Shown: positions 1-64,000, counted from the first letter of the stretch. The stretch is DNA of 64,000 nt from Verrucomicrobiota bacterium (GCA_030605125.1 JAUWBD010000003.1:1-64000), one strand, 5' to 3'. Notes: generated by a model from the sequence alone, not told the origin. Made by a program: numbers and translations.

Positions 1-1
1 C

Positions 2-556
2 GCCGCCTCGCTCGATGACACGCCAGACCTCATCGTCGTCTCCACCTTCCTGCGCGCGATCCAGACCGCCGAGCCGATCCGCGCCCGCTTCCCCACAGCG
101 CCGGTCGAGACCTGGCCCGTCGAGGAGTTCACCTTTCTCCCACCCTCGCTTTTCATCGGCACGACCTTCCGCGATCGCGAACCGCAGAACTCCGCCTACT
201 GGCGCGCCGCCGACCCCGACCTACACCCCGGACCGGGCGGCGAGTCCTTCCGTGAATTCATCGCCCGCGTCGATCGAGTCCTCGCCCGCCTGCTCGCCCA
301 CCCCGCCCGCTTCATCGTCGTCGTGACCCACGGCTACACCATCCAGGCCCTGCTCTGGCGACTCGCCCACCCGGGGCGCGCGACCGACGCTTCGGGGATG
401 GCGGCGTGGAACGTCTTCCGCGCCCCGCTCTCCCTCGCCCCCACCGCCTCGGTCGAACTGCGCGGCCCCGCGGGCGGCCCCTTTGTCTCCGGCCCCATCC
501 TGCCTCCCCGCTACGATTCGTCTTCCCCAGCCGCCTCCGGCGCCGTGCGAGCCTGA
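2..556 (+). CDS. Histidine phosphatase family protein, 5'-truncated by window edge
   Basis: Open frame from nt 2 to the TGA at 554-556. Reads ...DDTPDLIVVSTFLRAIQTAEPI...PGGESFREFIARVDRVL...FIVVVTHGYTIQALLW; the GESF...R and VTHG pattern fits phosphoglycerate-mutase-like phosphatases. The ORF track only shows the 3' part (323-556). Confidence 0.75.
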   Translation, partial: AASLDDTPDLIVVSTFLRAIQTAEPIRARFPTAPVETWPVEEFTFLPPSLFIGTTFRDREPQNSAYWRAADPDLHPGPGGESFREFIARVDRVLARLLAHPARFIVVVTHGYTIQALLWRLAHPGRATDASGMAAWNVFRAPLSLAPTASVELRGPAGGPFVSGPILPPRYDSSSPAASGAVRA

Positions 557-565
557 GTTGCCCCG

Positions 566-588
566 TGGAGGGACGCCGTCCCCGGCGT
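566..588. repeat. Short palindromic intergenic element (copy 1)
   Basis: TGGAGGGACGCCGTCCCCGGCGT with stem GACGCC/GGCGT(c); identical 23-mer at 10380-10402. Both copies lie just after a stop codon. Confidence 0.7.
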
Positions 589-681
589 GTATGATTGGCG
601 AGCGGAGCCGGAAACAAGCGAGCGGGCGCGGGCGGCCAGCCCGCCGCTCATCCACAGTCCAGAATCAAATGACTGCCGGCC

Positions 682-1782
682 TCACAAGCTCCGCCCATCC
701 CTCCACACGCCCGGCAACATCATGGTTTTGGGCGTGGGCGGCAGCCCGCGTTCGTTGCGCGTGAGCTGTGCGATCGCCATGTCCACCGCGCCCGCCGCCA
801 CACGCTCCAATCCTTGGTCCACCCCGGCGACAAATCCGTCGTTTGGGTCGCGACACAGGTGTGCGAACGCCAGATCCTCGGGGACACGCAGCCCCGCCTC
901 ACGCAGCGATTCCAAGGCCTCCAGATGCGTCGAGACGACGGCGTCGGGCCGCGTTTCATCCAGCCAGCGCTTGAGATCGTCGCTCCTCCGCGCGTCGCGC
1001 GCGAGCACATGCGCGATCTCGCGATCCACGCCGCCCTCCAATCCATATCCGTAGAGGATAGGTAGCGTCGCGATCCGAAGCTCTGCGCCCGTCACCGCGA
1101 AATACCCGGCCGCAAACTGAAAGCCTGTCAGTCGCTCCACAAAGTGCGGCAACAGGCAGCCGATCCGCCTGCGTCCGCGCGCGTGCAGTTCACGGCACGC
1201 CATCATCATCACGTCGGCGGCATGGCTTGCCACCGTGTGCATCCGTTGCGCGTCGCTCGCCCGTCCCAGGCTCACGCTCGCGAACAAACGCAGGTCGCAA
1301 GGGTCCTGCGGCGCCAGGTGGAGAGGGCGAGGCAGCAACACCACCGCTTCGATCCCGCGGGCTCGCAACACCTCGGTGAGCCTCCCCGGCGTCATTCCCC
1401 GCGCCTGCGATTGAACCCGCTCGAGGCGGCACCCCAGCTCCTCCGCCCGCCGCAGCCCGCCCTCCAGGAACCGCCGTTGCACTGCGTGCGACAGCGTCTC
1501 CTCCCCGTCCGCGAAAGGCTCGATCCAGGCGATCGCCGGCACCGCGGCGACGCTCCGCCCCCGCGCACGCCGCCGCATCATCAGTTCGCTGACGAACGGA
1601 TTTGGCCGGTAGCCGAGACGGCGGGCCGCGTTGGCCACCCGCCGCGCCAGCTCCGGGCGCACGTTGCGACCACCATGGAGCACGCGCGAAACCGTGCTCG
1701 GAGAGACTTTGGCCGCGCGCGCCACATCGCGCACGGTGGGCGGGGAGGGGTTTGACATCACGCTGACGTTTGAGGGCTGCAC
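682..1782 (-). CDS. LacI family transcriptional regulator
   Basis: 366 aa; N-terminal HTH PTVRDVARAAKVSPSTVSRVLHGGRNVRPELARRVANAARRLGYRPN followed by a periplasmic-binding-like domain. Confidence 0.92.
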   Translation of the reverse strand: MQPSNVSVMSNPSPPTVRDVARAAKVSPSTVSRVLHGGRNVRPELARRVANAARRLGYRPNPFVSELMMRRRARGRSVAAVPAIAWIEPFADGEETLSHAVQRRFLEGGLRRAEELGCRLERVQSQARGMTPGRLTEVLRARGIEAVVLLPRPLHLAPQDPCDLRLFASVSLGRASDAQRMHTVASHAADVMMMACRELHARGRRRIGCLLPHFVERLTGFQFAAGYFAVTGAELRIATLPILYGYGLEGGVDREIAHVLARDARRSDDLKRWLDETRPDAVVSTHLEALESLREAGLRVPEDLAFAHLCRDPNDGFVAGVDQGLERVAAGAVDMAIAQLTRNERGLPPTPKTMMLPGVWRDGRSL

Positions 1783-1824
1783 ACAACGACGTTTCCCTCT
1801 GACGCGCCGGCAAGCCGGCCTGCC

Positions 1825-1838
1825 CGCAAACCCTTGCG
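1825..1838. promoter_or_regulatory. Putative operator CGCAA-ACCC-TTGCG
   Basis: Exact dyad between divergent lacI-like gene (1782) and secreted-protein gene (1914). Confidence 0.5.
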
Positions 1839-1913
1839 CCGAGCGCTTCGGGAAACACGTGCCAACGCGTCCCGCTTCCGCTGCCTCGACGCGCTTTTCA
1901 AGGTCGCCGCGTT

Positions 1914-3917
1914 ATGCCCCACCCCACACCACACCCCCGTTCCGGGGGCGTCCGCCTCGTGCGCGCCCTCGTCTCCTCCGCCGTCGTCGCGCTCGCCGCG
2001 ACCCTCGCCGCCGCGCGCGATCCCTGGCTCCAGCCCTTCGCCCCCGAAAGCATCTGGAACACCCCGATCGGCACCGGCGCCGTTTATGAACCCATCAACA
2101 TCGGCGGCTCCGCCGGCCTCCCCGCGCATTCGCACGTGACCGTGGACCCCGAATACATCCTGCGCCCCCGCAAGGACGCCCCCGTGCGCGTGCTCTACCA
2201 GGCCGCCGGCTGGTCCAACCGCAGCTACTCCACCGCCACCTTTCTCGGGCGCCTCCGCATCCCCGACAACTTCACCCTCCCCGACACCACCAGCTCCGAG
2301 CGCCCCAACAACTGCACCGTCATCCTCGGCAACGACCGCCGCACCGTCTGGGAATACAACGCCTTCACCCGCCCCACCGCCGGCGGCAACGTGTGGGCCT
2401 ACGAAGGCAGCCCGCAGGATTTGTATGGGCTCGGCACCTACGGCGGCCACGCCGGCTCCGGCCTCTCCACCATCGGCGGCTCGATCCGCAAGGGCGAACT
2501 CACCGGCTCCGAACCCATCCGCCACGCGCTCAAGATCCTCATCCGCGGCCACACCTACCTGAACTACAACTCCACCAACAAGGGCTACCGCTGGCCCGCC
2601 GTCACCGCCGACAACTACGCCGGCAACCCCAGCGATCCGTCCCGCTACCTCGGCACCAACCCGAAGCTCGTGATGGGCGCCCACCTCGCCATCCCGCCCT
2701 CCGTCAGCGAGTCCTCGCTCGGCCTCCAGACCGCCTGGGGCCGCAAGCTCTTCGCCGCCCTCCGCGACTACGGGGCCTACATCGTGGACGACGCCGCCTG
2801 GAACGCGTTCTACATCAACGCCGACCACGAGGCCATCAGCGAGTTCAACACCGTCTTCGGCTACTCGATGCTGAACTCCACCTCGTTTCGCAACGAGATG
2901 AACCGCCTCATCCCCCACCTGCGCATCCTCGACAACAACCGCGACGCCAACGGCAACGGCATCGCCGGCGGCCCCGGCAACCGCCGCGTCACTCGCGTCG
3001 GCGCGCTCACGCCCTACGACCCCGCCACCGGCAACGCCTTTGACCGAGCCTCCATCAGCTTCGGCGGCGACATGGCCGGCGCGCTTAGCAAGGACGGCGA
3101 CCTCGGCACCTACCGCACCTCCGCCTCCACCCAGGCCTCCGCGCAGACCTTCTTCACGATCGACTTTGGCAGCGACCGCACCTTCGACCGCATCACGCTC
3201 GAGACCGGTCCCTCCGACCGCGACGCCTTCCTCCGCAAGGCCAACATCTGGGCCTCCGCCCACAGCGGCGGCGGCTTCTGGAACGGCTTCGTGGACGGCG
3301 GCCAATACGTGATCCGGCAGGCCCGCGGCGAGGGCAAGACCCACATCCGCTTCAAAAACGCCCGCACCGCCCGCTACGTCACGATCCAGTCCATGACCGT
3401 CCCCACCAGCGAGGGCGGCGACAACCGCTGGCGCCTCGCCGAGGTCAACGTCCACTACGACAACGACCCCGCCGCCACCGAGCCCGCCGCCGTCAACCTC
3501 GTGCCTAACGGCGGCTTCGAGTCCGGCCTCACCGGCTGGGACCACTGGAACGGCGCCGCCACCATCGTCACCGACCGCAGCGAGGGCGCTCAGGCCGTGC
3601 GCATCGGCGCCAACGAAGGCGGCGTCGGCCGCTACCCCGATCTGCCCTCCGGCACCAACACCGTCCGGCTGAGCTTCTCCGCCAAGTCCGACACCTCCAA
3701 CTGGGCCGCCGTGCAGATCCAGTTCCTCGACAACAACTGGAACACGCTCGGCGCCGCCCACTCGGTCACCATCACCCAGGGCACCACGTGGCGGAATTTC
3801 CAGGGCAACGTGCTCACCGTCCCCAACGGCGCCCGCCGTTTCCAAGTCTGGGTTTGGAAAGCCGGCGGCACCGGCCTCGTGTGGGTGGACAACATCCGCG
3901 TGTTACAGAATCCCTGA
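1914..3917 (+). CDS. Secreted protein of unknown catalytic type with F5/8-type C (discoidin)-like and C-terminal CBM-like domains
   Basis: Signal-like N-terminus (LVRALVSSAVVALAATLAAA), WLQPFAPESIWNTPIGTGAVY module, discoidin-like TFFTIDFGSDRTFDRITLETGP...ARYVTIQSM, C-terminal NLVPNGGFESGLTGWDHW. Confidence 0.75.
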   Translation: MPHPTPHPRSGGVRLVRALVSSAVVALAATLAAARDPWLQPFAPESIWNTPIGTGAVYEPINIGGSAGLPAHSHVTVDPEYILRPRKDAPVRVLYQAAGWSNRSYSTATFLGRLRIPDNFTLPDTTSSERPNNCTVILGNDRRTVWEYNAFTRPTAGGNVWAYEGSPQDLYGLGTYGGHAGSGLSTIGGSIRKGELTGSEPIRHALKILIRGHTYLNYNSTNKGYRWPAVTADNYAGNPSDPSRYLGTNPKLVMGAHLAIPPSVSESSLGLQTAWGRKLFAALRDYGAYIVDDAAWNAFYINADHEAISEFNTVFGYSMLNSTSFRNEMNRLIPHLRILDNNRDANGNGIAGGPGNRRVTRVGALTPYDPATGNAFDRASISFGGDMAGALSKDGDLGTYRTSASTQASAQTFFTIDFGSDRTFDRITLETGPSDRDAFLRKANIWASAHSGGGFWNGFVDGGQYVIRQARGEGKTHIRFKNARTARYVTIQSMTVPTSEGGDNRWRLAEVNVHYDNDPAATEPAAVNLVPNGGFESGLTGWDHWNGAATIVTDRSEGAQAVRIGANEGGVGRYPDLPSGTNTVRLSFSAKSDTSNWAAVQIQFLDNNWNTLGAAHSVTITQGTTWRNFQGNVLTVPNGARRFQVWVWKAGGTGLVWVDNIRVLQNP

Positions 3918-3921
3918 CGAC

Positions 3922-3943
3922 GAGGGCGTGATCTCACGCCCTC
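3922..3943. terminator. Post-stop hairpin GAGGGCGTGA-TC-TCACGCCCTC
   Basis: 10-bp perfect stem 5 bp after the stop of the 1914-3917 gene; no strong T-tract, so terminator versus repeat is unresolved. Confidence 0.45.
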
Positions 3944-3969
3944 CACCTCGCCCTCCCCGCTCGCCCTCC

Positions 3970-6123
3970 ATGCCCGTCCCTCCCCCCCGCCTCCCGATCT
4001 CCACGACCGCCCTCGCCCTTCTCGTCGCCGTCTCCGCCGCCGCGCTCCCCTCGTCGGCGCGCCCGGCCGGCGCCGCCTACGGCCCATGGCGCTCCACCGA
4101 GCTCGGAGGCGGGGGATACATTCTCAACATCTACCAAGCGCCCTCCCGCCCCGAGGTCTTCTACACCCACATCGACGTCGGCGGCATCTACCGCAGCGAC
4201 GACGGCGCCCGCACCTGGCGCATGCTCCATGGCGGCCTGCCGCCCCTGCCCGGCATCACCGACACCGCCGGGCTCAACCTCGACCCGCGCGACGCCGACA
4301 CCCTGCTCGCCGCCGTCGGCAGCGTCTGGTTCCCGCCTCACGGCGTCTATCGCAGCACCGACGGCGGGCGCTCCTGGGAAAAAGTGCTCTCCGGAAATTT
4401 CTACGGCAACCACCCCTTCCGCGCCGACGGCCAGGTGCTCGCCCGCAGCCCCGCCCATCCCGACCTGCTCCTCGCCGCCGGTGTCGGCGGCACCCACCGC
4501 TCCACCGACGGCGGCCGCACCTGGAGCTTGGTCGGTCTCGAACACCTCAACCCCGTCCACGTCCAGTTCTCGCCCTACGACCCCAACCGCGCCTGGCTCT
4601 GCGCCCAACCGTGGAAACCCAACAACGCCGACCGCGCCTTCGCGGGCGGACTCTACCGCAGCGACGACGCCGGCCTCACCTGGCAACGCATCCTCGAGAC
4701 CAGCCCCACCGAGCTCGCCGCCCGCGCCGATGCCGACGAGGTGATCGGGCTCTTTCACGCCTACGACGTCCGCCTCAGCCGCGACGGCGGTCGCACCTGG
4801 CAGTCCTTCGGCGAGGGCCTCGACTACAGCGTGCCCGCCCGCCCCACCTGGCACGACACCGAGGACCGCAGCAACATCGTGGCGGTTAAGGACGGCGCCT
4901 GGGTCACCGGCTCGCGCCTCGGCACCTTCTACACCCGCCCCTTCGGCTCCGCCGCCTGGACCAAGATCCCCCGCACCAAGCCCGTCGAGAACGCCTTTGG
5001 CCGCCCTTGGTGGGGACGCATGGAGGTCAAGGGCCGCCACCATTTCGGCGGCGCCGCCGGTGCCGTCTGGCTCGACCCGCTCGATCCCGCACGCTGGCTC
5101 TTCAGCGACTGGTATGGCCTCTGGCGCAGCGACGACGCCGGCGCCTCCTGGTCGCTCTCCGTCGATGGCATCGAGAGCACCTGCGTGCACTGCATCGAGC
5201 CCGACCCCCACGTGCCTGGCCGCCTGCACCTCGGGTATTGGGACCTCGGATACGTCTCGAGCGACGACGCCGGCCGCAGCGCCCACCGCGAACGCGCCGG
5301 CCACGTCAACGCCAACATGAAGGCGGTCGCCGTCTCCCTCGGCGACGCCGCCACCCTCCTCGCCGCCGGCGATGGCGACAAGGGCCGCTGGGCCGCCAAC
5401 ACCCTCTGGCGCAGCCGCGACGCCGGCGCCACCTGGTCCATGCTCACCCCGCCCCGGACCGATGCCGCCGCGCGCTACAACTCCGTGGTCTCCCACCCAG
5501 ATCCGCGCCGCACCGCCTCCTTCTACGTCGTGGCCCACGGTCCCGTCGCCGATACCGCAGGGGCGGGCGGGGTTTACGCCACCGATGACGCCGGCGAGAC
5601 ATGGCGGCTCGTCAGCACCGGCCTCGCCCCGGAAGGCGCCCCGTTTTTCCGCGATCACATCGCACACTACGGCCCCGAACTCTCCGCGTCTCCCGGCGGC
5701 ACTCTCGTCGCCATCAGCGTGGACCACGGCGGCCTCGCCCGCCTGCCTGCCGGCGAAGATAAATGGCAAGCCATCGCGCCGCCCGCGCCCGGTCAGCCCC
5801 GCTCGATCGTCGCCGACCTGCGCCACCCCGGCCGCCACTTCCTCAGCCTCGGCGAAGGCGGCCTCTGGCGCAGCGACGACGATGGCCTCACCTGGACCCG
5901 TATCCTGGATCGCGACTGTTCACGCATCGCCCTCGACCCCCACGCCGCCGGGCGCGTCGCCGTCGGCACGGCCGACAACGTTTACCTGAGCCTTGATGGC
6001 GGTGACACCTGGCGGGCCTATGGCGACGGCCTGCCGCATCGTTGGTATCCCGTTCCCGCCTTCAGCCGCGATCGCCTCCTCGTCGGCACGATCGGCTCCG
6101 GCATCTTTTGGCGGGACTTGTAG
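3970..6123 (+). CDS. BNR/VPS10-like beta-propeller protein (GH74-like)
   Basis: In frame of ORF 3928-6123, ATG at 3970 gives a signal-like N-terminus (STTALALLVAVSAAALPSSA). Repeated xxxSxDGGxTW motifs and HIDVGGIYRSDDG resembling the GH74 DVGG motif. Confidence 0.75.
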   Translation: MPVPPPRLPISTTALALLVAVSAAALPSSARPAGAAYGPWRSTELGGGGYILNIYQAPSRPEVFYTHIDVGGIYRSDDGARTWRMLHGGLPPLPGITDTAGLNLDPRDADTLLAAVGSVWFPPHGVYRSTDGGRSWEKVLSGNFYGNHPFRADGQVLARSPAHPDLLLAAGVGGTHRSTDGGRTWSLVGLEHLNPVHVQFSPYDPNRAWLCAQPWKPNNADRAFAGGLYRSDDAGLTWQRILETSPTELAARADADEVIGLFHAYDVRLSRDGGRTWQSFGEGLDYSVPARPTWHDTEDRSNIVAVKDGAWVTGSRLGTFYTRPFGSAAWTKIPRTKPVENAFGRPWWGRMEVKGRHHFGGAAGAVWLDPLDPARWLFSDWYGLWRSDDAGASWSLSVDGIESTCVHCIEPDPHVPGRLHLGYWDLGYVSSDDAGRSAHRERAGHVNANMKAVAVSLGDAATLLAAGDGDKGRWAANTLWRSRDAGATWSMLTPPRTDAAARYNSVVSHPDPRRTASFYVVAHGPVADTAGAGGVYATDDAGETWRLVSTGLAPEGAPFFRDHIAHYGPELSASPGGTLVAISVDHGGLARLPAGEDKWQAIAPPAPGQPRSIVADLRHPGRHFLSLGEGGLWRSDDDGLTWTRILDRDCSRIALDPHAAGRVAVGTADNVYLSLDGGDTWRAYGDGLPHRWYPVPAFSRDRLLVGTIGSGIFWRDL

Positions 6124-6275
6124 GCCCGGCGATTACGAGCGCCCCCGGCGGGGGTGCACTCCGCCTATCTCGGCGCGCCGTTCCGCAACGGCTTTCCCCC
6201 CGCGCCCATTCCCGCCCTACTCGAGCCCCTGCCACGCTCTACCTCCGCGCTCCCCGATCTACGCTTCCCGTTCCC

Positions 6276-8297
6276 ATGCCCTCCCTGCCTCCCGGCCGCC
6301 TGTTCTACGGCGGCGACTACAATCCCGAACAGTGGCCCGAGTCCGTCTGGCTCGAGGACATGCGCTACATGAAGGAGGCCGGCGTGAACCTCGTCAGCAT
6401 CGGCATCTTCTCTTGGGCCAAACTGCAAAGCGCCCCCGGCGTCTTCCACTTCGGCTGGCTCGACCGGCTCATGGATCTGCTCGCGAAGAACGGCATCATG
6501 GCCGACCTCGCCACCGCCACCGTCTCGCCGCCCGCCTGGCTGATCAAGCTTCACCCCGAGATCCTCCCCACCCTCGCCGACGGCTCTCGCCAGTGGCACG
6601 GCTCGCGCCAGCACTACAACCCCTCCAGCTCCGCCTACCGCGCCGCCTGCGCCGAACTCGTCACCGCCCTCGCCACCCGCTACAAGGACCACCCGGCCCT
6701 CGCGATGTGGCACATCAACAACGAATACGCCTGCCACGTCCCCGCCGACTACGGCAACGAGACCGCCGCCGCCTTCCGCGAGTGGCTCAAACAACGCCAC
6801 GGCTCGCTCGAGGCCCTCAACGCCGCCTGGGGCACCGCCTTCTGGAGCCAGCACTACTACGACTGGAGCGAGATCATCCCGCCGCGCGCGATGCCCAGCT
6901 TCCAGAACCCCGGCCAGTGCCTCGACTTCGCCCGCTTCTCCAGCGACGCCCTCCTCGAGTGCTGCCTCGTCGAGCAGCGAATCCTCCGCGCCATTACACC
7001 GGACAAGCCGGTCACGACCAACTTCATGGAGTGGGTCAAGGCCCTCGACTACCGCAAGTGGGCCGAGCACCTCGACTTCACCTGCCTCGACATCTACCCC
7101 GAGCCCACCGGCAGCTCCCGCCCCCTTGCGCAAAACGCCGACATGACCCGCTCCTGGCGCCCCGACGTGCCGTGGTTCATCATGGAACAGGTCACCACCC
7201 ACGTGAACTGGCGCTCGCGCAACGCGACCAAGCGCCCCGGCCTCATGCGCCTCTGGAGCTACGCCGCCATCGCCCGCGGCGCCGACGGCATCTGCTTTTT
7301 CCAATGGCGCCAGGCCCGCGCCGGCGCCGAGAAATTCCACGGCTCCATGCTCGGCCACGGCGACCCCGCCACGCAGCGCTGCTTCCAGGAGACCAAGCAG
7401 CTCGGCAACGAGCTCGCCCACCTCGGCGAAATCGCCGGCTCGAAGATCCGCGCCGAGACCGCCATCTACTTCGACCAGCAAAACTGGTGGGCCCTCGAAC
7501 TCCCCAGCAAACCCAACGCCGACCTCAAGTATAACCGCGGCGTCGAGAACTTCTACACCCCGCTCCTCCGCGCCAACCTCGCGGTGGACTTCGCCTTCGC
7601 CGTCTCTGATCTCTCGCGCTACAAGGTCGTCTTCGCCCCCGCGCTCTACCTCGTCGCGCCCGGCGTGGCGGAGAAACTCGAAGCCTTCGTCGCCGCCGGC
7701 GGCCAACTGGTGCTCACCTACTTCAGCGGCATCGTGGACGAGCACGACCGCGTGCACCTAGGCGGCTACCCCGCGCCCTTCCGCCAGCTGCTCGGCCTCG
7801 AGGTCGAGGAGTGGGCCGTGCCGCCCGACGACCGCGCCTCGTCGCTCGCCATCACGCCCGCCGGCGCCGCGCTCGGCCTGCCGGGAAAACTCGCTTCGTC
7901 CTTCTGGGCCGAGGCGATCCGCGCCGAGGGCTGCGAAGTGCTCGCCACCTTCACCGAGGGCTACCTCGCCGGTCGCCCCGCCCTCACCCGCCGCGCCCAC
8001 GGCAAGGGCCACGCCTGGTATCTCGGCACCGAACTCGACGCCGCCGGCTACGCCGCGCTGGTGAAAACCGTGACCGACACCGCCGGCCTGCGCCCGCCCC
8101 TCGCCGCGCCCGCCGACGTCGAGGTCGTCGAGCGCCACGCCGCCGACGGCACGCGCTACGCCTTCGTCCTCAACCACCGCGACGAACCCGTCACCGTATC
8201 CGATCCTTCGCTACGCGGCCGCGAGCTGCTTTCTGCCCGCGATCTCGCCGGCGCGCTCGAGCTGCCCCCGCTCGGCGTCGCCATCGTCCGGCGCTAA
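6276..8297 (+). CDS. Beta-galactosidase, GH42 family
   Basis: LFYGGDYNPEQWPESVWLEDMRYMKEAGVNLVSIGIFSWAKLQ; acid/base region WHINNEYACH and nucleophile region PWFIMEQVTTHVNWR. Start moved to the ATG at 6276. Confidence 0.93.
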   Translation: MPSLPPGRLFYGGDYNPEQWPESVWLEDMRYMKEAGVNLVSIGIFSWAKLQSAPGVFHFGWLDRLMDLLAKNGIMADLATATVSPPAWLIKLHPEILPTLADGSRQWHGSRQHYNPSSSAYRAACAELVTALATRYKDHPALAMWHINNEYACHVPADYGNETAAAFREWLKQRHGSLEALNAAWGTAFWSQHYYDWSEIIPPRAMPSFQNPGQCLDFARFSSDALLECCLVEQRILRAITPDKPVTTNFMEWVKALDYRKWAEHLDFTCLDIYPEPTGSSRPLAQNADMTRSWRPDVPWFIMEQVTTHVNWRSRNATKRPGLMRLWSYAAIARGADGICFFQWRQARAGAEKFHGSMLGHGDPATQRCFQETKQLGNELAHLGEIAGSKIRAETAIYFDQQNWWALELPSKPNADLKYNRGVENFYTPLLRANLAVDFAFAVSDLSRYKVVFAPALYLVAPGVAEKLEAFVAAGGQLVLTYFSGIVDEHDRVHLGGYPAPFRQLLGLEVEEWAVPPDDRASSLAITPAGAALGLPGKLASSFWAEAIRAEGCEVLATFTEGYLAGRPALTRRAHGKGHAWYLGTELDAAGYAALVKTVTDTAGLRPPLAAPADVEVVERHAADGTRYAFVLNHRDEPVTVSDPSLRGRELLSARDLAGALELPPLGVAIVRR

Positions 8298-8307
8298 GCC
8301 CCTCCCC

Positions 8308-10374
8308 ATGCCCCTCCCCGCCCAACTCACCGTCCACGGCGAGTCATCTCGTTTTTGGAGCCTTCACGCTCCCGCTCTCGCCACGCCGCTCGCGGTCGCC
8401 GCCCCGATCATCCGCGTGGACGACCAGGACCTCACGCTCGCCTCCACCGCGCTGCGCGAACTGCCGGCGCACGAGCTCCCCCACGGCGTCACCGAGCGTC
8501 GCTGGATGGGCCCGGTCGCCGGTCGCCCCGAGCTTTCGGTCGAATTCGTCGTGCGCCTCGCGCCCGACAGCCCTATCGCACGCTTTCGTTACGTTCTCCA
8601 CTCGACCAAACCTGTCCGCCTGACCAACGACCCCGCAGGCCGCAACGCGCTCTCCTACCTGCGCGTCTCCGTCGCCGACCTGCCGCGCGCCACCGAGGTT
8701 CGTTTCTCCAGCTACCTCAAGACCGTCCACAGCTTCGCCCTCGAGGAGGTGCCGCTGCCCGCCGCCCATTTCGAGGCCGGCCTTTCGTTCATGGGCCCGC
8801 TCCTCGCCGCGAGCGACGGCGCCACCTCGCTTGCCCTCGCCTACGAGCACGGCTCGCAGTCCACCAATCGCTTCGTCGAGTTTCGCCTCGCCGCCGACCG
8901 CTCCGTCACGCTCGCCGCGGTCAAGGGCAACTACTTCCACGGCCGCGTCGTCGGCCCGGGCGCGCCCTACGAGACCATCTGGTTCCAGCTCGGCGCCGTC
9001 GCGGGCGACGAAGCCGCGCTCGCCGCCGCCTACCGCGACTTCGTGCTCCGCCGCCTCTCGCCCAACCCCGAGTCGCGCCGCCCGCACGTCTTCTACAACA
9101 CCTGGAACCACCAGGAGCGCCTCAAGAACTGGCACAAGCGCCCCTACCTCGCCGAGATGACGCAGGAGCGCATGCTCGCCGAGATCGACGTCGCCGGCCG
9201 CATGGGCGTGGACGTCTTCGTCATCGACACCGGTTGGTATTCAAAAACCGGTGACTGGCGCGTGGACCTCTCCCGTTTCCCCGACGGCCTCAAGGCCGTG
9301 CGCGAGGCCCTCGACGCCCGCGGCATGAAGCTCGGCCTCTGGTTCAACCCCACCATCGCCGCCCTCACCAGCGAGATGCACGCCAAGCACCGCGACTGCA
9401 TCCAGGAGTGGCGCGGCGTGCAGCACCCGCCCCACGCGCACTGGGAAGGAGAGCCCAGCCAGGGCCTCTGCCTCGTCAGCCGCTACGCCGAAGCCTACGC
9501 CCAGGAGCTCATCCGCCTCGTGCGCGAACTCGGCGTCACCTACTTCAAGTGGGACGCCATCGGCCAGGAGGGTCCGCACTCCTGCGACGCCCCCGGCCAC
9601 GACCACGGCGGCCCCGACAACTCCCCCGAGGAGCGCAACGCCTGCTACGGCTTCGAGCAGGTTCGTGCCATGGCCAAGGTCGTGGACCGCGTCTGCGCCG
9701 AGTGCCCCGAGGCGATCTTCGACTTCGACATCACCGAGCCCGGCCGCTCCGTCGGCCTCGCCTTCCTCGCCGCTGGAAAATACTTCCTCATCAACAACGG
9801 CCCCTACCACTGGGAATACGACCTGCCGGGGACGACCGACGGCAACGCCAACCTCTTCTTCTTCCCCGGCCCGGCCCGCGCCTGGATCTGCCGCGCGCCG
9901 CTCACCTACGACAAGTGGATCCCCTCGATCCTCTTCCTCACCCACTACCTGCCCGACGCGCCCGCCGACTCGCAGCTCATCAACGTCGTTTCGCTCATGC
10001 TCGGCCAGAATGGCATCTGGGGCGACCTGCTCTCGCTCGACGCCGAGAGCGTCGCGCGCTGGCGCCGCCTGCTCGATCTCTACAAGCAGGTCCGCAACTC
10101 CGTCACGCTCGCCTCACCCGTCCGCACCGGCCCGGTCGGCGGTGATCCCGAGGTGCACGAAAAAATCGCGCCCGACGGCCGCGGCCTCGTCGCGATCTTC
10201 GCCAGCACGCCCGGCACCTACGACTACCTCACCCACGCCACTCATCTCGCCCCCGCGCTCGCCGGCACGCCCGACGTGGAAGTGGTCCGCACCCTGCCCG
10301 ACGGCCGCGTCCACCTGCGCGCGACCTTCGCCGCCCCAAGCGCCCGCGTCGTCTTCTTCGGCGCCACTTCCTGA
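8308..10374 (+). CDS. Alpha-galactosidase-like glycoside hydrolase (GH36/GH27 clan D)
   Basis: VFVIDTGWYSKTGDW, GMKLGLWFNP, YFKWDAIGQEG (nucleophile region), FDFDITEPGRS; starts 10 bp after the GH42 stop. Confidence 0.88.
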   Translation: MPLPAQLTVHGESSRFWSLHAPALATPLAVAAPIIRVDDQDLTLASTALRELPAHELPHGVTERRWMGPVAGRPELSVEFVVRLAPDSPIARFRYVLHSTKPVRLTNDPAGRNALSYLRVSVADLPRATEVRFSSYLKTVHSFALEEVPLPAAHFEAGLSFMGPLLAASDGATSLALAYEHGSQSTNRFVEFRLAADRSVTLAAVKGNYFHGRVVGPGAPYETIWFQLGAVAGDEAALAAAYRDFVLRRLSPNPESRRPHVFYNTWNHQERLKNWHKRPYLAEMTQERMLAEIDVAGRMGVDVFVIDTGWYSKTGDWRVDLSRFPDGLKAVREALDARGMKLGLWFNPTIAALTSEMHAKHRDCIQEWRGVQHPPHAHWEGEPSQGLCLVSRYAEAYAQELIRLVRELGVTYFKWDAIGQEGPHSCDAPGHDHGGPDNSPEERNACYGFEQVRAMAKVVDRVCAECPEAIFDFDITEPGRSVGLAFLAAGKYFLINNGPYHWEYDLPGTTDGNANLFFFPGPARAWICRAPLTYDKWIPSILFLTHYLPDAPADSQLINVVSLMLGQNGIWGDLLSLDAESVARWRRLLDLYKQVRNSVTLASPVRTGPVGGDPEVHEKIAPDGRGLVAIFASTPGTYDYLTHATHLAPALAGTPDVEVVRTLPDGRVHLRATFAAPSARVVFFGATS

Positions 10375-10379
10375 GCGCC

Positions 10380-10402
10380 TGGAGGGACGCCGTCCCCGGC
10401 GT
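10380..10402. repeat. Short palindromic intergenic element (copy 2)
   Basis: Identical 23-mer to 566-588. Confidence 0.7.
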
Positions 10403-10437
10403 CCGCGTCGTTACGTGCAGCCGGAGCCCGGAGCATC

Positions 10438-10596
10438 TAACCGCGGATAGCGCGGATGGGCGCGGATGCAGACGGAGCGACCACAGATCACACAGATTTC
10501 CACAGATAAATCCTATCCGTGTTCATCCGTGCCCTCCGTGGTTTAAAAAGCTTCCCCTGCCGCTCATCCGCGCCCATCCGAGCTATCCGCGGTCAA
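10438..10596. repeat. Long imperfect palindromic intergenic repeat
   Basis: Left arm TAACCGCGGATAGCGCGGATGGGCGCGGATG pairs with right arm CATCCGCGCCCATCCGAGCTATCCGCGGTCAA; inner part ACCACAGATCACACAGATTTCCACAGATAAA...CTATCCGTGTTCATCCGTGCCCTCCGTGGTT. Confidence 0.85.
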
Positions 10597-11339
10597 GAAA
10601 CCGCACCGCGCGCCGCGCACGCCGCGCGCACCTCGCGCGCCATCCGCTCCACGATCGCCTCCACGCAGCGTCGCCCGAGCTCGGCCGACGAATCGCGCGG
10701 CACGTCCTGCCCCCACCAGGTCCACTCGCCCGTCTCGCGATACCAGTCGTGAGGCGGGTTCTCATACATCCGCGGGATCGTCGTCGGCTCGCGAAAGCGC
10801 TCCATCCGCACCAGCTCGGGCCGCAGAAACAGCATCATCGAGGTCTCCCACTTGCCCGCGTGGTCCCACGGGGTCTGCCCGTCGATCTCCACGCCTTCGT
10901 ATTCCGCCTGCGCGATCAGCCGCACGCCGCTGCTCGCGTGCTCCTTTTCGTAGCCGCTAGCGAAGCGTTTTAACCAGTCCATCTGGCAAGGCCCGTAGTG
11001 CCCGGTCAGCAGCACGATCACCTTCGCGCCGACCTTCCTCAACTGGTCGCAGAGCTCGGTGAAAAGCAGCGTCATCAAAGCGTCCGAAAAAGTCAGCGTG
11101 CCGGCGTAGCGCGAGTAGCCGGGCCGGCCGTAGTAGTTGGGCGGCAGCACCACCCCGCCGCCGAGCCGCTCCGCCACGCGCAGGCAGATCGCGTGCGCCT
11201 TCAGCGCGTCGAGCCCGAGCGGCAGGTGGTCGGCGTGCCACTCGAGCAAGCCCGTCGGCACGAGAAACACCGGCAGCCGGTCCACCGCCGCCAAAAATTC
11301 ATCCGGGCTCATCTCCTCGTATCGATGCGAACCTGCCAT
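10593..11339 (-). CDS. Creatininase family protein
   Basis: 248 aa; VFLVPTGLLEWHADHLPLGLDALKAHAICLRVAE, VIVLLTGHYGPCQ. Confidence 0.88.
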   Translation of the reverse strand: MAGSHRYEEMSPDEFLAAVDRLPVFLVPTGLLEWHADHLPLGLDALKAHAICLRVAERLGGGVVLPPNYYGRPGYSRYAGTLTFSDALMTLLFTELCDQLRKVGAKVIVLLTGHYGPCQMDWLKRFASGYEKEHASSGVRLIAQAEYEGVEIDGQTPWDHAGKWETSMMLFLRPELVRMERFREPTTIPRMYENPPHDWYRETGEWTWWGQDVPRDSSAELGRRCVEAIVERMAREVRAACAARGAVS

Positions 11340-11395
11340 GGGCCGCAGCCTCGCCTCGCCGCCCGCGCCGTCAACCGCCCCTCGCCCGCCGCTTC

Positions 11396-11409
11396 CGCAA
11401 GTCGTGGCG
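11396..11409. promoter_or_regulatory. Putative operator CGCAA-GTCG-TGGCG (one mismatch)
   Basis: 34 bp upstream of the exact copy at 11430. Confidence 0.35.
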
Positions 11410-11429
11410 ACGGAGGAATCGCGCCTTTC

Positions 11430-11443
11430 CGCAAGGGCTTGCG
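11430..11443. promoter_or_regulatory. Putative operator CGCAA-GGGC-TTGCG
   Basis: Exact dyad between divergent creatininase and BNR genes, 57 bp before the ATG at 11501. Confidence 0.5.
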
Positions 11444-11500
11444 GTCGTCTCCGGTGGCACCTGCCGCAACGGACGGTTTCCCTGCGTGTCTCAACCTGCG

Positions 11501-14287
11501 ATGCCTGCCCTAACCCCGTCCGTGTTCCGCCCCCTTCTTGTCTTCGTCTGCACCGCGCTCGCGCTGCTGACGGCGTCCGCCGCCGCCGCCGCGCCCACCG
11601 CGCCGGGCCCCCTCCTTTGGGTGCCCCTCGGCGAGCCCGGCGTCGGAGGCTTCCTCACCGCCGTTCAGGTCAGCCCGCACGATTCGCGCCGCGTGATGCT
11701 CGGCGGCGACATGCTCGGCATCGGCGTCAGCAACGACGGCGGCTCCACCTGGCAGCCCTCCGTGTCCCCCGCCTCCGAGATCGGCGACTTCTCCTTCCAC
11801 CCCACCAACCCGGAGGTCATCTGGGCCGGCTCGATGAGCGGCCCGCTCCTTTCGACCGACGGCGGCCGCACCTTCACCCTTCGCCGCGAGGGCTTCCCGC
11901 CCGTATCCGGCGGGCACTACAGCGCTCCGGTCGAGGTCGTGCGTTTCGACCCCACCGATTCCGGCCGGCTGCTCGCCTTCGGCGGCTCCTCCCGCCGCTG
12001 GTCCTCGCCCGGCAAGCCCGCCTGGGGCGCCGTCTGGGAGTCGCGCAACGGCGGTCGCAACTGGACCCGCCTCACCACCCTCACCGCCGCCGGCTCCTCC
12101 GACTCCGCCGCCGACGGCCTCAACATCGTCTCCGCCGCCTTCTCCCCCGCCAATCCCCGCCGCCTCTTCGCCAGCCTCCACCAGGGCGGCGTGCTCGTCT
12201 CCAACGACTCCGGCCGCACCTGGGAACCGCGCAACCACGGCCTGCCCGGCAACGGCGCCGACCGCATCGCCCTCCACCCCGCCGACGCCGACATCGCCTA
12301 CGTCGCCATCGGCAACCACAAGCCCGCCGGCGAATCCGAATTCCGCGGCAGCGGCATCTTCAAGACCACCGACGGCGGCCGCAACTGGACCCGCGTCTCC
12401 AACGGCCTCGCCCAGGTGCCCAACCGCGACTGGAACATGGCGTCGCGCTACGGCCTCGTCCTCCTCGCCCCCGGCGAGCCCGACACGCTCTTCACCGCCG
12501 ACACCGCCTGGAACGGCGGCGTGATCTACCGCTCCCGCGACGGCGGCGCCTCCTGGACGCCCGTCGCCACCCGCGGCAACGTCGGCCACGCCGACACCTC
12601 CGGAATCACCAAGCCGGTCTTCAAACCCGACGTCGGCATGTTCGCCGGCCTCGGCATGAGCATGGGCGGCTTCGATCCCGCCAACCCCTCCATCGCCTTC
12701 CTCGCCAACATGGAGACCGTGCTGCGCACCACCGACGGCGGCGACACCTGGCAGGACGTCACCGCCGAGCGCGTGACCGACGCCCCCCGCCCCGACTCCT
12801 GGCGCGGCACCGGCTACACCGGCTGGTGCTCCACCGACATCGCCTTCGCCCCCGACACCGCCGGCGAGTCCACGCTCATGGCGATGGATGCCGCCAAGAT
12901 CTGGCGCTCCTCGGACGACTTCCGCTCCTGGACCTACCACGGCCACAAGCCCTGGCCCTGGGGCGGCGGCATCCAAGCCGTTTACGCCGGCCCCTGGATC
13001 TACGCCACCGCCGGCCAGCACGGCAGCTACCACGGCATCTACCGCGTCCACCGCGAGACCAACGAGGTCGTCGTCTTCCAGGGCGAGGAGCACGGCCTGC
13101 CCAAGTGGCCCGGCAACGTCGGCCTCGGCGGCATCCACGCCCACCCCTCCCGCCCCGACACCGTTTACGCCGTCGTCCGCGGCGGCCTCATGCGCAGCGA
13201 CGACGCCGGCAAATCCTGGCGCGTCATCCTCGAGCGCGCCGGCGCCTCGCAGGTCGCCGGTGATCCGCGCCACCCCGACGTGCTCTACGTGAGCGGTCGC
13301 GACGGCGTCCTCCGCAGCACCGACGGCGGCGCCGAGTTCAAGCTCATCGGCGGCCCCCGCCCCGCCGGCCGCGGCCGCCTCCGCGTCGCCGCCGACGGCC
13401 GCGTCTATGTCACGCTCTGGCGCGAGGCCCGCTCCGGCCTCTGGCGCTGGAGCCCCGAGACCGGCTGGCGTCGCCTCTTCGACGAGACCTACGCCAAGGA
13501 CGTTGCCATCGATCCCGCCGATCCCACCCGCCTCGCCGTCGTCACCAACGACGACCCCTACCACGATCTCAACCGCGCCACCGGCGTCTGGCTCTCCGCC
13601 GACGACGGCGCCACCTGGCGTCGTGCCAACGAGGGCCTGCCCATGCTCCGCGGCCAGACCATCGCCTTCGATCCGCACCACCGCGGCCGCCTCGTCATGG
13701 GCACCTTCGGCCGCGGCTTCTTCCTCACCGACTGGCCCGCCGGCCACCAGCCCGCCGGCACCCCGCGCCGGCACGTGCACGACGGCGACGACGCCGCCTT
13801 CGCCACTCCCGACGACGACTCCGAGCTCGTCCCCGGCCTGCCCCCGCTCCGCAACACCTCCATGACCAAGGGCGGCCGCGAGGCCGTGCACTGGACGCGC
13901 ACCTGGATCGGCTCCGGCCGCATCGAGGTCCGCCGCGACACCGAGGTGTTTTTCTCCCCGCCCGCCTCGCTCCGCATCGCCTCCATCGGCGGCCCCGCCA
14001 ACGGCCAGGTGATGCAGCAAGTCGCCGCCTCGCCCGGGCAGACCTTCACCGTCTCCGGCCAGCTCCGCACCGCCGGCAGCGCCAAGGTCAACGCCGCCCT
14101 CCAGTTCTACGACGCCTCCGGCCAGCCCTTCGAGTTCCTGCAGCTTCGCTACGCGCAAAACACCTCCGACTGGGGCTCCTTCAGCCGCGCCGTCACCGTG
14201 CCGCCCCGCACCGCCACGGTCGCCTTCGTCGTGCTCCTCGAGGGCGACGGCCGCGCCTGGGTGGACGACTTCGCCGTCTCGCCCTGA
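11501..14287 (+). CDS. BNR/GH74-like beta-propeller protein with C-terminal CBM-like domain
   Basis: Signal-like N-terminus; many BNR repeats (SNDGGSTWQP, STDGGRTF, KTTDGGRNWTRV, RSRDGGASW); C-terminal VMQQVAASPGQTFTVSGQLRT...AWVDDFAVSP. Confidence 0.78.
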   Translation: MPALTPSVFRPLLVFVCTALALLTASAAAAAPTAPGPLLWVPLGEPGVGGFLTAVQVSPHDSRRVMLGGDMLGIGVSNDGGSTWQPSVSPASEIGDFSFHPTNPEVIWAGSMSGPLLSTDGGRTFTLRREGFPPVSGGHYSAPVEVVRFDPTDSGRLLAFGGSSRRWSSPGKPAWGAVWESRNGGRNWTRLTTLTAAGSSDSAADGLNIVSAAFSPANPRRLFASLHQGGVLVSNDSGRTWEPRNHGLPGNGADRIALHPADADIAYVAIGNHKPAGESEFRGSGIFKTTDGGRNWTRVSNGLAQVPNRDWNMASRYGLVLLAPGEPDTLFTADTAWNGGVIYRSRDGGASWTPVATRGNVGHADTSGITKPVFKPDVGMFAGLGMSMGGFDPANPSIAFLANMETVLRTTDGGDTWQDVTAERVTDAPRPDSWRGTGYTGWCSTDIAFAPDTAGESTLMAMDAAKIWRSSDDFRSWTYHGHKPWPWGGGIQAVYAGPWIYATAGQHGSYHGIYRVHRETNEVVVFQGEEHGLPKWPGNVGLGGIHAHPSRPDTVYAVVRGGLMRSDDAGKSWRVILERAGASQVAGDPRHPDVLYVSGRDGVLRSTDGGAEFKLIGGPRPAGRGRLRVAADGRVYVTLWREARSGLWRWSPETGWRRLFDETYAKDVAIDPADPTRLAVVTNDDPYHDLNRATGVWLSADDGATWRRANEGLPMLRGQTIAFDPHHRGRLVMGTFGRGFFLTDWPAGHQPAGTPRRHVHDGDDAAFATPDDDSELVPGLPPLRNTSMTKGGREAVHWTRTWIGSGRIEVRRDTEVFFSPPASLRIASIGGPANGQVMQQVAASPGQTFTVSGQLRTAGSAKVNAALQFYDASGQPFEFLQLRYAQNTSDWGSFSRAVTVPPRTATVAFVVLLEGDGRAWVDDFAVSP

Positions 14288-14299
14288 TCCGGAGCCGGA

Positions 14300-14321
14300 G
14301 AGGGCGTGCCCCCACGCCCTC
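14300..14321. terminator. Post-stop hairpin GAGGGCGTG-CCCC-CACGCCCTC
   Basis: 9-bp perfect stem 13 bp after the stop at 14287; same family as 3922, 21930, 34169 and 34326. Confidence 0.45.
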
Positions 14322-14372
14322 CGCCCGGTTCACGCCCGCCCGCGACGCCCAAAACTTCGCGCCTCCCGCCCC

Positions 14373-17300
14373 ATGCGCCTCGCCTCCGCCGCCGCCCTCG
14401 CCCTCGCCGCCCTCATCGCGCCGCTCGCCTCCGCGCAGTGGCGCCCCGTCAACTTCACCCACGCCGAGCTGCGCGCCAAAGGCACGCTCACCGGCGACGG
14501 TTGCCAGTGGTTCCGCGCCCTCGCCATCGCGCCCACCAACGGCGACTTCATGCTCTGGTGCACCGACGTCGGCGGCCTCTTCCGCTCCCTCGACGGCGGC
14601 CGCAACTGGGAGCCTGCCAACGTCGGCTTCCACTCCCGCGGCTCCGCCGCCGTCGCCATCGATCCGCACAACGCCGACCGCGTCCTCGTCGTCGCCGCCA
14701 ACTCCGTCCCCACCGAGCGCAACGGCCTCTACCTCTCCACCGACCGCGCCGCCTCCTGGCAACAGGTCCTCCCGGTGAAAATGTCCGCCACGCGCGACAT
14801 GCGCCGCCAGATCGCCTTCGATCCCTCCACCTACGACTCCGCGCAACACCTCACCCGCGTCGTCTATTGGTCGCGCCTCGACAACGACACGCCCCACAAC
14901 CCCGCCTGGGGCGAGACCGTGCGCGACCCCGGCTTCTACAAGTCCACCGACGGCGGCGAGACCTGGGCCCGCGTCCGCGGCGGCGAGCTCGTCGCCGACG
15001 CCGAGATCGCCGTGCATCCAAAGCGTGGATACGTCTATGCCGCCACGCCCAAGGGCCTGCACGTCTCCCGCGACGGCGGCTCCACCTGGACCCTCGTCCT
15101 CCCCGGCCGCCCCACCGGCCTCGACGTCTCCCCCGCCGCGCCCGACTCCGTCTGGGTGAGCTTCGCCGACCGCGTGCTCCGCTCCGACGATTCCGGCGCC
15201 ACCTTCTCGCCCATCGCCGGCGCGCAGAGCCTACGCGCCGATCGCGCCACGCTGCGCAATCTCGCCGTCTCGCCCTCCGACCCCGCGCGCCTCGTCCTCT
15301 ACCGCGAGGGCGCCCACTGGGACTGGCCCCGCTTCACCTCGCACGACGGTGGCGCCACCTGGACGCGCGCCACGATCCACCGCGACCGCGTCATCGTGCC
15401 CACCAACTCCCGCCAGGGCCGCTTCGCCTTCCACCCCACCAACCCCGACATCATCCTCGCCCCCGGCGGCGACTACCCGATGCTCTCGCGCGACGGTGGC
15501 CGCAGCTACACCCTCGCCGGCAACGGCGTGAACAACATCTACGTCGGCGGCGCCTTCAACTTCAGCGCCGTCGATCCCGACGTCCTCTACCTCGGCTCGC
15601 AGGACTACGCCACGCTCCTCACCACCGACGGCGGCCAAAACTGGACCTACCTCGAGCCCGGCCAGAAAGGCTGGGGCGGCTACAACTACGCCACCTACGC
15701 CTCCACCGCCGACGCCCTCCTCGCCGGCGAAGCCGAGCACTGGGGCGGCCCCAGTCGCCGCGCCGTCTCGCACGACCGCGGCCGCACCTGGCGCATCGCC
15801 CGCGAAACCATCGAGCCGAAGTTCACCTACGGCGACCCGCGCGACCCGAAGATCCTCTTCGCCGGCAACCAGCGCTCGACCGACGGCGGCCGGAGCTGGT
15901 CCACGATGAACAACGCCACCAGCGTGCGCACCCACGACCACGCCTCCGGCACGCTCTACGGCGTGCGCGAGGGCAAGGACCGCCCCTCCGTCGTCGTGTT
16001 CTCCTCGGACCGCGGCGCCTCCTGGCGCGACCTCTTCACCGTCCCCGGCCAGGTGGACGACCTCGCCGTGGACCCGCAGCGCCAGCGCGTCTATGTCGCC
16101 CGCGGCGGTCGCCTCTACCAGTGGGAACGCGGCACGAAGGATCTCATCGAGCTCTTCGGCTTCGTGCACGATCAGGACGGCCCGCCGCACGTGCGATCGG
16201 TCGCCGTCGATCCGGTTGACACCTCCGTCGTCTATCTCGCGGGCAACCGAAACGTCTTCGCGAGCGACGCCAGCGCGCAACGCTCGCGCGACGGCGGCGT
16301 CACCTGGGAGAACCTCACCCGCACCACCGCGCTCGACGGCGTCGGCCTCGACGGCGGCCGCGAGGCGCACTTCGTCCGCGTGCACCCCAAGACTCGCGAG
16401 GCCTGGTTCGCCACCAACTGCTACGGCGTCTGGATCCACTCCGCCCCGTTGGGTCGCCGCTCGTCGGCGACCGCGCCCGCGTTTCGCCCCCTTCGCCACC
16501 GAACTTTCTGTCTCCGCCTCCCTCCCCACCGCTCCATGGATCACGTCCCGCCGCCGCTCCCCTTCACCGACTCCTCCGGCACCGGCGCCTGGATCAACCT
16601 CGCGCAGCCTCGCGAGCAAACCATCAGCCCCGGCTCCTTCACCGTCACCGACTGGCTGAGCGCCGACTTCTACAACCCCCATCCAGTCATCCTCCAGCTA
16701 CGCCTCTCCTTCCTCGCCGAGGACTCCGGACGCGCCGCCGAGGTGATCTTCGGCCTCTATCCTCAGGTGCACGCGCGCCTGCGCATCCCGGCCGACGCCC
16801 TCGCGCAAAACGCCTGGCTGCTCCCCCGCGAGGCCGCCCTTCTCAAGCCCATGTGCGGCGGGGACATCGTCCGCCCCGAGGAGGTCACGCGTCTCCGCCT
16901 CGAACTCCTCGCCGGCCCCGAAGCCGCCGCCGACGGCACGCCACCCGGCTTCTGGGCCACGCCCTTCACCCTCTCCGCCACCGCGCCCGCCAAGCTCCAC
17001 CACCCCGCCTCCGCGCACGCCGCCCTGCTCGACGATCTCGGCCAAAGCGCCCACGCCTCCTGGCCGGGCAAGACGCCCGATGCCGACACGCTCGTGCGCC
17101 GGCTCCGCGAGGATCTCGCCCGCGCCGACACCGAGACCTTCCCCTCGCACTGGACCCGCTGGGGCGGCTCCGCCACGCACCGTTTCGCGGCCACCGGCTG
17201 GTTCCGCACCCACCACGACGGCCGCCGCTGGTGGCTCGTCGATCCCGATGGCGGCGCCTTCTGGTCCACCGGCCCCTGCTGCGCCTCGCCGCTCGTCGAG

Positions 17301-18533
17301 GCCGCCATCGAGGACCTCGACCACCTCCTCGCCTGGACCCCGCCCGCCGACGATCCGCACTGGGCCGACGCCCGCCTCCTTCGCACGTCCGGCACCTTCC
17401 GCGGCCGCGGCGTGAACTACCTCGCCGCCAACCTCCTTCGCGCCTTCGGGCCCGCCGACTGGCGCGCCGCCTGGCGCCGCATCGCCGCCGCGGCTCTCCG
17501 CCGCCAGCGCTTCAACACCATCGCCAACTGGTCCGACCTCGCGCTCGGCCGCGAATCGCGCATCCCCTACACCCGCCCCCTGCGCGACCTCTCCTCGCTC
17601 TCCGTCCCGAAGCTCTTCCGCGACTTCCCCGACGTCCACCACCCCGGCTTCCCCGCCGCCTGCGCCGTATGGGCGGAGCAACTACGCGACACCCGCGACA
17701 ACCCCGCCTTCCTCGGCTACTTCATCTGCAACGAGCCCACCTGGGCCATCGCCAAGCTCTCCCCCGCCGCCGGCATGCTCGCCAACACCGACGAGGCCGC
17801 CGCCCGCACCGAGTTCGCCGCCTGGCTGCGCGCCCGCCACCGCGACGACGCCGCGCTCGCCGCCGCCTGGGACGCGCCCGCCGCCAGTTTCTCCCTCGTG
17901 GCCGCCGGTCGTTGGCCGCGCCTGCCCGCCTCGGCCGGCTTCGTCGCCGACACCGAGGCCTTCTCCGGCCTCATGGCCGCCCGACTCTTCGACGCCCTGG
18001 GCGCCGCCTGCCGCACCGTCGATCCCCACCACCTCAACCTCGGCGCGCGCTTCGCCCACCTCCCCGCATCCTGGATGCGGGAGGCCTTCGGCACCTTCGA
18101 CGTCTTCAGCTTCAACTCCTACAGCAAGCGCCCCCGCGCCGCCGCCGCCGAGGTCTCCGCGCTCTTGCACAAGCCCGTGCTCATCGGCGAGTGGCACTTC
18201 GGCGCCACCGACACCGGCTTCCCCGCCGCCGCGCTCGAGACCGTCGCCACCCAGCGCGACCGCGCCCTCGCCTACCGCCGCTACCTCGAGGCCCACGCCG
18301 CCGCGCCTTGGTGCGTCGGCGCGCATTGGTTTACCCTCTACGACCAGAGCGCCCTCGGCCGCTTCGACGGCGAGCCCTACAACTGCGGCTTCTACGACGT
18401 CTGCCACCGCGAGCAGGCCGAGATCGCCGCCGCCGCCCGCGCCTCGCACGAAAGCCTTTACGACATCGCCGCCGGCACCCGCCCGCCCGACGAGCTCCCC
18501 ACCCCGCGCCACCTTCCGCGCCTGAGCCTGTAG
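14373..18533 (+). CDS. Apparent fusion: secreted GH74-like BNR propeller (about 14373-16448) + agarase/GH50-like TIM-barrel glycoside hydrolase (about 16536-18533)
   Basis: N-terminal two thirds align with the 42449-44554 protein until ...WFATNCYGVWIHSAP, where the paralog stops. Here the frame continues into GWFRTHHDGRRWWLVDPDGGAFWSTGPCC...ICNEPTWA...PVLIGEWHFG. In-frame ATG at 16536 could start a separate gene. Confidence 0.75.
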   Translation: MRLASAAALALAALIAPLASAQWRPVNFTHAELRAKGTLTGDGCQWFRALAIAPTNGDFMLWCTDVGGLFRSLDGGRNWEPANVGFHSRGSAAVAIDPHNADRVLVVAANSVPTERNGLYLSTDRAASWQQVLPVKMSATRDMRRQIAFDPSTYDSAQHLTRVVYWSRLDNDTPHNPAWGETVRDPGFYKSTDGGETWARVRGGELVADAEIAVHPKRGYVYAATPKGLHVSRDGGSTWTLVLPGRPTGLDVSPAAPDSVWVSFADRVLRSDDSGATFSPIAGAQSLRADRATLRNLAVSPSDPARLVLYREGAHWDWPRFTSHDGGATWTRATIHRDRVIVPTNSRQGRFAFHPTNPDIILAPGGDYPMLSRDGGRSYTLAGNGVNNIYVGGAFNFSAVDPDVLYLGSQDYATLLTTDGGQNWTYLEPGQKGWGGYNYATYASTADALLAGEAEHWGGPSRRAVSHDRGRTWRIARETIEPKFTYGDPRDPKILFAGNQRSTDGGRSWSTMNNATSVRTHDHASGTLYGVREGKDRPSVVVFSSDRGASWRDLFTVPGQVDDLAVDPQRQRVYVARGGRLYQWERGTKDLIELFGFVHDQDGPPHVRSVAVDPVDTSVVYLAGNRNVFASDASAQRSRDGGVTWENLTRTTALDGVGLDGGREAHFVRVHPKTREAWFATNCYGVWIHSAPLGRRSSATAPAFRPLRHRTFCLRLPPHRSMDHVPPPLPFTDSSGTGAWINLAQPREQTISPGSFTVTDWLSADFYNPHPVILQLRLSFLAEDSGRAAEVIFGLYPQVHARLRIPADALAQNAWLLPREAALLKPMCGGDIVRPEEVTRLRLELLAGPEAAADGTPPGFWATPFTLSATAPAKLHHPASAHAALLDDLGQSAHASWPGKTPDADTLVRRLREDLARADTETFPSHWTRWGGSATHRFAATGWFRTHHDGRRWWLVDPDGGAFWSTGPCCASPLVEAAIEDLDHLLAWTPPADDPHWADARLLRTSGTFRGRGVNYLAANLLRAFGPADWRAAWRRIAAAALRRQRFNTIANWSDLALGRESRIPYTRPLRDLSSLSVPKLFRDFPDVHHPGFPAACAVWAEQLRDTRDNPAFLGYFICNEPTWAIAKLSPAAGMLANTDEAAARTEFAAWLRARHRDDAALAAAWDAPAASFSLVAAGRWPRLPASAGFVADTEAFSGLMAARLFDALGAACRTVDPHHLNLGARFAHLPASWMREAFGTFDVFSFNSYSKRPRAAAAEVSALLHKPVLIGEWHFGATDTGFPAAALETVATQRDRALAYRRYLEAHAAAPWCVGAHWFTLYDQSALGRFDGEPYNCGFYDVCHREQAEIAAAARASHESLYDIAAGTRPPDELPTPRHLPRLSL
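16448..16495. repeat. Partial, in-frame copy of the GTAGGGTCGTCGC palindromic repeat
   Basis: GTTGGGTCGCCGCTCGTCGGCGACCGCGCCCGCGTTTCGCCCC matches the left half of copies at 25471, 32481 and 51225. Confidence 0.65.
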
Positions 18534-18579
18534 CGGACCCGTAAAAACACCCACTCGCCCCTAGCGTCGCGGGAATCGT

Positions 18580-18593
18580 CGCAACGATTTGCG
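18580..18593. promoter_or_regulatory. Putative operator CGCAA-CGAT-TTGCG
   Basis: Exact dyad upstream of the PEP-CTERM gene (ATG 18689). Confidence 0.5.
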
Positions 18594-18688
18594 CCCCGCA
18601 CTCGTTGTTCGAAACCGGCTTTCCTCGTGCCTTACCCCCGGAAAATCCCCCACCCCGCCTCCACACAACCCTCCCTCGCAGCTTCGCC

Positions 18689-21600
18689 ATGTCTTCCATC
18701 GGATACTGCCCCGCTTCCGCCTCTCGCGTTTCTCGCGCCGCCACGTCTGCACTGCTCGCCGCCTTTTCTGCCGCCGGCCTCCAGTTTGCCGTCCCGTCCC
18801 TCTCCGCCCAGATCCAGTGGGCCAACACCGGCACCGACTGGGGCACCGGCTCCAACTGGATCGGCAACAGCGTCCCCACCGACACGAGCGTGGCTCGTCT
18901 CTACAACACCGGCGCCTCGGGCGCCAACCTCTACGTCACCCCCGTGGTCACCGGCTCCTACGGCGTGCTCGGCCTCGACTTCAGGATGTCCAACGCGACG
19001 TTCAACAGCACCCAGTCCGTGAGCATCAACCGCGGCGCGGGCGCTTCGCAGCTCACCATCGGAAGCAGCGGCATCATCACGGACAACGCGTCCGCCACCG
19101 CGACGATCCACACCGACCTCGTCATCGCCGCCAACCAAACCTGGAACACCGGCTCCGGCTCCACGCTCACGATCGGCTCCGCCGGCACGCTCACCAACAG
19201 CGGCAACTTCACCATCACCAAGCAGGGGAGCGGCAACCTCAACCTCAACGCCAACCTCAACAACTTCACCGGCGGCATCAACATATCCGGCGGCGTGCTT
19301 CAGTTCGGCACGAGTTCCACCTACGGCGGCGTCATCCAAGGCTCCGGCGGCATCTGGGTCGGCAGCGGCGTCCTCACCCTCCGCGGGGCCAACACCTACA
19401 GCGGCCAGACCAACATCACCGTCGGCACCGTGCGCGTCGCCTCCATCGGCAACACCGGCGCCACCAGCAGCACCCTGGGCACCAACTCCACGATCCGCCT
19501 CGGCACCACGACCTTCACCGGCGTCCTCGAATACACCGGGCTCGGCGAATCCACCAACCGCACCTTCGACCTCGCCGGCGGCACCGGCGCCAGCACCACC
19601 GGCGGCGCCACCATCAGCAACCTCGGCTTCGGCACGCTCACCCTCGCCGGCCCGATCACGAGCGCCGCGGCCAGCAACAGCACCAACGTCCTCAACCTCC
19701 TCGGCAACGTCACCCTCGCCACCGGCCTCAACAACGCGGGCAACGGCGGCGCGACCCGGCTGAACGTCGTCGGCGGCTCCGGCGCCACCACGATCCAGGC
19801 GGCCAGCAACTTCAGCGGCGGCATCCTCGGCAACCGCGGCGGCACGCTCGTCGTGGACTACGCGGCCGGCGGCACGCTCAACAGCGCCAACAACGTCACC
19901 TTCACCAACGGCGGCAACCTCCGGCTCAACGGTATCAGCTCCGGCACTACGCAGACGCTCGGCAACCTCGGCTTTCAGGACGGCGCCAACCACGTGGCGC
20001 TCAACAACACCGCCCTCACCCTCGGCACCCTCACCCGCACCACCGGCATCGACTCCTACGTCCTCTTCGACCTCTCCAACAGCGGCTCGCTCCGCGCGGT
20101 CACCAACGGCGCCGCCGGCTCCCTCGTGGACCACGTGATCGTCGGCGGCACCGCCAGCACCAACCTCGCCGGCTTCCTCGTCCGCACCGCTTCCGGCGGG
20201 ATCGACTTCGCCAGCGCCGCGTCCGCCTCCGCCACCGCGCAGGACATCATCCCGCTCGGCTCCAGCATCGCGTCGGGCGCTTTCAGCACCTTCACCGGCA
20301 CCAGCACCGGCAACACCGTCAACGGCCGCATCAGCTCCAACGGCACCACCAGCGTCGGCAGCGCCCAGACCCTCGGCACCCTGCGCGTGGACACCACCAG
20401 CGCCGCCGGCGGCACGCTTCAGATCAACAGCGGCACGCTCACCGTCGCCAAGAACGCCATCATCTTCGACGGCACCGGCAACTACACCATCGGCGGCAAC
20501 GGCACCCTCTCCGCCATCAATCTCTACCAATACAGCAGCGGCACGGTCACCCTCTCCACGGCCGGCATCGGCAACCGCATCGCCAAGTTCGGCCCCGGCC
20601 TGCTCATTAACAACAGCAACAGCACCTTCGGCTCCAGCGGCGCCAACTCGGTCGCCGTCTTCGAGGGCGTTTATCGCGCCGGCACCGCCAACTCGCTTTC
20701 CCTCGGCCGCATCAACCTCGGCACCGGCGGCGTCCTCGAGCTCACCAGCGGCTCCGGCGACCTCACCCGCTCGCTCGGCACCACCGGCACCAACGTCAAC
20801 TTCATCGGCGACGGCGGATTCAGCGCCTTCGGCGGAAATCGCTTTGTCGCCCTCGGCGGCGCCGCCACCCCGACCAACCTCGTCTGGAGCAGCACGGGAA
20901 GCTTCCTGCAGAACGGCAACCGCCTCATCCTGAGCAGCACGACCTCGGACAGCACGATCGATTTCCGAAACTCGATCGACTTCAACGGCGTTCAGCGCGA
21001 GGTCAGCGTGGGCAACGGCTCCGCCACCGTGGACGCCATCCTGAGCGGCACGCTCGGCAGCGCCACCTACGCGGGCGGCGGGCTCTTCAAGAGCGGCGCC
21101 GGCACCCTGGCCCTCACCGGCACCAACACCTACACCGGCCTCACCACGATCTCCGCCGGCCAGCTCAACCTCGGCAACGGCGGCACCACCGGCTCCATCG
21201 TCGGCAACGTCACCAACGACGGCATCCTTGGCTTCAACCGCTCCGACGCCCTCTCCTACGCCGGAGTGATCAGCGGCAGCGGCTCGGTGGTCCAGCTCGG
21301 CACCGGCTCCACCATTCTCACCGGCGCGCACACCTACTCCGGCGGCACCACCGTCACGGCCGGCGCGTTGTTCGTGAACGGCTCGCTTGGCACCGGCCCG
21401 GTCACGGTCTCCGGCGGCACTCTCGCCGGCTCCGGCACCATCAATGGCGCCACCACGATCCAGGCGGGCGGCCTGCTCGCTCCCGGCAACTCGCCCGGCA
21501 CGCTCACCTTCACCAACGGCCTCACCATCTCGGGCACCTACGCCTGGGAACTCGGCGCGCTCAGCGTGGACGACCCCGGCGTGAACTTCGACCGGATCGT

Positions 21601-21922
21601 CGTCACCGGCGGGGCCGTCAATGTCGCGGGCGCCTCGCTCAGCCTCGGCCTCGGCGCCTTCGCCCCCTCGGCCGACGCGTTCTGGGCCGGCAACCGTTCG
21701 TGGACCATCCTCGACGCCAGCGGCGCCACCTCCGTCGCCGGCACCTTCTCCATCACCAACGACCAGTCGGGCTGGAGCGAGTGGGGTTCCTTCAGCGCGA
21801 TCACGACCAGCACCGGCGTGGACCTCCAGTGGACCGCCGTGATCCCCGAGCCCTCCGCCTTCGCCGGCCTCGCCGGCCTCGGCGCCCTCGGCTTCGCCGC
21901 CCTCCGCCGCCGCCGTCGCTAA
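18689..21922 (+). CDS. Autotransporter-associated beta-strand repeat protein with PEP-CTERM sorting signal
   Basis: Repeats such as GGGLFKSGAGTLALTGTNTYTGLTTISAGQLNLGNGG; C-terminus VIPEPSAFAGLAGLGALGFAALRRRRR. Confidence 0.9.
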   Translation: MSSIGYCPASASRVSRAATSALLAAFSAAGLQFAVPSLSAQIQWANTGTDWGTGSNWIGNSVPTDTSVARLYNTGASGANLYVTPVVTGSYGVLGLDFRMSNATFNSTQSVSINRGAGASQLTIGSSGIITDNASATATIHTDLVIAANQTWNTGSGSTLTIGSAGTLTNSGNFTITKQGSGNLNLNANLNNFTGGINISGGVLQFGTSSTYGGVIQGSGGIWVGSGVLTLRGANTYSGQTNITVGTVRVASIGNTGATSSTLGTNSTIRLGTTTFTGVLEYTGLGESTNRTFDLAGGTGASTTGGATISNLGFGTLTLAGPITSAAASNSTNVLNLLGNVTLATGLNNAGNGGATRLNVVGGSGATTIQAASNFSGGILGNRGGTLVVDYAAGGTLNSANNVTFTNGGNLRLNGISSGTTQTLGNLGFQDGANHVALNNTALTLGTLTRTTGIDSYVLFDLSNSGSLRAVTNGAAGSLVDHVIVGGTASTNLAGFLVRTASGGIDFASAASASATAQDIIPLGSSIASGAFSTFTGTSTGNTVNGRISSNGTTSVGSAQTLGTLRVDTTSAAGGTLQINSGTLTVAKNAIIFDGTGNYTIGGNGTLSAINLYQYSSGTVTLSTAGIGNRIAKFGPGLLINNSNSTFGSSGANSVAVFEGVYRAGTANSLSLGRINLGTGGVLELTSGSGDLTRSLGTTGTNVNFIGDGGFSAFGGNRFVALGGAATPTNLVWSSTGSFLQNGNRLILSSTTSDSTIDFRNSIDFNGVQREVSVGNGSATVDAILSGTLGSATYAGGGLFKSGAGTLALTGTNTYTGLTTISAGQLNLGNGGTTGSIVGNVTNDGILGFNRSDALSYAGVISGSGSVVQLGTGSTILTGAHTYSGGTTVTAGALFVNGSLGTGPVTVSGGTLAGSGTINGATTIQAGGLLAPGNSPGTLTFTNGLTISGTYAWELGALSVDDPGVNFDRIVVTGGAVNVAGASLSLGLGAFAPSADAFWAGNRSWTILDASGATSVAGTFSITNDQSGWSEWGSFSAITTSTGVDLQWTAVIPEPSAFAGLAGLGALGFAALRRRRR

Positions 21923-21929
21923 ACCGGCA

Positions 21930-21953
21930 GAGGGCGTGCCCCCTCACGCCCTC
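21930..21953. terminator. Post-stop hairpin GAGGGCGTG-CCCCCT-CACGCCCTC
   Basis: 9-bp perfect stem just after the stop at 21922. Confidence 0.45.
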
Positions 21954-22031
21954 ACCCTTGCCCCTCGGCTCTCCGCCATTGGGCATTGGACATTGGTCAT
22001 TGGTCATTCCGCGCCAGCGGCGTCAGCGGCG

Positions 22032-23006
22032 TCATTCCGACCAGCGGCCCGGCACCAGCACGGTCACGGGCTGCGCGAGCAGCCCGAGCCTCCCTGCTCG
22101 CAGCAGCCCGTCCAGCGCCGCCATCGCCTCCGCGCCCACCCGCGGAAAATCCGGCCGCACCCCCGGCCCCGCCTCCTTCGCCCGCAAGTGCAACCGCGCC
22201 TGCGCCAGCCCGCGCCGCGGCCACTCCACCACCCGCCCGCTCTCCGTGAGCAAGGCATCCGGCTTCACCTTCAGGAACCAGCGCTCAAAGCGCCGCCGCT
22301 CCTCCGCCTCGGCCGCGCACGGGTCCACCAGATGCACCCGCGCGGCCGTGGCGCCTTCGTGCACCAGAAACGCCGCCGCATAGCGCCGGTCCGTGCGCTC
22401 GTGGATGCTCGCGTCCAGCACCAGCCCCACGCGCTTCGCCCCCGCCTCGCGCAACCGCTCCAGCGCCAGCTTCGCGTCATGGTAATAATCCCGCGCCACC
22501 CGCGTCAGCCCGGTGTTCACAAGCGAGCTGCCCACCAGCACCGCCGCAAAGTTTGCCCACTCCAGATCGTAGCGCGGCGCCGGCCCGCTCGAGTTGGGCG
22601 ATAACAACATGCCGCGGATCCCCCGCGCCGCCAAGACCCGGCTCACGTCGCGCTCCTTCAGCCCATCCCGCCACGGCTTCACCACCTCCAGCCGATAGCC
22701 CAGCGCCTCCGCCGCCGCCCGCGCCCCGGCCTCCTCCTCGGCCGCGCCGCCCTCCGCATGGGTCCACACGAAGGCCACCGTCTCGCGGTAGCGCACGCCC
22801 TTGCCCCGCCCCAGACCGCCCATCACCTCCGCCACCACCGGATCGCGCCGATAGCCGCGCGTCTCCGCCCGCCGCCGGATCCGCTCCGCCAGCTCCGGCC
22901 GCACCGTGTCCTGCCCGCGCAGGGCCCGCGACACCGTGATCGGCGACACTTTCAGCTCCGCCGCCAACGAACGCACCGTCGGCGCCCCTTTTTTCGCGCT
23001 CATCAT
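22032..23006 (-). CDS. LacI family transcriptional regulator
   Basis: PTVRSLAAELKVSPITVSRALRGQDTVRPELAERIRRRAETRGYRRDPVVAEVMGG. Confidence 0.92.
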   Translation of the reverse strand: MMSAKKGAPTVRSLAAELKVSPITVSRALRGQDTVRPELAERIRRRAETRGYRRDPVVAEVMGGLGRGKGVRYRETVAFVWTHAEGGAAEEEAGARAAAEALGYRLEVVKPWRDGLKERDVSRVLAARGIRGMLLSPNSSGPAPRYDLEWANFAAVLVGSSLVNTGLTRVARDYYHDAKLALERLREAGAKRVGLVLDASIHERTDRRYAAAFLVHEGATAARVHLVDPCAAEAEERRRFERWFLKVKPDALLTESGRVVEWPRRGLAQARLHLRAKEAGPGVRPDFPRVGAEAMAALDGLLRAGRLGLLAQPVTVLVPGRWSE

Positions 23007-23059
23007 GTTACTGTGTCATCCCGGCGACATCGCGTGCAAGTCCGTCCGCGGCTGATCTG

Positions 23060-25474
23060 GTGTCGTCGCCCATGCAAACCCGCTCCGAAACCCACGATGT
23101 CATCGTCTGCGGCGGAGGCCTCGCCGGCTTCTGCGCCGCCGTCGCCGCCGCCCGCCACGGCGCCAAGGTCGCCCTCGTCCAGGACCGCCCCGTCCTCGGC
23201 GGCAACGCCTCCTCCGAAATCTGCGTCACCGTGCACGGCGCCGCCGGCTTCCACGCCTACTCCCGCGAGACCGGCATCCTCTCCGAGATCCTCATCGAGG
23301 AGCGCGCCCGCAACCACGCCGAGATCAATGAAAACGGCTGGACCAACTCCGTCTTCGACCAGGTCCTCTACGACCTCGCCCGGCGCACGCCCAATCTCAC
23401 CGTCCACCTCAACACCGCGGTGCACGACGTGCTCCTCGGCAACGACGAGATCAGCGGTCTCGCCGACGAGGCCCGCCGCCCCCAACCCGACACCACCCAC
23501 GGCTACTACCGCCGCCCGCCCTGCGCCCCGCGCCGCCGCATCGCCGCCGTCGTCGCCCGCGTCGCCAACGCCGAGCTCGAGCTCACCCTCCGCGGCAAGA
23601 CCTTCATCGACTGCACCGGCGACGGCCTCGTCGCCCACCTCGCCGGTTGCGGCTGGAAAATGGGCAGCGAGAGCAAGGAGCAGACCGGCGAGGTCCACGC
23701 GCCGGCCAAGGCCTCGACCAACACGATGGGCAACTCCATCCACATCCGCGCCCGCGACATCGGCCGCCCCGCGCCCTACACCCCGCCGAGCTGGATCAAG
23801 AAGATCCCCGACGCAGATTTCTTCCACAAGCGCGGCCGCGGCCTCTACGACCTGCGCGGCGGCTTCTGGTGGATCGAGATCGGCATGCCCTGGCACACCA
23901 TCCACGACAACGAGACCATCCGCGGCGAACTCACCGCCTGGGCGCTCGCCGTCTGGGACTGGATCAAGAACCACGACGAAACCACCAAGCACCGCGCGAC
24001 GAACTACGCCCTCGACTGGATCGGCCAGGTGCCGGGCAAGCGCGAGAGCCGCCGCATCGACGGCCTCTATGAGTTCAACGAACACGACATCCAGGCCAAC
24101 ATCGCGCTCCCCGACGAGATCGCCTACGGCGGCTGGTTCGTGGACCTGCACACGCCCGGCGGCCTGCTCGCCGAGCACAGCGAGCCCATGGCCGGCGAAG
24201 GTTACCAGGCCGACAGCGAATACGGAGCCAAGTCCTACGTCGGCCCCTACGGCGTGCCGCTCCGTTCGCACATCGCCGCCGACCTCGACAACCTACTCCT
24301 CGCGGGGCGCTGTCTCTCCGCGACCCACGCCGCGCTCGGCACCGTGCGCGTCATGGCCACCGTCGCGCTCGTCGGCCAGGCCGTCGGCACCGGCGCCGCC
24401 CTCGCCCTCGAGAAACAGCTCCCGCTCTCCGCCCTCCCCGAGGCGCCCCACATCGCCGAGCTCCAGCAACGCCTCCTGCGCGACGGCTGCTTCCTGCCCA
24501 ACCTCCGCCACCAAGACGCCGCCGACCTCGCCCGCACCGCCCGCGTCTCCGCCTCGTCCCACGCCCTCAGCCACGGCGTCGGCCCCGACGATCCCACGCA
24601 GCTCGGCGACATCGGCTGGGGCTCCGGCGCCGCCGGTCTGCCCAAGGGCTCCGCCTCCTGGCCTCTGAACCGCCTCGCCGCCCAATGGATCGCCGTCTCC
24701 GGCGGCCGCCTCGACCGCGTCTCCGCCTGCCTCGACAACCTCACCGGCGCGCCGCGCACGATCCGCGCCCGCCTCACCCGCCCCGAGCACATCTGGGACT
24801 ACCGCCGCGAGCTGCCCCTCCTCGCCGAGACCACGCTCACCGTGCCCGTCGGCGAGAAACGCTGGATCGAGTGGCCCGTCGCCCTCGCCGCCCTGCCCGA
24901 CGGCTTCGTTCGCCTCGAGCTCGTGGCCGAGAGTCCGGAGGCCGCGCCCGGCTGGCGCTCCTCGCGCCGCATCCTGCAAGGCCAGCTCGCCGCCTGGGCG
25001 ATGAGCCCGAAAAAACTCCGCCGCCTCGATCCCGGACTCAGCTTGGCCTTCCGCGTCGAGCCGCCCCAGCCGGTTTATGGCCCCGAGCAGGTGCTCAGCG
25101 GTGTCACCCGCCCGCACCGCGCCACCAACCTCTGGCGTTCCGATCCGGGCCAGCCGCTCCCGCAGTGGCTCGAGTTGTCCTGGCCCGAGCGCCGCACGAT
25201 CCGCGAGGTGCAGCTCACCTTCCCTGGACACCTGCTGCGCGAGATCCACGCCTACCCGCCCTTCTTCCGCGACCCGCAGACGCCGCGCGACTACGTGATC
25301 GAGGCCTGGGTGGACGACGCCTGGCGCGAGGTGCACGTGGAAAAAGGCAATTACCAACGCCTCCGCCGGCACACCTTTCCCGCGCCCGTCACCACAAAAC
25401 GGATACGCGTGGTCGTGCAAGCCACCAACGGCGACGCCAGCGCGATGATCTACGAGGTCCGCTGCCACGTGTAG
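23060..25474 (+). CDS. FAD-dependent oxidoreductase with C-terminal discoidin-like domain
   Basis: HDVIVCGGGLAGFCAAVAAARHGAKVALVQDRPVLGGNASSEI (FAD_oxidored-type Rossmann motif); C-terminal ATNLWRSDPGQPLPQWLELSWPERRTIREVQLTF...RIRVVVQATNGDASAMIYEVRCHV. ATG at 23072 is an alternative start. Confidence 0.85.
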   Translation: MSSPMQTRSETHDVIVCGGGLAGFCAAVAAARHGAKVALVQDRPVLGGNASSEICVTVHGAAGFHAYSRETGILSEILIEERARNHAEINENGWTNSVFDQVLYDLARRTPNLTVHLNTAVHDVLLGNDEISGLADEARRPQPDTTHGYYRRPPCAPRRRIAAVVARVANAELELTLRGKTFIDCTGDGLVAHLAGCGWKMGSESKEQTGEVHAPAKASTNTMGNSIHIRARDIGRPAPYTPPSWIKKIPDADFFHKRGRGLYDLRGGFWWIEIGMPWHTIHDNETIRGELTAWALAVWDWIKNHDETTKHRATNYALDWIGQVPGKRESRRIDGLYEFNEHDIQANIALPDEIAYGGWFVDLHTPGGLLAEHSEPMAGEGYQADSEYGAKSYVGPYGVPLRSHIAADLDNLLLAGRCLSATHAALGTVRVMATVALVGQAVGTGAALALEKQLPLSALPEAPHIAELQQRLLRDGCFLPNLRHQDAADLARTARVSASSHALSHGVGPDDPTQLGDIGWGSGAAGLPKGSASWPLNRLAAQWIAVSGGRLDRVSACLDNLTGAPRTIRARLTRPEHIWDYRRELPLLAETTLTVPVGEKRWIEWPVALAALPDGFVRLELVAESPEAAPGWRSSRRILQGQLAAWAMSPKKLRRLDPGLSLAFRVEPPQPVYGPEQVLSGVTRPHRATNLWRSDPGQPLPQWLELSWPERRTIREVQLTFPGHLLREIHAYPPFFRDPQTPRDYVIEAWVDDAWREVHVEKGNYQRLRRHTFPAPVTTKRIRVVVQATNGDASAMIYEVRCHV

Positions 25475-25551
25475 GGTCGTCGCTTGCGACGACCGCGTCC
25501 GCGTTGCGGCCCCACGCGCCAATCCGGCATTCGCAAGCGAACGCCCTACAC
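25471..25551. repeat. About 80-bp palindromic intergenic repeat (copy A, full length)
   Basis: GTAGGGTCGTCGCTTGCGACGACCGCGTCCGCG...GGCATTCGCAAGCGAACGCCCTAC; outer ends GTAGGG/CCCTAC inverted, internal 8-bp hairpin GTCGTCGC-TT-GCGACGAC. Confidence 0.85.
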
Positions 25552-26577
25552 GGCCGCTCCGTGCAGCGTGCCGCCCGCCACCCACACCCCTTCGTTCATC
25601 ACCGTGAGCGGCTCGGCCGGCACGCCCGTCTCGTGCCGGAAACGCGACTGCAAGAGCAGATCGATCGCGCACTCCCCGGTGCGCCGCGTGTCCTTATACA
25701 CGCCGCTCACGCGCCCGGCCGGATCGTCCACATCGAGCGACACGCCGCCAAAACGCGTCTCCAGTTGCCCGCCGCCGTCCGAGGCCATCGCCAGCAACTC
25801 GTCGTTCTCCGTCACCACCACGTCCGCCCGCCGACGCCGCACCCAGGCCGCGAGGTCGTCTTCGAAATACGGTTCCGAATTCACGTCCTTCGCGCACTCC
25901 GCCCCGCGCCACGCCAAAAAAGCCGCGAGGTAGGCGCGGTGCGCCTGCCCGCGCTGCGTGAGCAAGACCGGCCGCCGGCACCCCATCGCATCCAGCCGGT
26001 CCAGCACGCGCCCGAGCGCGTTGTAGTGGTGATGCTGCGCCCGGTTGAGCTCGGGCGAGCGCAGCGCCGTGCCCACCGTCACCGCCGCCAATTCTTCCCA
26101 AGGCAAATCCGGCGCGGGCGTCTGCTCGTTGGCGGGCGGCGTGATCACCACCGCGCGGATGCCGCGCGCGCGCAACTGCCGCCGCAGCGTCGCGTCCGCC
26201 CTGCGCCCGGCCGGAATGGTGAACTCGTCGATCCCGCACCCATGCCGCGCCGCGCCCTCCTGCAAGCCCCGCCGCAGCTCGCGGTGAAAGGCGGTCGGCA
26301 GCGCCTCCAGCTCCGCCCACGGCCGCCACCACAGCACCGCGATGGTCTCGCGAAACACCGGCCGCCGACGCCGCACGAAGCTGCGCATCACCTCCGAGAC
26401 CAGCGGGTCGCTCGTCCAGCCCAGCGACGCCGCCGTCTCCTTCACCCGCGCCCGCAGCTCCGGCCGGATGCGCTCATCGTCGCGCAGCGCGAGCGAGACC
26501 GTCATGCGCGACACCCCGAGCCGCTCCGCCACCATCCGCAGGGATACGGGGCCAGTCTTTGCCATGCCCTTTTCCAA
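25546..26577 (-). CDS. LacI family transcriptional regulator
   Basis: VSLRMVAERLGVSRMTVSLALRDDERIRPELRARVKETAASLGWTSDPLVSEVM. Confidence 0.92.
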   Translation of the reverse strand: MEKGMAKTGPVSLRMVAERLGVSRMTVSLALRDDERIRPELRARVKETAASLGWTSDPLVSEVMRSFVRRRRPVFRETIAVLWWRPWAELEALPTAFHRELRRGLQEGAARHGCGIDEFTIPAGRRADATLRRQLRARGIRAVVITPPANEQTPAPDLPWEELAAVTVGTALRSPELNRAQHHHYNALGRVLDRLDAMGCRRPVLLTQRGQAHRAYLAAFLAWRGAECAKDVNSEPYFEDDLAAWVRRRRADVVVTENDELLAMASDGGGQLETRFGGVSLDVDDPAGRVSGVYKDTRRTGECAIDLLLQSRFRHETGVPAEPLTVMNEGVWVAGGTLHGAAV

Positions 26578-26670
26578 TCCGGCCCACGCGCTGCGGCAAC
26601 CTGCATTTTACTGTAGAACGGGCGCTGTGCTTAAGTTGCGACAAGCGCCCCTGCACAAGGTGTCTCCACC

Positions 26671-27426
26671 ATGAGCACACCCCGTCTCCCCCTACCCGCC
26701 ACGCTCGCCCTCGCCGCCGCGTGCGCCGCGCTTCCCGCCGGTCTCTCCGCCCAGACCGTTCTCACCCTTCATCCCTCGGCCGATACCTGGGTTCGCTCCG
26801 GCTTCCCCACCACCAACTTCGGCACCGCCACCGAGCTGCTCGTGGGCACCATCAATCCGACCAGCGGCGGCAACCCGGGCGCGGACGTGAGCGGCGCCGA
26901 CGTTGGCCGCCTGCTCGTGAGCTTCAATCTCGCCGACCCTGCCGTCGTCGCCGCCCTCTCCGGCCAGACCATCACGAGCGTCACGCTCACCTTCACCGTA
27001 AACTCCACCGACACCAGCTCGGTCTCGACCGTCGTCAGCTACAGCCTGTTTCAGTCCGGCACCTACAACGCCGGCTCCGTCACCTGGGATAGCGGCCGCC
27101 CCGCGCCCATCGGCTCCGCCGTCTCCACCCTGAGCGTCAACCCGCGCGACCTCGCCGCCAACGACACGGTGCTCTTCGGCAGCAGCGCCAGCTTCACAAG
27201 CCTCGTCTCCAGCAGCCTCGGCGACACGCTCAACCTCCTCCTCAAGCAGACCACGGAGGGCACCCCCGCCTCGCGCGAACTCCTGCGCCTGCGCTCGGTG
27301 GACTATACCGGCACGGCCAGCGACCCGGTGCTCACCATCACGGCGATCCCCGAGCCCTCCGCCTTCGCCGCCCTCGCCGGTCTCGGCATGCTCGGCTTCG
27401 CCGCCACCCGCCGCCGGCGCCGCTAA
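26671..27426 (+). CDS. DNRLRE-domain protein with PEP-CTERM sorting signal
   Basis: QTVLTLHPSADTWVRSGFPTTNFGTATELLVG; C-terminus ITAIPEPSAFAALAGLGMLGFAATRRRRR. Confidence 0.88.
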   Translation: MSTPRLPLPATLALAAACAALPAGLSAQTVLTLHPSADTWVRSGFPTTNFGTATELLVGTINPTSGGNPGADVSGADVGRLLVSFNLADPAVVAALSGQTITSVTLTFTVNSTDTSSVSTVVSYSLFQSGTYNAGSVTWDSGRPAPIGSAVSTLSVNPRDLAANDTVLFGSSASFTSLVSSSLGDTLNLLLKQTTEGTPASRELLRLRSVDYTGTASDPVLTITAIPEPSAFAALAGLGMLGFAATRRRRR

Positions 27427-27480
27427 ACCGCCCGCGATGTAGCGTTGCCCGTCCCCGGCCAAGCCGTTCCTCTCCTCCAC

Positions 27481-27515
27481 CGCCGCCCGGCCCCACGCCG
27501 GGCGGCGTTTTCGTT
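27481..27515 (+). terminator. Rho-independent terminator
   Basis: CGCCGCCCGG-CCCCACG-CCGGGCGGCG followed by TTTTCGTTT, about 55 bp after the stop at 27426. Confidence 0.85.
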
Positions 27516-27839
27516 TCTCGCGCCCCACCAACGCAGCGGCCTTCGCCTTGCCCGCCGTGTCTCGCTCCGCTCCCGCCGCCGCCCAAGTCGCCTAGCCGGC
27601 CGGCGCCTCGCTCCGCCGACTGCGCATTTGGCCGGCTCTCGCGACGGCTTGCCGAAGCCCCGACGCGCGCTCAGCCTCCGCCGCCAACGCATGCCCGCTT
27701 CGCCCGCCCAGCCGCCGCCCGACGCCTCCCTCGCCAACGAGCCAGCTACCGTTTTCTCCTTCGCGCTCCCTATAGGCGATCACACCAACGAGCTGTTCGA
27801 AACTCGCGCTCACTTGGTAAACCCGCAGGGTTTCCGGCC

Positions 27840-29474
27840 ATGATTCAGGTGCTTCCTCCTCGCTCCGCCGGCGTCGTCTACACCAAGCCTTGGATGGTCG
27901 CACTCGTCCTTGATCTAGCCGGCTACACCCCGGATCGCCCCTTGGCTAGTATGGTTGCGGTTGAACCTTCCGCAGGAGACGGGGCCTTTTTGCAGGAGAT
28001 GACCCGCCGGCTAGTTTGGTCGGCCAAGCGGCACGGGACGCCATTGAGTCAAGCCCGGGACGCCATACGAGCGTTCGAAATAGCCCCCCCCGCCGCCGCC
28101 GCCGCCGTCGCAGCCACCGAGGCCACGCTTCTAGATCTGGGCGTTGATGCTCATCTGGCCGCCTCACTAGCAGCCTCTTGGATTAAAACAGGCGACTTCC
28201 TCGAGGCTTCGCTTGGGTTTCCGTTCGCCGATTTCGTGGTCGGAAACCCTCCCTACATTCGTCTTGAGGAGATACCACCGGAGAAAGCGGCTTTCTACCG
28301 CTCATTTAGCGCCATGCGTGGCCGCGCTGATCTCTACGTCGCATTTTATCAGGCGGCACTCCTTCAGCTAAAGCCGGGTGGAGTCTGCGGATTCATCTGC
28401 GCGGACCGGTGGATGCTTAATGATTACGGTAGTGCCCTCCGGAAATTCATAACCACTCAAGGCTACGCGGTCCGCATCTTGATCGAGGCTCACACCGTGG
28501 ACGCCTTCGCGACCGAAGTCTCCGCCTACCCGGCGGTGACCATCCTAGCCCATGCGCCGCAGGAAAGTGTAGTGGTTGCCAAAGCACTGCCCGGCATCGA
28601 GACCGTTCCGACCACTGAAGTTCTCAAGCATCTTTCCGGAGCCGAATCTGCTCCTTGGCTCCGGGCCGCTCGTTTCCCCGATTGGTTCAAAGGCGAGGAG
28701 CCATGGCCTTGTTCCTCCCCGGAGACGCTGAAGCTACTCAAGCATTTGGAGGCGACTTGCCTTCCCCTGGAGACGGAGGCGACCGGAACCAAGATAGGCA
28801 TAGGCGTCGCCAGTGGCGCCGACCGCATCTTCATCACCGCGCCGCACACGACTCCTGACATCGAACCCGAGCGTCTGCTACCGCTGGCCATGGCCTCCGA
28901 TCTCCGTGATGGTCGAGTTGCCTGGTCTGGCCGCCACCTCGTGAATCCGTGGAACGAGCAAGGGCTGGTAAACCCCGATGACTTTCCGCGTTTCTCGGCT
29001 CACCTGCGGCCGCATCACCTGCTGCTTCGATCCCGTCACACGGCGAAAGAACGACCGCAGCACTGGCATAAAACCATTGATCGTGTGAACCTGTCCCTCC
29101 TGCGTCGGGAAAAGCTCTACATCGCGGATATTAAGGAGCGCTTGCTGCCCGCTTTCGACGAAGGTCGCACGTATCCTCACCATAACCTCTATTGGATTAC
29201 TTCCACAACGTGGGATCTTCGCGTGCTGGGCGCCTTGCTCATGTCAGCTGTAGGCGAGTTTTTCATTCGCTGCTATGCCGTGCGCATGCGCGGTGGCAGC
29301 CTCCGCTTCCAAGCCCAATACCTTCGCCGCATTCGCGTGCCACCGCCTAGCTGGATAACACCTGAACTCGCCGTCACGCTTCGCCGCGCATTCGAGACCC
29401 AAGACCGCGCTTTGGCGAACGAGGCCGCCTTGCAGGCCTATCGACTGGATAGTCTTCCTCCGCTTCCACAATGA
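27840..29474 (+). CDS. Eco57I-like/gamma-class N6-adenine DNA methyltransferase (type II)
   Basis: VVYTKPWMVALVLDLAGY, VEPSAGDGAF (SAM motif), FADFVVGNPPYIRLEEI (NPPY), GRADLYVAFYQAALLQLKPGGVCGFICADRWMLNDYGSALRKFI. Confidence 0.88.
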   Translation: MIQVLPPRSAGVVYTKPWMVALVLDLAGYTPDRPLASMVAVEPSAGDGAFLQEMTRRLVWSAKRHGTPLSQARDAIRAFEIAPPAAAAAVAATEATLLDLGVDAHLAASLAASWIKTGDFLEASLGFPFADFVVGNPPYIRLEEIPPEKAAFYRSFSAMRGRADLYVAFYQAALLQLKPGGVCGFICADRWMLNDYGSALRKFITTQGYAVRILIEAHTVDAFATEVSAYPAVTILAHAPQESVVVAKALPGIETVPTTEVLKHLSGAESAPWLRAARFPDWFKGEEPWPCSSPETLKLLKHLEATCLPLETEATGTKIGIGVASGADRIFITAPHTTPDIEPERLLPLAMASDLRDGRVAWSGRHLVNPWNEQGLVNPDDFPRFSAHLRPHHLLLRSRHTAKERPQHWHKTIDRVNLSLLRREKLYIADIKERLLPAFDEGRTYPHHNLYWITSTTWDLRVLGALLMSAVGEFFIRCYAVRMRGGSLRFQAQYLRRIRVPPPSWITPELAVTLRRAFETQDRALANEAALQAYRLDSLPPLPQ

Positions 29475-30286
29475 ATTCGCCCTCTCCCGAGACGCAGCTC
29501 TTTCACAAAGCCGTGAAGCATTGGTGGGCTTCGAAAAAATCTGCCAAACCTCGAAAGCGCGCCCAGGGGGGCACCCGGGACGCCAACCTCCACGGGAAGA
29601 CCATGGACGGCTTTGCGCTCGTGCTTCGCGACTACCTTGTCGAACTCGGTGTGAGGCCGGAACACATCTTCGCGGGCGGGCACCTGACAAAAACGCCGTC
29701 TATTCTCCCGTCTTACTTCCGCCCCTCGAAGAACTGGGACTTGGTGGTGATCGCGAACAGTCGCTTCCACTCCGCTCCAGGCGATTCCGGTGTTCCAGTT
29801 CTCTACGCCGCCATCGAGTTCAAGTCGCAGGACAAAAGCATCGGGAACAACCAAAACAACCGCTTGGAAGAAAGCATCGGCAACGCACATGATTTCTGGA
29901 CCACCTACGCTTGCTCCGGCTTTGAGCGTCTGCAGCCCCGCCCCTGGCTCGGGTATCTTTTCGTTGGCAACTACGAGCCCTCTACCGACAGCAAGCCGGT
30001 CCAGATTTCGCAGCCGCACTTTCGTGCGCACGAGGCCTTTCGCCGCGAAGGCAGCGAACTGCAGGAGAGGTTTTCCGGTCCTTCTTACGCCGAGCGCTAT
30101 CAGCTTTTTCTCAAGCAAAGTGTCGGCGCGCGGCTTTACGACGCGGGAGCTTTTATCGTGACGGACGAATCGCTTGCGAAGAAAACGCCGAATCACCGGA
30201 TTCCGCTTCCCGAGTTCGGGCCTGAGAATTTTCTGCGCAGCCTAAAAGCCCAAATTCTGGCTCACTACCCGCTAAAACTAAGGTAA
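29471..30286 (+). CDS. PaeR7I/XhoI-family type II restriction endonuclease (CTCGAG predicted)
   Basis: NLHGKTMDGFALVLRDYL, SYFRPSKNWDLVVI, AAIEFKSQDKSIGNNQNNRLEESIGNAHDFWTTY, GPSYAERYQLFLKQSVGARLYDAGAFIVTD resemble PaeR7I as I recall it. ATGA overlap with the methyltransferase. Confidence 0.85.
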   Translation: MNSPSPETQLFHKAVKHWWASKKSAKPRKRAQGGTRDANLHGKTMDGFALVLRDYLVELGVRPEHIFAGGHLTKTPSILPSYFRPSKNWDLVVIANSRFHSAPGDSGVPVLYAAIEFKSQDKSIGNNQNNRLEESIGNAHDFWTTYACSGFERLQPRPWLGYLFVGNYEPSTDSKPVQISQPHFRAHEAFRREGSELQERFSGPSYAERYQLFLKQSVGARLYDAGAFIVTDESLAKKTPNHRIPLPEFGPENFLRSLKAQILAHYPLKLR

Positions 30287-30454
30287 GCCCCGGCATGACA
30301 GGGAGCTTTAACGCTCTCGGAAAGATGCTCGCTTGGGGAGCGCCGAGCTAGATCGGCCTACGTCGCCCCGCTCACGCCGCAGGAAAAACTCGTTTACGAC
30401 CGTGCTCTCGTATCCACACTGCGACTACTGCACGATCACCTCGGCGCCGCCCGC

Positions 30455-31078
30455 ATGAACGGTCTCTCGCCCTTCCGCCTTCGCTTCGGCCCGCTCGAAT
30501 GGGGTTGGCTCGAGACCGAGATCGTCGTGGGCGACTTCCGCTGGTCAGGCAGCCTCTCCACGAGTTTCGGCAGCCCGGTCAACCAATGGGTCCACGCCTG
30601 CCATGTGCTCATCGACGACGCCCTCCACCTTGAGCGAAGCGGCGTGGACGCGCTCGATATGCCCTCCCGCGCCGAAGTCCGCCACCACCACGAGCCCGCC
30701 GGCCACGTCTTCACGCTCACCGAACTCCGCCCCTTCCGGCCGCTGCCCGAGGCCCGCGTGCGCATCGAGGCCGCCCTCCTAGAAGACATCCTCACGCGCG
30801 ACGGCGCCACCGCCGCGCCCATAAAAACCTGGCCGGCCGCCGACTTTGCTCTCCTCGACGTCGCCCGCGAGGTCTGTCGCGCCGCGCGCTCGGTGCTTCG
30901 CCGTCACGGCTTCGCCTGCTACCACCGCCACGCGATGGGGGGGCAGGAGTTTCCCGCCGGCGAGCTGCTGCGACTCCAAACCTGCCTCTACCCGCCCGAG
31001 GCGCTGGCTACTCTGCCCGATGAGTTTTCGCTACTCCGCGCTGACGGCTTTCCGCCGCAAGATCTGCCCGAGCCTTGA
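30455..31078 (+). CDS. Hypothetical protein, possibly 5'-truncated
   Basis: 207 aa, GC-rich codon style; the frame stays open upstream to the TGA at 30296 with no ATG. Confidence 0.55.
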   Translation: MNGLSPFRLRFGPLEWGWLETEIVVGDFRWSGSLSTSFGSPVNQWVHACHVLIDDALHLERSGVDALDMPSRAEVRHHHEPAGHVFTLTELRPFRPLPEARVRIEAALLEDILTRDGATAAPIKTWPAADFALLDVAREVCRAARSVLRRHGFACYHRHAMGGQEFPAGELLRLQTCLYPPEALATLPDEFSLLRADGFPPQDLPEP

Positions 31079-31119
31079 TCGCGGCTGGATGCAGCTCCCG
31101 CCCCTCCCCTCGCTCGTTT

Positions 31120-31133
31120 CGCAACGGCTTCCG
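31120..31133. promoter_or_regulatory. Putative operator CGCAA-CGGC-TTCCG (one mismatch)
   Basis: 68 bp before the ATG of the MGH1/GH63-like gene. Confidence 0.35.
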
Positions 31134-31200
31134 CCGTCGCTGCCGTGTCACGCCGCCGTCCGCCCTTCCTCATCCCCTTCTCTTCCCCCTCCCGCTCTCC

Positions 31201-32481
31201 ATGTCCGCCCTCGCCTCCCAAATCGCCCTGCTCCGCAAAACCATCACGCGCGACTACACCGCCATGCTCCGCGAGCCCGGCGGCGTCCTAAAGCATCCCT
31301 TCATCGTGCCCGGCAGCGCGCAGTATCTCGACCAGCTCTGGGACTGGGACTCCTGGCTCACCAACGTCGCCCTGCGCCAGATCGTGCTCGAGCACCCCGA
31401 CTCCGCCGCCGCCGGCCAGCACCTCGCCGCCTACGAGCGCGGCTGCATCCTCAACTTTCTCTCCACCACCGGCTGGCACGGCTGGATGCCCATCATGCTC
31501 CCGCGCGAAGGCGCCCCGCGCCCCGCCGATCCCTACTCGACCAACATGCACAAGCCCGTGATCGCCCAGCACGCGGCCTTCCTCGTGCAGCAGTCGGGCG
31601 GCGACGCCGAGTGGCTCCGCGAACACTTCTTCGGCATCCAGGCCTTTCTTAACAACTACCGCACCCACCACCGCCACCAGGCCACCGGCCTCTACTTCTG
31701 GCAGGACGACGCCTGCATCGGCGGCGACAACGACCCCTGCACCTACGGCCGCCCGCCGCGCAGCTCCGGCGCGATTTTCCTGAACTCGCTCACGTATCGC
31801 GAGCTCCTCGGCGCCGAATACATCGCCAAGCAGCTCGGCCAGGTGGAGGTCGCCGCCGCCCTCGGCAAGGACGCCGCCCAGCTCCTTGCCGCCATCCGCG
31901 AGCACTGCTGGGACGAGTGGACGGGCAACTATTACTCCGTGGACCTCAACGTCCGCCATCACTCCAAGGCCCCTCGCGACGACGGTCTCCCACTCCACGC
32001 CGGCCTCGCGCAAGACTGGCACTGCCTCATCCAGCGCGTCGGCGTTTGGTCCTGCTTCCTCCCGCTCTGGGCCGGCATCGCCACGCCCGAGCAGGCGCAG
32101 CGCATGGTCCGCGAGCACTTGCTCGACCCGCGCACCTTCAACGCCCCCGCCGGCATCCGCTCCCTCTCCAAGATGGAGAAGCAGTATTCCATCCGCGCCT
32201 CGGGCAACCCGTCCTCCTGGCTCGGCCCGATCTGGGGCGTGGTCAACTACATGATCTTCCGCGGCCTCGTCCGCTACGGCCTCGAGGCCGAGGCGCGCGA
32301 GCTTTGCGACAAGACCATCGCCCTCTACGCCCGCGACGTGGAGCGCTTCGGCGATTTCCACGAATACTACGAGCCCGAGACCGGCGAGCCGCTCCTCAAC
32401 CGCGGCTTCCAGAACTGGAACTACCTCGTCCTCAACATGGCCGCCTGGCGCGAAGGCCGTCCCTTCGTGACGGAGTTCTAG
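31201..32481 (+). CDS. MGH1/GH63/trehalase-like glycoside hydrolase
   Basis: KHPFIVPGSAQYLDQLWDWDSWLTNVALRQIVLEHPDS; SSWLGPIWGVVNYMIFRGLVRYG; (alpha/alpha)6-type clan G pattern. Confidence 0.8.
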   Translation: MSALASQIALLRKTITRDYTAMLREPGGVLKHPFIVPGSAQYLDQLWDWDSWLTNVALRQIVLEHPDSAAAGQHLAAYERGCILNFLSTTGWHGWMPIMLPREGAPRPADPYSTNMHKPVIAQHAAFLVQQSGGDAEWLREHFFGIQAFLNNYRTHHRHQATGLYFWQDDACIGGDNDPCTYGRPPRSSGAIFLNSLTYRELLGAEYIAKQLGQVEVAAALGKDAAQLLAAIREHCWDEWTGNYYSVDLNVRHHSKAPRDDGLPLHAGLAQDWHCLIQRVGVWSCFLPLWAGIATPEQAQRMVREHLLDPRTFNAPAGIRSLSKMEKQYSIRASGNPSSWLGPIWGVVNYMIFRGLVRYGLEAEARELCDKTIALYARDVERFGDFHEYYEPETGEPLLNRGFQNWNYLVLNMAAWREGRPFVTEF

Positions 32482-32559
32482 TAGGGTCGTCGCTTGCGAC
32501 GACCGCGCCCGCGTTTCGCCCCACTCGCCGAGCTGGCATTCGCAAGCGAACGCCCTACA
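32481..32559. repeat. About 80-bp palindromic intergenic repeat (copy B)
   Basis: GTAGGGTCGTCGCTTGCGACGACCGCGCCCGCGTTTCGCCCC...GGCATTCGCAAGCGAACGCCCTACA. Confidence 0.85.
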
Positions 32560-32584
32560 CCCCATTCGTCATTACGCGCGCCCC

Positions 32585-34165
32585 GTGCCGTCCATGCCCA
32601 CCATCCGCAACCCCATCCTCCCCGGCTTCAACCCCGACCCGTCCATCCTGCGCGTCGGCGACGACTACTACATCGCCACCTCGACCTTCGAGTGGTTCCC
32701 GGGCGTGCAGATCCACCACTCGCGCGACCTCGTGCACTGGCGCGTCGCCTCGCGACCGCTCGACCGCGTGAGCCTGCTCGATCTCCGCGGCTGCGCCGAC
32801 TCCGGCGGCGTGTGGGCGCCCTGCCTCACCTACGCCGACGGGCTCTTCTGGCTGGTTTATACCGACGTGGAGAGCTGGAAATGGCCCGTCTTCGAGACCA
32901 ACAACTACGTGACCACCGCGCCCTCGATCGACGGCCCCTGGTCCGAGCCCGTGTTTCTCAACCGCAGCGGCTTCGACCCCTCCCTCTTCCACGACGACGT
33001 CGGCCGCAAGTGGGTGGTCAACATGCTCCAGGGCTTCGGTCACGGCCGCGGTCCGTTCCACGGCATCGTGCTGCAGGAATACGATCCCGTCTCGCGCAAA
33101 CTCGTCGGCGAGCGCAAACACATCTTCCGCGGCAGCTCGCTCGGCGTCACCGAGGGTCCGCATCTGTATAAGCGCAATGGATACTACTACCTGATGGTCG
33201 CCGAGGGCGGCACCGGCCACGCCCACGCCGTCACCCTCGCCCGCTCCCGCAACATCGACGGCCCCTACGAGATCGATCCGCAGTATCCGATCATGACGTC
33301 CCACCACGACGTCGATCACCCGCTGCAAAAGGCCGGCCACGGCTCGCTCATCGAGGCGGCCGACGGTTCCTGGTGGCTCGCCCACCTCTGCTCCCGCTTT
33401 ATCCGCCCTTCCTACCAATGCCCGCTCGGCCGCGAGACCGCGCTCCAGCGCGTGGTCTGGACGGACGACGGCTGGCTGCGCCTCGCCCACGGCGGCCGGC
33501 TGCCCGCGGTCGAGGTGCCCGCGCCCGCGCTCCCGCCGCTTCCCTGGCCCGCGGAGTCCACCGACGACGACTTCAAGGGCCCGGCCCTGCACCCCGCTTG
33601 GCAATCGCTGCGCATCCCCGCCACGCCCGACTGGTGTTCGCTCACCGAGCGCCCCGGCCACCTGCGCCTGCGCGGCCAGGAGTCGTGGGCCTCGCTGCAC
33701 CGCCAGAGCGTGCTCGGGCGCCGCCTCCAAGCCTTTGACGCCACGGCCGAGGTGACGCTCGATTTCGCGCCGAAGAACTTCCAGCACTTCGCGGGCATCT
33801 CCGCGTGGTATAACACCGAGAACCTGATCTACCTCGCGGTAACCTTCGAGCCCGAGCACGGCCGCTGCCTGAAAATCATCCGGATGCGGTCGAAGACCTT
33901 CTACGACATCCTGCTCAAGCCCGTGCCGATCTCCGCGAGCGGTCCGGTGAGCCTGCGCGTGGTCTTCGAGAAAGGCAGCATCCTCTTCTCCGCCGCGTGG
34001 GACGGCCAGGACTGGCGCCGCATCGGCCAGGATTTCCCGCAGTGGGAATTGGCCGACGACTTCGGCGGCTTGTTCTTCACCGGCACCTTCATCGCCCTCT
34101 GCGCCCACGACCTCGACGGCCAGTCGCCCCCGGCGGATTTCTCGGCCTTCCGCTACCGGGCGTAA
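32585..34165 (+). CDS. GH43 family glycoside hydrolase (beta-xylosidase-like) with C-terminal concanavalin-like domain
   Basis: IRNPILPGFNPDPSILRVGDDYYIATSTFEWFPGVQIHHSRDLVHWR; C-terminal DDDFKGPALHPAWQSLRIPATPDWCSLTERPGHLRLRGQESWASLHRQSVLGRRLQAFDATAEV. ATG at 32594 is an alternative start. Confidence 0.9.
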   Translation: MPSMPTIRNPILPGFNPDPSILRVGDDYYIATSTFEWFPGVQIHHSRDLVHWRVASRPLDRVSLLDLRGCADSGGVWAPCLTYADGLFWLVYTDVESWKWPVFETNNYVTTAPSIDGPWSEPVFLNRSGFDPSLFHDDVGRKWVVNMLQGFGHGRGPFHGIVLQEYDPVSRKLVGERKHIFRGSSLGVTEGPHLYKRNGYYYLMVAEGGTGHAHAVTLARSRNIDGPYEIDPQYPIMTSHHDVDHPLQKAGHGSLIEAADGSWWLAHLCSRFIRPSYQCPLGRETALQRVVWTDDGWLRLAHGGRLPAVEVPAPALPPLPWPAESTDDDFKGPALHPAWQSLRIPATPDWCSLTERPGHLRLRGQESWASLHRQSVLGRRLQAFDATAEVTLDFAPKNFQHFAGISAWYNTENLIYLAVTFEPEHGRCLKIIRMRSKTFYDILLKPVPISASGPVSLRVVFEKGSILFSAAWDGQDWRRIGQDFPQWELADDFGGLFFTGTFIALCAHDLDGQSPPADFSAFRYRA

Positions 34166-34275
34166 GGAGAGGGCACGCCCCCGTGCCCTCAGCGTCGCCT
34201 CTCCGCACCGCACCACTCCACCGCAACGGGCGCGAGGGCGCGCCCGCTCCGTTCGATCACGCCACGCTTACCCGC
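34166..34275. repeat. Direct repeat unit 1 of 2 (about 110 bp) including hairpin GAGGGCACG-CCCC-CGTGCCCTC
   Basis: GGAGAGGGCACGCCCCCGTGCCCTCAGCGTCGCCTCTCCGCACCGC...CGCTCCGTTCGATCACG matches 34323-34432 at high identity by eye. Confidence 0.8.
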
Positions 34276-34322
34276 GGCCGCGGGAAGCCTCGCTCATCTT
34301 GTGACCCTCGCACCGCCGCCCT

Positions 34323-34432
34323 GGAGAGGGCACGCCCCGTGCCCTCAGCGTCGCCTCTCCGCACCGCGCCACTCCGCCGCAACGGGCGTGAGGGCACGCC
34401 CGCTCCGTTCGATCACGGCGCGCTCACCCGCA
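34323..34432. repeat. Direct repeat unit 2 of 2, overlapping the 3' end of the minus-strand BNR gene
   Basis: Second copy of the 34166 unit; its GATCACG contains the TGA stop (34413-34415) of the minus-strand gene. Confidence 0.8.
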
Positions 34433-37400
34433 GACGCAGGAAACGCCGCGGCTCGGCGCCCGCCGCCATCATATCGGACACCGTGACCTGTTGCCCGACC
34501 GCGCCCGGATTGGTCGCGATCGCGGTCCAGTTCACCAAGTCCGAGCTCGCCTCGACAAAATAAGTCACGTCGGCCGCGTCGCGCTCGCGACGGAAACTCA
34601 GCGCCACCCGGCCGTCCTGCCCCGTCGCCACCACCGGCAGGCGCGCGGTCGCGTCGGCCACGTGCGGATTCCCGCCCAGCGCAAACTCGAGCAGGTTCGA
34701 CATGCCGTCCTCATCCGGGTCGGCGAGGTCGAGCGACTCCTCCGTGGGCAGCGGATGGCCAAACTCGGCGCGACGCCACGCCTCCATCGCGGTGTCCGCC
34801 CGCACCGTGAGCGTGACCGGGATGTTCACCGCGGGCAGAGCGCCCGAGAGCGGCTGCACCGTGAGCGTGCTCGTATAGGTGCCCGGCGCGCGATCGATGG
34901 AGGAAAAGGTGAGCACGTGGTCCTGCGTCGCCCCGGCCGCGAGATCGATGTTGGCCGAGAGCGGAAGCGCCCACTGGGACAGCGGACGCAGCCGCAGCGC
35001 CCGCCCCGCCGCGATCGCGGACGTGTTGTGGGAAAACTGGTGGAAGCGGGAGCGATCGGAGTTTTGCGCGCCGATCGTGTAGGTGAGGTTGGTGAACACG
35101 GCGCTGCTGGCGTAGGTGACGAGGATGTCGCCCGACGAGGAGAGCTTCACCTGCAGGTCCACCTGCGCCGGGGTGTTGTTGCCGTTCTGCCGCACCGCCG
35201 TGTATTGCATCACGAAAGTGTCGGGCGTCGGTCGCCGGAAGTAGGCGCGCGAGGCGGGCGTGCGGTTGTTGTAGAGGCGAAGGTCATCCCAGAGGAAAAA
35301 GATGCTCGCGCCAAAGGTGGGCGCGGGCAGCGCCACGTTGGCGGAGGTGGCGGTGCCGGGGCGCGAGCCGAAGTGGAGCGTGCCGTTGCTCGACACCCAC
35401 ACGCCGGTGTAGGTCTCGCCAAAGAGCGGAAAGGTGAAGCCGAGGGGGATCGCGCCCTGCGCGCCGCTCTGGCCGTTCACGTATTGGGTGGTGGTGTCGT
35501 TCTGGTTGTTGAGCTCGGTGATGCCCACGGTGCCGGTCTGGCCGACGAGGTCGCTCCAGACGTAGGCGGGCTTGTCGGCGTCGGTGGAGTTGGAGGTCGA
35601 GGCGGTGTAGCCGATCGTGCCCGGCAGGGTGGCGCGAAAGGTCTGGGACAGCGCGGTCGTGTTGGTGATGGTGAGCGGGTAGCCGAGGCTCACGCCCACG
35701 GGCAGGCTCACGTGGATCGGCGTGGAGTCCACGGCGGCGACGAAATCAGGCGGAGCGAGTTTCCACAGGCCGTAGCAGTTGGTCGCGAACCAGGCGTGGC
35801 GCGTGGTGGGGTGAACGCGCACCCAGGTCGCCTCGCTCGGGCCCTGGCGGCGGCCGTCGGTGGGCGCGGCGCGCAGAGTGAGGTTTTCCCAACTCGCGCC
35901 GCCATCGAGCGAACGGATCACCGAGTTGTCCGCGCGGTAGGTGTCGCGCGAAGAGCCGAGGTAGAGGATGTTCGGGTCGGTCGGGTCCACCGCGACGGTG
36001 TTGATGCGGGCGCGGCCGCTGAAGAGCCCCGTATCATTCGGCGGATACGGCGAGGCGAGCACGGGCGTGGTGCCGAGGCCGTTCACGTCGAGCGTGGTGA
36101 ACATCAGGTCGCGCGTCTGGTTGGTGTTGAGGTTCTCGACCGTGATCCAGGCGCGGCGGCGCACGTGGTCGTAGGCGCAGTCGAGGATGCGGCCGGAAGC
36201 CGTCGCGACCACGGCCCAGGTGGCGCCCTTGTCGGCGGAGCGCACGAGCTGCGAGCCGCCGGTGATGCGCGCGGTGCCAAAGAGCGCGCCGGTGAGGGGA
36301 TCGTGCGTGAGCACGCCGTGGCACTTCACGAGGTGCTCGGCGGCGGTCATGTCGGCCCAGGTGGCGCCGCCGTCGGTCGAGCGCCAGTTGGAGGCGAAGA
36401 GGGTTTTCGAGTCGCCGGGCGCGCTCGTGCAGATGTCGAGGCCCGTGAAGGTGAGGCCGGTGCTGACCCAGGAGCCGTTGCGAAAAACGCGGAGCGTGCG
36501 CGTGCCGCCCCAGCTGGTGGCATTGCCGCCGAAGCGGATGCCGGCCGTGGACGCGTGCGCGCCGTAGATGTAGCCGCCCCAGCCGTTGCCCGACATGTTG
36601 AGGTAGGTCCAGGTGAGGCCGCCGTTGGTGCTGAGCGAGGCGTCGTAGTCCTGGGTGCCGATCATCACCACGTCGGGATTGGTCGGCGAAAAGGTGAAGG
36701 CGCTGCCGAGCATGATGCCGTTGTAGCCGTTGGCGCTCCACGCGAAGGTGGCGCCGCCATCGACACTGCGCGTCACCCAGTCGCCGCCCTCGGCCCAGGC
36801 CTGGCTGGCCACCCAGACGAAGGGAGTGGGGCGGCCGTTGTAGGGCAGGAAGGCGTTTTGGTGGTTGAAGACGATCTGCGTCCAGGTGGCGCCGCCGTTG
36901 CGGGTCGAGAAGGCGCGGTTGTCGTAGTATTGGCCGCGCCAGCGGTTCACGAGGATCTGCTGCGGGTTCTCGGGGTTGACCGCGATGTGGGTGAGGTTGT
37001 CACCGGTCTGGAAGGAAAAGCCCGAGGAGGTCGGGATGGGCGCGAAGGTCACGCCATCATCGGTCGAAACCTGGATCGTCTGGCCCTCGGTGATATAGAC
37101 GGTGCCGGGCGCGACGAACTCGCCGGACGGCGGGGCGGAGAGGCCGCGCACGTGGTTGGCGCGGCGTTGCACGAAGGTGACACCGAAGTCGTCGCTGGTG
37201 TAGAAGCCGGTCGAGTTGGCGAAGTAGAGGCGGCCGTTGGCGCGGTTCACGCCGAGGTGGCCGCGGGTGAAGGCGGCGTTGACCACGGCCCACGTTTGCC
37301 CGCCGTCGTCGCTGCGATGGAGGCCGGTGCTGCCGCCGGAGAAGTAGGCGCGGCGGCTGCGGCCGTCGGTCAGCTTCGTCGTCGGGTCGAAGACGAGGTT

Positions 37401-37847
37401 GCCGATCTCCTCGGTCTCGCGCGATTGGGCGAGCACGCGCGTCCAGGTGAGGCCGCGGTCGCGACTCAGATACACGCCCGTGGTGTTGTTGTGGAAATCG
37501 TTCTTCGAGCCGCCGAGGACGAGGATGTTCTCCGGCGCGGCGGGATCGAAGGCGATCGCGTAGCCGCCGCGCGCGCGAAAGCCGATGTTGGCCGGCTCCC
37601 AGTTGATGCCGTCGAAGCTGCGGAAGAGCCCGCCGACATCGGTGCCGAAGAGGTAGAGGCTGCCGTCCTCGGCCGCGCCGATGGACATGACTTGTTGCCC
37701 GCCCTCGCCGCCGGAGAAACCGCGGTCGCGGATGCCCTGGCTGACGAGCGGCAGGGGCTCCCAGCGCACGGATGCGTGGGCGCCGGCGGCAAGCGTGAGG
37801 CAAAAGCAGAGCAGAACGGCGATGGGGCGAAGGCCGAGCGGGGGCAT
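34413..37847 (-). CDS. Large BNR/GH74-like beta-propeller protein with C-terminal LEFALGGNP-type tail
   Basis: LFGTDVGGLFRSFDGINWEPANIGF, repeated SxDGGxTW; C-terminal DLADPDEDGMSNLLEFALGGNPHVADATARLPV...VTYFVEASSDLVNWTAI...RFLRLRVSAP. Confidence 0.8.
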   Translation of the reverse strand: MPPLGLRPIAVLLCFCLTLAAGAHASVRWEPLPLVSQGIRDRGFSGGEGGQQVMSIGAAEDGSLYLFGTDVGGLFRSFDGINWEPANIGFRARGGYAIAFDPAAPENILVLGGSKNDFHNNTTGVYLSRDRGLTWTRVLAQSRETEEIGNLVFDPTTKLTDGRSRRAYFSGGSTGLHRSDDGGQTWAVVNAAFTRGHLGVNRANGRLYFANSTGFYTSDDFGVTFVQRRANHVRGLSAPPSGEFVAPGTVYITEGQTIQVSTDDGVTFAPIPTSSGFSFQTGDNLTHIAVNPENPQQILVNRWRGQYYDNRAFSTRNGGATWTQIVFNHQNAFLPYNGRPTPFVWVASQAWAEGGDWVTRSVDGGATFAWSANGYNGIMLGSAFTFSPTNPDVVMIGTQDYDASLSTNGGLTWTYLNMSGNGWGGYIYGAHASTAGIRFGGNATSWGGTRTLRVFRNGSWVSTGLTFTGLDICTSAPGDSKTLFASNWRSTDGGATWADMTAAEHLVKCHGVLTHDPLTGALFGTARITGGSQLVRSADKGATWAVVATASGRILDCAYDHVRRRAWITVENLNTNQTRDLMFTTLDVNGLGTTPVLASPYPPNDTGLFSGRARINTVAVDPTDPNILYLGSSRDTYRADNSVIRSLDGGASWENLTLRAAPTDGRRQGPSEATWVRVHPTTRHAWFATNCYGLWKLAPPDFVAAVDSTPIHVSLPVGVSLGYPLTITNTTALSQTFRATLPGTIGYTASTSNSTDADKPAYVWSDLVGQTGTVGITELNNQNDTTTQYVNGQSGAQGAIPLGFTFPLFGETYTGVWVSSNGTLHFGSRPGTATSANVALPAPTFGASIFFLWDDLRLYNNRTPASRAYFRRPTPDTFVMQYTAVRQNGNNTPAQVDLQVKLSSSGDILVTYASSAVFTNLTYTIGAQNSDRSRFHQFSHNTSAIAAGRALRLRPLSQWALPLSANIDLAAGATQDHVLTFSSIDRAPGTYTSTLTVQPLSGALPAVNIPVTLTVRADTAMEAWRRAEFGHPLPTEESLDLADPDEDGMSNLLEFALGGNPHVADATARLPVVATGQDGRVALSFRRERDAADVTYFVEASSDLVNWTAIATNPGAVGQQVTVSDMMAAGAEPRRFLRLRVSAP

Positions 37848-37893
37848 GACAGCGAGGGAGCCTGCCCGCCCGCGGGCCGCGAGCCCCAGCTTA

Positions 37894-37907
37894 CGCGAGT
37901 CGTTGCG
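37894..37907. promoter_or_regulatory. Putative operator CGCGA-GTCG-TTGCG (one mismatch)
   Basis: 47 bp upstream of the minus-strand BNR start (37847). Confidence 0.35.
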
Positions 37908-37933
37908 CCTCCAACCGGCGACACCCCTTCGCG

Positions 37934-38713
37934 CTACGGCGAGCCTTGCGCGCGGAAGAAGGTCGCGATGCGCGCCCCGCCATCTGCCGGAAACCGGTGA
38001 CCGCCGTCGTAGAGCAGGAGCACCGTCTCCGCGCCTCCGGCCGAAAGCGGCGGATACGCCGTCTCACCCGGCGCGGACGGGACTCGCGGCCCGCCCCCGT
38101 TCACCTGAAGCACGCGGTCCATCATCCGCTCCTGCCACGAAAACTTCACCAGCGCGTCGGCCATGCCCGCGATGTGCAGCACCGGGAGCGGGCTCAAGCG
38201 GGCCTCCCGCGCGGCGAGCACCGCACCGGACGGGGCGATCGCCCGCAACGCGGCTTGGCGCTCGGCCCAGAGCAGATAGACGAAAGCGCCGCCATTCGAG
38301 TGGCCGGTGGCGAACACCTGCCCTGCCGCGCCTCCCGGCTCGCGGGCGAAGTGCTCGCGCAACACGTCGAAAAACCGCAGGTCGCGATCCTCCTGCGCGC
38401 CCGGGCGCACCTGCCAGCCGGCGCGCTTGCCTTCGGCATCCGACAAGGTGCCCGGCGTCGGCAAGCCCTGCGGATACACTACCCGGGCCTGTGGCCAATG
38501 CTCGTGCAGCCGAAAGCTTCGCGCAGCTTGGCGCGAACTGCCCCCGTGGCCGTGAAAAACCAACACCAACGGCGCGTCCGCCCCGTCCGTCCCCCGCGGC
38601 TCGGCCACGAGCGCCGTCCGCTCCACCCCGTCCACCTGCCACGACATCTCCCGCAGGTCCGCCGCGCGCAGGCCGATCACCGCGAACACGAGCCAGACGC
38701 ACACGCAGCCCAT
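37934..38713 (-). CDS. Secreted alpha/beta hydrolase (PHB depolymerase/LpqC-like esterase)
   Basis: In frame of ORF 37934-40372, start ATG at 38713: APLVLVFHGHGGSSRQAARSFRLHEHWPQARVVYPQGLPTPG, VFATGHSNGGAFVYLLWAE, PVLHIAGMADALVKF, YDGGHRFP. Confidence 0.8.
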   Translation of the reverse strand: MGCVCVWLVFAVIGLRAADLREMSWQVDGVERTALVAEPRGTDGADAPLVLVFHGHGGSSRQAARSFRLHEHWPQARVVYPQGLPTPGTLSDAEGKRAGWQVRPGAQEDRDLRFFDVLREHFAREPGGAAGQVFATGHSNGGAFVYLLWAERQAALRAIAPSGAVLAAREARLSPLPVLHIAGMADALVKFSWQERMMDRVLQVNGGGPRVPSAPGETAYPPLSAGGAETVLLLYDGGHRFPADGGARIATFFRAQGSP

Positions 38714-38829
38714 GCGGGCCTTTCCCGCCGCGCCACGTATTGGCCGGAGCAACACGCAAAAACCGGAGCCGGAGCCGAGCATACCTCGCTCAAGACGCCG
38801 CGCTCTCGCGCCGGGTTTCCCGACCGCCC

Positions 38830-40425
38830 TCACAACGCCAGGGAGACCAGCCCCGCCGCGACGCCATAGAGCAACACGGGGAGCCAGGCGTGGCGCAGGA
38901 TCTCGCTCTCCTTGCCCTGCAGGCCCACGACCGAGCAGACCGCGACGATGTTGTGGATGCAGATCATGTTGCCCATCGCGCCGCCCACCGACTGCAGGGC
39001 GAGGATCGTCGTGCGCGAGAGCCCCAGCTCCTCGGCGGTGGCGAACTGGATCCCGCCGAAGGTGAGGTTGGAGACCGTGTTGGAGCCGGAGAAAAAGGAA
39101 CCCAGCGCGCCCAGATACACCGCCGCGCCCTGCCACACACCGCCGACCGCGCCCGCCAGGCCATGGCCCAGGGTGTTCGCGGCCGACCCGGCGCCGCCCG
39201 CGGTGAGCAGCTTCACCAGGACCAGCGCGCCGACGAAGGCTCCGATCGGCCGCACCACGCGGCCCAGCGACTCGCGCCAGGCTTCCCGGACCGCGCGGCC
39301 GGGGCTGCGGTAAAGCACAAAAGCCAGGCTGGAAATCAGCACGAACGGCAGCACCGAGGGCACGTAGAGGATCGCGTGCGCCCAGTCCTGCCCGGTGCCA
39401 AAAATGCTCCGCCAGCCGACCACCAGGGAGGCGCTCAGATAGAGCTCGCCCCAGCCGCCCAGCGACAGGTCGAGCGCCGGCGTTTTCGCGGTCAACAGGG
39501 TTCGCAGCCCGAGGGGTTCGAGCCGCGTGAGCAACAAGACGAGGACCGTGCCCCAGATCGGGAACGTGGCTTTGACCAGGCGGCCCGGACCGCCGCCCAT
39601 CCCGGGCTCCGCCGACGTCCGCCGCGCCGCTCCCCCCTTCAATCCAATGCCGCGCCGCGCCGCGAAGACCGAGACGACGAGCGCGCACAGGCCGCCGACG
39701 ATGGAGGGAAACTCCACGCTGAAGCGCACCGTCAGCAGATAGGGCGCCATCGTCGCGCCCACGACCAAGGCGATGAACCCGAGATTCTCCCGGATCTCGC
39801 GCCACGGCACCACCACGCGAAGCGCCAGCAACGGGATGAACAAGGCCGCGCCCGCGTGCATCCACGCGCTCTTCAAACCGATCTCGCGCAACTCCGCCTC
39901 CGTGAGCCCCAGGCCGCCCAGGCCGAACCAGGTCGGCATGCCCACCGCGCCGAAGGAGACCGGCACGGTGTTCATCATGAGGCAAAGCACCACCACCGGC
40001 AGCGGCGCGAAGCCCAGCCCCACGAGCAGGGGCGCGGCGAGCGCGGCGGGCGTGCCGAAACCGCTCACCCCCTCGACCAGAAACGAGAAGGCCCACCCCA
40101 CGATCATCAGTTGCGCGACGCGGTTGGAGGTGACGCCGTTGAGCCGCTCCCGCACCGTGGCCATCGCGCCGGTGTGCTCCATGGTCTTGAAGAGCAGCAC
40201 CGCCCCCAGCACGATCGCGACCGGCGTCAGCGCGGTGAGCAGCCCATCGACGACCGCGGCGTGCACCAGCAGCGGCGGCAGCCGGAAATACACGAGCAGG
40301 ATCGCGTAGAGCAGCAGGGCCGCCAGCGGCAGCGCGCGGCTCGACGGCAGGCCGTCGCGCCTGGTCATCCAATGCACGAGCAGCCCGATCGGCAGACCCG
40401 CGAGGATAAAACCCACGAAGTCCAT
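38830..40425 (-). CDS. L-lactate permease family transporter
   Basis: 531 aa hydrophobic; AFSFLVEGVSGFGTPAALAAPLLVGLGF, LTFGGIQFATAEELGLSRTTILALQSVGGAMGNMICIHNIVAVCSVVGL. Confidence 0.9.
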   Translation of the reverse strand: MDFVGFILAGLPIGLLVHWMTRRDGLPSSRALPLAALLLYAILLVYFRLPPLLVHAAVVDGLLTALTPVAIVLGAVLLFKTMEHTGAMATVRERLNGVTSNRVAQLMIVGWAFSFLVEGVSGFGTPAALAAPLLVGLGFAPLPVVVLCLMMNTVPVSFGAVGMPTWFGLGGLGLTEAELREIGLKSAWMHAGAALFIPLLALRVVVPWREIRENLGFIALVVGATMAPYLLTVRFSVEFPSIVGGLCALVVSVFAARRGIGLKGGAARRTSAEPGMGGGPGRLVKATFPIWGTVLVLLLTRLEPLGLRTLLTAKTPALDLSLGGWGELYLSASLVVGWRSIFGTGQDWAHAILYVPSVLPFVLISSLAFVLYRSPGRAVREAWRESLGRVVRPIGAFVGALVLVKLLTAGGAGSAANTLGHGLAGAVGGVWQGAAVYLGALGSFFSGSNTVSNLTFGGIQFATAEELGLSRTTILALQSVGGAMGNMICIHNIVAVCSVVGLQGKESEILRHAWLPVLLYGVAAGLVSLAL

Positions 40426-40459
40426 GCGCGTTTCCCCCGTCCGGCGCGGCCGCCCGGCC

Positions 40460-41470
40460 TCAGACCACCACGCGCTCCTCGACCAAGGCGCCCTCGGCGA
40501 CGAAGCGCCGGATGCTGTCGAGCGTCACCGAGGCGATGGCGTGCAGGGCCTCGTCGGTGAGAAAGGCCTGGTGCGAGGTGATCAACACGTTCGGGAACGT
40601 GAGCAGGCGCGAGAGCACGTCGTCCTTGAGGCCGGCGCCCGAGTGGTCCTCGAAAAACACGCCCTCCTCCTCCTCGTAAACATCCAGCGCCACGCCGCCC
40701 AGCCGGCCGGCCTTGAGCGCCTTGATGATCGCGCCGCTGTCCACCAGCTTGCCGCGGCTCGTGTTGACGAGGTAGGCGCCGGGCTTCATCCGCGCGAGCG
40801 AGCCGGCGTTGAGCAGATGGTGCGTCTTCGGGGTCAGCGGCAGGTGCAGGCTCACCACGTCGCTGCGTTCCAGCAGCGTATCCATCTCGCAATACTCGAT
40901 CGCATGGCGCGCCGCCCAATCCTCGTCGCGGAAGGGATCGTAGGCGATCACCCGGCAGCCGAAGCCGCGGAAAATCTCCGCCGTGATGCGGCCGATCTTG
41001 CCGGTGCCGACGATGCCGACCGTCTTGCCGTGCAGATCGAAGCCGACGAGCCCGCCGAGCGAGAAGTTCATTTCGCGGACGCGGTTGTAGGCGCGATGGA
41101 TCTTCCGGTTCAGCGCCAGCAGGAGCGCGACCGTGTGCTCGGCCACCGCGTGGGGCGAATAGGCCGGCACGCGGACCACGCGAATGCCCAGCTCCCGGGC
41201 CACCGCGGCGTCCACGTTGTTGAAGCCGGCGCAGCGCAGCGCCACCAGGCGCACCCCGGCCTGCGCGAGCCCCCGCAGACAGGCGGCGTCCACCTTGTCG
41301 TTCACGAACACGCACACCGCGTCGCAGCCCTCGGCGGACCGGGCGTTGGAGGTGTTGAGCCGAAACTCGTGGAACCGGATCTCGAGACCCGCGGCCTTGT
41401 TCTCCCGAAGGAAGTATTCCCGATCATAAGGCTTCGTGTCGTAAAAAGCGATCTTGGCGACGGAACTCAT
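40460..41470 (-). CDS. ldhA: D-lactate dehydrogenase-like 2-hydroxyacid dehydrogenase
   Basis: IAFYDTKPYDREYF, GKTVGIVGTGKIGRITAEIFRGFGCRVIAYDPF, VSLHLPLTPKTHHLLN, VNTSRGKLVDSGAIIKALK. Start at the ATG complement 41468-41470. Confidence 0.9.
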   Translation of the reverse strand: MSSVAKIAFYDTKPYDREYFLRENKAAGLEIRFHEFRLNTSNARSAEGCDAVCVFVNDKVDAACLRGLAQAGVRLVALRCAGFNNVDAAVARELGIRVVRVPAYSPHAVAEHTVALLLALNRKIHRAYNRVREMNFSLGGLVGFDLHGKTVGIVGTGKIGRITAEIFRGFGCRVIAYDPFRDEDWAARHAIEYCEMDTLLERSDVVSLHLPLTPKTHHLLNAGSLARMKPGAYLVNTSRGKLVDSGAIIKALKAGRLGGVALDVYEEEEGVFFEDHSGAGLKDDVLSRLLTFPNVLITSHQAFLTDEALHAIASVTLDSIRRFVAEGALVEERVVV

Positions 41471-41683
41471 GGTAAGGGAGGGGCTAAGGTTTTCCTGACG
41501 AAAGACCAACTCGAACCCCCTTCGCCAACCCGAGGCGGCGTCCACCGTCAACCCGATCAGGAAGCGTTTCCCGCCGGGGCTTGGAACTATAAGGCGCCAT
41601 CATGCGGCCTCCCCCTCGCCGCAGCGCGGCGCGCCGCCGGAGTCGCCCCGTGATGCCGCCCGGCCTCCGCGCGGTCGCACGCC

Positions 41684-41721
41684 AAAAACAAACAGACCGC
41701 GGCCCTTTCGGGACCGCGGTC
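41684..41721 (-). terminator. Rho-independent terminator on minus strand
   Basis: Minus strand GACCGCGGTCCCGAAAGGGCCGCGGTC followed by TGTTTGTTTTT, downstream of the 41774-42259 gene. Confidence 0.8.
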
Positions 41722-41773
41722 GCGGGCGGCGGGCGGGCGCCGGCCCCGCCGGAGAAGAAAGCGCGCCCTGGCC

Positions 41774-42259
41774 CTACTTGGCCGGCACGACGGAGATCGC
41801 CTGCACCGTCACGCCCACGGTCTGCCCGGGGGTAAAGGTGCCCTGGAGCTGCACGTTTTTCACCTCGCCGCCTTTCGCCCGCGCCGCCTCGCCGATGGGA
41901 AAGCGCAGCGTCGTGAACTTGTCGTAAGAGAGCTTGCTCAGGTCGATCGACCACTCCTGCACGTTCGGGATCTTCAGCAACACCGATCCGGCGCTATTTC
42001 CCGGAGCCAGACGGATTGTGATCTCGATCGCCGCGATCGAGCTCACGTCGTATCCGTTGTTCAGATACAGTCCGGCGCCGCCGTCGGCCGGCCCCAGGAT
42101 GGTGGTGCCGTCCTTGTCGATGCGCTGGGTCGCGCCGATGTTTTGCCACTTTTCGTAGCCGTAGGTGAAGCCGGAGCCCTTGAAGTTGCCAAGGGACTCG
42201 GCGCTGAGCGACGCCACGCCGGCGGCGAGGGCGAGAAGGAGAACGGGGAGGAGGCGCAT
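41774..42259 (-). CDS. Small secreted CBM-like protein
   Basis: 161 aa; signal peptide MRLLPVLLLALAAGVASLSA, then a predicted beta-rich domain (NFKGSGFTYGYEKWQNIGATQRIDKDGTTILGPADGGAGLYLNNGYDVSS). Confidence 0.65.
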   Translation of the reverse strand: MRLLPVLLLALAAGVASLSAESLGNFKGSGFTYGYEKWQNIGATQRIDKDGTTILGPADGGAGLYLNNGYDVSSIAAIEITIRLAPGNSAGSVLLKIPNVQEWSIDLSKLSYDKFTTLRFPIGEAARAKGGEVKNVQLQGTFTPGQTVGVTVQAISVVPAK

Positions 42260-42323
42260 TGGTCGGAGTAGGTTTCGGAAGCAGCCAACACCTCGCCGTC
42301 CTGGGCGGCAAGGCGCCCCGCGG

Positions 42324-42337
42324 CGCAGCTCGTTGCG
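42324..42337. promoter_or_regulatory. Putative operator CGCAG-CTCG-TTGCG (one mismatch)
   Basis: Between divergent 42259(-) and 42449(+) genes. Confidence 0.35.
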
Positions 42338-42384
42338 CTGGCGCCCCGCCCGCCGCGCCTTCGTCGCGATCGCGCCCGCGTTTC

Positions 42385-42398
42385 CGCAAGGGCTTGCG
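42385..42398. promoter_or_regulatory. Putative operator CGCAA-GGGC-TTGCG
   Basis: Exact dyad 50 bp before the ATG at 42449. Confidence 0.5.
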
Positions 42399-42448
42399 GA
42401 ATACTCCGGTGGCGCTTCCCACCCCGCGATCGCTTCGCTTCCTTCTCC

Positions 42449-44554
42449 ATGATGCCCCCATCCCCCCGCCGCCTTGGCCGCCGCCTCGCAACCTCGCTCG
42501 CCCTCGCGCTCGCCGCCGCCTCCGCGGCCTCCGCGCAGTGGCGCCCCGTCACCTTCACCAACGCCGAGCTGCGCGCCAAGGGCACGCTCACCGGCGACGG
42601 TTGCCAATGGTTCCGCGCCGTGGCCATCGCGCCCACCGACGGCGACTTCATGCTCTGGTGCACCGACGTCGGCGGCCTTTTCCGCTCGCTCGACGGCGGT
42701 CGCAACTGGGAACCCACCAACGTCGGTTTCCACTCCCGCGGCTCGGCCGGCGTCGCCATCGATCCGCACAACGCCAACCGCGTGCTGATCGTCGCCGCCA
42801 ACTCCGTCCCCACCACCAAGAACGGCCTCTACCTCTCGACCGACAAGGCCGCCTCCTGGCAACAGGTCCTGCCCGTCGAGATGTCCGGCACGCGCGACAT
42901 GCGCCGCCAGATCGCCTTCGACCCCTCCACCTTCGACGCCGAGGCCGGCTTCACCCGCGTCGTCTATTGGTCGCGCCTCAACGTGGACACCGCGCACAAC
43001 CCCGCCTGGGGCAAGACCGTCACCGACCCCGGCTTCTACAAGTCCACCGACGGCGGCCAGACCTGGGAACGCGTCCCCGGCGGCGAGCAGATGGCCGACG
43101 CGCAGATCGCGGTGCATCCGACGCGTGGATACGTTTACGCCATCAACGCCAAGGGTGTCTTCATCTCGCGCGACGGCGCGCTCACCTGGGAGTCGATTCT
43201 CGAAGGCGAACGCGCCCGCGGCATCGCCGTCTCCCCCGCCGCGCCCGACTCGCTATGGGTCAACTTTGCCGACCGCATCGTCCGCTCCGACGACAGTGGC
43301 GCCAGCTTCCAGACGATCGAAGGCGCCTCCGCCATCGTCGTGGAGAAGTCCTCGCTCCACGACATCAGCGTCTCCGCCTCCGATCCGAGGCGCATCAACA
43401 TCTGGCGCAACTCGCCCAACTGGCACTGGCCGCGCTTCACGTCCGAGGACGGCGGCGCCACCTGGACCGAGGCCAAGATCGACAAGAGCCGCGTGATCGT
43501 GCCCACCAACTCGCGCCAGGGCCACACCGCCATCCACCCGACCAATCCCGACATCGTCCTCTCCGCCGGCGGCGACTACCCGATGATCTCGCGCGACGCC
43601 GGCCGCACCTACACCCTCGCCGGCAACGGCGTGAACAACATCTACATCGGCGGCGCCTTCAACTTCAGCACCGTCGATCCCGACGTCGTTTACCTCGGCT
43701 CGCAGGACTACGCCACGCTGCTCAGCACCGACGGCGGCCAAAACTGGATCTACACCGAGCCCGGCGCCAAAGGCTGGGGCGGCTACAACTACGCCACCTA
43801 CGCCTCCACCGCCGACGTCCTCATCGCCGGCGAGGCCGTTCACTGGGGCGGCCCGCTCGACCGCGCGTTGTCCTTCGACCAGGGCAAGACCTGGGAAATC
43901 TCGAAGGAAAAGATCGAGCCGAAGTTCAGCTACGGCGATCCCCGCGACGCGAAGGTGCTCTTCGCCGGCAAACATCGCACCGCCGACGGCGGCCGCACCT
44001 GGGCTCCGATGGAGGGCGTCACTTCCGTGCGCACGCACGATTTCGCCGACGGCACGCTCTACGGCGTGCGCGAGGCGAAGGACCAGCCCTCGGTGATCGT
44101 GCGCTCCACTGACCACGGCGTCACCTGGACCGACCTTTTCGAGGTGAAAGGCGAGGTGGATGACCTCGCAGTGGACCACAGCCGCCAGCGCATCTACGTC
44201 GTCCGCTGGGGCAAGCTGTTCCAATGGGAGCAATCCTCCGCGCAGCTCCAGGAGATCACGAGCCTCGTGCCCGACCAAGACGGCGCGCCGCACGTGCGCT
44301 CCGTGGCGATCGACCCCGTGGACCCGACCATCGTCTATATGGCGGGCAATCGAAACACCTTCGCCTCCAACGCCAGCGCCCAGCGCTCGCGCGACGCCGG
44401 CGCGACTTGGGAAAACCTCAACCGCCAGACCCCGCTCGACGGCACCGGTCTCGACGGCGCCCGCGAGTCGCACTTCGTCCGCGTGCACGCCAAGACCCGC
44501 GAGCCCTGGTTCGCCACCAACTGCTACGGCGTCTGGATCCACGCCGCGCCGTAG
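42449..44554 (+). CDS. GH74-like BNR beta-propeller protein (close paralog of 14373 N-terminal part)
   Basis: SAQWRPVTFTNAELRAKGTLTGDGCQWFRAVAIAPTDGDFMLWCTDVGGLFRSLDGGRNWEPTNVGFHSRGSAGVAIDPHNANRVLIVAANSVPT; ends WFATNCYGVWIHAAP*. Confidence 0.82.
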   Translation: MMPPSPRRLGRRLATSLALALAAASAASAQWRPVTFTNAELRAKGTLTGDGCQWFRAVAIAPTDGDFMLWCTDVGGLFRSLDGGRNWEPTNVGFHSRGSAGVAIDPHNANRVLIVAANSVPTTKNGLYLSTDKAASWQQVLPVEMSGTRDMRRQIAFDPSTFDAEAGFTRVVYWSRLNVDTAHNPAWGKTVTDPGFYKSTDGGQTWERVPGGEQMADAQIAVHPTRGYVYAINAKGVFISRDGALTWESILEGERARGIAVSPAAPDSLWVNFADRIVRSDDSGASFQTIEGASAIVVEKSSLHDISVSASDPRRINIWRNSPNWHWPRFTSEDGGATWTEAKIDKSRVIVPTNSRQGHTAIHPTNPDIVLSAGGDYPMISRDAGRTYTLAGNGVNNIYIGGAFNFSTVDPDVVYLGSQDYATLLSTDGGQNWIYTEPGAKGWGGYNYATYASTADVLIAGEAVHWGGPLDRALSFDQGKTWEISKEKIEPKFSYGDPRDAKVLFAGKHRTADGGRTWAPMEGVTSVRTHDFADGTLYGVREAKDQPSVIVRSTDHGVTWTDLFEVKGEVDDLAVDHSRQRIYVVRWGKLFQWEQSSAQLQEITSLVPDQDGAPHVRSVAIDPVDPTIVYMAGNRNTFASNASAQRSRDAGATWENLNRQTPLDGTGLDGARESHFVRVHAKTREPWFATNCYGVWIHAAP

Positions 44555-44726
44555 CGCGCCCACGGGCGCCACCCGCCCCGCCTCCGCGTCGTTCTCGAGC
44601 CGCGGAGGAGACTGGCCGAAAAAAGCCGCGAGAAATCATCGAGCGCACGAAGCGTTGCAGGCGCCTGCAGGCGCGCCGGAGAGCCGCGCCGGCAGCAAGG
44701 ACTTTTGCCGAGTTTGAAAACACGCC

Positions 44727-45626
44727 CTACCCGACCAGCTCCGCCATCAGGGCGTTGAGGCGCCGTCCGTAGGCGCTGAAGTTGTGGAACTTCAACTCCT
44801 CGCCCACGAGCCCCGTCGCGTCCGGATCGCCGTCGATGTGCGGCTCGATCGAGATCGTGTGCGCCTGCCCGCGCGCGAGCGCGTCCGCCAGGATGCGCCG
44901 GATCTCGCCCTGGCCCTCGCCGGGCCAGGTGTGCACGCGGTGCGGCTTGCCCTCGATCTCGCGCAGCACGCCGTCCTTCACGTGGATGTAGTCCACCGCC
45001 TCGCGCACCGCCGCGTAGAAATCCCACGCGTTTTGCTTTGGATACGGAGCAGGCCGGCTCCGGTCCTCGGCGCCCACGGTGTTGCCCGCGTCGAAAATCA
45101 GCCGCAAGCCCGGCACCTCCTCGAGCAACCGTAGCGTGTGCGCCGCGCTCAGGCCGCCGTAGTTGTTGCAGTTCTCATGGAGCGGCACGAGGCCCGCGTC
45201 GCGGAAGCGCGCCACGATCTCGCGCAGGCGCCGAAACCGCTCCGCCTCGAGCTGCTCCTCGCCCGGCCGGATCGCGAAGCTCATGATGCGCACATACCGC
45301 GCGCCGAGCGCCTGCATCCGCGGAATCGCCCGCTCCACCGCGGCCAGCGTCGGCTCGATGGGATCGTCGATCTTCGTCGCCCAGTTCGCGATCGTGGAGG
45401 CGAAAGCGTGGACGCTCACGCCGCTCCCGCGCACCCGTGCGACGAGTTGCTCGAACTCCGCCTCCGGGAGGTCGTGCACGTTGCGCGGTCTCTCGCCGGG
45501 AGCGACGGGACCGAGCGAGACCGCGCGAAACTCGAGGTGCGACCAGCCGAGCAAGCGCATCGCCCGCAACTGCGTTTCCAGCGGAGCGCCCGCTTCGTCG
45601 GCGATGCCGGTGAGGATGGGTTTCAT
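44727..45626 (-). CDS. Sugar phosphate isomerase/epimerase (xylose-isomerase-like TIM barrel)
   Basis: LETQLRAMRLLGWSHLEFRAV, VPLHENCNNYGGLSAAHTLRLLEEVPGLRLIFDAGNTVG, VDYIHVKDGV. Confidence 0.88.
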   Translation of the reverse strand: MKPILTGIADEAGAPLETQLRAMRLLGWSHLEFRAVSLGPVAPGERPRNVHDLPEAEFEQLVARVRGSGVSVHAFASTIANWATKIDDPIEPTLAAVERAIPRMQALGARYVRIMSFAIRPGEEQLEAERFRRLREIVARFRDAGLVPLHENCNNYGGLSAAHTLRLLEEVPGLRLIFDAGNTVGAEDRSRPAPYPKQNAWDFYAAVREAVDYIHVKDGVLREIEGKPHRVHTWPGEGQGEIRRILADALARGQAHTISIEPHIDGDPDATGLVGEELKFHNFSAYGRRLNALMAELVG

Positions 45627-45703
45627 GCGGATCAGGAATTGGCGCGACCCGGAAAGATCAAGCGAGCGAAGCCGTAAACGCGGTCACCATCGCCGCGCCT
45701 CCG

Positions 45704-45717
45704 CGCAAGGCTCTGCG
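45704..45717. promoter_or_regulatory. Putative operator CGCAA-GGCT-CTGCG (one mismatch)
   Basis: 32 bp upstream of the exact copy at 45736. Confidence 0.35.
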
Positions 45718-45729
45718 CGTAAATGCCCC

Positions 45730-45763
45730 GCGCCCCGCAACGGATTGCGGGGCGCACTTTTTG
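45730..45763 (+). terminator. Terminator-like/attenuator-like hairpin containing operator-like dyad
   Basis: GCGCCCCGCAA-CGGA-TTGCGGGGCGC followed by ACTTTTTG: 11-bp perfect stem plus T5, in the leader of the + strand gene starting at 45796. Contains CGCAA-CGGA-TTGCG at 45736-45749. Confidence 0.6.
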
Positions 45764-45795
45764 TTCCAGTCCCCTTCGCCACCGATGCTGCTCCC

Positions 45796-48700
45796 ATGCC
45801 CCTCCTGTCTCGTTACGTCCGCCGCCTGACCTTGCGCGTCCTCACGCCGGCCCTGCTCCTCGCCGGCCTCGCTTCCGCCCCCGCCCTGCGCGCCCAGCAA
45901 AACCACGTCATCACCCTCGACTTCGAGACCGCCGGGCAGTTCACGAACAATTTCCGCGTGCTCTCCGCCATCGGCGGCGGCACCGCCGCGCAGACGACCT
46001 CCGGCGGCAACGGCTTTTTCCGCCAGGACGTCACCAGCGGCGCGCAGGCCGCCACCTACCTCTTCGACACCACCCCGGGCGACACCACCCGCGAAACCGA
46101 GTCCGCCTTCGACGTGAGCGCCGGCCTCACCATCACCTTCGACGCGCGCACCAACAACAGCAACGGCTCCTTCGCCATCGTCTTCGCCGATCCCGCCAAC
46201 CTGAACAAAAACGTCACGGCGATCTTCAACATCCTCTCCACCGCCAACGGCACCGACCAGCTCCGCTTCTTCAAGAACGGCACGCCCTCCACCTCCGCCA
46301 TCGGCACCCAGGTCGGCTCCACCGTCGCGCCCAGCACCAACCCCGAGCCCAACAACACCTGGTATCCGGTCACCATCACCCTCTCCGTCACCGGCACCAC
46401 CCCCACCCTCACGCTCACCGCCGCCGGCTCCACCACCACCGCCACCTCCGGCTTTGCCGCCGGCGACTTCGACTGGACCAAGACCCTCGTCATCCTCCGC
46501 CTCTTCGATCCCGTCCAGGGCTCCGGCAGCACCGTGGACGTGGACAACCTCGTCATCCGCTCCTGCTGGGCCCCGCGCCCCGCCGCCGAGGTCAACGTCG
46601 CCCCCGTCCTCCCCACGATCCCCACCCAGACCGCCGAGGCCGCGAAACCCTTCTCGATCAACTCCGCCGCCACCGACGCCAACACCCCGCCGCAGGCCCT
46701 CTCCTACGAGCTGCTCAACCCGCCCGCCGGCGCCACCATCTCCTCCGCCGGCCTCATCACCTGGACGCCCACCATCGCCCAGGGCGGCGCCACCTACACC
46801 CTCACCGTCCGCGTCACCGACGCCGGCGCGCCCCCGCTCTCCGCCACCGCCTCCTTCGACGTAGTGGTTTCCGAATACGTCCCCGAGCCCAACGTCGCCC
46901 CCGTCCTCCCCTCTCAGCCGGACCGCACCGTCACCGTCAACGACTGGACCACCGGCGGCGTCCTCACCGTCAACAACGCCGCCACCGACGCCAACCTTCC
47001 GCCCCAGAATCTCTTCTACGAGCTCCTCAACCCGCCCGCCGGCGCCACCATCAGCCAGAGCGGCGTCATCACCTGGACGTCCACCGCCGAGCAGGCCAAC
47101 GCCACCTACACGATCACCACGCGCGTCACCGACGACGGCTCGCCCGCCCTCTCCGCCACCAACTCCTTCCAGGTCACCGTCCTCCCCAACACCGGTTTCA
47201 ACTCCACCTACGACTTCGCCGCCGCCTCCCAGTTCACCGGCAACTTCCGCTCCCTCGCCGCCCTCGGCGGCGGCAGCGCCGGCCACTCCTCCAACGAAGG
47301 CGGCATGCTCCGCGTCGATGCCAACACCTCCAGCGGCAACACCTACGTCGCCTGGCTCTTCGACACCACCCCGACCAACACCACCCTCGAGACGCAGTCC
47401 ACCTTCGACACCGCCTCGCCCGTCCGCGTCGCCTTCGACCTCCGCGCCGTCACCTCCGACTCCAACGTCGCCGTCATTTTCGCCGACGCCGAGAACCTCA
47501 ACAACAACGTCGTCGCCGCCTTCAATCTCCGCACCGGCGCCGACACCGTCCGCTTCTTCCGCAACGCCGCCCGCAACACCGCCGGCACCACCCTCTCCCT
47601 CGGCACCCAGGTCGGCACCACCGTCAACGTCAGCTCCGCCGCCGAGCCCGGCGCGGGCACCGCCTTCACCAATCTCCAGTTCACCCTCTCCCGCGACGGC
47701 TCCACGCCCACCCTCGCCGTCCACGCCGCCGGCGCCGACCCCGTCGCCTACACCTTCCACAAAGGCACCCTCAACTGGGCCCGCACCGTCATCATTCTCC
47801 GCGTAGTGGACGCCGGCGGCAACGTCGCCAACACCCACGTCGATCTCGACAACCTCGCCTTCTCCGCCAGCGGCGGCCCGCTCTCTCCGATCACCGCCAA
47901 CACCGCCCCGCGCTTCGAGGCCGTCCCCTCCCGCACGATCCCCGCCGGCCGCCTCCTCGTCGTCGCCAACCCCGCGGTCGATTTCGACGTCCCGCGCCAG
48001 ACCGTCACCTACGCGCTCACCCAGGCCCCCGCCGGCGCCACCATCGACAGCGAGGGCACCATCCTCTGGCGCCCCACCGCCGCCGACGTATCCGCCACGC
48101 CCTACACCTTCACCACCACCGCGACCGACAACGGCTCGCCCGCCCAGACCGCGACCAACAGCTTCCAAGTCGTAGTCACCGCCGCCCAAAACCTCGGCGC
48201 CTTCACCACCGACCTCGACTTCCTCACGCCCGGTCAGTTCGACGCCGCCTTCCGCTCCGTCACCGATCTCGGCGGCGGCCCCCGCGGCCAGGTCGGCAAC
48301 CGCCTCGTCGTGGACGCCACCTCCAACGGCGGCAACCAGAACCAGGCCTGGCTCCTCGACACCACGCCCGCCGACACCACCGCGGCCACCCAGACCGCCT
48401 TCCCCACCACCTCTCCCCTCACCGTCAGCTTCACCACCCGCGTCGCCTTCGCCGGCGCCGACGCCTCCGTCGGCATCGTCTTCGCCGACTCGCGCAACGC
48501 CGCCAACAACGTCTCCGCCCTCCTCAACCTCCGCCACGACTCCGAGCAGCTCCGCTTCTTCCGCGACGGCTCCTTCACCCAGCGCTCGCTCTCCAGCGGC
48601 ACCCAGGTCGGCTCCAGCGTGAATCTCCTCACCGCCGCCGAGCCCGGCTACGTCGAGTATCTGCCCGTCACCGTCACGCTCAGCGTCTCCGGCACCACGC

Positions 48701-51228
48701 CCACCCTCACCGTGCGCCTCGGCGACGCCGATCCCATCACCTCGTCCTTCGTCGCCGGCGACATCGACTGGAGCACCACCCTCGTCCTCCTCCGTGTCAA
48801 CGACCCCAACGTCGGCCGCAACACGACGATCGAGTTCAACAACCTCCTCGTCGCCGGCCCCTCGCCCGTCGCCGCCGCCGCGCCTCCGCTCGCGCCCGCG
48901 CCCGCCTCGCCCGGCGACAACCTCCTCACCGTCAACCCCGGCTTCGAGGCCGTCTCCTTCAGCACCGGCGAAAACGTGACCGCCTCCTTCAGCGGCTGGG
49001 AGGCTTTCAAATACCAGACCTTCGACGGCTCCGGCGCGCAGGTGATCAACGGCAGCATCGGCGCCGGCACCACCACCGAGGGCACCCGCGCCTTCTACAT
49101 CAACTGGGGCGGCTGGCTCCAGACCGCCCGCGCCTCCCGCGCCGCCGTCACCCCCGGCCAGACGCTCGAGTTTTCCTACGACCAGCGCAGCCTGCTCCGC
49201 AACTTCCCCAACGAGAAGCTCGGCACCCTCCGCTTCCTCGAGTTCTTCGACTCCGCCGGCCTGCGCATCAAGCAGGTCTGGGGCACCGACAGCGACTACA
49301 AGGTCCAATACGACGGCCCCAACGCCACCGGCGTCTGGGAAACCTTCACCCTCCGCGCCACCGTGCCGCCCGGCGCCGCCTCCGTCGGCGTGCGCCTCGA
49401 CGCCCCCCTCGGCAACTACAACAGCGAGCAAGCCAACTACGTCCGCGACCGCCACGTCGTCTTTGACAACGTCCGCCTCACCGTAGTCCCCGAGACGCTC
49501 GACCGCCTCGCCGTGCGCCGTGCCCCGCGCCTCGTCGAGCCGGGTAAGACCGCCGCGCTCCGCATCAACCACGCCACGCTCGCCGCACGCACGCTCCGCG
49601 TCGCCCTCCTCGATGCCGCCGGCACCGAGCGCGCCTCCGCCGCCACCCTCGTGCCCGCCGGCCGCTTCCGCGCCACGCCGGTCAATGTCGCCATCCCCGC
49701 CGGCCTGCCCGACGGCACCTACTCCTGGCGCATCGAGCTGCGCCCCTCCGCCGGCGGCGCCGCCCTCGCCACGATCAACCAGCCCGGCGTGCTCATCGAC
49801 CAGTCGGTCGCCGCGCCCACGCTCAACGCCACCGACTTCCCCGCCGGCCACGCGCGCATCCAGTGGCAAGGCCGCATCCAGGAAAGCGGCAACGCCCGCA
49901 TCTGGCACTGGTATGGCTCCGAGATCCGCCTGCGCTTCAGCGGCACCTCGCTCGCCATGACCGGCTCCACCGTCGCCGACATCTGGGGCGGCCATCACAG
50001 CCAGAACATCTCCGTCGTGGTGAACGACGACTTCGACAACCCGCTCGTCGTCGCCACCCGCTCCGACGGCTCCACCACCACGATCCCGCTCGTCAGCGGC
50101 CTGCCCGATGGCATCCACACCGTCCGCCTCTACAAGAGCTCCGAGACCGACCGCCGCCACCGCTTCGACTCCTTCCGGGTCGATGCCGGCCGCGGCCTCC
50201 TCGCCTTCGAGCCGCTCCCCTCGCGCCGCATGGAATCCTACGGCGACTCCGTCACCAGCGGCTCCAGCGCCTCCCATCCCTTCTGGGGCTACTCCATGCT
50301 CATCGGCCGCGAGCTCGACACCGACTTCCGCAACATCTCCAAGGGCGGCACCGGCGTCGCCGCCTCCTTCAGCGGCCAGGCCATCCTCGTCAATTACTTC
50401 AACAACCTCAGCTTCCCCGACGTCTTCAGCGCCTCCAACGGCCTGAAATACGACCTCACCCAGTGGACGCCCGACGTCGTCACCTGCGGCATCGGCCACA
50501 ACGACCAATTCAACAACGGCCACCTCACCTTCAACAGCCGCTACGCCGAGTTCAAGGGGCTCATCCGCGACGCCTATCCGAACGTGCCCTTCCTCTCGCT
50601 CAACACCGTCATCGCCGGCAGCGCCAACCTCGGCCACTTCCAAAACGCCACCGATCCGCTCACCCGCGACGACCCGCGCCACCGCTTCGTCTATCAGCCC
50701 GCCACCTGGAGCGACTCCAACACCATCCACCCGCCCACCGACGCACACATCGCGATGGTCTATGGCGACGAGCGCCGGATAAGTTTCGCCGACGTCGTCG
50801 AGGACCTCGCCGGCTGGGGCCTGCCCGCGCCCGAGGCGCCCGCCGACACCGACTACGAGGCTTGGGCCCTGGCCAACTTCACCCTCGCCCAGCGCATCCA
50901 CGGCGTGCACGCGCCCGCCGCCGCGCCCTTCGGCGACGGCGTGCCGAACCTCCTGCGCTTTGCCCTCGGCGGCACGCTCACGCCCGGCGGCTCCTCCGCG
51001 CCCGCGATCACCCTGCCCACCCCCGCGACGGACAACGGCGGCCGCCTGCAGCTCAGCTTCCCCCGCGCCAGCGCCGACGTGATCTACGTCGTCGAGACCT
51101 CCAGCGATCTCGTCACCTGGCAGCAGGCCGCGCTCTACTCCGGCGCCGCGGGCGGCACGACCACCTGGACCGACACCGTGCCCGCCGCCCCCCGCCGCTT
51201 CGCCCGCCTGCGCATCGTCTCCCCGTAA
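45796..51228 (+). CDS. Large secreted multidomain SGNH/CE2-like carbohydrate esterase with triplicated beta-sandwich modules, Ig-like (He_PIG) domains and C-terminal tail
   Basis: 1810 aa from the ATG at 45796. Three modules with LFDTTPxDTT...VFADxxNxNxNV...FFRxG...TQVGSxVN; He_PIG PPQALSYELLNPPAGATISSAGLITWTP; CE2-like RIQWQGRIQESGNARIWHWYGSEIRLRFSGTS; SGNH motifs ESYGDSVTSG, CGIGHND, PPTDAH; tail NLLRFALGGTL...VIYVVETSSDLVTWQQA. Confidence 0.82.
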   Translation: MPLLSRYVRRLTLRVLTPALLLAGLASAPALRAQQNHVITLDFETAGQFTNNFRVLSAIGGGTAAQTTSGGNGFFRQDVTSGAQAATYLFDTTPGDTTRETESAFDVSAGLTITFDARTNNSNGSFAIVFADPANLNKNVTAIFNILSTANGTDQLRFFKNGTPSTSAIGTQVGSTVAPSTNPEPNNTWYPVTITLSVTGTTPTLTLTAAGSTTTATSGFAAGDFDWTKTLVILRLFDPVQGSGSTVDVDNLVIRSCWAPRPAAEVNVAPVLPTIPTQTAEAAKPFSINSAATDANTPPQALSYELLNPPAGATISSAGLITWTPTIAQGGATYTLTVRVTDAGAPPLSATASFDVVVSEYVPEPNVAPVLPSQPDRTVTVNDWTTGGVLTVNNAATDANLPPQNLFYELLNPPAGATISQSGVITWTSTAEQANATYTITTRVTDDGSPALSATNSFQVTVLPNTGFNSTYDFAAASQFTGNFRSLAALGGGSAGHSSNEGGMLRVDANTSSGNTYVAWLFDTTPTNTTLETQSTFDTASPVRVAFDLRAVTSDSNVAVIFADAENLNNNVVAAFNLRTGADTVRFFRNAARNTAGTTLSLGTQVGTTVNVSSAAEPGAGTAFTNLQFTLSRDGSTPTLAVHAAGADPVAYTFHKGTLNWARTVIILRVVDAGGNVANTHVDLDNLAFSASGGPLSPITANTAPRFEAVPSRTIPAGRLLVVANPAVDFDVPRQTVTYALTQAPAGATIDSEGTILWRPTAADVSATPYTFTTTATDNGSPAQTATNSFQVVVTAAQNLGAFTTDLDFLTPGQFDAAFRSVTDLGGGPRGQVGNRLVVDATSNGGNQNQAWLLDTTPADTTAATQTAFPTTSPLTVSFTTRVAFAGADASVGIVFADSRNAANNVSALLNLRHDSEQLRFFRDGSFTQRSLSSGTQVGSSVNLLTAAEPGYVEYLPVTVTLSVSGTTPTLTVRLGDADPITSSFVAGDIDWSTTLVLLRVNDPNVGRNTTIEFNNLLVAGPSPVAAAAPPLAPAPASPGDNLLTVNPGFEAVSFSTGENVTASFSGWEAFKYQTFDGSGAQVINGSIGAGTTTEGTRAFYINWGGWLQTARASRAAVTPGQTLEFSYDQRSLLRNFPNEKLGTLRFLEFFDSAGLRIKQVWGTDSDYKVQYDGPNATGVWETFTLRATVPPGAASVGVRLDAPLGNYNSEQANYVRDRHVVFDNVRLTVVPETLDRLAVRRAPRLVEPGKTAALRINHATLAARTLRVALLDAAGTERASAATLVPAGRFRATPVNVAIPAGLPDGTYSWRIELRPSAGGAALATINQPGVLIDQSVAAPTLNATDFPAGHARIQWQGRIQESGNARIWHWYGSEIRLRFSGTSLAMTGSTVADIWGGHHSQNISVVVNDDFDNPLVVATRSDGSTTTIPLVSGLPDGIHTVRLYKSSETDRRHRFDSFRVDAGRGLLAFEPLPSRRMESYGDSVTSGSSASHPFWGYSMLIGRELDTDFRNISKGGTGVAASFSGQAILVNYFNNLSFPDVFSASNGLKYDLTQWTPDVVTCGIGHNDQFNNGHLTFNSRYAEFKGLIRDAYPNVPFLSLNTVIAGSANLGHFQNATDPLTRDDPRHRFVYQPATWSDSNTIHPPTDAHIAMVYGDERRISFADVVEDLAGWGLPAPEAPADTDYEAWALANFTLAQRIHGVHAPAAAPFGDGVPNLLRFALGGTLTPGGSSAPAITLPTPATDNGGRLQLSFPRASADVIYVVETSSDLVTWQQAALYSGAAGGTTTWTDTVPAAPRRFARLRIVSP

Positions 51229-51300
51229 GGTCGTCGCTCGCGACGACCGAGCCCGCGTTTCGCCCCCGCCCGCCCAACCCGGCATTCGCGAGCGAACGCC
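51225..51300. repeat. About 80-bp palindromic intergenic repeat (copy C)
   Basis: GTAAGGTCGTCGCTCGCGACGACCGAGCCCGCGTTTCGCCCC...GGCATTCGCGAGCGAACGCC; hairpin kept by compensatory TT->TC/GA-type changes. Confidence 0.8.
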
Positions 51301-51421
51301 AGCGTCCGCCGCGGCGCCCCTTCGCCCTCCACCGGACCGGAGCTTTCCCACGGCCGCGCGTCGCCCCGCCCCCGGCTCGCCATGTCCGGCGCCGCCCCTC
51401 TTCCTTCCCAGCCATCGCCGC

Positions 51422-52762
51422 ATGCTCCCCTGCCGTCGCCCCCCGCTCGCCGAACGCCGCTTCACCAGCCCCGCCGTCGAGGCCCGCCTCGCCCGGGCCT
51501 CCGCCCGCCTTCGTGACCCCGAACTCGCCTGGCTCCTGTGTAATTGTTACCCGAATACGCTCGATACCACCGTCTTCGTCGGCGAGCACGCCGGCAAGCC
51601 CGACACCTACGTCATCACCGGCGACATCGACGCGCTCTGGCTGCGCGATTCCTCCGCCCAGGTCTGGCCCTACCTCGCCCTCCTCAAGGAGGACCCCGCC
51701 CTCGAGCGCCTCGTCGCCGGCCTCATCCACCGCCACGCCCGCTGCGTCGCCCTCGATCCCTACGCCAACGCCTTCTACCGCGACCCCGCCCGCGTCTCCA
51801 AGTGGGCCGCCGACCGCACCGACATCCGCCCCGGCATGCACGAGCGCAAATGGGAGCTCGACTCCCTCTGCTACGTCGTCCGCCTCGCCCACGGCTACTG
51901 GCGCGCCGGCGGCGACCCCGCCATCTTCGACGCCGACTGGCTCGCCGCCATGCGCCTCCTCGTCGCCACGATGCGCGAACAGCAACGCCGCGCCGGCGCC
52001 GGCCCCTACACCTTCCAACGCCACACCTGGCGCTCCACCGAGACCTGCCCCGACGAGGGCCGCGGCAACGCCGTTCGTCCCGTCGGCCTCGTCGCCACCC
52101 ACTTCCGCCCCTCCGACGACGCCACGATCTTCCCCTACCTCGTTCCCGCCAACTTCTTCGCCGTCGTCTCCCTCCGCCAACTCGCCGCCCTCGTCTCCTC
52201 CCGCTTCCCCGCCGAAACCGCCTTCGTCGCCGAATGCCTCGCGCTCGCTGACGAAATCCGCGCCGCCCTCCTCGCCCATGCGGTCGTGAAGCACCCCGAG
52301 CATGGGGAGATCCTCGCATTCGAAATCGACGGCTTCGGCTCCACCTACCTCGCCGACGACGCCAACGTTCCCAGCCTCCTCTCCCTGCCCTACCTCGAGG
52401 CGCTCGATCCCGCCGACCGCGACCTCTACCGCCGCACCCGCCGCTTCCTCCTCACCGAGGACGCCCACCCCTTCTTCGCCCGCGGCTCCGCCGCCGAGGG
52501 CATCAGCAGCCCGCACGTCGCCCGCGACATGATCTGGCCCATGGGCATCATCGTTCGCGCCCTCACCTCCGAGGACGACGCCGAGATCGCCGCCTGTATT
52601 CACTGGCTCAAGACCACTCACGCCGGCACCGGCTTCATGCACGAGTCCTTCCACCAGGATGACCCCGCGCGCTTCACCCGCGCCTGGTTCGCCTGGGCCA
52701 ACACCCTCTTCGGCGAACTCATCCTCAAGGTCCTCGACGAGCGCCCGCACCTCGTCACCTGA
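51422..52762 (+). CDS. GH125 family (exo-alpha-1,6-mannosidase-like) glycoside hydrolase
   Basis: LLCNCYPNTLDTTVFVGEHAGKPDTYVITGDIDALWLRDSSAQVWPYLALLKEDPAL; RPSDDATIFPYLVPANFFAV; GTGFMHESFHQDDPARFTRAWFAWANTLFGELIL. Confidence 0.9.
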   Translation: MLPCRRPPLAERRFTSPAVEARLARASARLRDPELAWLLCNCYPNTLDTTVFVGEHAGKPDTYVITGDIDALWLRDSSAQVWPYLALLKEDPALERLVAGLIHRHARCVALDPYANAFYRDPARVSKWAADRTDIRPGMHERKWELDSLCYVVRLAHGYWRAGGDPAIFDADWLAAMRLLVATMREQQRRAGAGPYTFQRHTWRSTETCPDEGRGNAVRPVGLVATHFRPSDDATIFPYLVPANFFAVVSLRQLAALVSSRFPAETAFVAECLALADEIRAALLAHAVVKHPEHGEILAFEIDGFGSTYLADDANVPSLLSLPYLEALDPADRDLYRRTRRFLLTEDAHPFFARGSAAEGISSPHVARDMIWPMGIIVRALTSEDDAEIAACIHWLKTTHAGTGFMHESFHQDDPARFTRAWFAWANTLFGELILKVLDERPHLVT

Positions 52763-52824
52763 GCCCGCCCGCGCACCCACCGCGACCTTCGGCTCGTCCT
52801 TCGCGTCTTCGCGTTAAAGAATCT

Positions 52825-55800
52825 GTGTCCCCGATGCGCTCCGCCTCGCACTTCCCCCAGCTCATCCCGGCCCGCGTCCGCGCCGCGCTCCCTCGTCTCC
52901 GCGCCCTCGTCTGGGGTCCGCCCCGCGCCGTCCCCGTGCACGTCACCGAGCCCACGATCGAGCACCTCGAACTTGCCGCCGCGCGCGCCCGCCCCCTCCG
53001 CCCCGCCACCCCCGGAGAATCCTGGGGCAAACTCTGGGACCAGCGCTGGGCCCGCCTCGACCTCTCCGCCGCGCAGCCCGGTGATCATCTTCTCTGGAAC
53101 GATCAGGGCGAAGCCACGCTCCACCTTGCCGACGCCCCTTGGTTCGGACTCGACCCCGAGCACCGACACGCCCCGCTCCCGCTCCCCGATGATCCCGCCC
53201 ACGCATCCCTCCCCGACGCGTGGATCGAATGCTACTGCTGCCAGACCTACTGGAGCGGCGGCGGTCTCGGCCCCGCCGGCAGCCGCTTCGATGGCGCCGC
53301 GCTGGTCGCCCGCAACGACGACGCTTGGCACGCTTGGATCGACCTCCAGTGCCTCGCCGACCTCGCCTTCCATCTCCACGAGGACCGCGCCTCCGCCAGC
53401 GGGGCCAACGGCGACAACGCCTACCACTACCCCGCCCTCGAAAACACCTCCCCGCTCCACCGCCAGCTCCTCGCCCACCTCGCCGCCGCGCTCGACGCCT
53501 TCGAGCTTGGCGGCCTCGCCGACCTCCGCCCCGCCCTCGAATCCGCCTACGCCGATCTCCGCGCCACGCCGGCCGAGGCCCGCGTCCGCGCCCGCCTTGT
53601 CGGCGGCTCGCACCTCGACCTCGTTTACCTCTGGCCCGAGCGCATCGGCGAGGTCAAGGCCGTGCACACCTTTTCCACGGTAAACCGCCTCCTCGCGCTG
53701 TATCCAGAATTTCGATTCACCTACAGCCAGCCCGCCAGCTACGACGCCGTGGCGCGCCGCGCCCCCGCCCTCGCCAAGGCCGTGCGAGGACATCTCGCCT
53801 CCGGACGTTGGGAGGCCACCGGAGCCCTCTGGGTCGAGAGCGACCAACTCATCGCCTGCGGCGAAGGCCTCGCCCGCAGCTTCATCCTCGGCCAGCAAGC
53901 CTTCGCCGCCCTCCGCCCCGACCGCTCGCCCTCGCGACTCCTCTGGCTGCCCGACTGCTTCGGTTTCCCCGCCTGCCTGCCGCAGCTCATGCGCCTCTCC
54001 GGCGTGGAACACTTCTTCACCACCAAACTCACCTGGAACGCGATCAACCGCTTCCCTCACTCCAGCTATGTCTGGCGCGGGATCGACGGCAGCGAAGTGC
54101 TCGCGCACTGCGCCCGCTCCGGCGGCTACGCCCACACCGTCCAGCCCCGAGCCCTGCACCAGGCCGCCAACAGCCACACCCAGGCCGCCGTGCACCGCGA
54201 GTTTCTCCACCCCGTCGGCTTCGGCGACGGCGGCGGCGGTCCCACCGCCGAGCACCTCGAGCGCGCCCGACGCTACACCGCCCTCGCCGGCCTGCCGCCC
54301 GTCTCCTGGGACCAGCCCGAGGATTTCTTCGCGCGCCTCGCCCCGCTTCGCGACCGCCTGCCCGTCTGGTCCGGCGAACTCTACCTCGAGTATCACCGCG
54401 GCACCTACACCACCCACGGCGCGGTCAAGGCCGCCTTCCGCGCCCTCGAGCGCGCCCTCCAGATCCGCGAAGCCGTCGCGCTCGCCACCGGCGGGGCCGT
54501 CCCCGCCTCGCTCGACGCCGCCTGGCGACGCATGGTTTTTCACCAATTCCACGACGACATCCCCGGCACCGCCGTCCCCGAGGTCTATGCCGAGACGCTC
54601 GCCGAACTCCGCGCCCTCGCCACCTCGCTCGACGAGGAGTCGCGCGCCGCCCTCTCCGTCGCCGCCGGCCCCCTCCACGCCTTCAACCCCCACCCGCTCC
54701 CTTGGTGTGGCTGGCTGGACGACCCCGAAGGCACGCCGCGCTGGTTCGAGCTTCCGCCCCTCGCCTCCGCCCCGCCCGCCCCCGCCGCCTCCGCGCCCGC
54801 CCCCGCCCGAGCCACGCCTACCACGCTCGAAAACGGTCGCGTCTCCGCCCGCCTGGCCGCCGACGGCACCCTCGCGGCGATCCTGATCGACGGGCGCGCC
54901 ATCGCCTTCGCCGGCCCGGCCGCCCAGCCCGTCCTCTACCCTGACAACCCCGCCGCCTACGACGCCTGGGACATCGACCAACATACCCTCGCCCTTGGCC
55001 GCCCGCTCGACACGCCGGTCGAGGTCACCGTCGAGCATCCTTCCGGCCCGCGTGCCGTCGTCGCCATCCGCCGCGCCGTGGGTCAGGCCAGCACGCTCGT
55101 CACGCGCTACATCCTCGAGGCCGGCGCCGACCACCTTCGCCTCGAACTCACGCTCGACTGGGCCGAGCCGCGCACCCTGCTCAAGCTCGCCTTCCCCACG
55201 CGCTACCGCGGCCGCCTCGCCCGCTTCGGCGCGCCCTTCGGCAGCACCCTGCGCGAGCAGCTCACCGGCTCCCTGGCCGCCGAGGCGCAGTGGGAAGTCC
55301 CCGCCAGCCGCTGGGCCGCCGTGTCCCACGACGGCGAGCGCGAGGGCCTCTGGATCGCCACCGAGGCCAAATACGGCTCCTCCTGCCGCGACGGCGCCCT
55401 CGCGGTTTCGCTCGTGCGAAGCCCCCTGCACACGGGTTTCCAGAGCCACGGCCCGCTCACCCCGCGCCACCTCGCCCGGCACGTATCCGAAACTCCCTAC
55501 ACCGACCTCGGCCGCCACGTGATTCGCCTCGCCATCGGCCGCCACACGCTGGAGGCCCCACGATCCGAGCAAGCGGCCGCCCGCGCCGAGACGCTGTTCA
55601 CGCTTCCGCTGTTCCACTCCGGGCCAGCCCTTGCCGCGCCCGCCCCGCTCCTCGAGGGTGGCGAAACCCTTGTCCCCGTCTGGTCCCGCCCCCTCGGCAA
55701 CGACCGCTGGGTCCTGCGCCTCCACGAGGTCGCCGGCCAGGCCGGCCAAACCCGCCTCTCCCTCCCCGGCGGCTGGACCGCGAGGAAAGTCGATCTCCTC

Positions 55801-55902
55801 GATCGCCCCCTAGAGCCCGAAGCCGCCGAGCCCGTCACGGCCGAAGGCACCGTCCCCTTCCGGCCCTACGAGATCGTGAGCCTGCTGCTCGCGCGCGGCT
55901 AG
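52825..55902 (+). CDS. GH38 alpha-mannosidase
   Basis: GGSHLDLVYLWPERIGEVKAVHTFSTVNRLLALYPEFRFTYSQPASYDAV; WLPDCFGFPACLPQLMRLSGVEHFFTTKLTWNAINRFPHSSYVWRGIDGSEVLAH; DDIPGTAVPEVY. Confidence 0.92.
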   Translation: MSPMRSASHFPQLIPARVRAALPRLRALVWGPPRAVPVHVTEPTIEHLELAAARARPLRPATPGESWGKLWDQRWARLDLSAAQPGDHLLWNDQGEATLHLADAPWFGLDPEHRHAPLPLPDDPAHASLPDAWIECYCCQTYWSGGGLGPAGSRFDGAALVARNDDAWHAWIDLQCLADLAFHLHEDRASASGANGDNAYHYPALENTSPLHRQLLAHLAAALDAFELGGLADLRPALESAYADLRATPAEARVRARLVGGSHLDLVYLWPERIGEVKAVHTFSTVNRLLALYPEFRFTYSQPASYDAVARRAPALAKAVRGHLASGRWEATGALWVESDQLIACGEGLARSFILGQQAFAALRPDRSPSRLLWLPDCFGFPACLPQLMRLSGVEHFFTTKLTWNAINRFPHSSYVWRGIDGSEVLAHCARSGGYAHTVQPRALHQAANSHTQAAVHREFLHPVGFGDGGGGPTAEHLERARRYTALAGLPPVSWDQPEDFFARLAPLRDRLPVWSGELYLEYHRGTYTTHGAVKAAFRALERALQIREAVALATGGAVPASLDAAWRRMVFHQFHDDIPGTAVPEVYAETLAELRALATSLDEESRAALSVAAGPLHAFNPHPLPWCGWLDDPEGTPRWFELPPLASAPPAPAASAPAPARATPTTLENGRVSARLAADGTLAAILIDGRAIAFAGPAAQPVLYPDNPAAYDAWDIDQHTLALGRPLDTPVEVTVEHPSGPRAVVAIRRAVGQASTLVTRYILEAGADHLRLELTLDWAEPRTLLKLAFPTRYRGRLARFGAPFGSTLREQLTGSLAAEAQWEVPASRWAAVSHDGEREGLWIATEAKYGSSCRDGALAVSLVRSPLHTGFQSHGPLTPRHLARHVSETPYTDLGRHVIRLAIGRHTLEAPRSEQAAARAETLFTLPLFHSGPALAAPAPLLEGGETLVPVWSRPLGNDRWVLRLHEVAGQAGQTRLSLPGGWTARKVDLLDRPLEPEAAEPVTAEGTVPFRPYEIVSLLLARG

Positions 55903-56705
55903 CCCAGGCAGCCCGTGGCCACCCGCACGCTGCGTTCCAGCGCCGCCTTCAGGTCGCCGGTCCAGCCGTGTCCCTGCACGATCACGTCGCCCGCGTAGCC
56001 GCCGGCCTTTAGCGCCGCGAACAGCGGCCCCAGCGCCAGCTCGCCCTCGCCCAAGGCGAAATGCGCGCATTTCGCCCGCGGCCCCGGCGCTGAGCGGCGG
56101 CAACCGCAGACGTTGAAGCTCACGATCTCGCCCGCGCAGCCGGCGAGTTGACGCGCCACCTCCTCCGACGGATTGACCGCATAGACATGCGAGGTCGGGA
56201 ACAAATACCCGATTCTCCCGCCACCGACCGCGTGCGCCAAACGCGCCGCGTGCGCCACCGCCTCCACCGGATAAAACGAGTGCGGATAAATCGCGATCGA
56301 AAGCGCCCGCCGCTCCGCGATCGCCAGCAAGCGCTCCAGCCAGCGCAACACCGCGCCGTCTAGATCGACCGGCGTCGTCGCCGCGTCGGACGCCTTGAAA
56401 CTCACCTCGACCCGCGGCGCGCCCTCGCACTCCTCCACCAGTCGCAGCACGCGCTTGTTCCAGGCATGCTCCGCCGGCAGCGAAAGATCGAGGTTCGCAT
56501 ACACGGCCGCCACCCGCAGCCCGTGCCGCCGCGGCGCCTCGTCGAGCCGGCGCAGCCGCGCGAAATCGTCGTCCGCCAAGGGATACGGCACCGCATACAC
56601 GCCCGCAAAGCCCGCTTCGGCGATCGCGGCGCAGCGCCGCTCCCAATCCAGCGAGGAATCGGAGAACAACGCGTTCTCCATCGCGACGAGACGCGCGCGG
56701 CTCAT
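55899..56705 (-). CDS. Sugar phosphate isomerase/epimerase-like TIM-barrel protein
   Basis: In frame of ORF 55899-57197, ATG complement at 56703-56705: RCAAIAEAGFAGVYAVPYPLADDDFARLRRLDEAPRRHGLRVAAVYANLDLS; GGYAGDVIVQGHGWTGD. ATGA overlap with the upstream gene. Confidence 0.8.
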   Translation of the reverse strand: MSRARLVAMENALFSDSSLDWERRCAAIAEAGFAGVYAVPYPLADDDFARLRRLDEAPRRHGLRVAAVYANLDLSLPAEHAWNKRVLRLVEECEGAPRVEVSFKASDAATTPVDLDGAVLRWLERLLAIAERRALSIAIYPHSFYPVEAVAHAARLAHAVGGGRIGYLFPTSHVYAVNPSEEVARQLAGCAGEIVSFNVCGCRRSAPGPRAKCAHFALGEGELALGPLFAALKAGGYAGDVIVQGHGWTGDLKAALERSVRVATGCLG

Positions 56706-57355
56706 GACGCGGATACCCCGCCGGCCGCGGCCACCGCCCGCCGCGTCAGCGCCGTGATCTCGTCCCAACGTCCCGCGGCCGCGAGCTTGCGGTCCGTGAG
56801 CCAGGATCCGCCCACCGCCACGACGATCGGCAGCGCCAGGTAGCTCGCGAGGTTCTGTTCGCCGATCCCGCCCAGCGGCACCACGCGCAGCGGCGTATGC
56901 GCGTAGGGCGCGGCCACCGCCTTCAAAAACTCCGGCCCGCCCGCGGCCGCGGCCGGAAAAAACTTCACCGTCGGGCAACCCAGCTCCAGCGATTGCTCCA
57001 TCTCGCCGGGCGTGAGCACTCCGGGCGCGAGCGTGAAGCCGCTCGCGACCGCGTGGCGCACCACCGTCGGGTTGAAGCCGGGCGTGACGCCAAAAGCCGC
57101 GCCGGCGGCGCGCGCCTCGTCCACCTGCGCCGGTGTGAGCAGGGTCCCCGCGCCGACGAGCATTTCGGGCACCTCCGCGCGGATCCGCCGCACGCACTCC
57201 GCGGCGTGGGCGTTGCGGAAGGTGACCTCCATCACGCCAAGCCCGCCGGCGAGCAGCGCGCGAGCGAGCGGCACCGCGTGCGCCGGATCATCGATCACGG
57301 CGGCGGAAAGGATACGCGCCTTCGAAAGCGCGGCGACGAGTGCGGTGTGGTTCAT
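56702..57355 (-). CDS. eda: KDPG/KHG aldolase-like (bifunctional 4-hydroxy-2-oxoglutarate/2-dehydro-3-deoxy-phosphogluconate aldolase)
   Basis: VMEVTFRNAHAAECVRRIRAEVPEMLVGAGTLLTPAQVDEARAAGAAFGVTPGFNPTVV; CPTVKFFPAAAAGG; RVVPLGGI. Confidence 0.9.
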   Translation of the reverse strand: MNHTALVAALSKARILSAAVIDDPAHAVPLARALLAGGLGVMEVTFRNAHAAECVRRIRAEVPEMLVGAGTLLTPAQVDEARAAGAAFGVTPGFNPTVVRHAVASGFTLAPGVLTPGEMEQSLELGCPTVKFFPAAAAGGPEFLKAVAAPYAHTPLRVVPLGGIGEQNLASYLALPIVVAVGGSWLTDRKLAAAGRWDEITALTRRAVAAAGGVSAS

Positions 57356-58050
57356 GACTTGGTCTCCGCCGCGATCACGGCGTGAAGTTTCTCGGCAAGG
57401 ATGCGCACGATGTCGTCGCGCGCGGCGACGCCCGCCTCGAGCTTCGCCAAGGAGGGCGCGCCGTTGATCCCGCCCGTGCCCGGGCAGATCTCGGCTCGCG
57501 AGCGAATGCGATACCAGGGCTTGCTGACCTTAAAATCTTTCACGCGGTCCATGTGGGCGCGGGTGCCGACGGCGAGCGCGATCTCGGTTTCGCCCTGATC
57601 GGCGTGCGCGATCTTCGTGTAGCCGGCCTCGGACCAATAGTTCCAGTAGGCGACCTTGGCGTCTGGATACCTTTGCCAGATGCGCTGGATCGCCACCTGG
57701 AACGCGACCTGGTTGGCGCCGTGCCCGCTGAGCAGGATCACGTTTTTGAAGCCATGCGCGCAGAAGTGGCAGACGAGATCCGTGAAGACGGCGATCGCGG
57801 TGTCGGCGCTGAGGCCGATGGTGCCGGGATACTCCGCCATCTCGTCGGCGAAGCCGTAGGGCAGCGTGGGCGCGAGGATCGCACCGGTCTCCTCGGCGAG
57901 GCGGCGGGCGAAATACTCGGCGGTGTCGAAGTCCACGCTGAGCGCGAGGTGCGGCCCGTGCGCCTCGATCAGGCCGACCGGCAAGAGCACCGGCAGCCGC
58001 TTATCGAGCGCGGGCACTTCGTCGGAGGTGAGGTGTTTCCATTCAATCAT
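57352..58050 (-). CDS. Creatininase family protein
   Basis: VLLPVGLIEAHGPHLALSVDFDTAEYFARRLAEETGAILAPTLPYGFADEMAEYPGTIGL; VILLSGHGANQ; ATGA overlap with the aldolase gene. Confidence 0.88.
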   Translation of the reverse strand: MIEWKHLTSDEVPALDKRLPVLLPVGLIEAHGPHLALSVDFDTAEYFARRLAEETGAILAPTLPYGFADEMAEYPGTIGLSADTAIAVFTDLVCHFCAHGFKNVILLSGHGANQVAFQVAIQRIWQRYPDAKVAYWNYWSEAGYTKIAHADQGETEIALAVGTRAHMDRVKDFKVSKPWYRIRSRAEICPGTGGINGAPSLAKLEAGVAARDDIVRILAEKLHAVIAAETKS

Positions 58051-58071
58051 GGCGGGAAAGGGAGGGGGGGA

Positions 58072-58170
58072 TAAACGCAGAGACGCGAAGGCGCAGAGGG
58101 AGGACTCGGAAAACTTTGTAGCGTTAGGGGGCTTTGCGTCTCTCTGCGCCTCTGCGTCTTTGCGTTGAAC
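58072..58170. repeat. About 100-bp imperfect palindromic intergenic repeat (AACGCAGAGACGC...GCGTCTTTGCGTT type)
   Basis: Left arm TAAACGCAGAGACGCGAAGGCGCAGAGGGA, right arm TCTCTCTGCGCCTCTGCGTCTTTGCGTTGAA, inverted with few mismatches. Confidence 0.85.
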
Positions 58171-58175
58171 TTTTT

Positions 58176-58958
58176 CTATCCGCACACGCACCACCCGGCG
58201 TCCACCGGCAGCACGATCCCCGTCACGCCGGCCGAGAGCGGGCTGCACAGATAAAGCGCGGCGCGGGCGCAGTCCTCATCCATGAGCGGAGCGCCGGTGA
58301 GCGGCTGTTTTCGTTTCATGAGGTCAAGGATCGCGGGGTTGGTCGTCGCGCGCGCCGCCATCGGCGTGTCCACCAGCGCCGGCGCGATCACGTTCACACG
58401 AATGCCGTCCTTCGCGTAGGTTCCCGCGGCGTGCTGCGACATGCCGATGATCGCCGCCTTCGCCGCCGCGTAGCCCACCGTCTGGAATTGGTCCGGCACA
58501 AAGGAGAAACCGAGCACGCTCGCCATGTTCAGGATCACGCCCGGGCGTTTCTCGCCGAGCCAATGGCGCAGGCAGGCGCGGTTGAGCCGCATCATCGCCC
58601 GCAGGTTGATCGCCATCACTGTGTCCCACCCCTCGTCGCTGCAATCCGCCAGCGGCCCGTCGCCAAACTTGCGGCCGCTGATCCCGGCCACGTGAAAGAG
58701 CACGTCCACGCGACCAAAGCGCGCGACCACGGCGGCGAGCACGCGCTCCTCCGCGCCGGGCGTCGCGAGATCCTCGGCCAGCATCAGGTTCTCCGCGCCG
58801 AGCGCGTCGAGCGCGCGGCCGAGCTCGGCGGCGTTCTCACGCAAGCGCCCCACCGCCACGATCTTTGCCCCCTCGCGGGCAAACAGCCGCGCACTGGCGC
58901 CGCCGATTCCGGTGGTGCCGGCGATAAGACAAACCTGGTCCTTGAGCAGAGCGTTCAT
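58176..58958 (-). CDS. SDR family oxidoreductase
   Basis: VCLIAGTTGIGGASARLFAREGAKIVAVGR; FHVAGISG; GYAAAKAAIIGMSQHAAGTYAKDGIRVNVIAPALVDTPM. Confidence 0.92.
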   Translation of the reverse strand: MNALLKDQVCLIAGTTGIGGASARLFAREGAKIVAVGRLRENAAELGRALDALGAENLMLAEDLATPGAEERVLAAVVARFGRVDVLFHVAGISGRKFGDGPLADCSDEGWDTVMAINLRAMMRLNRACLRHWLGEKRPGVILNMASVLGFSFVPDQFQTVGYAAAKAAIIGMSQHAAGTYAKDGIRVNVIAPALVDTPMAARATTNPAILDLMKRKQPLTGAPLMDEDCARAALYLCSPLSAGVTGIVLPVDAGWCVCG

Positions 58959-59941
58959 GCGGCGATGGCCTCCTGTGTTCCGGAATGCAGCTCTTGCACG
59001 CGCAGCGCCGCGCCGATCCAGCCGGCGTCCTCGCCGAGCTTCGCCACCCGCACCGGAATCGTGTAGCCCACCGGCACCCGAAAAGCCGCCTGGTTGAGCC
59101 GGGCCTCGAGCTTTTTCAGGAAAAGCGGCGCCGCCTTGGTCGGCCCGCCCGCGAGCAGGATCAGGTCCGGGGTGTAGGCGTAAAAGGCGTTGAGCATCAC
59201 CGCGGCGAAACGATCCAGCCAGCGCTCAAAGATCTCCGTCACCAGCGGATCCTTGCGACGCAGCGCCGCCACGATGTCGGGAAACACGATCTCGTGCGCC
59301 GGCTTCTCCGCCGGAAAATCAAGCGGCAGCCCGCGAGCCAGCGCCCCGCGCACCTCCTGCACCAGCGCCGTGACCGAGGCCAGGCTCTCGCCCGTGCCCT
59401 GTGCACCGGTGAGGCAGCGCGGGCCGTCCACCTGAATGACGAGGTGGCCGCACTGCGTGCCGCGCTGAAAGTGGCGATCGGTGAGCAGGCGCCCATCGAG
59501 CACCACGCCCGAACCGATGCCGGTGCCGAGCGTGAAGACGACGAGGTTGTCCACGCCCTTGCCGGCCCCCGCGCGCCACTCGGCGTAGGCCGCGAGGCGG
59601 CCATCGTTGTCGGCCGTCACCGGCACGCGCCAGCGCTTGCGCAGGTAGGGCACCGTGCGGTGCTGATCGAGGCCGCGAATCTTTCCCGGCAGGTAAACGC
59701 AGCCGACGTCCGGGTCCACCGGACCTGTAATGGACGCGCCGATACCGCTCAACTCCCCGCCGCCCGCGGCGACCAGGCGCCCCACGAGCGCGTCGAGTTG
59801 CTTCTCCAGCTCGCGCAGCGACTGCCCGGGGCGGGTCGCCTCCACGTCGCGCGCCAAGACCCGCCCGCGCGCGTCGATCACGCCGCCCTTCAGGCGCGTG
59901 CCGCCGATGTCCAAGCCGACCGTGAGCGGCGCGTTGCTCAT
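58955..59941 (-). CDS. ROK family sugar kinase/regulator-type protein
   Basis: VGLDIGGTRLKGGVIDARGRVLARD; VTADNDGRLAAYAEWRAGAGKGVDNLVVFTLGTGIGSGVVLDG; GTQCGHLVIQ. Start at the ATG complement 59939-59941. Confidence 0.9.
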   Translation of the reverse strand: MSNAPLTVGLDIGGTRLKGGVIDARGRVLARDVEATRPGQSLRELEKQLDALVGRLVAAGGGELSGIGASITGPVDPDVGCVYLPGKIRGLDQHRTVPYLRKRWRVPVTADNDGRLAAYAEWRAGAGKGVDNLVVFTLGTGIGSGVVLDGRLLTDRHFQRGTQCGHLVIQVDGPRCLTGAQGTGESLASVTALVQEVRGALARGLPLDFPAEKPAHEIVFPDIVAALRRKDPLVTEIFERWLDRFAAVMLNAFYAYTPDLILLAGGPTKAAPLFLKKLEARLNQAAFRVPVGYTIPVRVAKLGEDAGWIGAALRVQELHSGTQEAIAA

Positions 59942-61263
59942 AGCTCCAGAATCGCTCCGTCCTTGCGGAGCTGGTCGCGGAGGGCGGACACCTTCACCGA
60001 GGCGACGAGGCCGTCGGCGCGCGCGGCCATCACGGCGGCCGTGCCTGCCGCCTGGCCCATCGCCATCGTCTGGCCCATCGAGCGCACCGCCGCGTGGGCG
60101 TCGTGCGAGGCGGAGAAGCAGCGGCCGGCCACGAGCACGTTTTGCCCGTCGCGCGGCACGAGCGTGCGGAAGGGCACGCCCACGCACTGCCCGTCGGGCA
60201 GGTAGCCCCACTTGGTGTCGGCGCCGCCGTGGTGGTCCTCGATCGGCGCGCCGCAGAGCGCGATCTGGTCGTCGAACTGTTTCGCGGAGAGCACGTCGTC
60301 GCGGGTTAGCCAATACTGGCCGTGCACGCGGCGCGTCTCGCGCACGCCGATTTGCACGCCGAAGGTGGAGAGCTGCGCCTTCTCGTAGCCGGGCACCTTG
60401 TCGCGCAGGAAACGGATATACTCGATCGCCTGCACGCGGCCCTCGATCTCGGCGGCGGAGAGCAGCTCGGGGTCGGTGGCGTTGACCACGCTTTGGCCCT
60501 TTTTGAAGAAGGACGGCAAGCGAGTCATGATCGTCGCGGTCATGTGGTTCACCGGCGTGATATGGTCGCTGCCCTCCTTGCGCGGGAGCTGGTAGCGTCC
60601 GCTCTCCGCCGCCTCGGCCATGAGCGCGTGGAACTGTTGCTTCGTGATGCTCTTCCGGCGCGGCACGTCCACGTTCACCATCTTGAAGGTGGTGGTGAGC
60701 GTCTGCGCCGGGTCGATGTCGCCCGCGAGCTCGTAGCTCAGTCCCGCGAAGTGGCAGATGTCGGCGTCGCCCGAGGCGTCGATCACGACCTTCGCGGTGT
60801 AGTGGCGGAGACCGGTCTTGGTCACGACGAAGAGCCCCGACACGCGGCCCTGCCGCGCCTCGACGTCGAGCACCTGGGCGTTGAGCAACACCTCCACGCC
60901 CGCCGCGCGGACAAGTTTCTCCCAGACGACCTTCAGGTATTCGGGATGGTAGGTCACGCCGGTGCCGGCGCCGTGGGTGTTGGGGCGTTCGAGCCAGGAA
61001 TCGTAGTCACGCAGACCCGACATCACGTCCTCGGAGATGCCCGATACGACTTTGATCGAGCGCGTGCCCGGCGTGTAGAAGCCATAAAAGGTGTCGAGGA
61101 CCGCCGTGGACGTGCCGCCGAGGAAGGGCAGACGCTCGAGCAGGAGCACGCGCGCCCCGCCGCGTCCGGCGGCGATGGCGGCGGTGGCGCCGGCCGAGCC
61201 GGAACCGACCACGATCACATCGTAAGCGGCGGTCGTGGGGATGGATTTGGAGAAAACGGGCAT
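59938..61263 (-). CDS. FAD-dependent oxidoreductase
   Basis: AYDVIVVGSGSAGATAAIAAGRGGARVLLLERLPFLGGTSTAVLDTFYGFY; FGVQIGVRETRRVHGQYWLT; GQNVLVAGRCFSASHDAHAAVRSMGQTMAMGQAAGTAAVMA. Confidence 0.9.
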   Translation of the reverse strand: MPVFSKSIPTTAAYDVIVVGSGSAGATAAIAAGRGGARVLLLERLPFLGGTSTAVLDTFYGFYTPGTRSIKVVSGISEDVMSGLRDYDSWLERPNTHGAGTGVTYHPEYLKVVWEKLVRAAGVEVLLNAQVLDVEARQGRVSGLFVVTKTGLRHYTAKVVIDASGDADICHFAGLSYELAGDIDPAQTLTTTFKMVNVDVPRRKSITKQQFHALMAEAAESGRYQLPRKEGSDHITPVNHMTATIMTRLPSFFKKGQSVVNATDPELLSAAEIEGRVQAIEYIRFLRDKVPGYEKAQLSTFGVQIGVRETRRVHGQYWLTRDDVLSAKQFDDQIALCGAPIEDHHGGADTKWGYLPDGQCVGVPFRTLVPRDGQNVLVAGRCFSASHDAHAAVRSMGQTMAMGQAAGTAAVMAARADGLVASVKVSALRDQLRKDGAILEL

Positions 61264-61268
61264 GGTGA

Positions 61269-62297
61269 TCAGAGACGTTCGAAGGCGATGCGGGCGCGGC
61301 CGACCGCGCCCCAGTCGGTGCCGGCCACCGGCAAGGGGCGGAGGGCGGTGAAATAGATGCTGAAGGTGCCGTCGCGCTCGGGCACGAGGCCGAGCGGTGT
61401 GCGCATGGTCTGCCACCAGGGCGCGGCGAGCGACGGCGCGAGATCGATCCACGAGGCCTGGCTCCAGGTGATGCCGTCGCGCGAGACCGCATAGCCGAAG
61501 CAGCCACGCGTCGGGCCGCCGTCCACCATCGCGATCCAGAGATCGCCGAGGCGGTCCACCACCGGGTTCTCCGCAAAGACGGCGTCCATCTTCACGGGAT
61601 TGCCGGCGGGCAGACGACGCCAGGGGCCGGCCAGCGCGGGCGCCTCGGCCAGGCCGACGCCCCAGAAGCGGCAAGGGATGAACTGCGTCTGCGCGCTGCC
61701 GTAGAACCCGAGCCAACGCCCGTCGGCCGCGCGGTGCGCGTGGAAGGAATCGACTCCCTGCAAGCCCTCCCACGGCTGCGACTCCGCGTCGGGCTGGAGA
61801 ATCACGCCGACGTCGCGGTAGGGGCCGCCGATGCCGCCGCGTCCTGGCACCGTGGATACGGCGCGCCAGATGCGGCCCTCGTAGTTCTCATACCAGGCGT
61901 CGGGGGTGCTGGGCTTGGCGCGATAGGCGACGTAGAAGAGCGTCCACGCGTTTTCGGCCTCGTCGAAGATCGGCATCGGGCCCCAGAGCGCGGCGCGCGG
62001 ATCGTCGCCGGTGTAGTCGCCGCTCGACTCGTAAACCGTGGACACGCGCTCCCAACGGGCGGCGCCGGGCGCGAGTCGCCAGTGGCCGAGACGCATTTTC
62101 ACCACGATCGGGTCGCCGTAGCGCTCGGCGGTGAAGAAGTGCAGCGTGCCGTCCTCGAGCAGGATCGTGCGGCCGCCCTCGAAGCCGTAGCGGTTGCCCT
62201 CGGCGCCGGGCGTGGTGGCGTCGATCACCGGGGCGGGATCGACCGCCAGGACGCGATGACGCAGCAGGGAGTCGGCGGAGAAAGAGGCGGCGCTCAT
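61269..62297 (-). CDS. Five-bladed beta-propeller glycosidase-like protein (GH43/GH32/GH130 superfamily)
   Basis: GFEGGRTILLEDGTLHFFTAERYGDPIVVKMRLGHWRLA; PMPIFDEAENAWTLFYVAYRA; FAENPVVDRLGDLWIAMVDGG; start at the ATG complement 62295-62297. Confidence 0.7.
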   Translation of the reverse strand: MSAASFSADSLLRHRVLAVDPAPVIDATTPGAEGNRYGFEGGRTILLEDGTLHFFTAERYGDPIVVKMRLGHWRLAPGAARWERVSTVYESSGDYTGDDPRAALWGPMPIFDEAENAWTLFYVAYRAKPSTPDAWYENYEGRIWRAVSTVPGRGGIGGPYRDVGVILQPDAESQPWEGLQGVDSFHAHRAADGRWLGFYGSAQTQFIPCRFWGVGLAEAPALAGPWRRLPAGNPVKMDAVFAENPVVDRLGDLWIAMVDGGPTRGCFGYAVSRDGITWSQASWIDLAPSLAAPWWQTMRTPLGLVPERDGTFSIYFTALRPLPVAGTDWGAVGRARIAFERL

Positions 62298-63115
62298 TTG
62301 ACGGGGGTGACGGGGGCCGGGTGATGGAGGGCGCGAGCATAGCGCGCGCGCTGGTCGCGAATCCAGAGATCGTAGGTGTCGGTCGTGTTTTTCAGGTGCA
62401 TGTTGCGCAGCACGTGGTGCTTCACGCCGCGCCGATCCAGCTCGCGGAGCGTGAGCTCGTTGAGACACTGCACCACGCTAATGCCGGCCACCGAGGAAAG
62501 CGGGCAGATCGGGTAGCTGTCGGTCTGGCCCTCGACGACGATCGTGGTGTCGCCGACCGGCATGCCGTTGTCGATGAGCAGGCCCCGGCGCGCACGGGCG
62601 ACGACGTGGTGAAGGTTTTCGCCCGAGGAGTGCTTGGCGGCGGCCTGCGAGGACTGCGCGCGCGAGCAGAGGCCGATAAGCGGGTTGTCCGGGTAGCGGC
62701 GCACCCACTCGCGGGCGATGTCCACCGCGGCCTGCGTGGTGCCGGTGGCGGTGATGACGAGCAAGGGCTCGCCCGGGCCGACTTCGTATTCGTCGAGCAG
62801 GCGAGCGCCGAGGCCCTCGACCTTCTCGATCGCCTGGTTCACGCGGATGCCGTTGGCCCCGACGACGTCGGTGAAGGTGGTGAGGCCGACCTGCAGGATC
62901 GGATGAAAGCCCGTCAGCGCGCCCATGCGGATGCACATCTCCTCGACCGCGAGGCGCGAGTGGCCGTTGGCGTAAACGTGCACGAGGCCGCCGGCCGCGA
63001 TGGCGTCGGCGTAGATCGAGGCGACCTGGCGCAGCACATCGGCCTGCGTGCGCAACGCGTCGCGCACGCGGTCGAGCTGATCGGGGAAGGTGAGCGGGAG
63101 CGGGGTTTCCGACAT
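62294..63115 (-). CDS. SIS domain (sugar isomerase-type) protein
   Basis: GGLVHVYANGHSRLAVEEMCIRMGALTGFHPI; EPLLVITATGTTQAAVDIAREWVRRYPDNPLIGLCSRAQ. Confidence 0.85.
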   Translation of the reverse strand: MSETPLPLTFPDQLDRVRDALRTQADVLRQVASIYADAIAAGGLVHVYANGHSRLAVEEMCIRMGALTGFHPILQVGLTTFTDVVGANGIRVNQAIEKVEGLGARLLDEYEVGPGEPLLVITATGTTQAAVDIAREWVRRYPDNPLIGLCSRAQSSQAAAKHSSGENLHHVVARARRGLLIDNGMPVGDTTIVVEGQTDSYPICPLSSVAGISVVQCLNELTLRELDRRGVKHHVLRNMHLKNTTDTYDLWIRDQRARYARALHHPAPVTPVK

Positions 63116-63189
63116 GAAGCCTAGTCTAGCCGATACCTGCGGCGGCTTCCTCCTTGCGCGGTCGGCAGAACTTCCGGAAAACTAAGCTC

Positions 63190-64000
63190 GTGCCTCGGCT
63201 CAGCATTGAACAATTCGGCCTCGCCGCCCGTCGCCTCACGCCGCCCAAACCGATGGGCCGCATCCACCACCACCACGAGGTCGAGCTCAACTACGTGTTC
63301 GCCGGCGAGGTCACCTATCTGCACCGCGGCTCCACGCGCCGCCTCGGGCCGGGCCGGCTCGCCGTCTTCTGGGGCGCGGTGCCGCACAGCCTCGTCGCGG
63401 TGGCGCCCGGCAGCGACATGGCTTGGATCACGCTCCCGCTCGCGGCGGTGCGCGGCTGGGGTCTCGACCCGCGTTTTCTCCGCCGCCTGCTCGAGGGCGA
63501 GTGGTGCGTCGCGCCCGCCGGCAGCGAGAACCGTTTCCCCGTCGCCTCGTGGGTGGCGGAACTCGCCACCGCGCGCGACGCCTCCGGGCCCGGCCTGCGG
63601 CACGAGTTGCAAGGTTGCCTTTGGTGGCTGGCGAGCCGGGCGGTGCCCACGCCCGAGCGCCGGCGCGCGGCCGATGAGACCGAGGCCGGCTTGCGCCCGG
63701 TCGAGGCCATGGCGCGAGTGATGGCCGAGCGCTACCAGGAACCGCTCGACGTCGCCACCATCGCCGCCGCCGCGGGGCTGCACCCCAACTACGCGATGAC
63801 GCTCTTCAAACGGCGCTGCGGCCTCACCCTGCGCGACTACCTCGCGCACCTCCGCGTCACCCACGCCCAGCGCCGCCTCCTCGAGGGCTCGGCCAAGGTC
63901 GCCGACATCGCGCTCGAGTGCGGCTTCGCCACGCTAAGCGCCTTCTACGACACCTTCACGCGCCGCGTCGGCATGCCTCCGCGCGCATTTCGGGAAAAAT
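63190..64000 (+). CDS. AraC family transcriptional regulator (GTG start, 3'-truncated by window edge)
   Basis: Not in the ORF track (no ATG). From GTG at 63190: PRLSIEQFGLAARRLTPPKPMGRIHHHHEVELNYVFAGEVTYLHRG (cupin-type sensor) and LDVATIAAAAGLHPNYAMTLFKRRCGLTLRDYLAHLRVTHAQRRLLEGSAKVADIALECGFATLSAFYDTFTRRVGMPPRAFREK. Confidence 0.9.
   Translation, partial: MPRLSIEQFGLAARRLTPPKPMGRIHHHHEVELNYVFAGEVTYLHRGSTRRLGPGRLAVFWGAVPHSLVAVAPGSDMAWITLPLAAVRGWGLDPRFLRRLLEGEWCVAPAGSENRFPVASWVAELATARDASGPGLRHELQGCLWWLASRAVPTPERRRAADETEAGLRPVEAMARVMAERYQEPLDVATIAAAAGLHPNYAMTLFKRRCGLTLRDYLAHLRVTHAQRRLLEGSAKVADIALECGFATLSAFYDTFTRRVGMPPRAFREK

Follow-up and report, generated by a model that had tools for sequence, protein, structure and literature searches.

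Organization of the locus

The stretch of DNA analysed here (64,000 nucleotides; hereafter the window) belongs to an uncultured Opitutaceae-type bacterium, the draft genome of which comprises 4.9 Mb in 271 contigs. On the plus strand, positions 14373–18533 constitute a single open frame of 1386 amino acids, which runs from ATG to TAG without any internal stop codon and consists of a propeller of 692 amino acids, 29 linker codons and a GH50-type hydrolase of 665 amino acids. At 16449–16451, where the stop codon of the propeller is expected, the frame reads TTG (Leu). A paralogous propeller in the same window (42449–44554, plus strand; 73% identical), orthologous to one in genome G013 (C47), ends ...CYGVWIHAAP-TAG. 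Both the end of the paralogue and the fused frame were found as given in a preliminary description of this DNA.

The window (1–64000) is a dense carbohydrate cluster, with GH42, melibiase-like, GH43, GH63/trehalase-like, GH125, GH38 and CE2-type esterase genes in addition to at least five Vps10/BNR propellers. Another of these propellers, on the minus strand at 34413–37847, carries a C-terminal extension of ∼447 amino acids without a Pfam family match, and a paralogue in G013 (C47) has an extension of equal length. Furthermore, a gene for an Eco57I-type methylase (PF07669) followed by one for an XhoI-type endonuclease (PF04555) lies inside the glycoside hydrolase cluster at 27840–30283. The GC content of this stretch is 59–62% versus about 70% around it, and the restriction-modification pair was probably acquired by transfer.

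The propeller half of the fused frame (14373–16448, plus strand) starts with a signal peptide, MRLASAAALALAALIAPLASA, and contains Sortilin-Vps10/BNR repeats matching Pfam families PF15902 and PF02012. In its AlphaFold model (pLDDT 88), two seven-bladed propellers are predicted in the GH74 arrangement, and the top 25 PDB matches in Foldseek were all GH74 (TM by query 0.57–0.70), in agreement with the earlier designation of this half as GH74-like. The double-propeller size and fold are shared with the GH74 xyloglucanases (PDB 6p2l, 2cn2 and 1sqj), although the identity is just 14–19%. The candidate catalytic Asp65 (14565–14567) lies in a TDVGG motif that corresponds to TDIGG of these enzymes, with which it was aligned in 1sqj. 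This residue is invariant in our propeller alignment (A1); for the second catalytic Asp, D411 is a candidate only.

The hydrolase half (16536–18533, plus strand) is composed of an N-terminal beta domain followed by a GH50-type TIM barrel. None of the Pfam and NCBIfam models matched these last 665 residues. A phmmer search related them to 4bq2 (9e-48), a profile search with hmmsearch did so at 7e-140, and for the AlphaFold model (pLDDT 93) the top 17 Foldseek matches were all GH50, with E-values down to 1e-43. Upon alignment to GH50 PDB chains, NE of 4bq2 (NQ in 4bq4) fell on N399-E400 and IGEFH on G551-E552, pointing to Glu400 (17733–17735, plus strand) as the acid/base and Glu552 (18189–18191, plus strand) as the nucleophile; the pair is invariant in the hydrolase alignment (A2). 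The motifs ICNEPTWA and PVLIGEWHFG, as well as the in-frame ATG at 16536, are all present as previously noted. By its modelled barrel fold and its aligned catalytic Glu pair the hydrolase would thus qualify as a GH50 member, and the agarase/GH50-like label given to it before is borne out by the searches. The fold, the catalytic pair and the long profile match are common to the GH50 beta-agarases (PDB 4bq2, 5z6p, 6xj9 and 5t3b), at ∼22% identity over the fold. In contrast to these agarases, the hydrolase is found here without an agar context and without a signal peptide.

The signal peptide is indeed confined to the propeller, as the preliminary description had it, and none was seen on the hydrolase by itself. 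Likewise, the nearest hydrolases (those of the window, G013 and strain LW23) have no leader when read from their likely starts. The wider relatives are mixed, some distant ones carrying Tat- or Sec-like leaders as judged by eye. The context of the hydrolase start (16516–16538, plus strand) consists of 20 pyrimidine-rich nucleotides followed by the ATG, and lacks a Shine-Dalgarno sequence. The pyrimidine fraction of 0.85 before this ATG compares with a maximum of 0.75 among 94 internal in-frame ATGs, and such a context is typical of gene starts in the 64-kb window. Since a start-like context has been kept at 16536, a separate hydrolase product may persist, and synthesis of the hydrolase from this position beside the fused protein is plausible from the sequence context.

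The junction and its REP element

The 29-codon linker LGRRSSATAPAFRPLRHRTFCLRLPPHRS (16449–16535, plus strand) was compared with genes and spacers of the window. Its GC content by codon position is 69/72/76, versus about 67/54/94 in the propeller. Its codon score is −0.51, as opposed to an in-gene minimum of −0.02 among all in-frame 29-codon stretches of three genes, and equals that of the window's spacers, many of them with every frame open. The linker has no coding GC signal and a spacer-like codon score, and therefore it is a former spacer; on the same two measures, a coding linker was rejected. The preliminary description, which had proposed about 28 codons of former intergenic DNA, was right as to the spacer origin, while the length is 29 codons. 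The linker is rich in Arg and unadapted, which would also fit a frame that has never been translated. No convincing homology was detected between the linker and the spacer that precedes the hydrolase in G013. Several genuine spacers of the window, 85–193 bp in length, have no stop codon in any frame. Spacers without stops are nothing unusual in this GC-rich part of the genome, so that in-frame read-through after the loss of a stop is not improbable; what is informative is the absence of the stop.

When the 87-base linker was searched against its own genome, 43 matches were obtained, nearly all of them to the first 30–50 bases. Over its first ∼35 bases, the linker represents one copy of a GTAG-type REP palindrome that is dispersed in the genome. 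This copy (16448–16485, plus strand) is composed of a mutated foot, GTTG (16448–16451), a perfect 8-bp stem, GGTCGCCG/CGGCGACC (16452–16459 and 16465–16472, plus strand), with the loop CTCGT, and the conserved tail GCGCCCGCGTTTC. The aligned copies have the form GTAGGGTCGYCGC-loop-stem-GCGCCCGCGTTTC, that is, a palindrome with a GTAG foot, and some are accompanied by an inverted second arm that ends in CCCTAC. Scanning the genome with a pattern in which the third base of the foot was left free returned 20 copies, 18 with GTAG, one with GTCG and the present one with GTTG; the reversed-pattern control gave no match in the genome. With a GTAG foot, a palindromic stem and multiple dispersed copies located mainly 3′ of genes, the repeat has the sequence hallmarks of GTAG REPs and appears to be one of them.

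This element has its foot exactly where the stop is missing (CCG-T(A>T)G-GGT). As 18 of the 20 copies have a GTAG foot and the present one has GTTG, the stop that has been lost was very probably the TAG of the REP itself. Both the REP consensus, GTAGGG, and the CCG-TAG end of the paralogue, which is not followed by a REP, indicate that the codon at 16449–16451 very probably used to be TAG and that base 16450 changed from A to T. The point change from TAG to TTG had been proposed in the preliminary description; that account was incomplete in that the origin of the stop in a GTAG REP was missed.

Other copies, too, have their foot at the end of a gene. Among the 19 other copies, the foot TAG serves as the stop of the adjoining coding run at five left and two right ends, and where a coding run was found beside a copy, the upstream stop lies within 0–22 nt. 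Within the window, the foot TAG of the copy at 25471–25487 (plus strand) is the stop of the gene at 23072–25474 (TAG at 25472–25474), the foot of the copy at 32481–32497 (plus strand) overlaps the last base of, and directly follows, the TAG stop of the gene at 31201–32481, and the copy at 51225–51248 (plus strand) has a GTAA foot, the TAA of which (51226–51228) is the stop of the gene at 45796–51228. In G013, the foot supplies the stop in two of the four copies read. The distribution of the GTAG REP in the genus is patchy: the exact 17-mer occurs in the genome of the window, G000 (18), and in G005 (8), G007 (5), G013 (5) and G012 (1), and in none of the other ten of the same genus. The genome has four Y1_Tnp (PF01797) matches as candidate RAYTs, and none of these has a copy of this REP within 1.5 kb.

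According to the report by Di Nocera et al. (2013), the termini of GTAG REPs often supply TAG stops to flanking genes, and Opitutus terrae, also of the Verrucomicrobia, is rich in these elements (PMC3733652). The supply of stops by REPs is thus already known from that report. The short GTAG-foot palindrome, its dispersal, its location 3′ of genes and the use of the foot TAG as a stop are all common to the repeat described here, GTAGGGTCGYCGC..., which is likened to the GTAG REPs by their description. Unlike here, fusion through stop loss is not described in the passages of that report consulted (PMC3733652), and a narrow literature search found no account of a gene fusion by loss of a REP stop. 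The new part is that the lost stop very probably belonged to a REP element, as judged from the aligned copies.

Homologues and alternative explanations

If the frame arose through stop loss, unfused homologues should stop at the homologous position, and this is where the closest ones end, or one codon later. The C-terminal extensions of the four closest propeller homologues amount to 0, 0, 0 and 1 residue, versus 694 residues here. The paralogue ends at the homologous residue with TAG, the G013 orthologue does so with TGA, the G013 C47 propeller has no extension, and the C167 homologue ends one codon further on. Inspection of orthologues for a stop at 16449, as the preliminary description had suggested, thus agrees with a lost stop. 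More distant propeller homologues end after a few residues or bear other C-terminal modules, such as CBM96; among the propeller homologues, a hydrolase follows in frame only in the window. A fused form was detected in none of 252 family, 373 order and 388 phylum genomes (some 900 related genomes). Other large open frames (e.g. 1593 amino acids in G132 and 1571 in G412) were rejected, as the propeller query had no match in the loci examined. The G412 locus (L127, C387) has two GH50 matches on the same strand, both listed with one frame length of 1571 amino acids and one of them with an internal TAA, and possibly represents a tandem GH50 protein or tandem genes.

In G013, which is of the same genus, the propeller orthologue (C94) shows 90% DNA identity over 14370–16447 only, which is the coding sequence without flanks. 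The hydrolase orthologue (78%) is located on a separate contig and has its own start; both orthologies are supported by the tree. Relative to G013, both halves are under purifying selection, with dN/dS values of 0.26 and 0.40, and the window branches are not lengthened (0.038 versus 0.08 and 0.12 versus 0.16). Strain LW23 carries a propeller (41%) with a TAA stop and then a 61% identical hydrolase in a different frame. A PATR-repeat gene with a PEP-CTERM-like tail directly follows the hydrolase in the window (18689–21922), while in G013 (L067, 2049–4820) a PATR-repeat/PEP-CTERM gene directly precedes it. This swapped order indicates that the neighbourhood was rearranged.

Taken as a whole, the origin of the frame is best explained by the point loss of a REP-borne stop that fused two neighbouring genes, an account that we consider probable. 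Conceivably, base 16450 could instead be an assembly or consensus error, an alternative already raised in the preliminary description, such that the genome has TAG at 16449–16451 and two ordinary genes with a REP-borne stop between them. The inferred ancestral state is just one base away, the homologues all stop at this position, the linker has no coding character, no second genome has the fusion, and the single base that bears the claim lies in a 271-contig draft, inside a repeat with ∼40 copies. There is also a precedent, since a stop-loss fusion in yeast proved to be an assembly error (PMC4494051). However, an error would have to fall precisely within a stop codon, which is expected in ∼1e-4 per gene if the consensus error is assumed to be 1e-5 to 1e-4 per base, whereas at a propeller dS of 0.24 to G013 a genuine stop change would be expected in ∼1e-2 per lineage, even under strong constraint (assumed rate). 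Moreover, exact identity to other REP copies extends over 24 bp only, and across the junction region the longest run of exact identity, common with the paralogue, is 38 bp; both are short for a misjoin. Lastly, 16 homologous stretches scanned in the same genome contain no internal stops. We regard such an error as unlikely. A rearrangement, in which the propeller gene was broken at its end, lost its stop and came to lie before the hydrolase, would account for the fact that DNA identity to G013 C94 ceases no more than one base from where the coding sequence ends, and for the swapped order of the hydrolase and its PATR/PEP-CTERM neighbour. Yet a breakpoint is not expected to keep the REP foot in register. 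The bases after the last propeller codon are those of the REP with its GTAGGG consensus, which leaves a single difference from an intact TAG, and in LW23 the two genes adjoin without being fused. These observations render a rearrangement very improbable. That the frame represents an old, selected family of bifunctional enzymes is scarcely credible: the C-terminal modules of distant propeller paralogues (e.g. CBM96) do imply that the fold tolerates additions, but fused homologues are absent from the family, order and phylum samples and the linker lacks a coding signature.

A further possibility takes the base change as real but silent in its consequence, as a neutral, recent polymorphism with a read-through protein that is inefficiently produced or is degraded, while the hydrolase is produced from 16536. 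This concerns the outcome rather than the origin of the frame, and our estimates for it and for the REP-borne stop loss cover overlapping statements. The start context at 16536 exceeds that of every internal ATG, the linker is unadapted, no C-terminal adaptation is visible, and a stem-loop directly follows the old stop; both this hairpin and the surviving start speak for separate products. On the other hand, the sequence holds nothing to halt a ribosome that began at 14373. The stem measures just 8 bp, the RNA structure of the whole junction is not unusually stable (z +1.2), and neither a transcription terminator nor a sigma-70 promoter was detected at the propeller-hydrolase junction. We view a silent change as possible but less likely than not. 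Together, these considerations lead us to a genuine and recent stop-loss fusion, in which the stop was part of a REP element, as the most likely reading.

Proposed course and meaning of the stop loss

According to this reading, the ancestor would have had a gene for a secreted GH74-like propeller and, 84 bp downstream of its stop codon and on the same strand, a gene for a GH50-type hydrolase without a signal peptide. The propeller gene would have had a GTAG-type REP at its 3′ end, with the TAG of the REP foot as the propeller stop. With the change from A to T at 16450, the foot would have become GTTG and the stop a TTG codon (Leu). As the remaining spacer is open and in frame, translation would now continue through the REP hairpin and the spacer into the hydrolase. 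Two neighbouring genes for glycoside-cutting enzymes would accordingly be read as one because a single base has changed in the intervening stop. The product would be a 1386-amino-acid pre-protein, the signal peptide of which would export the GH50 domain from the cytoplasm, a presumed change of location, and a second, cytoplasmic hydrolase would probably still be initiated at 16536.

As in known stop-codon-loss extensions and fusions (e.g. PMC4494051), a spacer would have been turned into coding sequence by a point change. The present case differs in that the extension enters a whole downstream enzyme and in that the stop derives from a repeat element. Stop-loss fusions usually come to notice only when they are already old. 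Should the base be genuine, the present case would be nearly fresh, with the former stop, the spacer and the downstream start all still recognizable in the sequence.

In more general terms, we tentatively suggest, as an idea that is still doubtful, that the stop feet of REPs are latent fusion points, and that the event described here yielded a secreted two-domain enzyme of GH50 and GH74 type. One substitution in a GTAG foot would then both damage the end of the element and join two genes, and a cytoplasmic GH50 hydrolase would have acquired a GH74-type partner together with a signal peptide, a combination unseen in the other genomes searched. This idea predicts that, in GC-rich genomes whose spacers are open, recent C-terminal extensions and fusions would involve genes ending in a REP foot more often than expected.
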